64,000 bases of DNA from Mesaphorura yosii (Eukaryota; Arthropoda; Collembola; Poduromorpha; Tullbergiidae): positions 114,196 to 178,195 of the forward strand of contig WIXG01000146.1 in assembly GCA_009869945.1 (NCBI GenBank), read 5' to 3'. This document shows, in pieces, positions 1 to 64,000 of the stretch; positions within the stretch are counted from its first letter, which is position 1; each line of letters begins with the position of its first letter. Below the pieces are notes generated by a model. That model ran no database searches. It was given only the letters and a program-made list of their open reading frames with translations, and was not told where the DNA came from. A program made the position numbers and the translations under genes.

Positions 1-3000
1 CGAGTACGCAACTTTTGCACGCCCGTGTATTTAATGAAGGCCTTCGTACTTCCTTCTCGGAATTCTGACTCGGTCTCTGCATGAGACTCTATAATTAGTT
101 TCTTTCATGTTCCAGCTACACAAGCAATCAAAATATCGCGAACCGGGCTAATTTTTACTTAATTTACGGACACGCACAATTCAGTTCAGTTCAAAGGGAC
201 AGCAAGGGAATAAGAGCGAGCAAGCGAGCCCCGATCGAGTTAGTCGTGACTCACAACTCATGAGTCGCGACTTTTAACTACTTCAAAGGGAAATTCAATT
301 GGCCGACATGTGGAGCTGCCTCGCTGACTTGTGTTGGCAGAGCTTCCAGCGAAATGGTTCATAAATCTTTATGGGCGAACATTTATGATTCATTCGATCC
401 ATTTTCAAATTAATTCGCAATATGTAAATGAATTCCACGGTGTGTGAACCGCATCACGACCAGCGTAAAGGCTTCCTGGCAAAACCAAAACCGAGCGTTT
501 TGATTACTCGGTCAACAGAAGGCTGGAATGTAAAACAAAATGAGGCTAATGCTTGCGGTGCGACGATATTCGACGAGAGTTGGAAAGTCTTTCTAATTCC
601 TGCCCGCTTCAATAAGCAAGCGCAGAACCCACGGAGGCGGCGGTGGCAATGGCAAAGCAAATGGCACCGCGATAGCAGAACATTACAAGCATTCGAAAAG
701 TTGTTGTAAAACTTTGTATGTCCTAATGAGCCATAACTTAATCCTTTTAATCACTTGAATGGTGGCAGTCCCGACCACTGTGCATAAAGTTTGCACGCTT
801 GTTGTACGCAAAATAAGTTGTAAAGTAAAAGTTGTAAGCAAAGGCACATGTTTGGGATAACGCACTCTGTGCCAAAAATAGGCGCGGTTCATTCACTCGT
901 TTGCGTTGGAAAGGAATGTTTGCGTTGCGCATTTACAAGATTATGAATAAAGCGTAGATTATGAAAATGTTGTTGCTTAATATTTTATCAATTGAACTGC
1001 GCCAGGCAGGCAGAAGAGGCACCAGCCACAACTCGATTTAACTCTTTTAATTGGTTACGCAACACTTCATCTTTACGAGATTATAATTTCCTCGCATGAT
1101 ACTCCCTGATTTACTGCGAACATTTAATTGTCCTTACTTCATTCGCATTATGCTCACACATTTGTTGAGTGAACGCATAAAGCATGGCACGCGTGCAGCT
1201 TCACAGCTACAGCATTACACAGTCGCATTTGCAAAAAATTTAAACACGCATCCACAACTTTGCATAGTTCAACTCCCTTCGGTGCTTGGACTCGGTACAC
1301 ACTTCTCCTGTTTGGCCGGAATCGAGTCGGATGGATGCGGACTAGAATTGTATGATGGAAGTTTTATCGACTTTTTATGTTCCGCAGCTTCTCGTTCTCA
1401 ATTCCAGTTTTCCTTTTCGGGCAGATTTCCAAAATCTCCTTTCACTACAGATAGAGCGAAAATTCATACTCGCATTTGTACTGTGGGATTAGGTGGCAAA
1501 ATTTTCTCCAACCCAACCTTGCCTAATTCCCTAGTACACACGAACAAATTGGAGGAAAACCTTCTTTGAGAAAAAGCTTAACCAGAGTTCCAAACAAGTT
1601 TCTTAACGGCGCTTCCAGCAACTCGAGCTAATCATCTCAGATTAAAACAAACCTATCATGACAGTTTGAAATGTCTCGCGCAAATTATTCATCTGGTCAG
1701 TGACAAAATAAAGTCACGTCTTGCGCATTATACGGTGCTATTGTGTCAGTTAGTAATTGAAAAGTTCGACCGCATGGGAAGGCATGCCATGGCTCAAAAA
1801 TGATGATTAAATCTTTATAACCGCATAACCTGCTGTCCAACATGTCGTCGACCGTAGAATCATGCCATGAAAATGAATATGTCTATCATCGCAAGTGAGA
1901 GCCAGCCCTCACAAAATGTTCACGCATCGCCTGTCATACCTGTCAGTTGTGAAACTACTACGCGTACTCGAGCGCAAGTACAAGTGTGGATGTGAGTGAG
2001 TGCATTTGAATGATAAGTCATTCCATCATAAAAAGTTCCAAAATCGTGCGATCAAACAACCCACAGTAAAATGTGTAAAGTGTAATATGCCATAAGAATT
2101 CGTATGGAAACGAAAAGTACTCGTATTTCCAAAAAGCCTCAGACCGAAGCAATATAAAATCCATTTTTAGAGAGTAGACACGAATGTGAATGCGAATCCA
2201 TTGAGCAAATCGGATACGGCGAACTCGGTTTATATTTTCCTTCCTGCAATGCAAGCCAGCGTCCATCGCAATCGCAGACGCTGTCAATGCGAAATGTGAG
2301 GACAGCGATACGAAGCTGGCCTGAAAGCTTTTGATGCTATTTATATTGAAGTAGAAGAGCTCCCTTCACTCTGAACCCCTGAGATATGTGTGCGTTTGCA
2401 AAGTATGGGATTTTCTGATATCGGGAATTTGGATATTGGATTTAAATTGCTTTGAAGTCGTTTCATGTCACCGCACTGTGCACGAACGCCATAATCTTGT
2501 GCATCTCGTGCATTCTGAAAGGTAAACACCCGCAAATATTACGCGTTGCGGTTTAAGTCTCCAAGTGAGTACGAAATATGATCAGATAGATGTTACAAAG
2601 GTTTTTGAAGAGTGCTCAAGTGTACGTGGGCAGCAAAAATGTCAGCTCCTAAATTCAAATCAGGGGTGAAAATGAAACTCATCACACTCGCACCGCCGCA
2701 TTACAATCGAAAGAAGGCTAAGTCTTGTGAGAATGGCCACATCATAAAACTGTGTAGTGAGTATTTATTTCATGGCTTTTGGCTCGGGGTCGCGATTTCC
2801 TGCTTTGGCATGGTGAGATTTGGCAATTTTTTGGAAATTGATCTCTGCCAACCACATCCCCAATATTTAGTGCATGTTGTGATCTAGTTTTAAAACAGAC
2901 CAGAGTAGACCAGACGAGACCAAGTCTTTCTCATCTTTACATGCATCGGTTTCAATACAACAACGATATAGTTAGCGCAGCTTATAAGGCTTGAAAGCAA

Positions 3001-3884
3001 TTTGCTTTTTGCCAACTATCGATTCCTTCTTTCTTGAATTTTTCGCCTCGCGGATGGTTCAACTCATCTCTTCTCTTCCGAAATGCTTTTCCCTGCCGCT
3101 TCCAATGTGAAAGCGGCGACTGGCATTGTACAGGCTTCTCGCTCCATCTTATTTCCCACTGTCTCGCTGTATGATGTGGGCCCACGGAGTTTCCTGTTCC
3201 TATCCCGCAGTACGGAGCTCCATTTTCCAGTTATGGCCAACCGTCCATTCATCTTTGTCTATTTATCCTCTCTTCTGAGCGAAACACAAAAAACCGAACT
3301 GTAGAGAGCTGATTCTCTTATGCGGCCACCGTTTTGGAATGGATTGAATACTGGCGAACGTCGCTAGCTAATGAAATGTGGGCCAAGACCTCAAACATTA
3401 GTTCTACTCTGCAGTCGGTGAATCCAGTGAATCGTGTGACTAGAGCTAAAATCCGAGTGCCGAGTGCTAAGAATTAAGAACCAAATTCTGTCACTCCAAG
3501 CGTACTCTGAGGAATGTGCTAAATCTTATTAAATGGCAAGTCAATTCACAATTCAGTCCAATTTCGTCAGTCAAATGCTGCGCTGCAGATTCGCACTGCA
3601 GCACAGCAAGAACTATGAGCCAAGCCACGAGTCATGGTATTAATATTAATACTTGAGCTGACTCTTCACTCCATCCGATCTTTCACGCAGAGCAGTAGCA
3701 AAACCATTTATTTTAATAATGCATATTGAAAGGAACCTACTTTTCCCGGTTGCTTTCCTCGACGCAGATGATTTATGGGTTTGCAACAACTAATACACTT
3801 CTCAATTCATGATAATAAATTTATTCCGAACAATTTTTCTCGTTCTTCCATTCCGACTCCATTCCAGCAATTGGCACTGGCACT

Positions 3885-3904
3885 ACTCTGCTCTGCTCTG
3901 CTGA
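3885..3904. repeat. Short CTCTG pentanucleotide run
   Basis: Three to four tandem copies of CTCTG lie in non-coding DNA. This is ordinary microsatellite-like sequence, with no sign of function. Confidence 0.5.
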
Positions 3905-4528
3905 TATTGGCATGACTGGTCTGCACTTCATAAACTTACTGGCAAGCAGGAAGCACCAGACATGAAGTAATTTTCTATTTCTGAGAATAAATATTTTATT
4001 CTGCTGAGCAAGTGCACGTGGACCAGCAACAATGCAATCTATAGCTAGTCAAGCCATAAATAAACCTCGCTCCGCCATAACACTGCAGCGAGGTTCACAG
4101 ACGTGAATCTTGACTTAATTATAAAATCTTGGTGAAAATACATTTTAAATTCTTCCTACCAGGGTGCTACAAACCATTATTTCTACAGAATCAGAAACCG
4201 AAGCTTTGCGTATCGAGAACGCCTAGCCAGCGTTTCTAAATTAAAAAAAATATGAGCGGAAAAATGGCGGAGGGAATCCTCAGAAAAGATTTTTCGTTGT
4301 AATTAATACTGAGCGCTTTTTCGTACAAACTCATTTCATTGCACAGGCTTCATTCTGGGGGACATTTCATACTTTTAAATAATAATACTGAACTTTTCCG
4401 GGAGGTACGTGATGTGTGCATGCGTTGTCGTAGTTATGAGTTGAGTTTGCATTCCATGAAGGCAGGAATGAAATTTTCTGTGCTATCCGCAAGGCGAATA
4501 CCATTGCCCTGTCAGCCAGACTGCAAGA

Positions 4529-4570
4529 AGCATGCAGCATGCAGCAGATAAGTGTGCAGTGCAGTGCAGT
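4529..4570. repeat. CATGCAG / GTGCA short tandem repeats
   Basis: Two copies of CATGCAG are followed about 15 bases later by three copies of GTGCA. The units share the core TGCA, so the array may have grown by slippage. The surrounding DNA is non-coding. Confidence 0.5.
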
Positions 4571-7500
4571 TTGCGTTAATTAAATGTTCTGTGCGCTAAT
4601 TAAATAGAAAAGTACGATGAGGGAAAGAGGACGAGCAATTCGTGGAGTCGCAACGCATTGCACATGGACTGCACTTGAGGCGCGTTTATAAAGTGAAAGG
4701 CTAAATTAAATTGACTTCTGCTTCTAGCAGACTTCAACTGGGCTGGCTTTTTTCCTTTCTGCTCTTTGTGGTGTGATGCTCGCTCTCTGCATGGAACATG
4801 GGCGTTTGATGCGGAAGTTGAAAGGTTGCATGTTGGTGGCATTCATTGGAGAAAGCATAATTCAACTCACAAGGCAATTACAAATAGTTGGCTATTTTAC
4901 ATGCATTAACCACACAGCGCTAAGCGCGATGAATTTAAATTCGTCTGCTTTTTAAACTGCTCATAAAAAGACCTTACAAGTCTTTCGCACCATTTTGCTT
5001 ATGAATCTGTATTGCGTGATGGAATGATGAATATTAAGAACATTGCATGCAGTCATTTCTTCGTGTGCTTGTCGCTCTTGAATATTTAGCCCCATTACAA
5101 AGGGTTATTTGCTTTCATTTTCCAAGGTTTCCACTGAATACGCTCAGGCATCAGTCCTAATCGAGATTGCCCCTGCCGTTTCGTGTTCTGCGAATAATAA
5201 TTTACATAATCCACTACTACGAATAGCTGCGCAATAATCTGTGCTCCATTTGTTCTACAAATATTTGCCAAGCGACTTCTTTGGATAACGAGACGAGCGA
5301 CTCATTTTAATATTCAAAATTAATATGGGGATGACTTTTGAATTCACGCAACCTTACGCTCAAGCACGATTGCTCAAAGTTCATTACGGGTGTAATTAAT
5401 ACATCTTCTGGATCAAAGGGCAGCAGCGCTGTAATTCGAATACTTGTGGGAAGATACCACGATTTTGGTACGAATCTGTTTATAATTAGAATCAGTGGAG
5501 CAAACGGAGCTTTGTATTTCAAACGGGTAATGCTGTAAAATGCATGGGCATACAGATGCAAATAACAACTACAAAACAGAAGAGATATGTTGTTATTGAT
5601 CCTGTTGAAAGAATAATGATAATGGGAAGTTTAATATTATCAAAATATTTGCAGTCATCTTGTTTACCTTCAAAATCTCAAACCTTAATTAAAGTTGTAA
5701 TTACTGCTACTGCCAGCACTTGTAGCTATTTCGGCGTCAGGTGAAATATTCAGGGGGAGAAAGGTCAAAACTGAAGAGTTAACGGATTTATGTCTTATCC
5801 TTTTGTTATGACTGATAAGAGCATGAGACAAACTGTGGTCCAATGCCACCCAATCAGCAGTAAGGCGAAGTCTGCGCTGACTCCGTGTCCCGTGTCAAGA
5901 CTTCTCTGCCGTAGCCCTTCCATAATTCTATATACAACTCCACATGACTGACTTAGTACTGCTGCTGCTACCGCCAGCCTGGAGGTGGTACCGTGGCAAG
6001 GCACAAAGTCCCTGTCTTTGTTATGTCTCCAAGTTTTATTTTAATCTACTTAGTCGACCTCGGTGCGTACGAATTTTCGCAGATACAAGCGAGGCAGGCA
6101 CAAAACTTCGTCTACCCGACCCAGGCTTAGAGTTCAGGTTCGGCGCACATTGTTTACCAGGATAATTTATTCCCCACAGAAGAAGCACGGAAATTTCCTC
6201 ATGCGTTTAACTTTCTCCTCGCAAACAAGTACAAGCAGCGGGGACATGGTCGGAGGTCGTATTTTGCGATTGGTCGCTCCGAGCTGATGCTACGGCTACA
6301 CAAATACCGTGTCAACCGTGAACGGGCAAAGACCATGCTGGGAGACAAGTTCCTGCGCTGCTCCGCTGCTGGTCTTATTATTTTTTCGTCTTCGTCTGAC
6401 TGACTGAGCGACCGAGTAAAGGAAAGAAAAACTCATCTATTCACTAAAATGCTAAACTGTCCTTTACCACGTAGTAAACCAAGCAAGAAACAAGATTGCA
6501 CACATGAGACTTGGCATGGCATTTTAGAGTATGCTGCTGGTTTCCAACGCTGTACTTGGTTTACAGCGCTTATTTCTAAACTACACGTCGCATTATTATT
6601 GCCAATGATTTTGTTGATGATGACTCTGTCCTATCCCAAAATAACAAGGAAACCGTGCACTCGGCGAGTGCCCTGACTCGGGCACCATTCTTCCTCTTGC
6701 ACTCACGCACCGGTAGGCCAAGTACGCTCGTAATACGGAGTTAGTTCAAGTCTCTCACGCTCTGTTTGCTTTTCTTATTGCTTGTTCTACCACGTAATAA
6801 CTTTCCTCGCGTTTAATACTGGTGGGAGAATGGCGGCAGAGGCAAGGACAGGAATACACGGGTACAAGACGTACGTGCAGTGTACACATGATATATGACG
6901 TACAAAACTAGGAACCAGCCAAGCAATCGTTGCTTGTCAGAATCCTCTCCAAAAAAAGACGAAATAATTTTCTTTAGCCGGCTGGTAAATTGCTAAAAAT
7001 AAGAAATAGCTGGCCAACCACTTGTGCATTGTGCAGCTGTGGCTTGTATTGACTGTGTTGTCTTGGTCTGAGAGTCTTGACCTCAAAGCTTGGTACTTGC
7101 TGCGTTACCTCACTGCAATCATCGTCCTCATAAATCGGGATCGCCGGATGTAACAGTAACCGGGTTACGATAGTCGGGTTGTTGCTGCTGCTGCGTGGGT
7201 AGTAATTGAATAAATTGTCCTAAGGTTAAAAATCTGAACCGAAATTGCTCGGCCTCAATTACGAGTGTGGGTTTCCAGAATAGATTTCAAGATTAGATTC
7301 TGTAAGGGCCCTGAGATCAGAACTCCCGCTTCAGTGCACCGGCACGGGTTTATACAGGAGAAATGAACTTTATTCCACCATAAAAATATAATTACATTAC
7401 AGCCATTTGCTGGAGAGTTAGAAGAGCAGCAGAATGTTGCTGAGCATGGCTTTACGAGAGTCAGAGTCTGACTGCTTCCTTCGTGGTCGTAAAACCAATC

Positions 7501-10500
7501 TCGTGAAATTGAAATATTAAAAGTGCACAAGAGCATGATTGAAGAAGGCTCTTAAAAGTTAATACCACGACTCCAATAGTGCTTAATCTAAAGTACGTAA
7601 TCCAGCCCATGAAGTGAGACTTAAATCTCAGCATAGCACTTGTGCATTCACTTAATTTCTGAATTACTTCCTCGTGAATCACGTAAGGAGCTTAAATTAA
7701 TCTTAGTCAGTCAGTGCACCGCACGCCAGGCAGGGAAAGCACGTGTCGTATGCATAAACAAGATCATAACACAACAGCAACGTTCTCATCGTCTTGAATT
7801 TTTAAGCTTCACCGCCAAGAACCCACCACAATATTAGACTAGACTTAACTTTCTTCCTCGGAGCATCGAGCATCGCGAGTTTACATTTCCATTCTGGGTC
7901 ACAACAACATCGCCGTCCAATGAAAATCAATTTTCTTTTTAGCAAAAAATTCCGTTTAACTATGTCGAAACATAATTCAGTAGAGTCTCTTTGCTCGAGT
8001 AAACAGTCTTGTACACAGTACACATGTATGCACAAGAAAGTTTCTCTCATCCTACATTAAGCGAACATGAACATGGTTTTGGACGCGGACGGTTGAGCCA
8101 ACGCATCGACGAATGGATTCCATGTGTATTTAACTCAAGTGCGTAGTCTACGTAGACCGCCACAAGACGCATTAACATTTCTATGCTGATGGAGTAATGG
8201 TTAATAGTTTCGTCAACAACACGAGAAAGGCGGACGCGGACGGCAGCTGAGAGAAAATGCACGGATATTCCTCGCATATATTTTTAGGAAAGAAAATGTG
8301 AAAACATTGATTTTCTCTTCAGAAAATCTTGGATGACTTTCGGGCAATGTACTTGTGTTTTTCAAGTTTGGTCTCAGCACTTGAGAACTCGACGCAGGCC
8401 TTTTACGAGCCACTCTTTACAAGCCCTGGTCGCCTTGCACGACCAATAAACCTTGCGGACATGAACACTCACGACGGGGTCATGTGTCGTGTTGACGTTT
8501 GTCTCAGTAATTCAAGAATCTCATTTCTCGGTTTATGTTTAGCAGTAAGTAATTGGATGGTTTCTCTAAACCAAATCTTTCCACCGCATTGAAAACCGGA
8601 ACGGGAATGATGATGAGAACTCAAAACAAAATGATGGGCACGAACAAGGAGGTTTTAATGAAAGGTCCAGTGAAAATTGATTGCAAACATGCTCAGCATA
8701 TGAGTTGGTAGCAAAGCGCTGCGCAAATCTGGGCAACGAAGAAATGAACTTTTCATCTAATCATCCCGACATCATGATCTTGTCCTGTCTTTCGCTTTCG
8801 TCGTGTTGAGGGTCTATCAGAGAGTATTAAGAAATAGCAAATGAAAAGGTACGAGTGTGAGACAGCGAGACATGTAGACATGTTCATTTTGTACCATTCT
8901 TCTCTTCGCAGCATAATGCATGAGAAAAATCTGAAATTGAACCTTCATTCGAGCGCGTGGCATCACGGTAAAGGCACTGCAAATGGGATTGTAATGAAAA
9001 GAAGGAAAGATTGTGGAGAAAATTCCAAAGAAGCGTGTGTAGTACATTGCATTGGTTTCAATAATTCTTGGAGCAAGACGAAAATGAAATATTTTCTCTC
9101 TTGTGCCCCACGTTCCTTTCTCCTCTTACACTTGAAGTATTACTTTTCATCTTTGTAATGCCAAATCGAAAGAGCAACAGCAGCGAGAGAGACCGGCTGA
9201 TTTTAAGTTGAGAGATTTGCTGTACTCTGCCTTCTTATTAAGGCCTTGGTTGCTTTCTTCATCAATCGAGAAACGGCACGAGAGTGCGAGTCCAAACAGA
9301 AGTTGAGTGCTCATCATCTCTGTCTATTGTATCGCACAGTCAAGAAACAGCAAAATAACTCTTGCACCGTGTACACATGAAGAATTTCTACATTTCACAA
9401 TGATTCACGAGCACATTCAACCAGCATCCAGCAGAATCTTAGCAAATAGTAGTACATTACGTACGAAATGCTTGCTTATTAACAGCACGGCGATACTGCT
9501 CGGCTGCTGCCACCGCTGCCGCTGCGCGATTATGCCTTTTGTTTTTGCTTCGATGTACACAGCCAGCCGTTCGTCTTATTATTATGATGATCATTATTAA
9601 CAATGTAGCAGAATGCTATTAGAAAGAGAAAACCTTTATTTCACCACTGAACTAAAAGCAGCACTCGGCGAGCAGCGAGCAAGTAAGCGAGGCCGCTTCT
9701 CCGTCTTATTATATAGAAATCATAAGAAATGGGAAAAGACTGATGTGAGTGAGTGAACTGAACCAAAAAAGAAGTTATTTCTTCTCCTTTGCGTACGTTC
9801 ATTCTGTTAATACTGCATTAGTTCACTAGACTACTTTTTCTATTCGCCTTCTATTTGCTTTCTTCTTCACTTTCCTTCCGCACTGTCGATGCTGCTGTGC
9901 TCCAGTGCCAGTGACGATTGTGACTAAGCGACCGAGCAGGCAGCATCTCAGACATTCATTTTCCACACTTGCCTCTCTCAAAAATTCTCATCACGTTTTC
10001 TACATTTGAACCTTTGGTTTCTGCCATCTTACACTCGCACGCGCTTTATGTGGCCTGCCCTGGTCTGGTCTGGCCATCACCAACTGGAGACACGACTGCG
10101 ACTGCAACTTCGACTACGAAAAGAGCTCGTGAAAATGAACTCGGTGTGATTCTTCATGTTCTCTCTCTTAACCTTTGGATTATTATCCTGCCGCTATTAT
10201 ATGCTTGGCTACTTTGATATTAGTACCATTATTACCACTACCACAGTCTTGCCTGGTCTAGGCAATGGCGAGTTCGAATTCTGTTCACAATGGATCACGC
10301 AGCCACGCACGACGACGACCGGCCAACCAACCAGGAGCGTCAGCAGGACGTACGCGAGAGCGATTGCAGAACACACAAAAATATATTACATTAGACATAT
10401 GCGATTCTCAAACTTAAACTTTGATTCCAATTCTTCACATCCTTTACTTGCCATTTATCAAAGAGAAAGCGCGGCTCGGTCGAAGAATGAAATAACTTGG

Positions 10501-11300
10501 TAAATGGTAAATGGCAAGGCATGGAGCGGCACGCGCACTTTGTGCTGCAAGCAGCGTACAAGATGGTTCTTCTTCCCTTCTATTTGCAATATATTACCAC
10601 ACCGAACTGTTCCGTTGTTTGCCGCGAATTCCTTCCATTATACGTACATTTTTCCAAAGTTATTTCCAGTCATAAATAATGCCGAGGATAATAAACCACC
10701 AAACGGAGATCAGACCCGAAAGGTGAACGCATACAACTGAGGAAGCGGCTCCTTATTTATCACCAGGATTGCGAGAAATTGCTCCGAATCCAGTTAAAAT
10801 GAAAGAGAGCAGGAGAAACTCAGATTCGACTTAATTCTGCTCAGGCGAGCCACACGCACGCACGCTAGGATTCTTTTCCTGTTTTGTCAACATGATTCAA
10901 TTGTTGACAAATATCATTTCATTTATTATGCTTGCAGTCATTTGCTGCTCTGCACTTTACTGATCCAAGTCTATAAATCATGTGCTCCAGGTGCATTACA
11001 AAGCAATAAACTACAAAGTCATAGCTTATCCAAAGTATCTACGAAATGGTAACTCATAGAACTTGTACTTTATGTCCTTGTTTCTATTTATACATGATGT
11101 GCTCAAGAATTCAAATGCTTGCAAACACCGTAACGTTATTGAAAAAATACAATAACATTTTGCTTTCATGATCTTGTAAACGGTGCTGATTTGCCTCAAT
11201 GTCAGCGATGTTCAAATGATTACAAAACAAGTTCCTTTTTGATGTTTGTGTAATATTTGTAAATAGTTTTGTCAGTTCCTTTCACACTGTCCCAGAATTA

Positions 11301-11717
11301 ATGACTGAGGGCTGCTCATGGTTTAAATCAACGAAGGAACACGCTACTGTAATTAAATATAGATTACGAAGGGGAAATACTCTGTATCTCATTGCATCTA
11401 GTGGCCGCAATAAAACTACGGAGGCAGAAATCACCAAATACCTGAATAATATGCAGCGCAAAAACTGGCGAAGTTTCGACACATTTCGAAAGTATCAAAG
11501 TTCTCTTTGGCTTGTTGCGAGTGTGAATAATGACTGTCAAGATGGATCATGTACATGCCCAGTATTTTTTAAAGCATACATCTGCAAGCATGTTTTGGGA
11601 ATTGCAATTTTTAAGAAATGGCTTGTACTACCGGAAGAAGCCAAGGCCATACCAATTGGCCAAAAACGTAAAAGAGGTCGTCCCACCATCGCTAAGAAAG
11701 CACTTTTGGTTCAATAA
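11301..11717 (+). mobile_element. SWIM zinc-finger fragment of a Mutator-like (MULE) transposase
   Basis: This open frame of 138 residues carries one recognisable domain. Residues about 80-105 contain a SWIM zinc finger, CxC-x(9)-CxH, seen as CTCP...ICKH. It is followed by a basic KRKRGRP stretch, an AT-hook-like segment. In known families this pairing is typical of the C-terminal end of MULE transposases and of genes domesticated from them. The catalytic DDE domain and the upstream MULE zinc finger are not visible nearby, so this is probably a decayed copy or a single last exon. AATAAA lies at the stop codon (near 11,713). Terminal inverted repeats and target-site duplications could not be established. 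A host gene derived from a MULE is the main alternative. Confidence 0.6.
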
Positions 11718-11799
11718 AGTAAATAAATTTACATATTTTAAATGTTTGATCATTTTACGATTATTGTTAAATAAATGCGGACAAAGTCAATAATGTAAT

Positions 11800-14700
11800 T
11801 GTGAATGAACTGTATTTTTACAAAGAAACATTATTCTGAAAAATCCTTATGTTTGTGGTCAAATTGTTGCATGTTTGCGGAGGATTAAAATACGAGCCTA
11901 TTATAATGTCTCACATCAACTGACGAGTAAAGACCTGTTCTTTCGCTTAAACTTGACAATAGCTTAATGTATCATTTCCCTTTGTTCTTTTTGCGAAAGA
12001 GGAATATGACAAAGTACAAAGAGAGAAAGAGAAAGATGCACATCACACTGACAAGAAAGGAAGTTTCAATATCAGATCTCACGGGTTTGTTAGAATCGCA
12101 ATTCGCACTGCGCTGCAATGGCGAAAGCGGAGAGAGCGGAAAAGGAAAGTTTACTCAATAATATCAAAGTTAGCTCGTCCTTTGTATCGCACGTTGATTG
12201 TGTTACGTTTCATTTTGTTACGAGTCTCCGTCGTTTCCATTAAAGGGACAACATCTCTCGAGCATGACCACGTGCATGCCTTACCATTTGTGCTTCTGCT
12301 CCACTCTGCCTTGGCCAGGCCGTTAACACAATCGTCGTCGTCTTTAATAGATTCTGTCAGAGTCGAAGAATAATAATGGCCTTGCATTCAATGTGCACAA
12401 TACTCAACTGTTCTGCTAGCTGTCTTTCTTTCCTCAATTGAGTCCGATGAGTCGTTAGACGTTCTTGTCTTCTTTTACAAAGATGCTAACGCGACTTGGT
12501 GTTGAAGACGAGCATCACATAATGATGTCTAAAGTACAAAGTAATGCCAGTAAAACTGAAACCTTACACTAATAAGTGTAGTGCACTCACTGGCTGAAAG
12601 CGTCACGATAACAGGCTCGACATGAAAGACAAAGTCCCAGTTTAAACTAAAGGAAAAGCAAAGGCAATAGTTAGCAATGGAGTGCATGGACCCGGAGCAA
12701 AGAAATGAGAGATGAACAAAATCGAGAGAAAGAAAGTGGAATAAAAAACGATAAGAGGCTTAAGATGTGTTTTCCTTTCTATTTTATTTTATAAAAATGT
12801 ACCATTCTTACAACAACCCTTGCCGTCTTTTGCTTTGCCGTCTGCTCCTCAGTGACTTCAACTCTTTCTCTTTGGATATCTTGCTCTCTTCGTCTGTCAG
12901 GCGCTCTCGGAGGAGAGAAAAAGGCGTTTGTATTATGACACTTAAGTAGTGCAATGCAGCCGAGTATCTCACCATGTAATAGGCTGTCTGTCTTTAAATT
13001 GCCGCCGTCCTGACTCCTGCCTGCCTGCTCCATATCTGCTGCTTAAGAGAATAAATAAAAAATAAATACGACTCAAAATGTTATTATGTGCCTATGAATG
13101 TGCTTTGTACAAGCATAACTAGCGAGTGGAAGCACCAAAGTTATGGCTCGCAGCAGACGCGCAAGCGATTACCCGACTCTAACCTAATGCTCTGCAAATA
13201 GGGAGAGCGAAAGACATAAATACGAACATTATTGCATCAAAGGTTGAAATGTGCAATTTTCCAGTCTAATGGCACATTAAGGCGAGGCGACAACGCAAAA
13301 TTATAATTTCTTTTCTGACTGCAACTGGACGGATACTGGCTGCAATTATAAAGCATCAGCCTTGCGCTCAAAACTAATTCATATCGACGAGTCAGCTAAC
13401 CTATAGAATCTCCCTTCATCTCATATTCTGTAGAATGTAAACGGCATCATTCTAAACCTATGATAGACTCAAAATATAAAAGCTGGACTGTGATCATTTT
13501 GACAGTCTCTCAAAGTATGAACTTGGTAAAGGCATCATATTGACAATTAGCGTGTCTTGGCTGACAGTATAACCGATTAATTAAGTACGAACTGGGCTTA
13601 ATCAGAGGTCGTCGCTGCATGCAAATATGTGAGTGTGCCAACAACATGCCTGTATTTGGCCACTGTCTGTTTCTGAGCGTAGTGCTGCCAGTGGGACGGG
13701 ACAAGTCAAGCCAGTTTTCTGCCAGCTAGGAACACTGGATACTTTAACGAGTGTCTTAGTGTCTAGCTGCAAAGGTTGGAAATAATTCCGACATTCTTGA
13801 GAGAAGAATCTTCATCAAAACTTCTCAAGATACCCAGCACTCGGATGCCCAAGTTGTAAGACAACTCCTTCAAGTTAAAAAGTTTTCTAGTACTTTACTT
13901 GTCTTGTATTAGTGGCAGTGAGCGAATATCAAAGAAACAAGAAAGTAAGACAAACATTCTTTCACCTTCCTCCTAAATTGCAAGGATTTAATCTTAATTT
14001 CACATGTTCACGCTTCACTTCTCTTTCGCGTTCGCCAGCCAGTGTAAACTAATTTTAATAAAACACACAACTTTTCTCAAGTGCGCGCTCGCAGTATACA
14101 ACTTTTCGTATTATAAATAATATTTGTAAAGTCTGGAATGGCAGTAGCAACTTGTAGGATGGGCAGAATTTAGTAGGTCAGAGCATAAACAGTATATTCG
14201 CAATCTTAATCTTCATTAAAATACTTAAATTCAGACTAATTTGTATCTCGCTTCCCATTTCGCGCTCATAATTTTCCCGCCCGTGTAATCAAAGCACAGC
14301 ACAGAAACAGCAACGTCTAGTAAGACGATTGTTATTTCCTTGCAATAAATTGCTGTAGTTGAGATCGTTTGCGCCTCAGACTTTTATGGGAGAGCCGAGG
14401 CCACGTTTATGTCCAGCTATAAAACTGATCAGTGATTACGCCATTAGATGTTGGACGTCAGTGAGTGCCCAATCAGTCTCTGTCAAAAGGTCATAAAATA
14501 TAACGGACGACATGACATGAAGACACTGAGAGTGAGTGAACTGTAAACATTGCGCTGCAGTGACTCGCGTTTCACGTAGGCGAAGAAAATAAATCCAAGA
14601 CAGCAAAGAAGGAAAATTTAGTTGAATAACGAATGTTGGTAAGTTATTTCTGTTTACTCTGTAACTCTGAAAACAAAAACACGACAGAGATTGTCTTCCT

Positions 14701-15988
14701 TCATGTGCAAGGTACTTCCAGGCCATGAAAGACAAAATTTGCTTTGATTTTCCTGAAAAAGTTGAATCGAAAGTTTCGGCAGAAGATGAGCGACGGGAGA
14801 AAGTTGTCGTGCGACGTGCCACTTGAAGTCTTCTACGAGTCACGACTCGACGGGACGACTTTTCGCGTATTGTATTGCACTCGTCACAAGGCTGACTTCA
14901 TGCTAAGACACCGGAGGGTAAACGCATGAGATGTCAACGTGTCACTGTTGTCGACAAAAACGCTCGTGTAAGAGCTGAATGGAAGAAATCGAATAACAAC
15001 CTGGGCGCTCATCTTGTTTCTAGTTTTTTGTCTGCCCTACAGACACAGAAACTGAAATTAAATCAGAAGGGATGACAAGCACAAAAGTTTAGGTTTCTCC
15101 ATTGGATTTTATTCTTTGGTGGCACGATTTTACTAGGAGCCAGTGGCTGACATGACTGTTTACGAAGAAATTAAAGGAGGTCAGTCATAAAATGATAAGG
15201 TTCCGTGCAGCATCATAATTTCTTTAATTTACCGATATCTTGAGTCTGGGTTGACAAATTCTTTGAAATCCAACCGACCACAAAATATCTCATGGGAGAG
15301 TCAAATTACTTCCATTTAAGCTAGTCGCTATTCATGTCAAAGTCAATGATCACGATTGGGATGGGAAAATCGAGAATCAAACAAGTTTCCATCGACTAGG
15401 CTTTAATTTCCGAGATTCTGACAACACACTTGACAATTTTCATTGGATTTTTGACAACCATTATTCAGGTTACAAAAGATAGCGCTTGGAGACCTACCTG
15501 CCTAGTACACTGCACATAATACATAAATTGCATTGTGTAATATTATTAGCTTAGGAATGGTTCTCGTTCGCAAGCACAAAGCACAACGGAGAAACCTTGC
15601 AATCATGAACTACCATTACTGCTGGGCTGCTGCACTGCACTGCTGCAGTAAGACGAGTCTAGTAATGATGATGATGTACATCTCATCTCAAGTTTCTAGC
15701 TACACTGGAGATGATGTTGAGATGACACAAAAAATACGATGTCATGTTCCAACGACCGGGACACGCAGTAAATTCTCCATGATGAGAAACTGTCTTGTTG
15801 TATTCTTCCTGAGCTATTTACTCGCTCCTCCGTCATTAGTCTCCGCTTACTTTCTCTGCACCGCTCGACTCCCTTCACAAAACACGCACTGAACATCCGT
15901 ATTTCATATTACGCTGTAGGTTAAGAAAGTTTCGCATTACTTCTGTCTAATAATCTTATTGTTGTTTTCTCTTTGTTCCTTGTCACAG
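11800..15988. other. Non-coding stretch before the first visible neuroligin exon
   Basis: No exon is recognisable on either strand. Open frames of 60-135 codons occur but show no domain, signal peptide or consistent splice structure. The stretch ends in a clear splice acceptor (pyrimidine-rich, then TGTCACAG) at 15,988, so at least its 3' part is neuroligin intron. Confidence 0.5.
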
Positions 15989-18900
15989 GAAATCTATTTC
16001 ATCGTGTCATTTTAATGTCTGGCTCAGCGCTGTCCCCCATCGCGATCGGAAGCGTCGGATTTACAAACGGGAAGGACCTGGCGAAAAAATTCAGCACATC
16101 AGTCAAATGCCCTAATGAGCCACCGTCAGAAATGCTCAACTGTCTACGGCAGATTCCGTTGCAATACTTCATAGATTCAGAGGTGAGTGGCCCTTCATTC
16201 AATCACGCGAGCGTGTTTTAAGCATTATGTGTTCGATCCCTGCAGCTCTGGAGCTTGTTCGGACCAAGTGAAGACGGCATCACAATAGAAGAGGATTTGA
16301 AGGAGCCTGTCCTGCGGGACAGAATGTCCCACTACCCTCTCCTGTTCGGAGTGACCAAAGTAGAAATGCTACCTTACCTGAATGACCACGACGCTGTGTA
16401 TGGGATCGAGACTGATCGGCGACGGGAAAGTCTCAAGACATTTATTGCCAAACATTTTAGGTAATCAAATAAACAAGCTCAACTTTTGACTCCAGGGATT
16501 TTTTAATTTTCTAAACCTTGTGACTCATGAGAGCTTTTGGTTTCTGTCTGCGCAGTGTACACAGGAACGAGATTTTGGCAGCGGCAATCCACGAGTACAC
16601 CGATTGGGAACGTCCAGTGCAGCATCCAATTAGTGTTCGTGATGAAACTCTGGATGCTTTGGCTGACGCTCAAGTATGTCGACCCTTTTGTTATGTATTC
16701 ACTGATTTATTATTCATTTTAATTTCGCGAGTAAATAAATACGTACCGAAGCACGTTCCGTCGTAAGTGGAGGCATTCGGCATAGGCAGAGAGGAAAACG
16801 GGAATAGGAAGTCAGAGTGAGTGGAGCCGAGCGACGGCGGTTGTGGACCGTTATTACTTTATTAGCGAGCATGTGGGTATTAAACGCAGACTCGGAATTA
16901 AAGTCATTATTTTGTTAACCAAAAGTGGCCAACAAAGCTTTTAATACAGTGCGAGACTGCGAATCAGCAATGGAAACACAATAATAGAAAGTCCATTCCA
17001 CTGACTGCAGGTCCCAAATGGTCAGGAGAGAAAGCGCTCTTCCTTCCTCTCACAGACTGTCAGTCCAGAATTTATATTAACCTCAGTAATTGCTCGAGTC
17101 GTTCATGTCATGTCCACTCTTTCCCTCTTTTTAATGAATTAAAATGTTACTTTATGCATACACATAAACATAAAGATACAAAACTACAAGCGCCGCATCC
17201 GCATCACGAGCGAAGCATTTGGAGATTCATAAAGTTTTTAAAGAGATATTTTAGCCCAGTAATGGTTTCTGAGGTTGACGCCGAAGAGAACAGCTTAAGC
17301 GTAGGGCACAATGGTCTGGCGGCTGCGCCAGTTTTCTGCGGCTGGAAATTTTATTACACCTTTTAACAACAAGCACTGCTGGCTCGCCATCGCACATGGC
17401 ATGCCTGCATTGGGGAAAGGTGAGGAGGGTTGGTACTGGTGCAGCCTGCTATGGTTCCATGAATGCTGGCTCCATTTTCCACATAACATACTTATATTCA
17501 TACCAAATTTGAAATTAAAACGTACGTGATGCGTATTTAGATGGTTACATAACCATTTTATTATACAATCCAATTCAGTTATTCAGCCTTAAAAATTTGG
17601 TGCGGTTATTCGAGAATTCATTATTTCGAATTGAACTTCTCGAGTGTGTCTAGGCCACAGATTACAAAAGCTGGCATCTGCTCTTGTCACTCACATAATT
17701 TACAGCAGTTACTTTTTATATTCAGAGCACAAATAATTTTTATGCGTGCAATTAATTAAGTTTGACACTACTCAATGATAATGCAGCAAAACGCGAAAGT
17801 TCTTACTGCTTTCACCACCTTTCTTGCCTCTGTCTTACTACATTGGAGTGCTGGTCTAGTTTCTGCGTTCATTGCTGTTCACGAATTGGTAAACTTCTGC
17901 GATCTGCCTTATGTTAATTGCGAATTGTCTTTGCAAACGCTAACATGGCTATGGCCCTCAAAGTCGGAGCAGTAGCTGAGAAAAAAGGAAATGAAACACG
18001 AGAAATTACGTCGAGATGCTCATCTCATCCACGCCATGTAACCTGTAATGTTCTTACTTTCTGGTTTGCATTGGGGATTAATTTAACACGAAGCCAACAT
18101 AATATTATTACCATTCAGGGAAAACTTGAAACTTTGTCTGACGAAGAAAATGAAAATGAGTTTGGACTCTCAAATGAAAATTTGTATTGAGATCCGCACA
18201 TAACATTACACATTTCGCGTTCGCATTTACTGACGCCGCCGCGTCATCTTGCTTTGATGCAAACGTTTCTTCAAAGGAAGTGTTTTCGTTCTCGCCCGCT
18301 TAAAGAATCTTTGAAACCGGGTTTGTGTGCCATCGCGTGCAGTCTAGATTCGAGGAGCAAGGCTAGAATTTAGAGAAATGTCTGCTGGAACTGCTTCGCA
18401 TAATAATTAACTGACCGAATGCTTTTTAGCAGAGTGGCATCGCTCCAAGTTCTGGCAATTTTTGTTCTCTTCTTGCAGATTGTTGCTCCCTTAACAAAAA
18501 CTGGGGACATTCATTCACAAAGTAACTCGAAGTCGTTCTTCTACGTATTTGAGTACCAGATGAAAGGAAGCGACTATCAGCAGGTAAGGAACCTGATTAA
18601 CATAATTCCCTGTATAGTGGCGGAAACGGTTCCTTTGCTAAAAGTTCTGCATGTGTGGCCGTCTGGGAGTCAATCATCGGTTTAATTCGAACTCATTCAT
18701 TCTGTGCAGAATCCTAACCTCATTCCCAGTCCATTTCTAAGAATCGTGAACAAATCTGCCAACTACCTTAATTAATTTGCAGGATTGATTGAAGTAATTC
18801 AGTCTAGCGTTTTATGAGTCACTTTGTGTTTGTGCAAATGAAGTATTCCTGGAAGAGTTTTATTCGTATCAGTCAGCCAATCGAAAGATAAACACTATAA

Positions 18901-21900
18901 ACTTTTGATATTCCACGAAGAAGAAATGGGCACAGTCAATAGGCGTATAATTGCAAAGCTACACGCTGCGCTGTGGAAATGTACTGCGGCTGCTCAACTT
19001 GCGAATCTAATTGTTTCAGAGACTTGGATGCGTCCACGGTGAAGATCTTCTTTTCGTATTTGGTGTTCCACTTTATTTTTATGGAAGCGGCTCTTCAACC
19101 AAATCGTACTCCTCTCCTCCCTCCTCATCTGGTGGAGGATTTGATGATGGGATGAACAATAATAATGAATCCGGAGAGACTTCACTGGGGAATGCTCCCA
19201 AATTAGGGTTCTATAATGGGAATTTTACCAGAAATGAAGTACAATTTTCACAGGTAATTCAAGAATGTTATTTCACCGTTAAACAGTATACCAATAATGG
19301 AAAGTTCTGTCGACCGCGATTCTTTTTAAATTTCAGACTGTGATTCATTATTGGGCTAATTTTATAAGACATGGGTAAGACAATGCCTCAAGTGCCTAGC
19401 GTCAGTCGGCGCGGCTTGGAGCACGACCACAACTGAGGGAGTGTTTTGTGAATTACGTATAGGAATCCAAATGACGACGGTGCCGACGGTGCCGACGAGG
19501 ATATTATTGGATCAAACATCTTGAGTGGTGCCGGCAGTGGGAACCGATTAACGTCAAGTACCAGCTTAAGTGACAAGTCTAAGTCGAAGTTTGCGGAGTG
19601 GCCAGCGTACGACCCGTTGTACAAGAAATATCTCGTCCTTGGTAAGTTATCGCAAAATTTATAGCTAGGAAATTCCTTCCGGTATTTTGGCGAGCGAGCT
19701 AATTTTTAAATGGCATGTCAAGTTACTACCTTGACAAATCAGTTCGGGTGCAGCAGCTGTTGTTTTGGACAATTTCTACATTGCATATTTCTACTGTCTT
19801 TCCAGTTTTCAGTCACTATCGATTGATTCTGACATAATGTTTATTATTTCCGCCACAGATTTGAAGGCCCGGTCAAGAACGCACTATCGAGCCCACAAGC
19901 TTTCGTTTTGGCTGCATTTGGTTCCTGACCTGATGAAAAATGGTTATGGTGTTTTATCTGGCACACACCATTTACTCAGCAATAATAATAACGGCGATGG
20001 CGAGTCTTCAGCTGGAACGCATAATTCCTCTGCAACGCCACCGCCGCCAACGATTCAACTGGTTGGACCTCCATTGGGTGTATGGGAGCATAACACTAAT
20101 AATAATATCAATGGAAAACCACGAGATCATTTCTTCCAAGGCAAGCCTATAATTTATTTTATAATGTACAATAGTATTTGGATAAGGTAAGGAATAAAAA
20201 GGGTCATTTGCGTATCAGCCGCTACCGCACCGACTGCAGCCCAGACAGAAGTGAATCGCCAGATTTTATTCTTTCGACAGCGCAATATTTTATGGCCTCG
20301 TCTCGTATTCTGATTTTATGCTTTGTAGAATTGAATTTTATTCCACAATGGCATAATTTATTCTGATTTTATGTGGCCAATTTCTGTGTGCAGGAAACTC
20401 TTCAGCGCACGAAGGGGGATCCACAGGGTCAGTCACCGGGAGTGGCGCCGGTCAAGATGGCGATGGTTATCAGATCTACTCAACTGCTCTCTCCGTCACA
20501 ATTGCGATTGGCTGCTCCCTCCTGATCCTCAACATACTCATTTTTGCCGCATTTTACTACCAGCGAGATAAAAGAAGAAATGATGCCAATTTGGCATATA
20601 TTGAAGGTAAAATTTCATCCTATTCTAAACCACGAATCATTAAAAGTTTTCATATTCCTGAACTTGTCATGTCGGTATTGAACGCTAAAGTCTGACACAC
20701 TTTCACGTTAATTGGGAGCAATGTGGAAGCGAAAAAGTTCGCGCTAAATTGCAGTTTTGTGTAGAGAGCAAGTGGATTGATTAATTTTAATCTGTGGTGG
20801 AGCAATTGAATATTTTCATTGCGAATGATGTTGAATACTACTGTTTCAGAGCTCGACAATTCGTTCTCTTCATCCGAATATAATCCTAATCCTTGCATTG
20901 TATTTGATAAACCATCAACACATTGTATTTGGTCTGCCTCTGGTGAAAGTTGTGATCAGAGAAGAACAAATCAATACCGGCCTCAATAATAAGGTACCTC
21001 GTGATTAACCACAAAGTTGGCAGTTGGCACGGTTCAGAAACTTCACAAATGAGCGAACTTAATACTTTTATTCAGGTAGAAAGAGAATAATGACGTGACG
21101 AAAACACATAGACATCATAGTTAACGGGACGTACATGTGCGTGCGTGCTATTCATCACCATGTGTGGTCGAAACCTCAGTCTCGTAGTTCATTAATTAGA
21201 GCTGTTTTCGTACTTTGTACATTACACATCTTCGGCGTGGGTTTAAAGGTTAAACCGTACTTTGTGCCTGTTAATGCCTCTAGATAACGTGCAGGCTCAG
21301 ATAAATTCTAACTGGCGATGAGGTGGTTGAAGACGAATTGATTATTGAGTTGTCAGTTTTGCAGTTTTGAATTAACTTTGGAGGAGAAAAGAAGGAAAGT
21401 GATGGCAAATGCCACTACCGATACTGCATTACAGCAGTGGATTGAATAGTTTCGAGTGAAATGACTCCGGATGTTAATATTAATACTTCACTTCAACTTT
21501 TCATTCTCTAAGTGTGCCATGAATGAAAGCGTTCGGAAATCGCATCACTTTAAAGCTTTTTGCACAATTGAATTATGCTACTAATATATTATAGTAAGAT
21601 TCTACGGCTCGACGCCTCGGCTCGAATTTTGGATAGCTCAGTCAGTGCCAGTGCAGCGCAAGTGTGAAAATCGTAACTTTCTTTGTTGGTCCACTTTTCG
21701 GAGTCACATGATATTGGCTTCTGGCCTGGTGTTACATCCGTCAGAAAATCATAATTCTTGATATTCAGCTGTTGTATGGGACTACATGTTAGATAGGATC
21801 TGCATCTGTATGGAAAGAGGAAATGCTGTGATTGTAGGTTCCAATTACTTGCAGAGTCTAAGTGACACTGACATTCGCTACTCGCGTTTACTCTTTGCCT

Positions 21901-23227
21901 TTGCTCCACTCAGGCCAAGCCGGTGACACGTAATATCATACGAAAAGCCTCCTCGTCCTAAACCAACATCGCGCAATTCAGGAAGTTATAAATCACGCAT
22001 TTTGCTTTCCTTGGAATCTAGCTGATGCTGTACTACGCAAAGTAACCACTGCGTTCTAACATGAAAGCGTAAGCGAATGGCGAGTGATTCTGCCTAGCCT
22101 ACTATCACTGACACGGATGACATTTCAAAAACAAAATTTAATATTTTCTCTGGTGATGTGCCTCACGATGTGCCATACATTTTGCATGCATTAAACTTCG
22201 ACTCGACCTCAGTTCCCCTTTGACTTACTGTTACGGCACACTTTCGTCCTTGCTTGCAGGGAACACTTCACAGCATGGTATTGTTGTAGGTGGTGGTGGA
22301 AGCGGAGGAGGAGGAAGCGATACTGGGAGTGCGACTGGCGTAGGAAGTCATAATCAGTTCCATCGTAAGGAAAACGGGCAAATTGGTCAGCTTCTGCAGC
22401 AGCAGCAACAACAACAGCAGTATCAAATCCACCATCAGCAGCAAGCCAGCCAGCATCAGATGCCAAATATATGTGGCGACCTTCCATCATTAATTCCATC
22501 TGACTGTGAACTAATTCAGACTGGAGACACATACAGCACACAGCAGCGAGGAACCCTGCGACGTCAGAAACAACATCAACAACAATACCAGCAGCAGGCA
22601 CAACAGCATCCTAATCCTTACGAAATGGCGATGCCTGATGCAATAATTGCGGCTGCCATGATGAACATGCAGAGTTTCCCACCACCGCAGCACCATCAGC
22701 AGCAGTATGCCGACGCGTATCATTCCAGCCCACACGGACGGGAGACTTATTCATCAGCCACACTTGCCACGACACCGACTGGTTCGTCAAGTCGCAGCAA
22801 TACGCTGCGGAGGTCCAGCCTGAATATGAAGGATCAGCTCCAACAGCAGGCTTCTCAGAGCAGTTGTGAGTACAGCATAGAAAGTGGGACGACGCGCAAT
22901 ACAATGCCCAGACCACCGCGAAGGTCGACCCCAAGTGTGAAGTTCAGCACGGACACATCCATTGGCGGTTGTGACGGTGCTGGTGATGTGAGTTCCAGCA
23001 ACTCTGCTAATGAGAGCATCAGCGGAGGTGCGTGCAGTTCCAAAATGTACAAACCGCAAATTCTGAGTGCATCGCAAACGAGTACACTGAAACCGTCGTT
23101 GAAAAAAAACTCAAATTACAAGTCGGTAGGAATCGGCATGAGCAGCATGCCTGTGTCGGGCTCGCCCAGTAATTCCCAGCAACAGGGAGGCAATGGTGGA
23201 ACTTGTATGGATGAGCTGAAAGTATGA
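15989..23227 (+). CDS. Neuroligin, 3' part of gene (partial, at least 9 exons)
   Basis: Neuroligins are postsynaptic adhesion proteins that bind neurexin through a catalytically dead cholinesterase-like ectodomain. Exons by splice consensus and phase: 15,989-16,182; 16,246-16,460; 16,556-16,673; 18,479-18,583; 19,020-19,253; 19,337-19,374; 19,463-19,641; 19,859-20,140; 20,394-20,606; (20,850-20,942 optional); 22,260-23,227. The first visible exon begins at the family segment [13 protein letters not shown], so the N-terminal half, including the nucleophile-elbow region, lies outside the window. Family landmarks are [28 protein letters not shown] and [17 protein letters not shown]. The stalk is rich in Gly, Asn and Ser. 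A single transmembrane helix ([20 protein letters not shown]) precedes a KRR stop-transfer and a 320-residue tail rich in Gln. The protein ends in DELKV, a possible class II PDZ ligand. Arthropods have several neuroligins; I cannot say which paralogue this is. Confidence 0.9.
20141..20393 (+). other. Non-canonical GC-AG intron in neuroligin
   Basis: The reading frame joins only if the donor is CAAG|GCAAGC at 20,140/20,141 and the acceptor is GTGCAG at 20,393. That pair is phase 1 on both sides and brings the stalk into frame with the transmembrane helix. The nearby GT donor (ATAAG|GTAAGG at 20,187) is phase 2 and would put the next exon out of frame. GC-AG introns are a known minority class, usually with an otherwise strong donor, as here. 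Confidence 0.65.
20850..20942 (+). other. Candidate cassette exon in the neuroligin cytoplasmic tail
   Basis: The segment is 93 nt, has a good acceptor (CTGTTTCAG) and a weaker donor (TCTG|GTGAAAG), and no stop in frame. It is phase 1 at both ends, like the exons either side. It would add 31 residues rich in Ser, Asn and Pro just after the membrane. Inclusion or skipping both keep the frame, the usual signature of alternative splicing. The call is inferred from sequence only. Confidence 0.4.
20943..22259 (+). other. Last neuroligin intron
   Basis: This 1.3-kb stretch lies between the membrane-anchor (or optional) exon and the large terminal exon. I see no further exon or other gene in it. 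It ends in TGCTTGCAG at 22,259. Confidence 0.6.
22392..22440 (+). repeat. CAG/CAA triplet repeat encoding polyglutamine
   Basis: A mixed CAG/CAA run in the terminal neuroligin exon encodes about nine consecutive Gln, then more interrupted Gln/His. A second Gln-rich patch lies near 22,570-22,605. The open frames on the opposite strand here are shadows of this CAG/CTG composition. Confidence 0.75.
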
Positions 23228-23489
23228 AATTAAATAATCCTCAAACGCCTATCGCGTGTTAAGTTCAGTTAAATAATAATATGTGTCAATATCTGTGATA
23301 ATACTTATTTAGTGAAGGAAAACAATGGGAATTAATTGTTATCCTTTCTTCTTAAACGTTAAGCCAAGTAGTAAAGCGAAGCTGTGGCTGTTGTCCACAG
23401 TAAGAATTAACCAATACACAATACACTCCATTAAAACACAACTGCCGTAACTCATTTGTAAAGCATTGTTTGTTATTTTATCAAGGATG

Positions 23490-23495
23490 AATAAA
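23490..23495 (+). terminator. Poly(A) signal AATAAA, neuroligin
   Basis: AATAAA lies about 260 nt after the neuroligin stop codon. It is the first good match downstream, giving a plausible short 3' UTR. Confidence 0.5.
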
Positions 23496-25691
23496 AGCCA
23501 ATGTTACTGTACGTCTGTACACGATGGAATGTTCTGGAATCCATTTTGTTCTTAATTACGATAGGATGAAAGAACGCAGCGAAAACGGACGAGGACGACG
23601 ACGACGTTTCTCACGGCGTATCGCGAATTCACATAAACGAATAGGGTAGAGCGTCGTCTTCTTGAGCATTTTGAGCTTCTTCGCGACATCCAATCTGAAT
23701 CCTCTCATTCTATTCTGGCCCAGCTCAGCCCCCGCGCTGTCGGCTGTGACATGCACACATTTATCATCATATTATTATCGTCGCATAATTTTAACCTTTG
23801 CAGCCTTCGCCATACGATACTCGGCTTGGGCTTGGGCTTAGGCTGCATGGCAGGCAGACAAACGAAGACCCAACGCAGAGATTTGTCTTTGTGAAAACAT
23901 TACAAGAGGATTTGGAATTTCTCCTCCATGTTTACATGTTCACGCAACTTCTTCAGCTGATTCCTTTTGTTTTTCTGTCTCTCGTCTTGCCTGCCATGCC
24001 AGGCCATAATGTCTGATGATGAGATGAGAAATGTTAAATTCTTTCATTTATGCACACTCTCAGCGAATGAAAGCAGCACGAATGCGATGTGACTACGAGA
24101 GGAGATTCATATTCGCAGTTCACAGAAGACTTTCGCATCTGCTTCCATCCGACCCGAGCAACTGTAACAATGCGGCGGGCGTTGAGAAAGGACGGGCGCA
24201 CTTAGCCTCCATTCTCCGTCATGGTATCGCACATCTTAGCCAGTCTAGCAAGAAGAGCACGTGTGGTGCGGCGGCTTGATGCTCAAGACTTAGGCCGACC
24301 GAGACTGAGCAACTAGCTGGATCCTGGCGTAGGAAAAAGAAAGGGAGTTTTTAGTATTAAGATGACACAAGATTAATCACACGTCAACCACGGTCGGTCT
24401 CATTTGTCTCTCTTGTTTTTCATTTTCAGTTCCCAACCTTTAAAATATAATATGCGCTCCTCTGAAAGTCGCAGTGGTTCGCTTTCTCGAGCTCCAGCTT
24501 TCAGGAATTCTCGCACTTTCACTCGTCTCGGCTTCTCCATTCTTCTCCGAGTCCGTCTCCAAGCCGTGTACTCTAGATTAATGGATAATGGATGGATATC
24601 ATGGGATTTTCTAATGCATTCCACATTTTAACATTAGTACCAGTTCTTCGGTTGCGTGCCGGCGATGGCAGCGGCCCACAAAACATGAGTTTCTCATATT
24701 GTCCTTTTACCTTTGTCTCCAATTCACTCGCACTTTCACAATTTCGCCCGTTTCGCCAATATTTTAAGGCGAAAGCCAAACGCAGGGCAGACAAAGCGAG
24801 AGCACTTACTTTCGAAGATGACGATGATAGTCCCGCTTGGCGAGACGAAGACAAAAACGATGACGACTGACTCTAAAATTTATTACACGATTTGATTCGT
24901 ATGAAGAAATATTAGGAGAGAAATCATATCGGCTTTGACTCGTAATATTCCAAGAAGTCACATTACCCAAATTTCTGTGCATTAGCTCGCAGAGTACGAA
25001 AGAAAGCACAGAGCTGACACGGACCGCAGAAGGCAAGGCAGGGCATAGCAAGGTTCTTTCGTCTCCCGTCGCAGTCCCTAAGCGGAGCAGAACGAGCGAG
25101 TGCAGCGGAGCGTATTCGAAATCCATGGGATTTCAAATTCAAAGCAAGCTAGAAGAGAAATTTAACTAAGGAACTGGATAATAATAAAGATTTGGCTGAT
25201 GTGTGTGGAAACTTTTCGCTCGTTCAGTCTCTCAGACAGCCAGCTCCTTCACCACCGTCGGTCTGCATAATACATGTGTAATAAAAATGTAAAAGAGACA
25301 GGCCTGAGGAAGATGCTGATGCTGACGCTTACTTTGACTCCGATTCTGAGATTGAATCACTTTGGACTTCTTCTGCGGGTGTGGCGTGGGTCTCTCAAAG
25401 TGTTGCGTTATCAGATATGTGAGAATTCTCCACGAACAAAATTAAATCAGATAGGTTTAAAATGCAGTCTGAACTTTTATAACATATTTACCGTGTCCGC
25501 ACCGCACACCCACTCGGTCTCAGGCTCATAATGTAGTCGTATCTTAAAAGCTGGAATCTAAAATGCATTATTTATTGGTATTCAATTCTCATTCACGCGT
25601 GCAACCACGCCGCGCTCCGGAGTGAACGATTCCTAAATTCCCATCACATCGTATTACATTACTTAACATGGCCTACCCTGTTGGTCTCGTG

Positions 25692-25709
25692 GCAGGCAGG
25701 CAGGCAGGC
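25692..25709. repeat. GGCA tetranucleotide microsatellite
   Basis: About four perfect tandem copies of GGCA lie in non-coding DNA. Similar single copies (GGCAGGCA) are common across the neuroligin intron and the desert. Confidence 0.55.
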
Positions 25710-28700
25710 GAGCGGTGGCAGATTCACATCTTCACTTTTATTATTCATTCACGAAGCACGTGAGAATTGAACCATAATAATTCTACTGTCGTTCGTTCAT
25801 ATGCGTGCGGCGTATCATCATCATTATGCCATATTACGAGTGCGACAAGAAATACGTGGGGAAAGTGGATAGAAAATGGGTGCGTGAGTATTTGCACCTT
25901 CTTGCATTAAGTTGGCGTGGCGTAATGTTGCACGCTGATGAAACCTTTTAGCATATCTCACGCCTCGGCTAGGCCGTAATAACCTGAAAAAGCCCGAGTA
26001 TCCCTTTTTCGGAAACAGAATGCCTAAAAGTGTGAAAATCGTTTTCTTCCTTTCAATTTCGATTTAAAAAGACTCTTTTCTCCTTCCTTCGCTTGATGAC
26101 AGCGCTCTGCTTAACGCATTCAGAATCTTGCCTTCTTCCTTTTATCAAAGATCCGAGATGAGATAATATTCAATGGAAGTCCTAAGAACACGACTAGCGC
26201 ACGACTAGCTACAGTTTTTTTACTTCATCAGGCGTCACTGCTACTTCAGAGACCGAAGGTGATTCTTATTAAAATGGAAGGAAGATTTGCATGTGCATTT
26301 TTGATCATTTTTCATTTAGTAAAATTCTTCATACAGTCTACCACACAAACCGTCATACATTAAGCCTCTTTCGAACTACTTGTGTTTAACTTCCTTGAAA
26401 TATAAAGTCTTACCAGCGGAACAGGGCGGAAAGTGCAGGGCTCAATGCATACGGCTCAATATGACTTGATACCTAACATGACCATTGAGAGTCTCAATTT
26501 GACATTTTCTCTATATTTTTGATACAATGTGGAGTAAATTACAATGTCGACGACATTCGTACTCGTTTGGGATTAGAGCACAAGAAAGTGTGTCATATCT
26601 TCTGCCAGAATACTGGATCCACCAATGAATTTTCACATACACACAAAACGTAACATATGGTTATTGCTTTTGTATGTTTTTCTCTCCCATAAAACACAAT
26701 CTGAATAGTATGATTCGACTTTTTGGCCTACATCCGCCAATTTCATTGTTTTTGCTACTTCCACAGTCGCTATGCATGACTCGCAATGGTGCAATGCAAA
26801 GGAAAGCATATCCAATTAGCAATTCGCTGACAAAGCAAGATATGTGCGCCGCGTGGTCCTTTGAATATCTGAGGATAGTGAGGAATCTAATATCAAAGGG
26901 TGATTTGGGTCGCTGCGTTGTCGTGTCGCGGATCGTGACCTCAAATGCAGAATCATGACTCATGACTTGAGGCGCATGACTGCTCATAAACAATGAATAT
27001 GTGTCACGAGTTTTTTTTGTCGTCCAATACAAGCTGGGGTTACAAAACAAGCTTGTCAAGACCCGAGTCATGCACGCTTTCACGTACGCGTTTGGGTACG
27101 GCATATAAACACACTGCGCAATGTTTTTTGTGTTGGTACTGGGGAAAGCGATGATTAACTTGAGATCTTGTATGCAAACATATTTCTTTATTATTGCCGC
27201 CATGCATTGTCATCCCTACTCGTCTGGAGTCTGCTGTGCCCTCGTGTTTGCATTCTTGTGCATACTTTGTATATAAATTTTGAGTTCAGGCTCAAGATGC
27301 AATGCAAAAATCTCGAAGCATATTTCACTTTGGTATGCTTCGCATCGCGCACTTTGTTGTGTGCTTGATTACGATATTTTCCCATCTCATTATGCAGCGC
27401 GATTTATTCCCAGTATGTGTGTTGTGTATTGATGTCCTGATTTCATGAGCCCCGCAAAGCAGCTCTGAAGCCTGTTGTTTTAAAGCCAGTTCCTCGGATT
27501 CGGTTTTTCTTGCCTCCTATCTGATATTGCCAGTACGATTTTACGATTTCTGCCTTTTATGCAGTACCCTGCATTTAGGACGGCTGCCAAAAGTGAGGAA
27601 TACAGCACGAAATTCCCGTGCGAGTCTCAGAAAGCGGGAAGTGGAAGCGCAAGCAGTGGAAGGATTTCATTCTCTGGCACGGGAAGCAAGTAGCAAGCAC
27701 AACAACGAACAACGGAGCATAATAAAGAAATTAAATACCTCAACTTTTCCGTTTTTTATATCCTGTTTGCCGTTTTACGGCATAACTCTGCACGTGCTTT
27801 CTCTCAGCGTCTGAAGTGGTTCCTGCCTAAATAAAAGATTTCTTTATTATCATATCGTAGCAGGCAGCAGAGAATTATTTCATTTTAAAGGTCTAACCAT
27901 ATGTTGTGTTTCTCGAGAGTTGTTTATGGAATGCAATGCACTTTCCGTGCTTTATGTTTCCCTTCAACCCACTACCGGCTCGAGACATGCTGCTTTGCCT
28001 GCCTGCCTTCCAAATTTATTCCAATGGCTCATGAATAGTTCGTGCATAATGGCCAGCAATCCTCCGCACTGCTGCCGTACAATTGCATGCATGCAGATTG
28101 GATTATTTTGTGCACAAGTGTCGGGAGAAAATATTAAAGTGAATTTCAGCCCGTTTCCTTTTCCGATCTCATTTCCTGCGAAATAACAAGAAGAAGCAAT
28201 CAAAAACAAAAGAAAACCCTTACGAACGCAATAATCTGAACGTAATGACATACGAAAGGGTAAAGGACAATGTAGCGCATAGCGAGAACGTGAATTTGGC
28301 TAGCGCGGTTGATTAATGCTTTCACTGCAGTTACCAACTCACCCCGCGTAAGGAAAAGTAAAGGAATATGGTACCACTTGAGCCATTTTAGAAGAAGGAA
28401 TCATTGCCTACGTCTTTGAAACCGTCACGACTCGCAACCCCGCAACCGCGTCATTAGTGACGACGACTACGACGACTAATTTCAGGTTTGTTCATCAGCG
28501 TGTGGGCAGTCAAGCCCCGCTTCTTGCTACTGTCGCAGTCACTGTCTCGTCTCGCATCTCGCTGCGAGCAGCGGTTGATGATGTTCATCAAGAAGATAAT
28601 AATAACCATAATACGATACGCAGCATAAATATAAAGACTGGAGACGACAAAAATTGCAAAATGTAGACACACAACAGGACAGCAGCACAAAATAAATAAG

Positions 28701-31700
28701 AGCGGAAATGAGCTCGTCTCGATTCTGCCTGCGAGAAAGTGAAAGCGTCGCGCCGCGTGGCGCACGGGCGAGCGTAGATAAAGGAGAGAACGAGCAAAGT
28801 AGCAACTACGAAATAAAAATAGCTACAGCCACTGCGAATCTCCTCTCGGGCTTCGCACTTAATACCTCCAGAAGTTTTAATAATGACAATAACAAGCGCA
28901 GTCAGACTCGACCACAGTCGCAGGCTTTGGCGTGGCGTGCAAGACTTTCTCGAGATGATACAGATCAAAATAGCAGCAGAGACGCCAACGGACGGCGATA
29001 AAGTTGAGTTCCAGCTCTGAATGAGTTGGAGAGTTTGAAAGAAGCAAAACAAAACAGGGAAGGCAGTGAACTTGAGGCAGCGGAAATGTTTACTTTCGAT
29101 TTCATCAATTTTTATTGACATAGTTCACCCAATCGCGTCGTAGGAACTTCTCGTGCATCATCTTTTTGTCCTGCGAAGTGAACACTACACGACACAAAAC
29201 AAGCATGTCCACAATTCGCATTGCTTTCGCTGATTAGCCTACGCAAACGACAAGTCTTTCGTCTTTGTCCCTGTTCTGATCCGAAAAACAGTTTATCGAT
29301 CATGTCAATCCAATAAAATTCTACTTAAAATATAGTGTGAGCAAATGACACAACTATGACCAAGCCAAGCCACGGTCGTGAGCAGTCAGCCGAGTTGGTC
29401 GTCCATTTTGTTAATGTGCAATACACACCCGACCGAGTCATGTCATGCCGCACTGCCCAGCGTTCACGCTGAAAGCAGTTGAGAAATATTTCTGTCGCCA
29501 CATCAATTTACACACATGAACTCCTCTCGTCTTTCTCTTTCTCATCTCCATTGCGCCAGGCCGTGGCCATTTACGGTCGACTGTCCAAATCCTTGTATGC
29601 TTGAGCCAGACTAATTATGTGCCACCCCTTTCCTCAAGTGCACTTTGCTAAATGCCCAACGCCGAACGACTGGTGAACGTTGTGTTGATCTGTTTTTATT
29701 TTTTGCTGCTGCTGTCTTCGCTGAACAATTCTCGTTCTCTTTCATTCGCCCATTTTGGCTTTCATTCTTTCATATTTACTCAGATTCATAGTTTTCAGAC
29801 TCCGTTCTTGGCGATGAAATGATAATGCAAAAGTTCCGACTTCGTTTTGGTCACAAACATCCATTATAAGAGCGGACCAACAAAGGACCCGCTCTGCTCG
29901 CAAACTGGGTGACAATGGAAAGCAATGCGGGAAAGAAATCAAATGAATCTTCGTCGTGTATTGAATAGTTTGACAAATTTTTGTTTGCGATGCCAGCAAA
30001 TTTTGTAGGGTCTTGGAACTCTTTCCCTCCAAGTTAATTGGAGTAGAAAAACATTGGGCAGAACGCAGAATAAATTGAGAGTGTGAGGACTCGGCCTATA
30101 ATCCAGAGTCAGTTCACTAATGCACAAGTTTGGGTTCATGCAAAGGAATAAGTTTCGAGAATTTGCCGTCGCTGCTCCTGCCTTGCCGTCATCGAGCTGG
30201 CGAAAGTATTGAAAGGTTTTTGGTCCGTCGCATCTTCTGTCCTCCAAGCGAAGTGCAGGTTCAATCTGCCGCTACAAAGAAGCTCAGAAATAGTGTTTTC
30301 CGGTTTCTGTCTCCGCCTGGTCAAACTCATAGAGCACAGCACACGAACGAGAGACAACGGGACGAACAGACATAGAAAAATGTGCAAAGACAACGTGAGC
30401 GCGACGAATAGAGCAAGTGACGGCGTTCAGTAAGCACATAAAAGCACAAATACGAAAAGAATTCTTGGCAGAGTCGAATTGGCATTTCCCTCGAAATGTG
30501 AGGTTATTGTGGGCATATATTGAGCAGAGGAAAGAAATAAATGTCGGAAAACACAAGTGCACGTGGATTCAATAAATATAAGCCAGGCCATTATAATACG
30601 AAACACACAGCTGCTGCCGGTCTCGGTCTTGGACCTTTCACCATTCCCGTCGCCACACCGTCCGCGTACTCGGCGTACCAGAAATATATTACAACTCGCA
30701 GTATCGTAGAGCAGGTCAAAGATTGTGTACATATTTTACTGCGCAGCTCAACACGAGCTAGCATGACTTTTAAAAGGAACAAATAACCCGTCAATGTTGG
30801 ACGGGACGGATTTGGCAAGCAGTGGGGAAAGTTTTTGCGAAGCACAACAAAGCAAGCGAGTTTTTGTAAAAAATTTAACGACGGGAAGAAGAAAGACAAG
30901 TACAAAGTTTACAGCATCTCAGAACAAACCGGAACGGAACCCAAAGTTTGGGTTTCTGAGAAAACAATCATCAAAACAATACGCGGAGCACAATTCCAAG
31001 AACAATTTCGAGTTTCGAGTCTTTTAACTTTCGTTGGTAGATTTGACTTTCGAGGAATCCAATTTTTCCAGCTGTCAATAAGATTGGCCACCTGAACCGG
31101 GAGCTCGCTCGCTTTGATTTTTGATTCGTGTGTTTCGGTTTTGACGCCAGAGTCGGTCAGGTAAACGACATTTAGAGTTTTTCAAAAGAATCGACTTTGA
31201 AAAGTCGAAATTACAAGAACAACCGGAGATATGCAGAAAATCAAATATTTTCTTCGAAGCATTGGTTTTATTCGTAACTGACTGACGCACTAAGCGCAGA
31301 ATGTAATGTAGGATGGCCAGATTGAAGCTTCCAGCCCAGGATATGCCGACGCTGCTTATTGAGGTCGTGGCAGTGGGTGGTATTGATTGAGAGCGAAAGT
31401 GGCCCACAAAGTTGACGTGCTGCGAATGAATGATGACGGCGCGCCTGTCTCGTTGACATGGTCAAAGTTGACTGTTGAGCCGAGCCAAGCCACTCCAGTG
31501 CGCATTCGTAGATAAAAAAAACGCATTTTAGCAATTCTAAAGATCACGACATAAATAAACTAATTTGATGAATCGCGTTACAGTCGTTCATCCATCTTCG
31601 AACCTTTTCAGCTCTCCGACCAAAATTAAGCCTGACCTCTGATTCTTACAAGACGCACATCTGACTCATATCAAGTTTCTTGTAGCTGTTAAGGGATAAA

Positions 31701-32404
31701 TGACTTCTTAATGCACTGCGGATGAACAAAAGCCAAAGACTCCGGCCAAGCCAAATCTGACGATGGCTCATCCGTTATGAATTCAAATGAATTTACGAAC
31801 CAACTCGGAATAAATCACGTTGAGTAGTCTCCGGGCACCGCTGCTGCTTGCGTTACAAACACCGAAATTCACTCTTCATAAATTTTATTTTTATTACATT
31901 ATTATGTAATGTATATCTCTGCACGTGCACGTTCATGTATCCGTGTCTCGCGTCTTGTCTTGCGTTACTTTAAATTTAAATACCATAAATTCTGGCGCGC
32001 TGAGATTATGTATGATAATTTGACAACATTTTGCATCTGGAATAAAAATCACATAGAAAATGTTTGTGAGCTGGGTGCATGATTAAGCGATCCATGTTGT
32101 ATAAATGTGCTACGTGGCATGGCTGCCTTGATTCTATTTCAAAAGCGGGCGGGCGGCGCTTGTCTTAGACTTGAACACGTCTAGTCCAGGGTCAGATCCA
32201 GACCAAAGCCACGAGTGCGCCACTACAGTGTATTTAGTGCAATAAACATAAACCCGCAACCAAATGTAAGAGATACCAAGTGAATAATAATGAGGCAAAA
32301 TGCGAACGCGGAGATATCGCATTACATTCAACATTCTCTCTTTCTTTCTTGCCCTTGCTGAAGAAAGTAGAAGTAAGATTTCTGCAGGAAGGAATGCAAA
32401 ATGA

Positions 32405-32421
32405 ACGAATGAATGAATGAA
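32405..32421. repeat. GAAT tetranucleotide microsatellite
   Basis: About four tandem copies of GAAT occur in non-coding sequence. No associated gene is visible. Confidence 0.5.
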
Positions 32422-35400
32422 AGGATCGAGTATCAGTTGAATTGTTGGTTCAAGGTGCGATGAATTGTGGCTGTCTTCACATCACGCCATGCCAGGCTCT
32501 GCCAAGATGCCTTACAAGCAATACTGTCGGTTATCAGCATTCAGCATGCAAACGAAGACTTCACTGCTCCTCATCTCCTGATCGAGCTTTCTTCCCTCTT
32601 ACCTGCCTTGTGCTCGATCTTTGTGCATTAACTTCAAAATTGAATTGTGAAGAAAGCTACAATTTCGTATTTTATATTTTATTTATACATGTTCATGTAC
32701 GTGTGCGTCTTTTTCGTGAAGCCATTCTACAAGAAATATCATCTATGCTCAACAAAATTGCATTCGTTCCTGCTGTATCCAAGCAAACGGAAAGGGAATG
32801 GATGACTTTTCTATTTTGATCTTTTATTCGTACAACTCCACTTTGTGTGGGTGTATTTTCCATTTCTGTATCTGTCTGCCAGCCAGTCAGCCAGCAAGTC
32901 ATGCCACGCCAGACATCATTGCGTACTCAAGACAATGTCAGTATTGGCATTGAATAACGAGGAAGTTGAATCAGAAAGCTCAAGACAGATACAAGCGTTA
33001 GAGATCTTTTCGCGTTGAATCCGTTGCCTTTGCCACTGCCATGGCTATATCACTCACCGCCAGCAAGAGGAAGAGCAGGACGTGCGGCGCGGGATGCCGG
33101 CCCTGCAACAACAGATTCGTTCGATCTTCTGCCCTGTCAGTCCACATCGAAAGATCAATATGTCGTACTCTGGAGAAAACACTTATCGTTTGCTAGCCGG
33201 GCGATGAACAGGTTGAAGCTGAAGAGGGTAAGGCGACGGCAACGCCAAGACGCGAGATAAAAAGGATCCTAGTAAGATCAATTTTTTTAATTGGCTCACC
33301 CCGAATTTGATTCTTCCTTCCTGCCGCGCTCGTGCCTGGAAAGAAACGTCCTATTCTCTGCTCTCGCTCTCTCTTTTATTACGTGCTTAGGATGTAAATA
33401 TTTTCATTTGGCTGTGTTTCCGCCTTCGCTCCCGCTGCTACCGGAATCTCATCAGTCTGGATTGATGAATGGTCTTATTTCCAATGATATTAGATTAATC
33501 AGCGAAATTCTGAAACGCGTGCATGTTGAGGGTTGAGAATTTCTTTCTGACTCTTCCGTGAATTTATATTCGTTGATTAGCCTTAATTGGATTTGTTTCC
33601 CCGAATTTGAGTTAATATTGATTTCTTCAATTCTGGCCATTGCATTGTTATAACTGCCTGGAGAAAGGAAAAATTCAGGGCTTGATCGGACTTAAGGCAT
33701 CAGCGCTCAACAACAGCAACAGCAAGGACATGGATAAGGTGGCGACATCATTCCCATTTCGTGGCTGCAATTGAAGTATTCAAGTAGACACTCAAAAACA
33801 CAAGTATGACGAATGTGCGAAGCATGTCACGTCAAATTCAAACACTTGAAAATTGTCAACTGCTCGAGGACATAAAACTGATACAAAAATCCGCACAAGA
33901 CTCGTATAAACTTTAAACCCGCAGTTTCAAACCTCATTTCAAGTCCGTGACTTTCACTTTTCTTCCCGCTCCATTTTTCTGATACAATATTCAATTTGAG
34001 TGTGCACTGCGCGACGAGAGAAAGCGGAGAAAAGGTAAGTTGTTTCACGGTAAATTAAACTGTACATTATAGAACAATCGAAAATGGAAATAAACGAACG
34101 AACGATGTGAATGACGAGGAGACGTGGAGAGGAAAGATGACGAGAGGAAGAAAAGACTTTCTGAATGCTTTCTGGAAGTGAATCCTTACTTGTATCTGAG
34201 ATTTTCACGTTAACGCTGCCATCGTGTACATAAAATGCTGCTTCCACATTAAAACAACGCATACACATGAGCACGGGTAGCACAAGCAGAGCAAGAGAAA
34301 GGCTGCGATTGAATCTTTTACAGGATAATAAAAACACTACAGAGACATTCCTTTTTTGCATATGTAAGCGCGTGATTTTTCTCCGCCAGGCAAGACCATG
34401 GGCTTTTCCCTGCTTTCTTTTCTCCGGCTCCGATTTTCGGCGTGCAGTGAACTCGTTAAGTATGCATTAAAAATTATGCATATGTAAAACAGAAACTCGC
34501 ACACTCAGCTCGGCGAACGTGCCCAATTTCTTTTTGGACATCTCAATCCGTATTTCTGGAGCCAGATAGCTGGGCTCAGAACGAATTTAGCAATTTTAGC
34601 CTGCGAAATCATTATTTTCTATTGACTTTCTACTGCAATCTCAAAATTGGCAGTTAAAGCAAAGAGATGTGGGATTCTTAGGCCCCCACCTTCAAAAATC
34701 AATTTGTATCGTAATGAATGCCTACACCGAAATTGTTCCTTATGCATAATTTTGCCAGATAGTGTAGAGCTGATGCGCTGATACTGATCAAGTGTGTGCT
34801 TCAATCGAAATTAGAAACTAAGAGGAAAGTCAATTTATCTTTTAACAGGGGCCTTCAACCATTCTTCAACGTATTAATTTCCATTTTCCAATCGGGAGTG
34901 AAAAAATCGGATGAGAAACGTTGAAACCTACGTACAAACCACGAACGTCCCTTTGTACTCACCTGCATCAATGAATTACAACTATTTGTATCAAATATCA
35001 AGAATTTATTAACGTCATCCCAGTGCAGTGTTATTGTCGAGCGGAAGTAAATTGTTTCTTCAAATGTATGCTAGTGTGAATTCAACGGGAATAAGATACG
35101 ATACCCAAGCCAGTTTTTGGCGTTCAGTGACGCAAAAGAAGCGGGAATCACCTGGTGGTCATATTTTTCTTTCTCAAGATGCTTGTTAATACTCTAAATA
35201 CAGTACTTTAAGGGAGTAAGAGCCCATTCAAAAATAAAAAGCGAGCATGTTTCACGGAAGAGCTGCACTCGCGGGAGAAGCAGAATGCAGGAGTCGAGAG
35301 AAAGGCGATTTGCCAAGTTTAATTTATTGTATTCATAAACGTTAAGATGGGAAGATCAAGAAACTATGAGTCGTTGTCGAAAGAGTAGATGAAAATGGGC

Positions 35401-38400
35401 TTACTGTGAACTGATAAGGCTTTCAAATAGAAAAGAAATAACAAGTTAACTTTCTTAACATAACCATTAAAACTCGCGCGTTCTGACATATGACGCTCAA
35501 GGCGTGTCTAATTCAAAACCAGGACCTTCGTTTGTGCGCTTTAATAAGTTCCTGTTGTAATTCAATTCGGTAGAGTTTAATGGCTCGCTATCCGGAGTTT
35601 CCTTTACCAATTCTTTTTACGCTCGCAAAATTCGGTGAATTTGTTCGAGATTGTTGCAACGGCCGACTTTGGTTTCAACTCCATTCATCTCTTTTCGTCA
35701 TTTGCATATCAAATCATCACTAACATACTTTCGCTTGTGTTGGTGACACAATTCTCGTTCTCGTCTTCGTCCCGTCATTCGCAGGGGTCCCGGAAGATTA
35801 CTAACAGCCACCACCGCGCATCGAGACGAGGCAAACATGAACATGATACAAAGATCATGGCAGCAGATTGCGACTCGAGAAACTCGCAGCTCGAACGTGA
35901 ACGTGTTCTGGGTCGTGCATTGTGCTTTGTGCGGTGGAACAGAGTAATTTTTCATAACTTTAAAGAATGAGCATTTTATACAATACAAGATATAAAAACT
36001 GAACATCTCATTCTTTCTCGAGCATTCGTCCGCGTGTTTTACAACAGCCATTTTCTCTGCGCTCTCACGCTTCCCTCACGATTGTGTACAGGCAATAAAA
36101 AATTTGATGTTTACCACATTTTATACTTCTTAAGCTGCCGAGTTCGCGGTACGCATTTGCTAACACGGAAATCTCCAAGCAAGAAGCAGAAGAAAACAAA
36201 GAAATCTTCAGAATTACATCTCTGCAATGTTATTCTTCTCTTAAGCTTTCCACAAAGGACAATTTAACAAATACGAAGAAAGTTGTTCTGATAACAAACT
36301 TGCGCGCATGAGTGCGAGCACGAAGCAGTTCATTGTGGGAGATAACTCACATTACACGTAAAACTTCTTACTTCTTCAGACCCTTTATGGCGTAGCGCAA
36401 CAGAAGCGAGACTCTGCGAATGGCTCAAATGAACTATTTCTTTCTGTGGCTCACCGTGCCGGATGAAACTTTTCATTTTTCTTTGTCGTGGCGTACAGAG
36501 TTTCAAGATAAAGTAATAAAGATTACGAAGAAAACACAAACACGGGAATCAACGATTTTAAAAATCCCACCATTTGTCATTTCTCGTTTTTCGCAAAACC
36601 CGCAGCAGTTGCAGTTCCATTCCGTTTCTGAGTTTGGATCGACTCATCGAATCATACGTTAACATCGACTCGCGTGAGTTTATCCCATTGTTGACGCTTC
36701 GTTCTTCTTTCTTTGTGTACAGGTTGCGCGTTAATAAAATTGTGAGTGAACTTTCAACTTTACCTTTCCCTTTGATTCCATTTTACTTTCTCTCCTGTTC
36801 GTCTGTACGAATAATGCCTTGGATTATCTGAAGATGTTCCCGGCACAGCACAGAATGATAGCCAAGTTGGTTGCAGGGTGCACGCATGTGTGTGCACATA
36901 ACATCAAATCTTTTCCAGGTTGTCGCGTCCTTCCATTTTGCCCACACTACCCATTTTTTCTTCTTTCACGCTTCAGAAACGGTGCCGAAACTGAACTTTG
37001 GGACAATGCGAATTTCTCTGCTTGCTCTTGCATGCATGTACGCACCTACCTCCAAAAATATATTTATTCGATGCATTGCTGCAGTACAAAAGAGTTTCAG
37101 AACAAAATGGGGCATACGAATGTATTTGAAGATTCTTCAACCTTTATCTGTATTCGAATTGAAGAAATGGAGTGTGAATACGTAACAATAGAATAATTTC
37201 GAGTTCAAGAACGAAGTACTCTGACTAAATAACAACTATGCTTCAAAACCAGCGTTTTAAGCAAATCTGCAAGAAGAGACGACAAAAGTTGGACTCTTTT
37301 CCTGGCATTGAACTCTCAGAGCACATGTGGACAGATAATTGGATTACAAGAATTGCTGGAATAATTTTTGGCAGGCTGAAATATGATTTCTGCATTTCCC
37401 TCTAATGAACTTAAAACTTCATGTCACGTTCGCAGTGCACAATACCAAAATAACCAACTCGGTGGCTGCTTGCAAATTCAACCTCTGATTTGCATTCATG
37501 GCTTTCTGCAAAAATTTTCCAGAAGCCAGTCTGCCCAAGAACTGCGAAACACTCGCCATCTCAAACCATTCTGTGAATCATCTATGACATTCACTATCAC
37601 TTCATATTCTATCTGAGCATCCTAAAAAGTGTAGACAACCTTCACAAAAGGTATGTAGCTTTGTTGCTCCGAGGCTTTTGCATAAATTGGCTAAACATGG
37701 CCAGCACAAGTTCGCGTCATTTGTTAGTCACCTTTGAAAACGTTTTTGGAACTTCAAGTTAAACTGAAACTTTTCCATTGGCATATTTGTTTTGAAAGAT
37801 TATTCTAAATAGATCCTGGCATATAACTATCAAACTTGTTTATTGTTGTTATATATGATTAAGGACCGTATTGTACCGGGCTAAAAGCAGTCCGGCTTAG
37901 TTTTGTTATTCCTGGCTAGTGTGATCGTTCTCCTGTACAAAATTGGCTGAACAGAAGTTATCCTGTCAAAAGCAAGATTTTGACTCTGAGTTTCACGATC
38001 TCGCAGAGAATGCAACGCGCTCGCCGTTTTTTTTTATTTGCATAGCGTTTGATGCGAGACGAGGGATAAAAAGAAGCTATGCCAGATTGCTCGGATCGCG
38101 GTTGTACGGCACGTGGTTCCTAAATTAGTGGACAAAAATCAGCAATTATGTCATATGGAGGCATGGTATGAGGTTAGAGTTCGCAGTTTGTGCCAACTTT
38201 ATGATGCAGAGATTGAAATATGCGCTCCACTCGTCCGGTTTCTGTGCCTCTGCCTCGACTAATCACAAACTGCCTCCATTGAAGACTTGCAAGAGCAGTC
38301 AACAACCTCCTGAGATTCGTCCCTGAACTCCTGGATTCATTTTACCCGATGACTTTGATTGATTCTTCACGGAACACTGGCATGGCGTTCTCTGTCTCTG

Positions 38401-41309
38401 AAGAGCGCCCGAGACTTGACGTAGATTCATGAAATCGAGCCTGGCGCACATGCAAAGCATATTATTAGTGCTGCAGCCAATAAGTACCTTATTACACGTT
38501 ATGCTATGTGAACTTATTACATGAATCCCGTCCTTCGTATCTTAACAAATTTGTTTTCCTGTCAACTCAGCGAACGCTTCATCAATATCATCTTTTTCTC
38601 TCTAATTTTGATTCCTTCTCATCTTTTCCTTCTGAAATTGAGCGTTGGGCTACGAATTTACTCCATCAACCGTGACTTGCTTTCATGTGAGGGAAAGATG
38701 AAAACGAGCAGAAGCGAATGCGAAAACAGGTAATCTCGCCTTTCGCCTTACTTTCTCCATTTATGGAACAGAAGCACAATGTACTTCAATGCAGAGCAGA
38801 TTGTTGCCCTCCTTCGTTCTCGTGACCTCCTTGGTTTGGTTAAACAAAAATTGACCGAGAGCGTATTTCAGCACAATTTCTGATAACGCGTATCCAGAAC
38901 TATAGTATGTACTATTAGCTCCAAATTCTTTGCTTCTTGCGAGTCCTGAAGACACTGCAGCTTCACTTCTTGTCACATTAACGAGTGGCTCTTCAAATTA
39001 ATAGTTAATGTTGGTGAGGAGCTAGATGGTCTAGATTGAAGGTTTACCCTGTTCAGGTCCTCTCACAGCACATTGTCTACAGAATCTCATACATCATCCA
39101 AACAAAGAGCGATGATTTACTCGTCTTGTTCATTTACCCATTATCCGTGCGCAGTGAGCAATTTCGCTTGTACACAGAGCGGAACAAATAAATTCCAAGA
39201 CAGTGAAGACCGCGTGACCAGAATTGGGGCAGAGTTGGCCCATTTCTAATTGTGACGAGTGCGAAGAGAATAGTCGAGGAGGGAGTCGTTTGATTTCATT
39301 TAGTGTGATTATTTGGCACAGAGAACACGGCACGAATTCAAATACCAGGAAGTCAGGATGAACTCGCCAGCAATGAGTAGTTTTATTCAATGGAACTTCC
39401 AAGGTTTGGGAACTGAAAACCAGATGTACTGAATTCTCGTTGAGATTATCCTTAAGACGATAACAGCCTAGGAAAAACAGTAGAAGAGAGTACCGTTTGA
39501 GAACCGGTTTCTTGTCTTGTAGTCGTGCATGGGGAAATCTATTGAAATTTAAAGTTAGCCAAAACTTTGCTGGAGCAGGAAGAAAATTGAGAGAAAATGA
39601 GTCCGATTTTGCATAATGTAAAATTATAGAAAGCGGGCCGAGTGTAAGCCAAACGAGAATAGGATGACAATACGGGCGCGTCTGCCAAACTTTCTCCAGG
39701 AATAGTCTCCAAGAATAACAATCTTTTCCCTATTATTCTAATAATACTTCCCCGAGTCTAGGAATTCTATTCTATTCACAGTAAGTACAATGCAGAAAAC
39801 TTTAGTTTTACCCTTGAAGAGAATGGCTGGCTAATGAGTTCGGATTTGCTGCTCGCTCCTGATTTTCACCTCACTATTTCTTTTTCAGGGCGTGTGATGC
39901 TTTCTTTTGAGCTTGTATTCGCATAAAATTCAGACGCGTTTCAGCTCCGCCCGCATTCAAACCAAAATTTGCGATTATTAACGTTTTTTAATCCAGCCTT
40001 TCGCAATGACAAACATTTTAATAAATAACGTTGCAATAAAGAAACATCGCGACGCGAGTTGGAAATGTAAAATTCCTTCATGATGAACGAATTAATCTTG
40101 CTGTGCGGTTTAGTTCCTGTTACCCAATTTTCGTCGCTGATTGATTAATTGCTGCGTTTTAAGCCTGAATTAAAAATTCCACACGCATTTAATTCCGAAT
40201 TCTGCGACAGCGGCGGCCACAGCGGTGTACTTTCCATGCCCCTGCCTCTACGAGACTCGAACATGAAATATGGCATCAGGTTAAGAGGTCACGTGTGGTA
40301 TTTTTAATTAGCAATTTGGAGGCTGAGCAAACAACGAACAACAGGCTTATACCACAAATTAAATTGATGAAATTAATCTGGACCTTGTTAAGGGTAGAAA
40401 ATGAACTTATGGCTTGGGACCGAATAGGACTATAATCTACCGCTCTTTATCAGCAGCGAGAGGTGTTCTTCTAGAAAATGATTCGGCCAAATATAAATTA
40501 CATATAAATCTCCTGCTCGCCTGCGAGTTGCGACCTATGCTTGTCTTTTGTACTGTTCAGCACACTTTCGCTCCAGCCAACCAATTTCGGAGAGCTTTAG
40601 AATTCTTAAAAAGAAAATCATATTATGCTCTCTTCTTGCTCATTGAAGCCAATAATTGGTATGTTGGCCAACCTCCAAACCATGTAATTGAGTTTCACTT
40701 GTCCAGCTCCTGCAGAACAGGACATTGAAGAACAGAATACCTTCAAGAAAGGGTTCGTTGGCTGGAAGTAAGGAAGATACTGGCCGTGGCTTCCGTAGAT
40801 TTCAATTTCTTTACAGGGAAGAGGAAAGAGGAGTTTGAGTTTGATTCGTCTGATTTCAGCATGAAAACCTTCTTGATTTCTCTTTTAGCACATTCAACTC
40901 ACGTAAATTAAATCCTTTACAGTAGAGTACGGGCCACACTTTCTAAATTCATAAAATAACTTACTGTAAGAATCATGAAGAACTTTTACGAAACTGGAAT
41001 TCTACTATATCATCGACAAAACTAAAAAGTTTGATTTAAATTTTTAATCCATCAAAATATTAATAACAAGCAGATACAATAGAACTATAGGAGAATTGTA
41101 ACAAAAATTAAGAAAGAAAAGAGCGTATTATATTTACGACCGCCTTCTGCTGACTGAAATCTGCTTCCTCTGTACTTCGGCATTGGAAGATGTTTCTTGG
41201 TTTACTACGAAGCCTTTGGCGCTTTTGGGTTCAGACTTCGACACGGGCGACTGCTTTGTTATTTTTAAGTGCTTAATGCTTAGCAACTCAGTTCAATCAA
41301 CTACTGTGC

Positions 41310-42013
41310 TTACTTACTTAAATACTTTTGCACGTCTTTGGTTTCTATTGTTGCTGCGTGTCGGTTCTTTGCTACACGAGCGGCCCCATCAATGAGATCG
41401 TCCATAAACTGATCAGCGTGAGCAACCAGAAGCTTCGGCAACTCTTCATCCCAAAGCAGGTTCGGGTCGATGTGCATGGCCAGTTTCTTCAGTAAATCTT
41501 GACTCAATATCTGTTTATGAATAGAATGGTTATTCCCTTCCAATCAATAAATTGTTATCGCTCTTCTACCGAACAAAACGTGCAACTTACGTTTTCGGGA
41601 CTCGCTACTACTGTCAGGATTGTCGGGGTAGGTGGCTTAGTTTCTTCCTGAAAAACTGAAGCATCCAGAGCATCAGCTACAGCGTCAGGCAGTGGTGTTC
41701 GACCTTTGCCAGGGCTAGGCTCACCAGGCTGCTCCAACTGCGGCTGTTCTTCGGCATTTGTCGCCATTGATTCATCAATTCCAAGACCCGTGCTCGGGGA
41801 CGATTCCATTTGTTCTGGAACGTTTCTTGGGCTAGGCTGCTCCTGGTCTTCACCATTTGTCGCCACTGATTCGCCAACTTCCGATTCCTCGTTCGAAGAT
41901 GACTTCATTTGTTCAAGAAATGCCCCGGGGTTAGGCTGCTCCTGATCTTCGATATTTTTCGTCATTGAGTCGTCAATGTCCAATTCCCCACAGGATGATG
42001 TCTTCATGTTCAT
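41310..42013 (-). CDS. Taf12: TFIID subunit TAF12 (histone-fold protein)
   Basis: TAF12 is a histone-fold subunit of TFIID and SAGA that pairs with TAF4 in the nucleus. Exon 1 (42,013 to 41,591) encodes 141 residues, acidic and rich in Pro, Glu and Ser, made largely of three imperfect repeats of about 33 residues. An 80-nt intron (41,590-41,511) joins in phase 0 to exon 2 (from 41,510). Exon 2 holds the histone fold: ILSQDLLKKLAMHIDP (first helix), then DQFMDDLIDGAARVAKNRHA (long central helix) and TIETKDVQKYL (last helix), matching the TAF12 pattern of 'DVQ.HL' at its end. Read straight through, translation stops at 41,310 after KYLSK, giving 207 residues. The tail usual after the last helix is then missing. 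A donor-like AAGTAAGTAAG sits at this stop, so a further exon down to about 41,134 is possible. Confidence 0.8.
41720..42007 (-). repeat. Three tandem coding repeats of about 99 nt in TAF12 exon 1
   Basis: The translated unit of about 33 residues recurs three times with the pattern ...D/ESMA/T-x-N-x-ED-QEQP-xP...EQM-x-SS. The copies differ at many positions, so the duplication is old or fast-evolving. The domain is acidic and probably disordered. Confidence 0.6.
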
Positions 42014-43004
42014 AAAATGTTGATTAGCTTCTTTCCTTCAAGTACAACCAAAGGAAATCAATGCAAGTATAGATTTAGCTAGCATTCGGCATTGTGGCAA
42101 ATTATGTTACACAAACCACTCGCTTCAATTTAGCTGAACTGATGAAATCCAAATGACTTGAACTATCAAACACGAACACGAATGGAGGCCCACTGTTTAC
42201 TGTGTTTACAAATATGAAGTAACTTGGTAAGCGCTACGTTATCGAATTATGGCTCTGATATCGCGATCGCAAAGGGGCGTCGCGATCATGATGACTCCCG
42301 ATACTGTTCAGTCCAAATGAAAAGACGGCGCCGTTAGCTGCATATAAATTAGCTACTGACGACCAAAGAGATCCAAAGTTCCCCTTGATTGTGTATGTGG
42401 TTTGTTGGATCTGTACGGCAATAGAGCCTAATAAATTTTCGAACGTTTTATTACATATTGCTCTCCGCATTCTTCATAAAGGCAAGGTGCCGGTAATGCT
42501 GTCAATAAATTACTTTCCAGCCTAGGAGGCTCATTTAGCTTTGCCAGGCACTAAAGACCAGAGAACGTGAAGAGTCGAGTGCAAAAGAATCTTCATAAAC
42601 ATGGAGTAAAGCCCAGCGATAAAAATGTAACTGGAAATCGTTTGCTCCAAGAAGGAAAGAGAAATATTATTGTAACCCAATTCACCTTCGTTCTTTGGAG
42701 TGTGAGCAGTCCAGTACCGCTGCTCCTTGTAACTAAATTTATATTAAAGGAGCCCGAATAATGCCTTTTGTGATGATTAAGTTTCACGGGGTTCTTTAAC
42801 GTGACGTGAAATGTGCGAATGCGAACAAAGAGGCCATGATTGTGCAGAAGAGTGAAGAATCATTTAATTTTTCACTTTTAAAGCCTTCTAAATTGCTCCT
42901 ATCAAGGTTCCCTATGAGACAGGCCACGGCTCAAATTCACCAAATTGGTGTTTTTATGAAGCTGATGCAAGCACATCGGATGCAGATGCTGAAAATGCAA
43001 GCAT
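42014..43004. other. Intergenic, TAF12 upstream and 3' side of the DHQS gene
   Basis: About 1 kb lies between the TAF12 start and the 3' end of the minus-strand shikimate gene. No exon is recognised. TAF12 promoter elements should lie just above 42,013, but no clear TATA box is seen. Confidence 0.45.
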
Positions 43005-43010
43005 TTTATT
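43005..43010 (-). terminator. Poly(A) signal for the DHQS-DHQD gene
   Basis: TTTATT on the plus strand reads AATAAA on the minus strand, about 65 nt past the stop codon. It marks this as a eukaryotic transcription unit. Confidence 0.55.
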
Positions 43011-43073
43011 TCTTTCAAGTTTTTGTAGTAGAATACATTTCAAAACACTAAATGCAATACAAGGTCAGCCAGG

Positions 43074-45038
43074 TCAGGCTCCAATTCTACCAATAATCTG
43101 TTCTACCGTGAGTTGTCCAGGAGCAGCTGCTGGCAGATCGGAGTGCGTCACTGGGGTGAGATACCGATTTCGGACTCGAGTAATCTCGCCAATAGTGCCG
43201 ATGTTTACTGCAATCAGCGGGAATCTTGAACACTGGTCTTCATTTGCCCAATATTTTGCTGTGAATCGTTCCAGTGACGAATTGTCTTCTTCTGTGCCAG
43301 CATTTGAGACTATTTTTACGATATTTCCAAGCGCCTGTCCTTTCTGAATGCACCTCTCAACCTCAGCTCCATTCCAGTCGATCGGCTCTTGCAGTGAATG
43401 ATATGAAGCAATTATTTTGGATTTGTAGGAATGCTGCTTCTTAACTTGCAGTAATACGCCAAGAAGAGTTGGTGAAAGATTCATTTGAACGTCAATTATT
43501 TCACAGCCGAGATGGAAGCCCAGCAGGTAAAGTGTCAGCAGAATATGAGCATGAACATTGTCGTCGATTGTTCCACCCTCTGCGACGGTTCTTGGAGTGT
43601 AGATAATCGGCAGGTGTGGTACGTGCTTCTGGACTATGCGAACTTGGTCTACCACATGCGAAAGGTGCTCGTACAGCGATTTGTTCGACGAAAATGTGAA
43701 GTCAGAATGTCCTGAACGTTGAAGTAAGTCAACTCGGAGTTCCACCGCATGAACTCCTCTCGTCAAGCGTTGAAGGTCTTCTGCAACTGGAGTCAAATCT
43801 GGTAGCGCTAGACAAAGGAAGAATGTTGGAGATGTTGTCTTCGGCAGAGGAATGCAGTCCAAGTTCCTAGGCGCTGTGGCGTTTCCAAAGACTTTCTTCA
43901 AATTCAGGATGGTAAAAGCAGTAAGCTCCTCCGTGAGCACTCTCTTGACCTCTTCCGTTGGAACTGGAGAAGCTCTTGGCTGAAAAGTCTTCCCAAACTC
44001 TGTCAACAGAACAATGCGAATGTCGCCGCTAGAATTCTTCTTGTCGACCCCAATTAGCTTCATTATTGCCTCTACAGTTGGCTGAGAGAGGTCATACCAA
44101 TCTGGAAGGGCATCGCCCAAAGATACTGGCAGCTTGTATCTCAGCAGTGTCGATCGCAGACGGTCAAGTGTTTCAATTTTGCAGTGTCCAAGTGCAACCG
44201 CGATTTTTGTCTCCAGAACCATTCCAATTGATACACACTCTCCATGCAACAAAGTCGGAGAAAGAAGGGCTTCGATTCCATGCCCGATTGTGTGACCAAA
44301 ATTGAGCAGATGCCGCAGGCCGGAGTCTTTACCGTCTTGCGACACAACGTTCGTTTTGTATAGAATTGCGGCTGTGACTGTGTTGAGGAGATTTTCCGAC
44401 CGAATTTCATCTGGCTCAACGAATTCACCCTTCTCCAGTCTTTCAAAATCGTCGCTGTTGCTTGTTGCAGCCATTTTGATGATTTCAGCCATGCCATTGT
44501 AGAACTCTCGTCGTGGCAACGTGCGGAGGAAACTAAAGTTGATATAATTTCTTTTTGGAAGCCAAAATGTGCCGATCAAGTTCTTTCCGTGCGAAGTGTC
44601 GACTCCATTCTTGCCGCCGATGGAGCTGTCAACCATTGCCAGCAATGTTGTTGGGATGTGCACCAAGCTGATTCCGCGCAGGTATGTCGAAGCGACGAAC
44701 CCAACCAAGTCGCCAATGACACCACCACCGAGCGCGACGAGACATGACTCCCGATCGCATTGATGCCCAAGCAAGAAATCTTCGATGCTTTCTTTGGTGT
44801 CTCGAGATTTGCTGACCTCACCAGGCGGAATCACGAATGACAAGATTCTTGAAGTTCTGCCGACAGCTGTAATGAAATCTGCCTTTAGCTTCTCCAGGTA
44901 AATGGATGCAAGGTTCGCATCGGTCACAATAATCACGGTCGAATAACGAAACTGAGCGCTGAAATCGGTGGGTATGTCCAAGTCGTAACCAATTACCAGG
45001 TTGTAATTTTCTTTTAAGTTGGACAAAATGTGCTCCAT
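43074..45038 (-). CDS. Bifunctional 3-dehydroquinate synthase / type I 3-dehydroquinate dehydratase
   Basis: The protein of 654 aa has no intron and would catalyse shikimate-pathway steps 2 (DAHP to 3-dehydroquinate) and 3 (to 3-dehydroshikimate). Residues 1 to about 375 are an AroB/DHQS domain. It has GGGVIGDLVGF (NAD-binding glycine-rich loop), IPTTLLAMVDSSIGGKNGVD, and three zinc ligands at Glu185 (GMAEIIKMA), His249 (FGHTIGHG) and His265 (LLHGE). Residues about 405-654 are a class I AroD domain with VELRVDLL, His547 in IIASYHS and the Schiff-base Lys575 in NIVKIVSNA, ending RYLTPVTHSDLPAAAPGQL as AROM dehydratase domains do. In AROM these domains are first and fourth; here they are joined directly and the EPSPS, kinase and SDH domains are absent. 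All catalytic residues look intact. No transit or signal peptide is seen, so it should be cytosolic. Its partner lies head to head at 45,794. Confidence 0.93.
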   Translation of the reverse strand: MEHILSNLKENYNLVIGYDLDIPTDFSAQFRYSTVIIVTDANLASIYLEKLKADFITAVGRTSRILSFVIPPGEVSKSRDTKESIEDFLLGHQCDRESCLVALGGGVIGDLVGFVASTYLRGISLVHIPTTLLAMVDSSIGGKNGVDTSHGKNLIGTFWLPKRNYINFSFLRTLPRREFYNGMAEIIKMAATSNSDDFERLEKGEFVEPDEIRSENLLNTVTAAILYKTNVVSQDGKDSGLRHLLNFGHTIGHGIEALLSPTLLHGECVSIGMVLETKIAVALGHCKIETLDRLRSTLLRYKLPVSLGDALPDWYDLSQPTVEAIMKLIGVDKKNSSGDIRIVLLTEFGKTFQPRASPVPTEEVKRVLTEELTAFTILNLKKVFGNATAPRNLDCIPLPKTTSPTFFLCLALPDLTPVAEDLQRLTRGVHAVELRVDLLQRSGHSDFTFSSNKSLYEHLSHVVDQVRIVQKHVPHLPIIYTPRTVAEGGTIDDNVHAHILLTLYLLGFHLGCEIIDVQMNLSPTLLGVLLQVKKQHSYKSKIIASYHSLQEPIDWNGAEVERCIQKGQALGNIVKIVSNAGTEEDNSSLERFTAKYWANEDQCSRFPLIAVNIGTIGEITRVRNRYLTPVTHSDLPAAAPGQLTVEQIIGRIGA

Positions 45039-45793
45039 TGTATGACTTTACTGTGGGCAAGCCTGCAGTTCAGTGCTTGATGTTTGGTCGTATAAGACAA
45101 GGATTTTCAAAAGCTTAATAAGACAGGCTCATCATCATCACCATCACTGCTTCACAAATCGTTTACGGACCTTTGACCTCGTACTTGTTGACGCGTCTAT
45201 AACGACGGCCTTCTCATCACGGCAGTCTAGCCAAATGATCATGTATTCAATGCGTGCATACTGCATTGTTAATTACCTAATTTAGGCCTTTACAAGAGTC
45301 CAAGCAGGAGAAGCGAGTTTGTTCGCTTGCTGGATGAACTACTTCCAGCCTTATGCCGAGAAGCTGCATTTAGCTGCTTGCTGGCTGGGTTTTAATGAAT
45401 GTGCTTTCGAGACATGCGCTTGTGTTCACTGCAAGCTTCATTCATAACACAGATTAAGACGATGTAAGTGCAACCTGCTTGCTTATCAAAGGGCAGAGGT
45501 TGAGAACCCACTTCTTCAGAACCATGTTGTGCATTCGCTTTAACACGTCTGTCTTGGTTCTGTTGATTTGTAGTGTGCTTGTCTCAATCAATCCAGCCTT
45601 GTTTGAATTTTCTCAACGCCCGATATCAAAAACTTAATTAAGTAGGACATGAGCAAGAATAAGGACATAAGACTTAGTGATAACACATTTGGCATTTTCA
45701 GAACGACGGGAAGCTTGCGACTCTTCACAGCAGTAGTGCTTTTGTGCTCAGCTTGCGGTATTTCGGCAAATTTTTGACAATTCCAAATTTTTC
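45039..45793. promoter_or_regulatory. Shared bidirectional promoter region of the two shikimate genes
   Basis: These 755 nt separate two divergent start codons whose products act in one pathway. No other gene is seen between them. No convincing TATA box or initiator can be named by eye. Shared regulation is inferred from the arrangement. Confidence 0.5.
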
Positions 45794-48700
45794 ATGATGG
45801 AGTATCCAGATTTGAAAAGTGTTCAGCTGTTTGCAAGACTAAAATCTTCTTCGCCTAAAACTGGAGACTTGATTCACGTCAATGTTCCCGGTTCCAAGTC
45901 AATCACCAACCGGATTCTGCTGATTGCTGCGCTTGGGAAGGGCACCGTTCACTTGACAAACTTCTTGAAATCTGCCGACACGATTGCGATGTTGAGTGCA
46001 ATGTCCAAGCTCCAAATTGCCACCTTCGAGTACGATGAAAGCAGTGTTGACTGTAAACTAATTGTAAGAGGAAATGGAGGCGCTGTGAGTGGCACCTTGA
46101 AGGACAATGTTCTGCACGTGAACAACTCCGGCACGGCCGCCAGGTTTCTTACCACGTTGGCGGTAGTCATGTCTGGCAAATATCGGCAACCGATTCATGT
46201 CACAGGAAATGAGCAGATCAAGAGAAGACCGATTGATCCTTTGGTCGATGCCCTTCTCACAAATGGGTGCAACATTCAGTACGAGGAGGGTGTTGGAGCC
46301 CTGCCACTGTGTGTGCAGACTTTTGAGGGATTTGCTGGTGGCCACATAAAACTGGACGCCCAAATTTCGTCGCAGTACGTGTCGTCAATTCTAATGTGTG
46401 CACCTTACGCGAATGAACCCGTTACACTCGAGCTGTGTGGACACGTCATTTCAAGGTCGTATATTCATATGACCCTTGGTAAGTTGTGTCGTTTAACACT
46501 TTCGAAGATATCCACAGCAGCTGTTTTACAATTTGTTATTTTCTGCAGCTTTGATGAAGTCTTTTGGAATCGAAGTCACACAAGTCGAGGACAACATTTA
46601 CCACATTCCGAAAGGCATTTATCAGAATCCTTCAGCGTTTGTTATCGAACCTGATGCATCAACCGCCACCTACCCGATGGCTGTGGCTGCCATTATGGGA
46701 AGAGCAGTCACAATCCCACATCTTGGAACTGTTTCCATTCAAGGCGACGCTGGATTTGCTCTTGGCATCCTACAAAAAATGGGCTGTGAAGTCACACAAA
46801 CCGATGACGCAACGACTGTGCGTGGCCCACCGATTGGAACGCTGAAATCCTTCGGGCAGGTCGACATGGAACCCTTAACCGACACCTTTCTCACCGCAGC
46901 GTGCCTCGCAGCCGTGGTCAACGACGGCGTCTCAACAATTACCGGAATTGCGAATCAGCGAGTGAAAGAATGCAATCGAATTTCAGCGATGGTGAGTCAA
47001 CTGGCGAAATTCGGCGTCCACGCTGAGGAACTTGACGATGGGCTGAAGATTTTTGGGCAAGATTATGCGAAGATGAAATGTCTTGGCTCGGTGCACTGCT
47101 TTGATGATCATCGCGTCGCAATGTCGTTCAGCGTCCTTGGCAGCCTGACGCCTTGCATCATAAGGGATCGATTCTGTACGAATAAAACGTGGCCAGAATG
47201 GTGGGATGTGCTCAGCAATACCCTCGGCATGGAATTAAGCCCAATCAACATAACAGAGTCCCAAGCCTCTTTGTTAGCATCGGAGGCAAAACTCAACGAC
47301 GATTATGAACATCCGCAGCCCATTTTAAAAAACCAGACGATACTTTTGATTGGAATGCGAGGTGTCGGGAAGACGACTGCTGGTCGCGCGGCTGCTAAAC
47401 TACTTTCAAAGAATTTTGTGGACATGGACGAAGAATTCAGTCAAGTGTATAAGATGTCAGCTAACGAATACATCAAATTAAATGGATGGGAAGCGTTTCG
47501 TAACCTCGAACTTCACGTTCTGCTAAACACTGTCAACAGATATCCAAGAGACTGCATCATCGCAACTGGTGGCGGCGTCGTGGAAGCAGAAGATGCCAGA
47601 GCGATGCTGAATAAGATAAATATGGATGCAAACTCGTTCCTTGTGGTACACGTTAAGCGAAAGCTACAAAAGATTGTGCAGGATCCGAGCTTCAAAACTA
47701 AAATTGCGTACGCTGAAGACGTGACCACCGTTTGGGAAAGAAGGAAGCCTTGGTACGAGAAATTGAGCTCGAAAGAATTCTACGTCACGGATTCGGGAAA
47801 CAGCGCGGCCTTTGGAACTGAGTTCGATGAAATCTTCCAGCAAATGGCTTCCTTCATTCGAAGTTCCTACGGTGGGGGTCATCTCACTGAATTCTCCCAA
47901 ACCACATCGCCAACTCTACCAATTTATTCAATCCTTTGTGATCCATTCACTGCAACTACAAAAGGCCTGGAAGAAAATTGGCGCTGTGAGTTGAAAAAAT
48001 CCTCAAGCCTGTACAAGATGCAAGAGCTCAGGTTTGTGATACCCGAAAACCGTATCCAGAATGAGGAAGAAATTAAAACAAGGTTGGAAGAACTTGGTGA
48101 GCATTACTTCTTGTTGAAGCGAATCTCCAACTTGCCGGTTGCTCTGACGTGTGCCGCGGCAGAGGGCTCTTTCCAAACGTCACGTGCGTCTGCATTCGTC
48201 GATTCACTTCTTCAGATGGGTTCGAAGTGGAATGTCGACCTCGTTTGCCTCGATGAGCAGGTGAAACTTCATCTAAGCGCCGCGGCGAAAGAATTCATTG
48301 CACATTCAAACTTAAATATCGCAACTTTATACGGCGGTCCGGATTTGAATACAGTTTTAAGCAAGATCAATTACGACATCATAGAAAATGAAAATACAGA
48401 AACAGGAATCAGTCTTCAACAGCCGGCAGAAGAAATTATTCACGTCGACAATGAGTCAACGTTCGCGGGTCGATACCTGATGCCAACTACAGTTGTTTCT
48501 GCAGATCAACTCATCACAAAGCTCAAGGCGATCAACATGTTAGTGGTTGAATGCAACAAAATGCAGCCCATGAATTTTTACTTGTTCGGCTCACCAATTT
48601 CCAAGTCAAAGTCTCAGCTACTTCATAATACCGGGTTTGGTGCAGTTGAACTTCCGTACAAATACCAGAGATTTGAGGCGTCGCAGATCGAATCGGCGGG

Positions 48701-49466
48701 CATCGAGGCCCTTATCAAGGACACTGCATTCGGTGGCGCGAGCGTTACAATTCCGCTGAAGGAGAAGATCGGGGACTTCCTGGATGAAATTACGGATGCT
48801 GGATCAGCGATTGGTGCAATCAACACAATCTCCAAAAGTCGGGCCGGCAAACTCGTGGGCGATAACACAGACTACATTGGAATGCTCAGAGTGCTTCAAC
48901 CTATGATACGGGCCATCGAAGAAGGTGCAAACCATCCTAAGGAAGTACGCGGACTGATAATTGGCGGTGGTGGCACGGCTCGAGCAGCAATCTACACATT
49001 CCTATCCATTCCACGAATCACACAGATTACCATCGTTAATCGGAGCGTAGCCAAAGTTCAAGCTTTAATCGAAGAGTTCAGGCAAAAGCCGACAACAAGG
49101 AAGGATGTGACCTTCGAAGCTGATAGTCTGGAGTCGCTCCACTGCGTGTGCTTCGATGATTTGCATCATCCCCACTTCATCATCTCCACAATTCCAGCCG
49201 ACGCGCAAGTCAGGTGCAAGTTTTCGAGGCAACTATTCAAGCAGACGTCCGCTGTGGTCGAAATGGTGTACGGTATCAAAACACCATTGCTACAAGCCGT
49301 CGCAGACTTCAACACGAAAAGTCAGTCGCAAGTGGCTGTAGCCACTGGGGCTCAAGTTCTGATTGAGCAGGGCTTGCGACAGTTTGAGATCTGGACAGGT
49401 CTCACTCTCCCGTTTGAGGAAATGCGAGATGCTGTAGACAAGGCATTTGAATCAGAGAGTCAATGA
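45794..49466 (+). CDS. EPSP synthase / shikimate kinase / degenerate DHQ dehydratase / shikimate dehydrogenase fusion
   Basis: Exons 45,794-46,478 and 46,549-49,466 join in phase 1 across a 70-nt intron to give 1200 aa. EPSPS (residues about 12-455): NVPGSKSITNR, NSGTAARFLTT, GNEQIKRRPID, DASTATYPMA, GIANQRVKECNR, DDHRVAMSFS, NKTWPEWWDVL. Shikimate kinase (about 488-668): P-loop GMRGVGKT, FVDMDEEF, WEAFRNLE, ATGGGVVE. Residues about 710-895 align by order and scattered matches with the AROM dehydratase (NLPVALTC, RYLMPTT) but lack its His and Lys. Shikimate dehydrogenase (about 900-1195): GSPISKSKS, VTIPLKEK, NTDYIG, NADP loop GGGGTARA, final GAQVLIEQGLRQFEIWTG. The domain order is that of AROM minus DHQS. 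The three intact domains cover steps 4, 5 and 6 to EPSP. Chorismate synthase, the next enzyme, is not in this window. The intron interrupts EPSPS at HMTL|A. Confidence 0.93.
48009..48555 (+). pseudogene. Decayed type I dehydroquinate dehydratase domain inside the fusion
   Basis: This segment stays in frame and is translated, but has lost function as a dehydratase. It sits where AROM carries AroD. NLPVALTC corresponds to the LPI.YT.R strand, QMGSKWNVDLVCLDEQ to the 'G...GCEFIDVE' strand, and GRYLMPTT to the 'NRYMTPVT' end. At the site of the catalytic His (IIASxH) it reads NIATLYGG, and no Lys stands in the strand that should carry the Schiff-base residue. It may survive as a structural spacer between kinase and dehydrogenase. 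Confidence 0.75.
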
Positions 49467-49639
49467 ATAACATAATCATAGTTCCTTGTTTATGTATTTC
49501 GTATTCCGTGTCGTTGCGCAGTTGTGCAATTGGTCGTGTGTTGATGTCAAAAGTAAGGCATTGTTAGCATAATGAATTCATGCACACAAAAGTCATAATG
49601 GTATCACTAATCGCTATTTACATTTACTATGCTCAATTT

Positions 49640-49645
49640 AATAAA
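49640..49645 (+). terminator. Poly(A) signal AATAAA for the EPSPS-SK-SDH gene
   Basis: AATAAA lies 174 nt after the stop codon. It supports a polyadenylated eukaryotic transcript. Confidence 0.5.
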
Positions 49646-49649
49646 ACGT

Positions 49650-50071
49650 AGTTTCATTTCAATCTGGCCCATACTCCATATTCGTTCGTTATCGCTATCG
49701 TCTCTTCCGTTGTGCTGCCATGCTGTCCTGTCAATATTGCCTTTCCTACATGATTCACGGATCACATGTAGCATAGTAGTGAACAGTTCCAAAGTCCCAA
49801 CTCTCCTAACTCTATAATAAAGTCTCAGTCAGTCAATTCCAGCTTAGAGCATACGCATTTTACTCGTAATCTTACACATAAAAACAAGTCATAAAAAGAG
49901 GCATACGAGTTGATTACGTAAACCTTGAAACTATTTTTCTTAAGCCGCGAGTCTTACTCATTTTCTCATTGCGCTCTTGTACTGAAGTTGCTTGGATAGC
50001 CACCGGTCTTAAATTCAAATATTCAGTAATCTCGAAATTGAATCTGTAACTATTTTACAATTTTACGGAAG
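49650..50071. other. Intergenic, upstream of the ML-domain gene
   Basis: About 420 nt with no recognised exon. It should contain the promoter of the NPC2-like gene. No clear TATA box at a suitable distance is seen. Confidence 0.4.
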
Positions 50072-50874
50072 ATGCGGACCGCTGGTGTGATTCTGCTGGC
50101 AAAGCTGATTGCTTTCGTCTTGTTATTAAACGTTGTCTCTGCTGGCCAAGTTGATTACACGGACTGTGGTAAGATTCGTTCCCATTTCCAATACTTTGTA
50201 TGTTCGTGCAAATTTTGTAACTATAAAATGCAACATTTGCGTTAAACAGGATCAAAGGCCAACATCACAGAGCTCAGAGTGACTGGTTGTACAACACAAC
50301 CATGCATCCTCTACAAAGGAGATAGTTACGACGTTGAAGTTGATGCGATCTCAAGTGAGTTCCGCGTTCGTTTATACCTTTGCTTTCGCGTATGCGTAAT
50401 TTGCAAAATTAAACGTAAAAGGCAATAAACTAACGTTTGTGTGCAAAATTATAGGCTCGTCAAGCAAAAAGCTGCCATACAAAGTCACAATCAAAGTAGT
50501 TGTGCCAATAACGCTACTCAAAGGAAACGCATGCGATGTGCTCTCTAGAGGTTCTTGTCCTGTTAAAACCGGCGATGAGTTCACGTACAAGAATACCATC
50601 ACCGTCCAAAGCGATTATCCATCGGTAAGCAAGCAACCGTCGTCTGTTCTCTATTACAACTCGGCTAATGGCGCACTGCTAATGATCTTATTTCGTACGA
50701 CAGCTTCATTCCAAAGTGACTGCAAAGGTGCTGGACGACAGAAATAATGTACTTATCTGTATTGTTCTGGATGTGGAAATCAAGAGCAAGTCAAGGAAAA
50801 GTAACGAGTATTGGGAATACGTTCTCAGACGTCAGAAGGGCCTGGCTAGTGGTCTTTACTATTATCAGGTGTGA
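50072..50874 (+). CDS. NPC2-like ML-domain secreted lipid-binding protein
   Basis: ML-domain proteins of the NPC2/Der p 2 family bind sterols or other lipids in lysosomes or extracellular fluid; arthropods have expanded sets used in sterol traffic, immunity and chemoreception. Four exons, 50,072-50,168, 50,250-50,354, 50,455-50,624 and 50,704-50,874, join in phases 1, 1 and 0 to give 180 aa. Residues 1-25 are a signal peptide (hydrophobic LIAFVLLLNVVSA). The mature part has the family cysteines: YTDCG, GCTTQPCILYKGD (the CxxxPC.l..G motif), ACDVL...GSCPVKTGDEFTY ('C.G..CP...G'), and LICIVLDVEIKS. The last 25 residues, EYWEYVLRRQKGLASG onward, extend beyond the usual end of the fold. Start chosen as the first ATG before the signal peptide. 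The specific ligand cannot be told from sequence. Confidence 0.85.
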
Positions 50875-50944
50875 GGTTGTTGATGCTGGCAATGAATTAA
50901 CGAATCTTTTACTTGGAGCGCGTAACCGAGTAATTGTGAATATT

Positions 50945-50950
50945 TTTATT
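50945..50950 (-). terminator. Poly(A) signal for the minus-strand paralogue at 51,047
   Basis: TTTATT on the plus strand gives AATAAA about 100 nt past the stop. The gene is convergent with the ML-domain gene, and fewer than 175 nt separate the two stop codons. Confidence 0.45.
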
Positions 50951-51046
50951 TGAGTCTCTGTTGAGACGAAGTACTAATTTATGTGAATTTTGCTACATTC
51001 GAATTTTTGAGAAAAATGCCAATACATTGAAGATCTTTCAAGATAA

Positions 51047-52357
51047 CTAAAAGTCGCCTAAATCAGACTTTATATTCTTTACAATTTCTCGTCGCTTGAT
51101 GTGCGTTACTTTTTCCATTCTTCGATCCAGATTGCACTTTGGCTTAGGTGGTACTTCATACACAAAATTGTATCCAACCTTGAATCCATTGATCGTTATT
51201 CCTTCAACAGGAACTGATTTGCAGTGGACTCTTGGCATTCCATAATAGCTTCCACTTGTTTTAGAATTCCTGTAGGCTTTGTTTTCCACACTTCCCACGA
51301 GAGTCTTCACGAATCGATGTGCTTTCGTATCATGAGGTGCGTCATCCGAGTCTGCGGCAGTTGTAATGCTTTCGAATACTTGAACGCTTGCTGAAACAGT
51401 AGGGGCTGGTAAGGTTGGAACGATGCAGAAGGCTGTGAAGTATGAAATTACGACTTTCTCCCCAAGGTGGCTGTAATTTGGAGGGCGAAACACGAATTTT
51501 AGTCTGAATCTTTGTGGTTGGTGCGAAAAGATTAAAGGCAGTTGAAAGTCGTGAAAGAGTTGCTGCCCATCCACGTTGAATTCCACATGAAATGGAAATG
51601 AAAACTTTTCTCGCATGTCGAATGATGTGAATCCAGATTTTGTAAATTCAGGAATGAGCAATAGTGTATGGTCTTCCTCGTCACATGTGGTTCCTGGCCC
51701 AAAGTAGTTCAAGCTATGCGTTTTCATGTAGCACAAGTCGTTCCCGTGAAACGTGTCGCCATGCTTGTCAGTGTGAGAAAGATTTTTCGAGTACAATTTT
51801 GAAACATCTCTGCCAAAATGTTGATCGATGAGATTGTCAATTGCTTTCTCGAATTTTCGAACACCGTTGAAATGCAATTGAATCGATTTTGTCAGCGGCT
51901 GAACGGTAAGCACGTTTTTCCAGCTAGCCTGTTCTCTTAATTCTTGTGTCACACTCAGTTTCTCCATTGAGACTCCAAAGCAAACCATTCGGTCTGGTTC
52001 TAGTTCGATATCCGAATCAAAATTCGACGGTGGTTGTCCAGTATTCGGTTCAATGATGACTTCTTGGGCAACATTCCACCAGTCGAGCTGTGAAATCGAC
52101 ACCGGATACTGAAGCGACGACGAGTTCAACGATTTCGCATTGTAAATGCGTTGCAGATAGTACGAAAAAGCGCTGGCGTCATCACTGACTGATAAGTTGA
52201 GTTGTTCGCCGAATCTCTTGGAAATTCTGTTCATGGTTCTTCGTCGAGCTTGTTTGTGTGCTTTGTCCAGAGAGCGACTGCACTTTTGAGGAAGTTCTTC
52301 TTCAGCCTTCTCGGGCCAAGCAGATTGGGAGCCGCCGTCCTCGTCCATGTTGAACAC
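51047..52357 (-). CDS. Unrecognised intronless protein, paralogue A (436 aa)
   Basis: I do not recognise this family. The single-exon frame encodes 436 aa, with no signal peptide or membrane helix. The N-terminus is charged and polar (DEDGG; KQARRRTMNRISKRFGEQL), the C-terminus basic (HIKRREIVKNIKSDLGDF). The middle half is rich in alternating hydrophobic residues, as in a beta-sandwich: LLLIPEFTKSGFTSFDM, FPFHVEFNVDGQ, LPLIFSHQPQRFRLKF. The same blocks recur in the neighbour at 53,318-54,715, so the two are tandem duplicates on one strand. Shared blocks include GFTSFDM, FPF/CPF-x-x-EF-x-VDG, H-Q/H-PQR-x-RL and R/T-RREI-x-x-NIKSD. Divergence between copies is high except at these blocks, which argues for selection on the protein. 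It could be a lineage-specific family or a fast-evolving known fold. Confidence 0.75.
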   Translation of the reverse strand: MFNMDEDGGSQSAWPEKAEEELPQKCSRSLDKAHKQARRRTMNRISKRFGEQLNLSVSDDASAFSYYLQRIYNAKSLNSSSLQYPVSISQLDWWNVAQEVIIEPNTGQPPSNFDSDIELEPDRMVCFGVSMEKLSVTQELREQASWKNVLTVQPLTKSIQLHFNGVRKFEKAIDNLIDQHFGRDVSKLYSKNLSHTDKHGDTFHGNDLCYMKTHSLNYFGPGTTCDEEDHTLLLIPEFTKSGFTSFDMREKFSFPFHVEFNVDGQQLFHDFQLPLIFSHQPQRFRLKFVFRPPNYSHLGEKVVISYFTAFCIVPTLPAPTVSASVQVFESITTAADSDDAPHDTKAHRFVKTLVGSVENKAYRNSKTSGSYYGMPRVHCKSVPVEGITINGFKVGYNFVYEVPPKPKCNLDRRMEKVTHIKRREIVKNIKSDLGDF

Positions 52358-53290
52358 TACTGGTCTGGATATTGTGAACTTAATTTATGACTTTATGCAA
52401 TGAATTTGCAACGAACTAAATAACTGCAGTGTTCAGTTAAATTCTAAAATGGTAATTGTGTAAAACTTATCAGTCTTTAGCAGGCAGTAATTGCAGGCAC
52501 GAACACGAATGACTAGAATGCTCCGTTGCTGTCAGGCTGGCGTTGTGACTTGAATTGTGGTTCATTCCCCGCAGCAAAACTTCTATTTATGTGGCATGAA
52601 TTGCTGACACTGAATAATACATAAATCGCTTGCTTTCGCATGTGAATTGAACGAATTAGTGACGAAGGAACGTTTAGTTCAAGTTCGGCTTCGTATTTGC
52701 AAATCGATGTGATGCGATGCGCATTAAAGTTAGTATGAGTCACTACTCTCTGACAGTCAATTGCGACTTTTGCGACAGGAAAACGTTAGATGTAATTTAC
52801 ACATGGTTTTTACCAGAATTTTACGGTACTACGTGCATTCACTGAACTGTTCCGGACGTCTAGAGTTGGGATTGGTATCAGATGGGACCTATATTTATTT
52901 TGCACAAAGTTCTCTTAAAAGGAAACGAGAAATTGGTGCTGATGCAATCTTCTAGCTTAACTTCACGGAGGCTAAACGATTGATAATAATCCGTAATCCC
53001 ATCATATCAGTGGCAATTGGGATTAAAATTCTAATGAAATATTGAAATAAGTGTGATTCACACCGGTCAGGTCGATGGGTCGTTTATTTGGTGGCATTCA
53101 AGGTCTTAAACTGTTTATTTCACGGGCGCCATTCAGTGTGATCACATTCAAGATGCTGTTTTGACTTCTTTCAGTAGTGACTTTTTTTATTGGTGGAATA
53201 ACGTGAGTACGCTATAAATGCTTTCCTAATGCCATTTTAGTGGACGTTAACGGAAGTTATACCAGGATTAGGTATCACAGAATTATCACA
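52358..53290. other. Intergenic between the two unrecognised paralogues
   Basis: No exon is recognised. The stretch contains the presumed promoter of paralogue A and the 3' end of paralogue B. Short open frames here lack any family signature. Confidence 0.45.
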
Positions 53291-53292
53291 GC

Positions 53293-53298
53293 TTTATT
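53293..53298 (-). terminator. Poly(A) signal for paralogue B
   Basis: TTTATT on the plus strand (AATAAA on the minus strand) lies 20-25 nt past the stop codon. A second AATAAA-like word (TTTATT complement region in ACAAATAAATTAG) overlaps the gene end. Confidence 0.45.
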
Positions 53299-53317
53299 TC
53301 TCAAGCGTACAAATAAA

Positions 53318-54715
53318 TTAGTAATATCCTAGTTTGTAATCATTCCAATCAGATTTAATATTGAACTTAATTTCCCGGCGAGTACGCTGCCTTGAGCGGT
53401 GATTGTCTACCCTCAATTCGGTGTTTGGTTTGGGCTGAATCTCGTAGATGAAGTTGAATCCAATGCCAAACCCATCATAGCGTAAGGTTTCGAATGGAAC
53501 TGAACCAAAACGGAGCCGCCTTCCCGTATCGAAATATCTGCCATTAGAGTTGTCGAGAAGGAGGGCGTTCATTAGGCGCTCGGCCTCAGTCGTTGGCCCC
53601 GCAGAGTCCATTTTCTGCGGGGCAAAATTTGTCTCGAACAGATTGACGCTTGCTGAGATCGATGGAATGGGAAGGACAGGAATCACGCTGAACACGGTCA
53701 AAAACGACAAAACTACAATCTGGCTGTCGTCGGGAAGATCAAAAAGGAACACCAGTCGCAATCTTTGTGGGTGATGCTGAAACGTTAATGGCAATTCCAA
53801 TTTGTGTGACAGCCAATGTCCGTCCACTGCAAATTCAAATTGAAAAGGACACGCGAAGCATTCTTTCATGTCGAAGGACGTAAATCCTCCATGTTTTGAG
53901 AGTCTGGGAATCAACACGAATGAATGTTCGTCCTGATCAAAGAAGACTTTTCGCCAGTCTCTTCTCCAACCGTGCGGTATGCCCAGATCAATATGCCGGA
54001 CCTCTTGAATGCATTCACAGGCCTCTACCTTAGTTTCCGTTGAAATTGAACCATCGCCGTCAGGAATGTCGTCCACGTATAAAGCTGTGGCACCGGTCCT
54101 TGTTCCACTGAGGTGCGTCTCGATTAGCTTTTCAATTGCGGCTTGGAACCAACGAACTCCGGTGAATTGCAGTTTCATGGACTTCAGGATTGGTCTAAGC
54201 GTGACTCCGTACTGATGATGAAACCAAAAAAGTGGGAAGCTTCTGTTGGGTCGAATCAGCTGAACTTCGTCCAGGACTTCAATGGAGGTGTAATTGCACG
54301 CATTCGTTTTGCTTATTCTCTCGTCAGTTCCAAATTCAACATTTCGCTTGGATCGGATATCTTGAACGCGCCGTTTTTTGTAGGAATTAAGAGAATGATG
54401 TCCCCAGCTTGTTGGGGAGTTGTTGGCAAAGTAGAGTTGTTCGAGATCAAAAGATGCTTGTGGTGAATTCTTGGCAATGTCGAACACAGCTTGGAGTTGA
54501 TTTGCGAATCTGTGCGAATTCCTGTTGAACGTGCGCCGCTTGCTATTATCATCAGATGAGCTGTACTTTGTTGGGAAATTTTCTTCGACGAATTCTAAGG
54601 CGGATGTACCTGCTCTAGCCATGACAGATTTGATGAAATTATGAAATTGAAGCCGAGAACCGAAAAGGGTGAACTTTTCTTTGAGTTTAACTTTTGCAAC
54701 TTTTGACAGCTGCAA
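53318..54715 (-). CDS. Unrecognised intronless protein, paralogue B (465 aa)
   Basis: This is the tandem partner of the 51,047-52,357 gene, also without introns. It encodes up to 465 aa. The first ATG (54,715) and a second in-frame ATG at residue 31 (MARAGTSALEF) are both possible; the first gives a Lys-rich leader. Shared blocks with paralogue A in the same order: a NRNSHRFANQL-like N-terminal basic patch, SMKLQFTGVRWFQAAIEKLIETH (A: SIQLHFNGVRKFEKAIDNLI), FVLIPRLSKHGGFTSFDM, CPFQFEFAVDG, QHHPQRLRLVFLFDLP, SASVNLFE, and GFNFIYEIQPKPN (A: GYNFVYEVPPKPK). No signal peptide, membrane segment, zinc finger or catalytic motif is visible. Function is unknown. Confidence 0.75.
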   Translation of the reverse strand: MQLSKVAKVKLKEKFTLFGSRLQFHNFIKSVMARAGTSALEFVEENFPTKYSSSDDNSKRRTFNRNSHRFANQLQAVFDIAKNSPQASFDLEQLYFANNSPTSWGHHSLNSYKKRRVQDIRSKRNVEFGTDERISKTNACNYTSIEVLDEVQLIRPNRSFPLFWFHHQYGVTLRPILKSMKLQFTGVRWFQAAIEKLIETHLSGTRTGATALYVDDIPDGDGSISTETKVEACECIQEVRHIDLGIPHGWRRDWRKVFFDQDEHSFVLIPRLSKHGGFTSFDMKECFACPFQFEFAVDGHWLSHKLELPLTFQHHPQRLRLVFLFDLPDDSQIVVLSFLTVFSVIPVLPIPSISASVNLFETNFAPQKMDSAGPTTEAERLMNALLLDNSNGRYFDTGRRLRFGSVPFETLRYDGFGIGFNFIYEIQPKPNTELRVDNHRSRQRTRREIKFNIKSDWNDYKLGYY

Positions 54716-55033
54716 TCAGCTGTTTACTGTTGTGTTCTGTAAAGACCGACTGCAGACAAGTGTGCAGCAAGACTGCTAAACCAGTGCAATCAAAACGCAC
54801 AGGTTTATACGAGCTCTTCGGTTGTGAGTGTGACCTGTGACAATATATGCAATATAACAATAGGAAAACAAACTTGAAAAGAGTATGCAAAAATACGTTT
54901 GTGTCACGTTTGAAGTGAAAGACTCATTCGCTGTGCCATCGTTAAGCACGCAATGAAAATGAATGACCGACTCAAACTTGCGTGATAGTGGTGGTATGTT
55001 AATGTAAAATGGGTTCGTTTTGCAAACGAAAAT

Positions 55034-55264
55034 ATGTTTCGTATTTCGCACATTCTCTGCCTTTTGCTCATGCAGATTCTGAATATGATCCTGTATAATG
55101 AATACTCCGTATCATGTGGTTTTCCTAAATTGAAAAGACGGGAGGAAATTTTCCAGGTTGCATTGCAGGAATACGAGAATTGTCCCGTGGATGATAAATT
55201 AATCAGCATAAATGAAATGAATGCAACTGGAAGGTCAGGTTTTTCCACGAGTAACGTAAATTAA
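55034..55264 (+). CDS. Possible small secreted peptide or first exon
   Basis: The frame of 76 residues opens with a hydrophobic stretch (ILCLLLMQILNMIL) that could be a signal peptide, followed by a polar, partly acidic chain with two Cys. It lies just upstream of a secreted protease. A donor-like GGAAG|GTCAGG near its end suggests it might be the first exon of a longer gene, but I found no convincing next exon. It may also be chance. Confidence 0.25.
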   Translation: MFRISHILCLLLMQILNMILYNEYSVSCGFPKLKRREEIFQVALQEYENCPVDDKLISINEMNATGRSGFSTSNVN

Positions 55265-55551
55265 TTCTCGTACTTGACCTTGCACACAAACTTCGTACAG
55301 GTGTTTAATTGTTTGATCTGAATTTACAATGTATGGTTCACACTAACCAGCTTCAGTCAGTCGTAGAAGATAAAGTTGTCATTTGCCAGTGTGTCGCTAA
55401 GTAAGTTGCGGATGTTTTCATTTTTGCTAAGAATCCTTCCTACTCACCTTGTTCCAGTTTCCTGTTCGCTAATCTGAAAGTTCACTTGAGAATGAAAGGT
55501 TCAAATCCCAAGAGCATGTCTGCAAATTGCAAATTCTAAAATTTGCAAAAC

Positions 55552-55559
55552 TATAAATA
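55552..55559 (+). promoter_or_regulatory. TATA box of the serine protease gene
   Basis: TATAAATA lies 94 nt before the start codon at 55,646. With a start site about 25-30 nt downstream it gives a 5' UTR of about 60 nt. Confidence 0.6.
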
Positions 55560-55645
55560 GAGAATAGAATGCCTGCGAGCTTGTTAGTTTGATTCATAGA
55601 GTTTGAACATTATCTGGAGTTATCAAGTCATACTCGGGTAGCAAA

Positions 55646-56730
55646 ATGCTCTCAATTTTGCTCTTGGCTCTGTGCATCTGCCAGACATGTTTAGGTAATA
55701 GAAACAATAGAAAGGCTCAGTTTTCAGGATATCAATCCAGTCTTTCATACTTGTAGGTTCAGAAGCTAGTCATTCAAGTCACTTTCGAAACAGAGAAGCG
55801 CGGGTGGTTGGTGGGCGACCAGGTTCTTAGTACTTTGCAATCATTGTCATGAACAAAAAATGTAGAAATTTCTTGCCGTTTCAGCTCGAGCCAATGAGTA
55901 TCCATACCAGGCCGCACTCTACTTCCGGGCTGGTCCATTTTACTCATTTGGCTGCGGAGGATCCATTTACAACAATCAGTACATACTAACTGCTGCTCAT
56001 TGCCTCCACAACACTGCGGGAGACAGGTTGGACGCGTCGCAGGTTCGAGTGCTGCTGGGAGAAACAAATGTGCGTCTTTTGGTGCCAGCAAATGCAACGG
56101 AACTGCTTCCCGTTTCCAAATTAGTTGTCCACGGAAATTACGACGGTAGACCGAGCCCAATTCTTGTGCAAAATGACATTGCACTGATACGATTGAGTAG
56201 CCCGATTGTTTACACCACACGAGCAAGAAAAATTCGTGCCGCAAATCGAGGCGAGCAGGGGATTAACAACGGTAAAAGCGATAACGTTTAGCTTTTGCTG
56301 GAACGTCACTCGTTTTGATGACTTGACTTGTTCCCTGATATCTTTAGGACTTGCCGATCTTACTGGCTGGGGTCGCGTTGAAGTTCACAGACCAAATGGT
56401 CAGCCCGTTGGTGGCGAAGTGCCTCTTCAAAACCCGAGAGAACTTCGAGTTGCTCGTCTCCGTGTTATTCCGCGGCAGTTGTGTACGATTCGATATTTGG
56501 CAATAGTCCCGGACACGCTGCTGTGCGTCGGAGCGGAAGGACTTCTTGACAATCAAAGTGCCTGCTACGGAGATAGTGGCTCTCCGCTTGTGTGCAACTC
56601 CGCACAAGGTCCCTTCCAGTGTGGCATCGTGAGCAACGGGATGGGCTGTGGAATACGATTTGCGCCCGCTTTCTATACGGATGTGGGAAGATTTAACGAT
56701 TGGATCGTAAGCGTTGCTGGACCCCAATAA
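55646..56730 (+). CDS. Secreted chymotrypsin-fold (S1A) serine protease
   Basis: Exons 55,646-55,694, 55,757-55,822, 55,885-56,271 and 56,348-56,730 all join in phase 1, giving 294 aa. Residues 1-16 are a signal peptide (MLSILLLALCICQTC). A short propeptide ends at the activation site R|VVGG. The triad is present: His in LTAAHCL, Asp in NDIALIRL, Ser in ACYGDSGSPL. The residue six before the catalytic Ser, which sets primary specificity, is Ser rather than Asp, so chymotrypsin-like rather than trypsin-like cleavage is predicted. The usual GDSGGP reads GDSGSP. The loop before the active-site serine region is SNGMGCG, with Asn in place of the usual Trp. The fold is complete and ends VGRFNDWIVSVAG. 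A digestive, immune or moult-fluid role is possible and cannot be separated here. Confidence 0.88.
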
Positions 56731-56731
56731 A
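56726..56731 (+). terminator. AATAAA overlapping the protease stop codon
   Basis: The hexamer AATAAA overlaps the TAA stop (56,728-56,730). If used, the 3' UTR would be only about 15-25 nt. No other good signal is seen in the next 200 nt, but its use is inferred. Confidence 0.35.
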
Positions 56732-56759
56732 ATGATGGCTTATTATGAAGTAGTCTAAA

Positions 56760-57476
56760 TAGCACGGATGTCGGGCGACATTTTATCCGAAGAAACTTTT
56801 AATCATACTCACTCACTGTTCTGATCCAATCTCTTCCATCATTGTTTGTTCAAACTTTCGAGAAGAGTTGCCCTTATGACACTGGAGACACCAAAATCCA
56901 CTTCAAGAACATGTGAATTGAGCTTGGCATGAATAAGCAGGAGAAAAAGGTGTGATGGTGGAGAGGCGTTATTATCTTAAGGTTTATTATGCACTTAGCA
57001 TTGACAAGACTTGCATCAAAATCACAATGCTAGTTGCACTCTAGAGAAGGTTAACGCTAGTAACTACATTCGTAAGCTTTAAAGGATTTCCCAAGTAAGT
57101 TTCTATTCTATATTAAATTCTAGATCATGGTTACGAGAGCAGAGTGAATTTGGTTTCAGGCCAAGAAAACTCTTTAGGCTTGCTAAGTTGAGATTCCACG
57201 TTACAGTTCACTAAACTATCAAATATATCGCTACAAGCTAATAAATATTTTATGGCCTTTTGAGTTCTAAGTATGAGTCTATTTTATCAATAGCTAGAAT
57301 TGCAGAGGCAGGCAATGTTCCAGGTAATTGTATTACAGAGTGTCATACTCGCGAGCTAATTAGGTGAACTACATTTTGATTATTTACACGCATATCCGGT
57401 GAGAAATGAAAACTAGGCAGAATTCTCACTTTCTTCTGTGGGGTCCACCGATTTTTGTGAAGCAGACAAGCCGGGC
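56760..57476. other. Intergenic between protease and Hsp70 (convergent)
   Basis: No exon is recognised. It should hold the 3' UTR of the minus-strand Hsp70; a reverse AATAAA (TTTATT) occurs near 56,982. Confidence 0.45.
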
Positions 57477-59363
57477 TTAATTGTCATCAATCGAAGGGTC
57501 TGCCCTCCGCACCACTGACAAGTGCGGGTCCACCTCGGATTTAAGTTCCTTCAGCTTTCGCTCGTACTCGATACCATTACGAGCACCTTCATTCAACCAG
57601 CGGCAGACCTCGATGCATTTGAGTGACACGGCTTGTTCGTCAACCTGTGCCAAGACGCCGCGTTGGGCAGACTCAAGTGCCCGCTGTACTTTGACCAAGT
57701 AGTTTTCAAGCTTGTTTCTGGCCACCAAAGCGTTGCGCATTATTTCGTCGCTTTCAGCAAAATCGGATGCATCCGTCACCATCTTCTCAATTTCTTCGGT
57801 AGTTAACCTTCCTTTGCTGATGGGCAGCTGAACATTACCGGCTTGGACCGTGAGAATTCCGTTCACGTCAATGTTGAAGACAACGGGAATTTGGATCTGT
57901 CCACGTGGAGCTGGTTGCAATCCAAGGATCTTGAATGTTCCGAGTAAATGGCAATCCTTTGTCTGGGTCTTATTTCCCTCGTAGACATTCACGCTAATTT
58001 CTCGTTGATTGTCGTACTCGGTCTTGAATACTCGCATTTTCTGAATTGGTAGCCTGCCACAGCGGTCAATCACGTGCTCCACCTTTCCAACTTCAACTTC
58101 CACGCCGATTGTCAGTGGTGACACATCCACGAGTTCCAGATTCTCGATTTCCCCATTGAGAATTGCTGCTAGCGTAGCCGCACCAATTGCCACAGCTTCA
58201 TCGGGGTCAATCCCCTTGCAAATCGGCTTGCCAAAAAATTCCTGAAGCTGGAGTTGTATCTTTGGAATTCTCGAGCTTCCACCAATGCAAATTATGTCAT
58301 CAATCTGCTCTTTGCCAATTCGTGCTAGTTCAAGCACCTTGAACACAGGCCGCATTGCCGCACGAAACAAGTGCGAGCAGATGACCTCGAATTGTGCTCG
58401 TGTCAACTTGCTGCAAAATCCCAGGCCATCAAGCAGTTGATCGATTATAATGAAGCTATCCGTGTTCGTGGAGAGCACCCGCTTCGCTTTCTCGCAGGCC
58501 GCTTTGAGTTTCCGGAGGGCAGTGGTGGAGACCATCAAATCCTTACCATTCTTGACTTTGAACTCGTTTGCAAAGTACGCAACCAGTTCGATGTCGAAGT
58601 CATCTCCGCCGAGGGTAATGTCGCCAGTCGTGGCCAGCACTTGAATTTTTGTTTGCTGCAGAGTCAGCACGCTGACGTCGAGGTAGCCACCGCCAATGTC
58701 GTAGACCAGAATTGTGCGCGGCTGTGCAGAAACCTTATGACGTCCATAGGCGAGTGCAGCTGCAGCAGGCTCACCAATGAGAGTCACATCCAGGCCAGCA
58801 ATGCGAGCTGCGTCGATTGTCGCGTGTCGCTGAGAATCGTTGAAATAAGCTGGAGCGGAAACGACGGCTCGAGAGCACGGATGCTTCCAGTGTGATTCGG
58901 CAACCTGAGATAAAATGAACAGATTGAATATGGCCTGAGTTAATTGCTTTAAGTTTAACTTCATTACCTCTTTCATTTTCCCGATCAGCATGGCGGAAAC
59001 TTCTTCTGGTCGCAACTGAATTCTGCTGTTCCGGTACGTGCATTGGATGACCATCGCATCCGAACCGTCCTCAGCTTGCTTAACCTCAAATGGCCAATAC
59101 TTAACAATTTGTTGCACTTGTGTATCATTCCAGTGCCTTCCCAAAATACGCTTCGTTTCATAAATCGTGTTCTCGGGATTCCAGCCCGATTGGATTTTGG
59201 CTGGTTCACCAATTAGCCTCTCGAATTCCGTGAACGCGATGTAAGCCGGTGTAATTTTATTCCCAAGCTGGTTTGGAATTACAAATGGATGTCCGTGCTG
59301 TAATGTGGCCACACACAAATTTGTGGTGCCCAAATCTATTCCGATCGAAGGTATGGAAGCCAT
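57477..59363 (-). CDS. Divergent cytosolic-type Hsp70
   Basis: Hsp70s are ATP-driven chaperones. Two exons (59,363-58,968 and 58,904-57,477) flank a 63-nt intron that is a multiple of three with no stop; removing it restores KMKE|VAESHW and gives 607 aa. Family motifs: IGIDLGTTNLCV, NPENTIYETKR, PAYFNDSQR, LIGEPAAAALAYG, CIGGSSRIPKIQ, then the beta substrate-binding domain (DNQREISVNVYEG, LLGTFKILGLQPAPRG) and a helical lid. Oddities: the phosphate loop reads DIGGGYLDVS, so the conserved Thr after GGG is Tyr206; the loop after GILTVQAGN is shorter than usual; and the C-terminus is DPSIDDN with no EEVD, so TPR co-chaperones should not bind in the usual way. There is no signal peptide, ER-retention signal or mitochondrial leader. 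It is a fast-evolving paralogue rather than the housekeeping Hsc70. Confidence 0.92.
   Translation of the reverse strand: MASIPSIGIDLGTTNLCVATLQHGHPFVIPNQLGNKITPAYIAFTEFERLIGEPAKIQSGWNPENTIYETKRILGRHWNDTQVQQIVKYWPFEVKQAEDGSDAMVIQCTYRNSRIQLRPEEVSAMLIGKMKEVMKLNLKQLTQAIFNLFILSQVAESHWKHPCSRAVVSAPAYFNDSQRHATIDAARIAGLDVTLIGEPAAAALAYGRHKVSAQPRTILVYDIGGGYLDVSVLTLQQTKIQVLATTGDITLGGDDFDIELVAYFANEFKVKNGKDLMVSTTALRKLKAACEKAKRVLSTNTDSFIIIDQLLDGLGFCSKLTRAQFEVICSHLFRAAMRPVFKVLELARIGKEQIDDIICIGGSSRIPKIQLQLQEFFGKPICKGIDPDEAVAIGAATLAAILNGEIENLELVDVSPLTIGVEVEVGKVEHVIDRCGRLPIQKMRVFKTEYDNQREISVNVYEGNKTQTKDCHLLGTFKILGLQPAPRGQIQIPVVFNIDVNGILTVQAGNVQLPISKGRLTTEEIEKMVTDASDFAESDEIMRNALVARNKLENYLVKVQRALESAQRGVLAQVDEQAVSLKCIEVCRWLNEGARNGIEYERKLKELKSEVDPHLSVVRRADPSIDDN
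58905..58967 (-). other. Stopless 3n intron in Hsp70
   Basis: The 63-nt insert starts GTAATG and ends TCTCAG, lies in phase 0 and contains no stop, so it reads through as 21 extra residues. It interrupts the ATPase domain where Hsp70s have no insertion, which is why it is called an intron. A retained form would still encode a full-length protein. Confidence 0.8.
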
Positions 59364-59406
59364 TGGGACTTGTGAATGCTTCAGTTGAGTTCTAATTATT
59401 GCAATT
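59364..59406. promoter_or_regulatory. 43-nt space between divergent start codons
   Basis: The Hsp70 start (minus strand) and the start of the small plus-strand frame are only 43 nt apart. Promoter elements must overlap the coding or 5' leader regions if both are genes. No proper heat-shock element is seen here: GAATGCTTC at 59,372 has the wrong spacing. Confidence 0.35.
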
Positions 59407-59701
59407 ATGGTAGACAGTGAATTCGAATTAGAACAGAAAGAATTCGATATTCCACGTCCACCAGGAAAGGAAGCGTTTGCAAGAATAAGCGGTATTGCAT
59501 TAGGCGTACGTGTTCAAACTTTAGATCGATAATCGGGCCACTGAGCAACCGCAGCTGCGAGTGTTTGGCGAAAAAGCTTCGGAGAACGTACTCTATGCAG
59601 ACATAGGCAAGCGGGTCGGATTCTGGCAGCAGAATTTGGAAGTTACTCGAATGACTCATTCCAGGCTGGGGCATCGCGTGACAAGAGACGCCCAATACTG
59701 A
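59407..59701 (+). CDS. Possible small two-segment gene, unrecognised
   Basis: Two coding-looking segments face away from Hsp70. The first begins ATG at 59,407 (MVDSEFELEQKEFDIPRPPG). The second runs 59,525-59,701 in another frame (ATEQPQLRVFGEKASENV, then YADIGKRVGFWQQN) and ends at TGA. The second has balanced composition and follows TTTAG, an acceptor-like site. The join is unresolved: GGC|GTACGTG at 59,504 fits phase 0 but leaves an intron of about 20 nt, too short for normal splicing. A longer GC-AG choice or a frameshift would be alternatives. I recognise no family. The product would be about 80-90 aa without membrane segments. Confidence 0.35.
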
Positions 59702-60089
59702 AAGCGGTAGTGCCACAGCTTATGCAGTATACAATGGATGATTGTGAGTTAAACTTGAAGCTTTGTGCAATAAAACTCAAGATTAGCCAATACAATAATA
59801 AACACACAAAGGCGAAACGCATCCATTCGCACTGTCCTCGCACATGCACATTACATAATTCTTTAAAGCGACATAAAGTTCATAATTACCAAATTATGTC
59901 ATGGCTTTCCATTACCCTTTTATGATGTTGGAACTTCATACGCATGAAATGATCGGAATATCCATCACGGGCCAGGTACAGACACAGAAGGCACACAATA
60001 ACATCTTTGCTGCTGAGTCCGTATCTGAATTCAATTATATCGATTGCAATTCACTGCTCTTTCAATTCAAACCGATGCAGTTCTGAGTA

Positions 60090-60587
60090 CTTGAACAACT
60101 ATTTGTCGTCATCAAATTTTAGCCTGAGTTCTTGCTTACGATAATCAGCCTGTCTGACCTCACTACAAAAAACGACTTCCATTGACGTGATACTGTGGAT
60201 GCGATTTAAATAGGTTAATACATGCATTATTCATTGCGCTGTGCTTAAGTGACGAGGGGAATCATTTTACACACATGCGTTCCGTGAATTATGTTGGAAC
60301 CAGTTTTATAACCACGTAATTATGCAAAACCTTGTATAAGGAACTGAGTGCGTTCTGGATCCAGCACGATGTATTTTTTTTTACATGCATTCAACTTTTC
60401 AACTGTCTGGCCTTTCGAAATTATGAACTCTGTGCAATGCTTTTCCAATTAATTTACCAACAATGAATGAGTCGATGAAATGCATTCCGAGGAAATTAAA
60501 AGGCCCTGCCAGATCAAGGCGACCTCCGCACGTCAGTTTCTACCTCAATGTGGTGCCAGGTTTTAATATTTTAAATGTCTGCTTAAA
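60090..60587. other. Intergenic, upstream of the solute-binding-protein gene
   Basis: No exon is recognised on either strand. A poly-T/TTTTTTTT run lies near 60,371. Confidence 0.45.
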
Positions 60588-60594
60588 TATAAAT
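60588..60594 (+). promoter_or_regulatory. Likely TATA box of the solute-binding-protein gene
   Basis: TATAAAT lies 104 nt before the start codon. Two further TATAAA words at 60,656 and 60,663 are too close to the start codon (under 37 nt) to leave a normal 5' UTR. A 12-codon upstream frame (ATG at 60,629) precedes the start and ends at 60,667. Confidence 0.45.
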
Positions 60595-60691
60595 CACTTG
60601 CTAGTCGAGAATAGTGTTTAGTCGCCAGATGATTGAGTGCTTGAACAAACTTTGCTATAAACTATAAAACTCTTCACTAGAACCAACGAAG

Positions 60692-62016
60692 ATGAAGTCG
60701 ATTGCACGTCTTCGCGTGTTGATGATTGTTTACACTTTCATTGAGATTGCAATTCGCGAAAGTTCTGTGGTAAGGGAATTTCTCTACTCAGCCTGTTAGA
60801 CTCCTGCGAGATAGACTCATGTTTACCATTTCCTTAACAGGAAGCTGCACCCCCCCTGCTTTCTGGACACAAGTATTTTCCCATTCTCGCTTTGCTCGGA
60901 CTTGGATCGACCAATGCGGACAACGGACATGGCTTGCATTCGGCAATTCCGGTCGAAACACGAAGCCTTGACCAAATGTACCAAGCAGCACTAGCGGAAG
61001 GAGGGACTCTCGTCGTATACGCTGGTGGAGACGTTCCCAACCAACAAGACGGAACGAAAACCGCATTTATGAAACGGTTTCCAGGAATCAACATCGAGAT
61101 CATTGTCGATTTCAGCAAAAATCACGGACCGCGAATCGACTATCAGCTGGTAACAGACAGCGTTGTATTTGACGTAACAACTCTACAAACACTTCAGGAC
61201 TTTCCACGCTGGAAGAAGAAAGGTGCCTTGCTAAAATACAAACCACGGGGCTGGGACCAAGTATACGATGCATTCAAAGACCCTGATGGTGCATACACTG
61301 CGTTCCACATTTTCAAGTTCAGTAATTTGGTGAATGTGTATCGAATGCCGAATGCGTCCAGTTGGCCACTTGAAGCTCATGATTACTTGAGACCAGAACT
61401 CAAAGATCAGATTGTCATCACGTACCCGCACGACGACGACGCGATTTTGTTCTGGTTCAGTCAGATTGTGAACAAGTACGGGTGGGGCTTCGTGAATCAA
61501 CTACAGAAACAGAATCTCACGCTGGTGCGCTCCACGCAGTTTCCGTACAACTTCGTGGCGTCTGGACGTCTTCCCGTTACAATGTTATCAGAGGGCGACT
61601 TCAATGCACCGGCTGGGAGCACAACACAATTCAGCATTCCCAAGAACGATCCGTTCATAACGTGGCCACAAACAGCGGCCATTTCTAAATTCACCAAGCA
61701 TCCGGAAACTGCCAAGCTGTACCTCAGCTGGTTGCTCGACAAGGACAACCAAATCAACAGCTGGTCAGTGAGGAAAGATGTGCCGCCACCAAGCGGCTGG
61801 AAATCCATCTGGGAGTATAAAAATACGGATCCCACGGCATTTGGCAAATTCATGATGGATCGAGAAGCTATTGAGAGATTCAAAGTGCAGATGAGCCTCA
61901 TCTTCGGGGAAGTTCAAGGCGTCTCTCCGACAGGGCAGCTGGGGACGAATCCAACCCAGGCAATCATGCCATTCGTCAACCCGTTCAATTCTAGTCTTCC
62001 GTCATGCGTAGCTTAA
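60692..62016 (+). CDS. Secreted type-2 periplasmic-binding-protein-fold protein (bacterial/fungal type)
   Basis: Exon 1 (60,692-60,769) and exon 2 (60,841-62,016) join in phase 0 across a 71-nt intron, giving 417 aa. Exon 1 alone encodes most of a signal peptide (LRVLMIVYTFIEIAI). The mature protein resembles family 1 extracellular solute-binding proteins, like Fe(III)/polyamine/thiamine ABC-transporter receptors and their secreted fungal relatives. Features are EGGTLVVYAGGD and AFMKRFPGINIEIIVDFS (strand-helix-strand start of lobe 1), VFDVTTLQTLQDFPRWKKKGAL (hinge region), and AAISKFTKHPETAKLYLSWLL near the end. In bacteria such proteins deliver solutes to a membrane permease, but animals lack that transporter, so here it would be an extracellular binding protein of unknown ligand. 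The signal-peptide exon and intron show it is a working host gene. Confidence 0.82.
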
Positions 62017-62798
62017 CCAGAATTTATTATTTATTAGAAATTGTAGGCTTTTAATTTATTGTGTTGATGTTTCTGAATAGTAAATGTAGTTTGTTACTGA
62101 TAGCCTTCAAGTTGAGTTCGTGAGAAAGCATATCTAATTTCATACTTCGTTTTACACATACACGTTCACAACCTGTGTTCTTTCTCGTTTTAAAACACAC
62201 ATCGAGCGTCTTGCGCTGAATCATACAAAAATTCAATCGAATTGTGCGTATTCTGTTTTTAACAAATAATTTGCACTATCAGATGAATGAAAACTATCAC
62301 AAAATGGTCCGAATAAGTATGTATGTATGCAGTATCTGCACTTGTACTTTCCACGGTCCAAATTTAGCTCAATGTCACACACCCACCGTGCTAGTAGCAC
62401 GAGACGATAAGATAACGGTCAACTCGGTACTTATTGGTTAGGCCTAACTGCGTATTTGGCGTTTGTCATCAAATAGATTTCAAATTGATAGCTATCATCA
62501 TAAATCATAAATATAGTCCCGAATCAATGTAACGTCAGTTTACGGAGTCGATCAGTTCAGTTTCATTGCTACAAGCAGGAAAACTAGGACTTGATATAAC
62601 GAAAACAAGAACTGAAAACGCGACAATAGTGAGAATTAAAGAAGCCTTCTTTCGAGGTATAACACGACCCTGGTCGAACGTTTCAGAAACTCATCAATTG
62701 GTAGCAAATCCCTTTCACTTGAAGCGAAGACAAACTTATTCCAAGCAATATTCGTCTATTAGTAAATAACCTTACACTTACATTCGGCGGAGTCGATA
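62017..62798. other. Intergenic, upstream of the nuclear receptor
   Basis: No exon is recognised. Short frames here lack family signatures. The promoter or 5' UTR of the nuclear receptor probably lies in the second half. Confidence 0.4.
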
Positions 62799-64000
62799 AT
62801 GAACGACTCACCTCCCATGTCTCCAAACACCAACAGCGAGCCGCGACGTGTACGCCAATTGGTCGAGTATTGCGCTGTGTGCGGAGATATTTCATCAGGA
62901 TTTCATTATGGTGTCCTCACCTGTGAAGCATGCAAAGGTAAGCGTTTAAAATTCTCTTCAAAAGTCCACCAGCTAGTGGGCACCACGGGGCTGAGCCTCA
63001 GAATTTTCTTTTTTAACTTTGCAGGATTCTTTTGGCGTGCTGTTCTTGGTCTGAACAGGAAGCCAACTCTGAAGCGATTCAAGCCGTGCAAGTTCAGCGG
63101 CAGCTGTGCGTTGAATATCACACGTCGTTCCAGAAATAAATGCAAGTCTTGTCGCTTTGAGAGATGCCTTCATGCCGGAATGATCCCTGAATGTAATTTC
63201 GATATCAAATAACTTGCTGAATACTCTAACTGGAGATGATAGTTGATAAGACTTCTTCTGAACAATCCATTTACAGGCGTTTTGATTCCGTCGCCAGAAA
63301 CTCCGCCGCACAGCGCCTGCAATTCGCCTGCTTCTTCTGGCACCTCTGATCTCTCGGATGTCAGCTTCATTTCTTTGCCCTCCTCGCCGGGTGTCAGCAC
63401 AGTTAACCCTACTCTGAGCGTTCAAGACGAATACGTAATTCAGTTGATGTTGGCATTGCAAGAAAAGTATGAGAAACCATCTGACGATGACATTCACACT
63501 CTAACTGGGAAATCCCAGGTAAACGGCGATGGCAATTAAAAGTTCATGACCGGATAGTCGACGATTTGTCATCACTGAAATATTATTTAAAATATCACGA
63601 TCAGGCCCGCCTCGAGAGTGGAGTAGCAACTGCAGACGAAGTCTGTTACAACACAATAATCGAACTGGCGAGACTGACCGTTGTGCTGATTGTGGAGTTT
63701 GCGAAGGAGCTACCTGGATTTGGTGAATTGCAACTTGAAGACCAGCAGGCAATTTTGCAAGTAAGTTCAGTTCACAAATTCAAAGTCGCCGCTATTCTTG
63801 TCATCTAGGAAGCTTGCAAGTACGCTTTCCTACCTTCTAGGCGTGCTCCATTGAACTTATGACACTCCGTGCTACAAGGAGATACGTGTATGACAAAGAC
63901 TGCATCATTTTCGCTAACGAAGTGCCCTACCATTGTCAGCATTTCGAAAATGCCGGGCTCTCGCATATGGCAAAATCACTCTTTAAGTTTTGCCGTGAAT
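62799..64000 (+). CDS. Nuclear receptor, EcR-like (partial, runs off the window)
   Basis: Exons 62,799-62,937, 63,025-63,192, 63,277-63,518, 63,605-63,760 and 63,841 to the end join in phases 1, 1, 0 and 0. Residues about 27-100 are a two-zinc DNA-binding domain: YCAVCGD...CEACKG|FFWRAV, then PCKFSGSC...[10 protein letters not shown], with GMIPEC following as in EcR (GMRPEC). A Ser/Pro-rich hinge precedes the ligand-binding domain, which matches the ecdysone-receptor pattern: [69 protein letters not shown]. Oddities: the P-box is EACKG instead of EGCKG; the first finger's following segment is about 7 residues longer than EcR; and the second finger has 11 instead of 9 residues between its second and third Cys. 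The helix-12 end is beyond the window. It is probably an EcR-like (NR1-group) paralogue and not EcR itself. Confidence 0.85.

Follow-up and report, generated by a model that had tools for sequence, protein, structure and literature searches.

Two intact genes arranged head to head (43074-49466) in a 64,000-nucleotide stretch of the genome of the collembolan Mesaphorura yosii, referred to here as the window, jointly encode the five activities of AROM. The 93-Mb assembly to which the window belongs also encodes the two remaining steps, in the form of a class II DAHP synthase and a chorismate synthase. As judged from sequence, seven steps from simple sugars to chorismate and one more to prephenate are encoded in the assembly, and I put the probability at about 0.72 that they form a shikimate pathway which functions and belongs to the animal's own nuclear genome. 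The loss of this pathway is a textbook animal trait and one reason that Phe and Trp are essential.

A divergent gene pair with five AROM activities

The features of the gene pair and its surroundings are listed in Table 1. A first-pass annotation had proposed that the five AROM activities are spread over two divergent genes, and this is borne out by Pfam and NCBIfam domains lying in intact frames. The minus-strand gene contains, according to Pfam, the N-terminal and C-terminal domains of DHQ synthase (E 4.1e-44 and 7.9e-35) and a type I DHQ dehydratase (E 9.9e-40). Its synthase scores 355.2 bits with TIGR01357, above the curated cut-off of 305, while its dehydratase exceeds the gathering score of PF01487 (137.5 vs. 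22.2) and falls under the cut-off of NCBIfam TIGR01093 (126.3 vs. 139.3). The plus-strand gene encodes EPSP synthase, shikimate kinase and shikimate dehydrogenase. The EPSP synthase of the spliced protein scores 390.6 bits with TIGR01356 (aroA; cut-off 287.25), and AROM chain 6hqv aligns without a break over the splice junction. The kinase exceeds the gathering score of PF01202 (97 vs. 22.1), with its best NCBIfam kinase model (75.5-76.1) under the cut-off of 161, and the top model for the dehydrogenase is that of the AROM type, TIGR01809, at 191.3-191.8 bits against a cut-off of 196.

Table 1. Features of the gene pair and its flanks, in window coordinates.
Feature	Position	Strand	Remarks
TAF12 histone-fold exon	41313..41543	-	animal flank; E 2.1e-10
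AATAAA 3' of minus gene	43005..43010	-	possible poly(A) signal
Minus gene (DHQ synthase + type I DHQ dehydratase)	43074..45038	-	one exon, single open frame, 654 aa
Type I DHQ dehydratase part	43832-43077	-	
DHQ synthase part	45038-43929	-	aa 1-370
Intergenic stretch	45039..45793	.	755 bases, without relics of lost domains
Plus gene	45794-49466	+	two exons, 1200 aa
Exon 1, EPSP synthase N-terminal half	45794..46478	+	
Intron	46479..46548	+	70 bases, GT-AG (GTAAGT...CTGCAG)
Exon 2, EPSP synthase C-terminal half	46549..47228	+	
Shikimate kinase region	47304..47846	+	
Spacer in DHQ dehydratase slot	47847..48569	+	241 aa, without recognisable domain
Shikimate dehydrogenase, AROM type	48570..49466	+	including stop codon
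AATAAA 3' of plus gene	49640..49645	+	possible poly(A) signal
ML-domain exon	50439..50747	+	animal flank; E 4.7e-7

Among solved relatives of both genes, AROM chains 6hqv and 7u5s, which I take to be those of Chaetomium and Candida, rank first. Every active domain is present once, as had been claimed, in a tblastn search of the whole window. The further claim that catalytic residues are in place held with one exception: the residues regarded as catalytic can be seen by eye in the domains of both genes, except in the lid motif of the kinase, which reads TKIAY here and TRPAY in 6hqv. The stretch between the genes is possibly a promoter shared by both, and relics of lost domains beside the pair, sought by tblastn in the window, gave only chance-level matches. 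No tRNAs were found in the window, nor did Rfam match anything there or in seven loci.

Three metazoan flanks had been named, two of which, TAF12 and the ML-domain gene, are recovered as exons on either side of the pair. The third, neuroligin, was not confirmed: its sole sign is a transmembrane segment resembling that of neuroligin, a Pfam scan of three nearby frames gave no domain in two of them (22157-23224 and 19735-20187), and a plus-strand motif scan below 22 kb was empty. The GC3 values of the gene pair (0.52 and 0.48) compare with 0.45-0.55 in five neighbouring frames.

The domain order of the plus gene is AROM-like, as first described, with a spacer between kinase and dehydrogenase. 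Global alignment of the spacer with the DHQ dehydratase of the minus gene gives z 2.19 (8 of 300 shuffles equal or better) and local alignment z -1.1; global alignment with two fungal DHQ dehydratase domains gives z 0.22 and 0.09. An HMM built from five sequences scores it at 1.6 bits, matched by 2 of 400 shuffles (258 gave any score), and hhalign found no signal, 35/60 and 36/60 shuffles being as good. These comparisons are suggestive at most of a decayed copy of DHQ dehydratase.

Remaining steps in the assembly and beyond prephenate

A chorismate synthase elsewhere, on which the annotation had made the synthesis of chorismate depend, is encoded on contig C54, in two exons separated by a 65-base intron, between a UBA/cullin-binding gene and a C2H2 zinc-finger gene. 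It scores 416.3 with TIGR00033 (curated cut-off 212.2), and the solved structures ranking top, 7rca and 1r52, are presumably yeast enzymes. One zinc-finger sequence of the assembly appears to be Blimp-1-like and, together with receptor frames, suggests an ecdysozoan, perhaps an arthropod. DAHP synthase and chorismate mutase, for which a search of the assembly had been suggested, were both found, on contigs C441 and C150.

The class II DAHP synthase consists of four exons with introns of 68, 79 and 61 bases, and its neighbours are lipase, arrestin and Put_Phosphatase genes. Four PF01474 pieces lie above the Pfam cut-off, the NCBIfam score (TIGR01358, 436.1) is under the cut-off of 614.7, and 25 residues are missing relative to 5uxm. 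GC3 is 0.82 and 0.71 in its exons vs. 0.68-0.78 in three neighbouring frames. The contig as a whole is GC-rich, and its assignment to the same animal is therefore unproven. A search for shared repeats linking the pathway contigs to one another found none.

The chorismate mutase is of the gamma class (TIGR01806, 97 bits, cut-off 74.15), with P450 and M48_N protease genes within about 5 kb. By eye, its likely start lacks a leader. Upstream of it is a frame with a leader-like start (L038:2164-2415) that could be its leader exon, in which case the mutase would be secreted. The yeast/plant-type mutase model TIGR01802 had no match in the assembly, in a search where no positive control responded. A third PF00275 match (C87), considered as a second EPSP synthase, proved to be MurA-like and was rejected.

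No match was found in the assembly to TrpE/PabB, prephenate dehydratase, prephenate dehydrogenase or class I DAHP synthase. The search for PheC by PF00497 returned 23 matches at E<=0.1, of which four were examined (L041, L042, L047 and L048); three of them have glutamate-receptor domains and the match in L047 is only weak, and on these four PheC was rejected as the next step. Because these four matches are receptor-like or weak and neither TrpE/PabB nor the two prephenate enzymes were found, Phe/Tyr as the end product is unproven. Since enzymes were found neither past prephenate nor towards Trp and folate, the route is more likely to supply Phe/Tyr than the full set of aromatics. The animal probably makes neither Trp nor folate.

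Function, origin and alternatives

In the proposed pathway, the class II DAHP synthase would make DAHP, the minus gene DHQ and 3-dehydroshikimate, the plus gene shikimate, shikimate-3-phosphate and EPSP, and chorismate synthase the chorismate that the mutase would turn into prephenate. Phenylpyruvate may then arise through some further enzyme or partly by the known spontaneous decay of prephenate, from which host enzymes would give Phe and Tyr. Most likely, the pair goes back to an acquired AROM gene of the fungal type that underwent duplication and then complementary loss of domains. This gene would have come from a fungal-like eukaryote as a single five-domain gene and doubled head to head, each copy keeping what the other lost, and the divergent pair would work as one split AROM. 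I give about even odds to the fuller account, that the animal is again able to make chorismate and, via prephenate, Phe and Tyr de novo, with genes gathered from several donors into its nuclear genome and with the split pair replacing the giant enzyme.

The genes may be real and yet repurposed, with 3-dehydroquinate, shikimate or prephenate feeding sunscreen, defence or pigment compounds, or with a mutase active beyond the animal itself, in the manner of plant-parasitic nematodes; gamma-class mutases are described as effectors in nematodes (PMC4828791). The leader-like frame upstream of the mutase and the failure to find any known Phe/Tyr-finishing enzyme in the assembly fit this reading, but all the enzymes through chorismate synthase have been kept, which is sensible only if chorismate or its product is needed, and I consider repurposing unlikely.

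Much less probable is vertical retention of the pathway from the opisthokont ancestor, without acquisition. Choanoflagellates and fungi have the pathway, with loss on the animal stem, according to PMC6040629, but retention would imply that all other animals lost it independently, the introns are few, and other bacterial-type genes of the genome (MurA and the gamma-class mutase) point to acquisition. Pattern scans of viral and prokaryotic contigs showed no close relatives.

Least probable of all is contamination or chimeric assembly, with fungal or other microbial genes misjoined to animal contigs: it has a precedent in Nematostella (PMC5709863) and the differing GC content of C441 in its favour, but against it stand the introns in the plus gene and in both synthases encoded elsewhere, the animal-type neighbours at every locus, GC3 like that of neighbouring frames, the lack of a COX1 match of any kind in the assembly, and the failure to find TrpE/PabB, the two prephenate enzymes or class I DAHP synthase, which would be expected with a microbe and whose absence makes a hidden one less likely.

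Significance and comparison with known systems

If a host-encoded pathway is indeed at work, the animal may produce part of its aromatic building blocks itself, and a nuclear, intron-bearing, complete set of genes would show that loss of the shikimate pathway is reversible, with a giant fused enzyme caught in disassembly. It would also open the question of growth without Phe/Tyr from diet or symbionts. Glyphosate is thought to be without direct effect on animal metabolism, given the loss of the pathway, and whether it hits this animal directly would become a question as well.

Pentafunctional AROM shares with the gene pair all five domains and, in the plus gene, the order EPSPS-SK-(slot)-SDH. 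It is, however, one polypeptide with five activities in the order DHQS-EPSPS-SK-DHQD-SDH, whereas here there are two divergent genes, in an animal genome and with an intron, and DHQ dehydratase stands behind DHQ synthase, its usual slot being held by the spacer. The protein encoded on C441 aligns over most of its length with 5uxm and 2b7o, which I take to be the class II DAHP synthases of P. aeruginosa and M. tuberculosis, and retains the residues regarded as catalytic; it differs in one stretch 25 residues shorter, its four exons and its animal-type neighbours. The top PDB match of the mutase is a dehydratase-mutase fusion from Janthinobacterium; the mutase on C150 differs from known gamma-class AroQ mutases in its likely start, which by eye has no leader, and in lying in a genome with genes for the pathway that would supply its substrate.

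Symbionts that carry a shikimate pathway are described from the insect Oryzaephilus (PMC8113238). The genes found here would answer a similar need for aromatic precursors, but they are apparently in the animal's own genome. Among the matches listed in the literature, mostly outside subscription papers and preprints, none announced a confirmed complete animal shikimate pathway. Starcevic reportedly claimed in 2008 shikimate genes in an animal, Nematostella vectensis. Those genes were later reported to come from bacterial consorts (PMC5709863), and the present case may therefore be the first real one in an animal. Both concern a shikimate pathway in an animal, but the genes described here have introns and animal neighbours.

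Two divergent genes for the five AROM activities

The first-pass annotation had proposed that the five activities of the fused enzyme AROM (DHQS, EPSPS, SK, DHQD and SDH) are divided here between two divergent genes, and the domains were found in both frames as claimed. AROM chains are the top-ranking PDB matches of both genes, and chance is ruled out as the source of the domain matches at the E-values obtained. The spliced plus-gene protein scores 390.6 bits with TIGR01356 (cut-off 287.25), and its splice junction is crossed by an unbroken alignment to the AROM chain 6hqv.

Features of the gene pair, of related loci and of other frames (window positions unless a locus or contig is named)
Feature	Position	Strand	Description
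Gene pair	43074-49466		two divergent genes
Minus gene	43074-45038	-	single frame, 654 aa; DHQ synthase and type I DHQ dehydratase
Plus gene, exon 1	45794-46478	+	followed by a 70-base GT-AG intron
Plus gene, exon 2	ends 49466	+	spliced gene 1200 aa; EPSP synthase, shikimate kinase, shikimate dehydrogenase
DAHP synthase	L017:7791-9336	-	four exons on contig C441
Leader-like frame	L038:2164-2415	-	hydrophobic start, upstream of the mutase
MurA-like gene	L002:1453-2904 (G000:C87, about 6939-8390)	-	483 aa, no introns
Long open frames	51050-52384, 53321-54715	-	common motif RRTxNRxSxRF (by eye)
Solute-binding-like frame	60838-62013	+	392 aa

By eye, against known motifs, DHQ synthase retains its zinc ligands and DHQ dehydratase its lysine and histidine; EPSP synthase carries KSITNR, NSGTAAR, RVKECNR and DHR, shikimate kinase its Walker motifs, and SDH the GGGGTARAA loop together with its lysine and aspartate. 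At the kinase lid the sequence is TKIAY, as compared to TRPAY in 6hqv.

The two long open frames found no significant match in Pfam and are perhaps a lineage-specific pair. The solute-binding-like frame (PF01547, bacterial solute-binding protein, 2.4e-9) has an HSP70 gene on one side and a nuclear-receptor exon on the other, and perhaps was also acquired.

The remaining enzymes and a proposed route

Family searches were run over the surrounding assembly (93.0 Mb, 1127 contigs), where the three further enzymes to which the first-pass annotation had pointed all turned up. Chorismate synthase, on contig C54 (E 1.8e-122; 416 bits, cut-off 212), comprises 453 aa in two exons separated by a 65-base intron, with 7rca and 1r52 as its top-ranked PDB chains. 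The four pieces of class II DAHP synthase join in frame to give 445 aa, across introns of 68, 79 and 61 bases (one apparent GC-AG, two GT-AG); the protein is about 25 residues short of the class II chain 5uxm, in one stretch, and scores under the NCBIfam cut-off. A gamma-class chorismate mutase lies on C150, its nearest PDB entry a Janthinobacterium dehydratase-mutase fusion.

Seven enzymes leading to chorismate are thus encoded, their catalytic roles predicted. DAHP synthase would be the entry point, from erythrose-4-phosphate and PEP; steps 2-3 would fall to the minus gene and steps 4-6 to the plus gene, chorismate synthase would perform step 7, and the mutase would carry chorismate to prephenate. 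The mutase begins MEANRAN... at its first in-frame ATG; upstream of this, at distances of 157 and 369 bases, lies the TATA-like CATAAAA. Since no leader is seen by eye, the mutase is taken as cytosolic. A point against this is the leader-like frame, which could be a separate leader exon of the mutase, or unrelated.

Exon-by-exon searches of the assembly found no class I DAHP synthase (control positive in 11 of 14 genomes) and no chorismate-binding TrpE/PabB/MenF, prephenate dehydratase or prephenate dehydrogenase (each control positive in 14 of 14); the TIGR01802 mutase model had zero matches, in the controls as well. Because TrpE/PabB were not found, tryptophan and folate are improbable products, and I infer that phenylalanine and tyrosine are the remaining candidates. 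No enzyme from prephenate to phenylpyruvate appeared in family searches of the assembly. An arthropod could plausibly use the tyrosine for cuticle tanning; PMC8113238 describes a beetle symbiont that has a shikimate pathway.

PF00275 matches only the AROM gene and the MurA-like gene in the assembly. The latter (TIGR01072, 422 bits, cut-off 393) is on a 247-kb contig with aldehyde dehydrogenase and WS/DGAT-like frames nearby, and is perhaps another bacterial acquisition. Two other loci, L047 and L048, hold long open frames that are possibly intron-poor receptors in this animal; glutamate-receptor domains were recognised at L048, and at L047 only a weak match to PF00497.

Animal or microbial DNA

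It is very unlikely that the pathway genes stem from a microbe hidden in the assembly. Of the metazoan flanks reported at first pass, TAF12 and an ML-domain gene are seen beside the window pair, whose GC3 values (0.52, 0.48) fall inside the range of five adjacent frames (0.45-0.55). UBA/cullin-binding and C2H2 zinc-finger exons flank chorismate synthase, and an M48_N protease and a P450 are found no more than about 5 kb away from the mutase. DAHP synthase adjoins lipase, arrestin and Put_Phosphatase frames, and its exon GC3 (0.82, 0.71) is close to that of three adjacent frames (0.68-0.78), one of them unnamed. GC on C441 is 0.555 and 0.513 in the first 20 kb and 0.444 at 40-42 kb; GC-rich stretches are not confined to it, since among 15 samples of one kilobase taken on other contigs (range 0.39-0.56), 3 exceed 0.52. 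C441 is putatively from the same animal as the other pathway contigs. No COX1 of any kind was found in the assembly; together with the failure to find other microbial aromatic genes, this is weak to moderate evidence against an undetected microbe. The gene pair is genuine and very probably belongs to the animal's own genome.

Relation to AROM and to other animal reports

DHQ synthase is identical to 6hqv at 160 of 337 aligned residues (47%), so it is not a near copy from that chain's fungus, the only fungus compared. Chains 6hqv and 7u5s give the AROM order DHQS-EPSPS-SK-DHQD-SDH in a single polypeptide, whereas the plus gene reads EPSPS-SK-[241 aa]-SDH and the minus gene, in opposite orientation, DHQS-DHQD. 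The spacer approximates DHQ dehydratase in length and shows one collinear stretch with it (LPVALT.AAAEGSF aligned to LPIIYTPRTVAEGG), with mixed alignment statistics; relics of lost domains were not found in the DNA flanking both genes. The simplest account of the pair, and the most likely one, is that a complete AROM gene was duplicated in inverted orientation and the two copies then lost complementary domains.

No confirmed complete shikimate pathway in any animal is among the literature matches listed, and further reports may exist. According to PMC6040629, animals lost the pathway on their stem lineage and cnidarians regained it via bacterial transfer; the original Nematostella claim is repeated in PMC3018139, the genes later being attributed to bacterial consorts (PMC5709863); and some shikimate-type genes are catalogued in a coral (PMC3750612).
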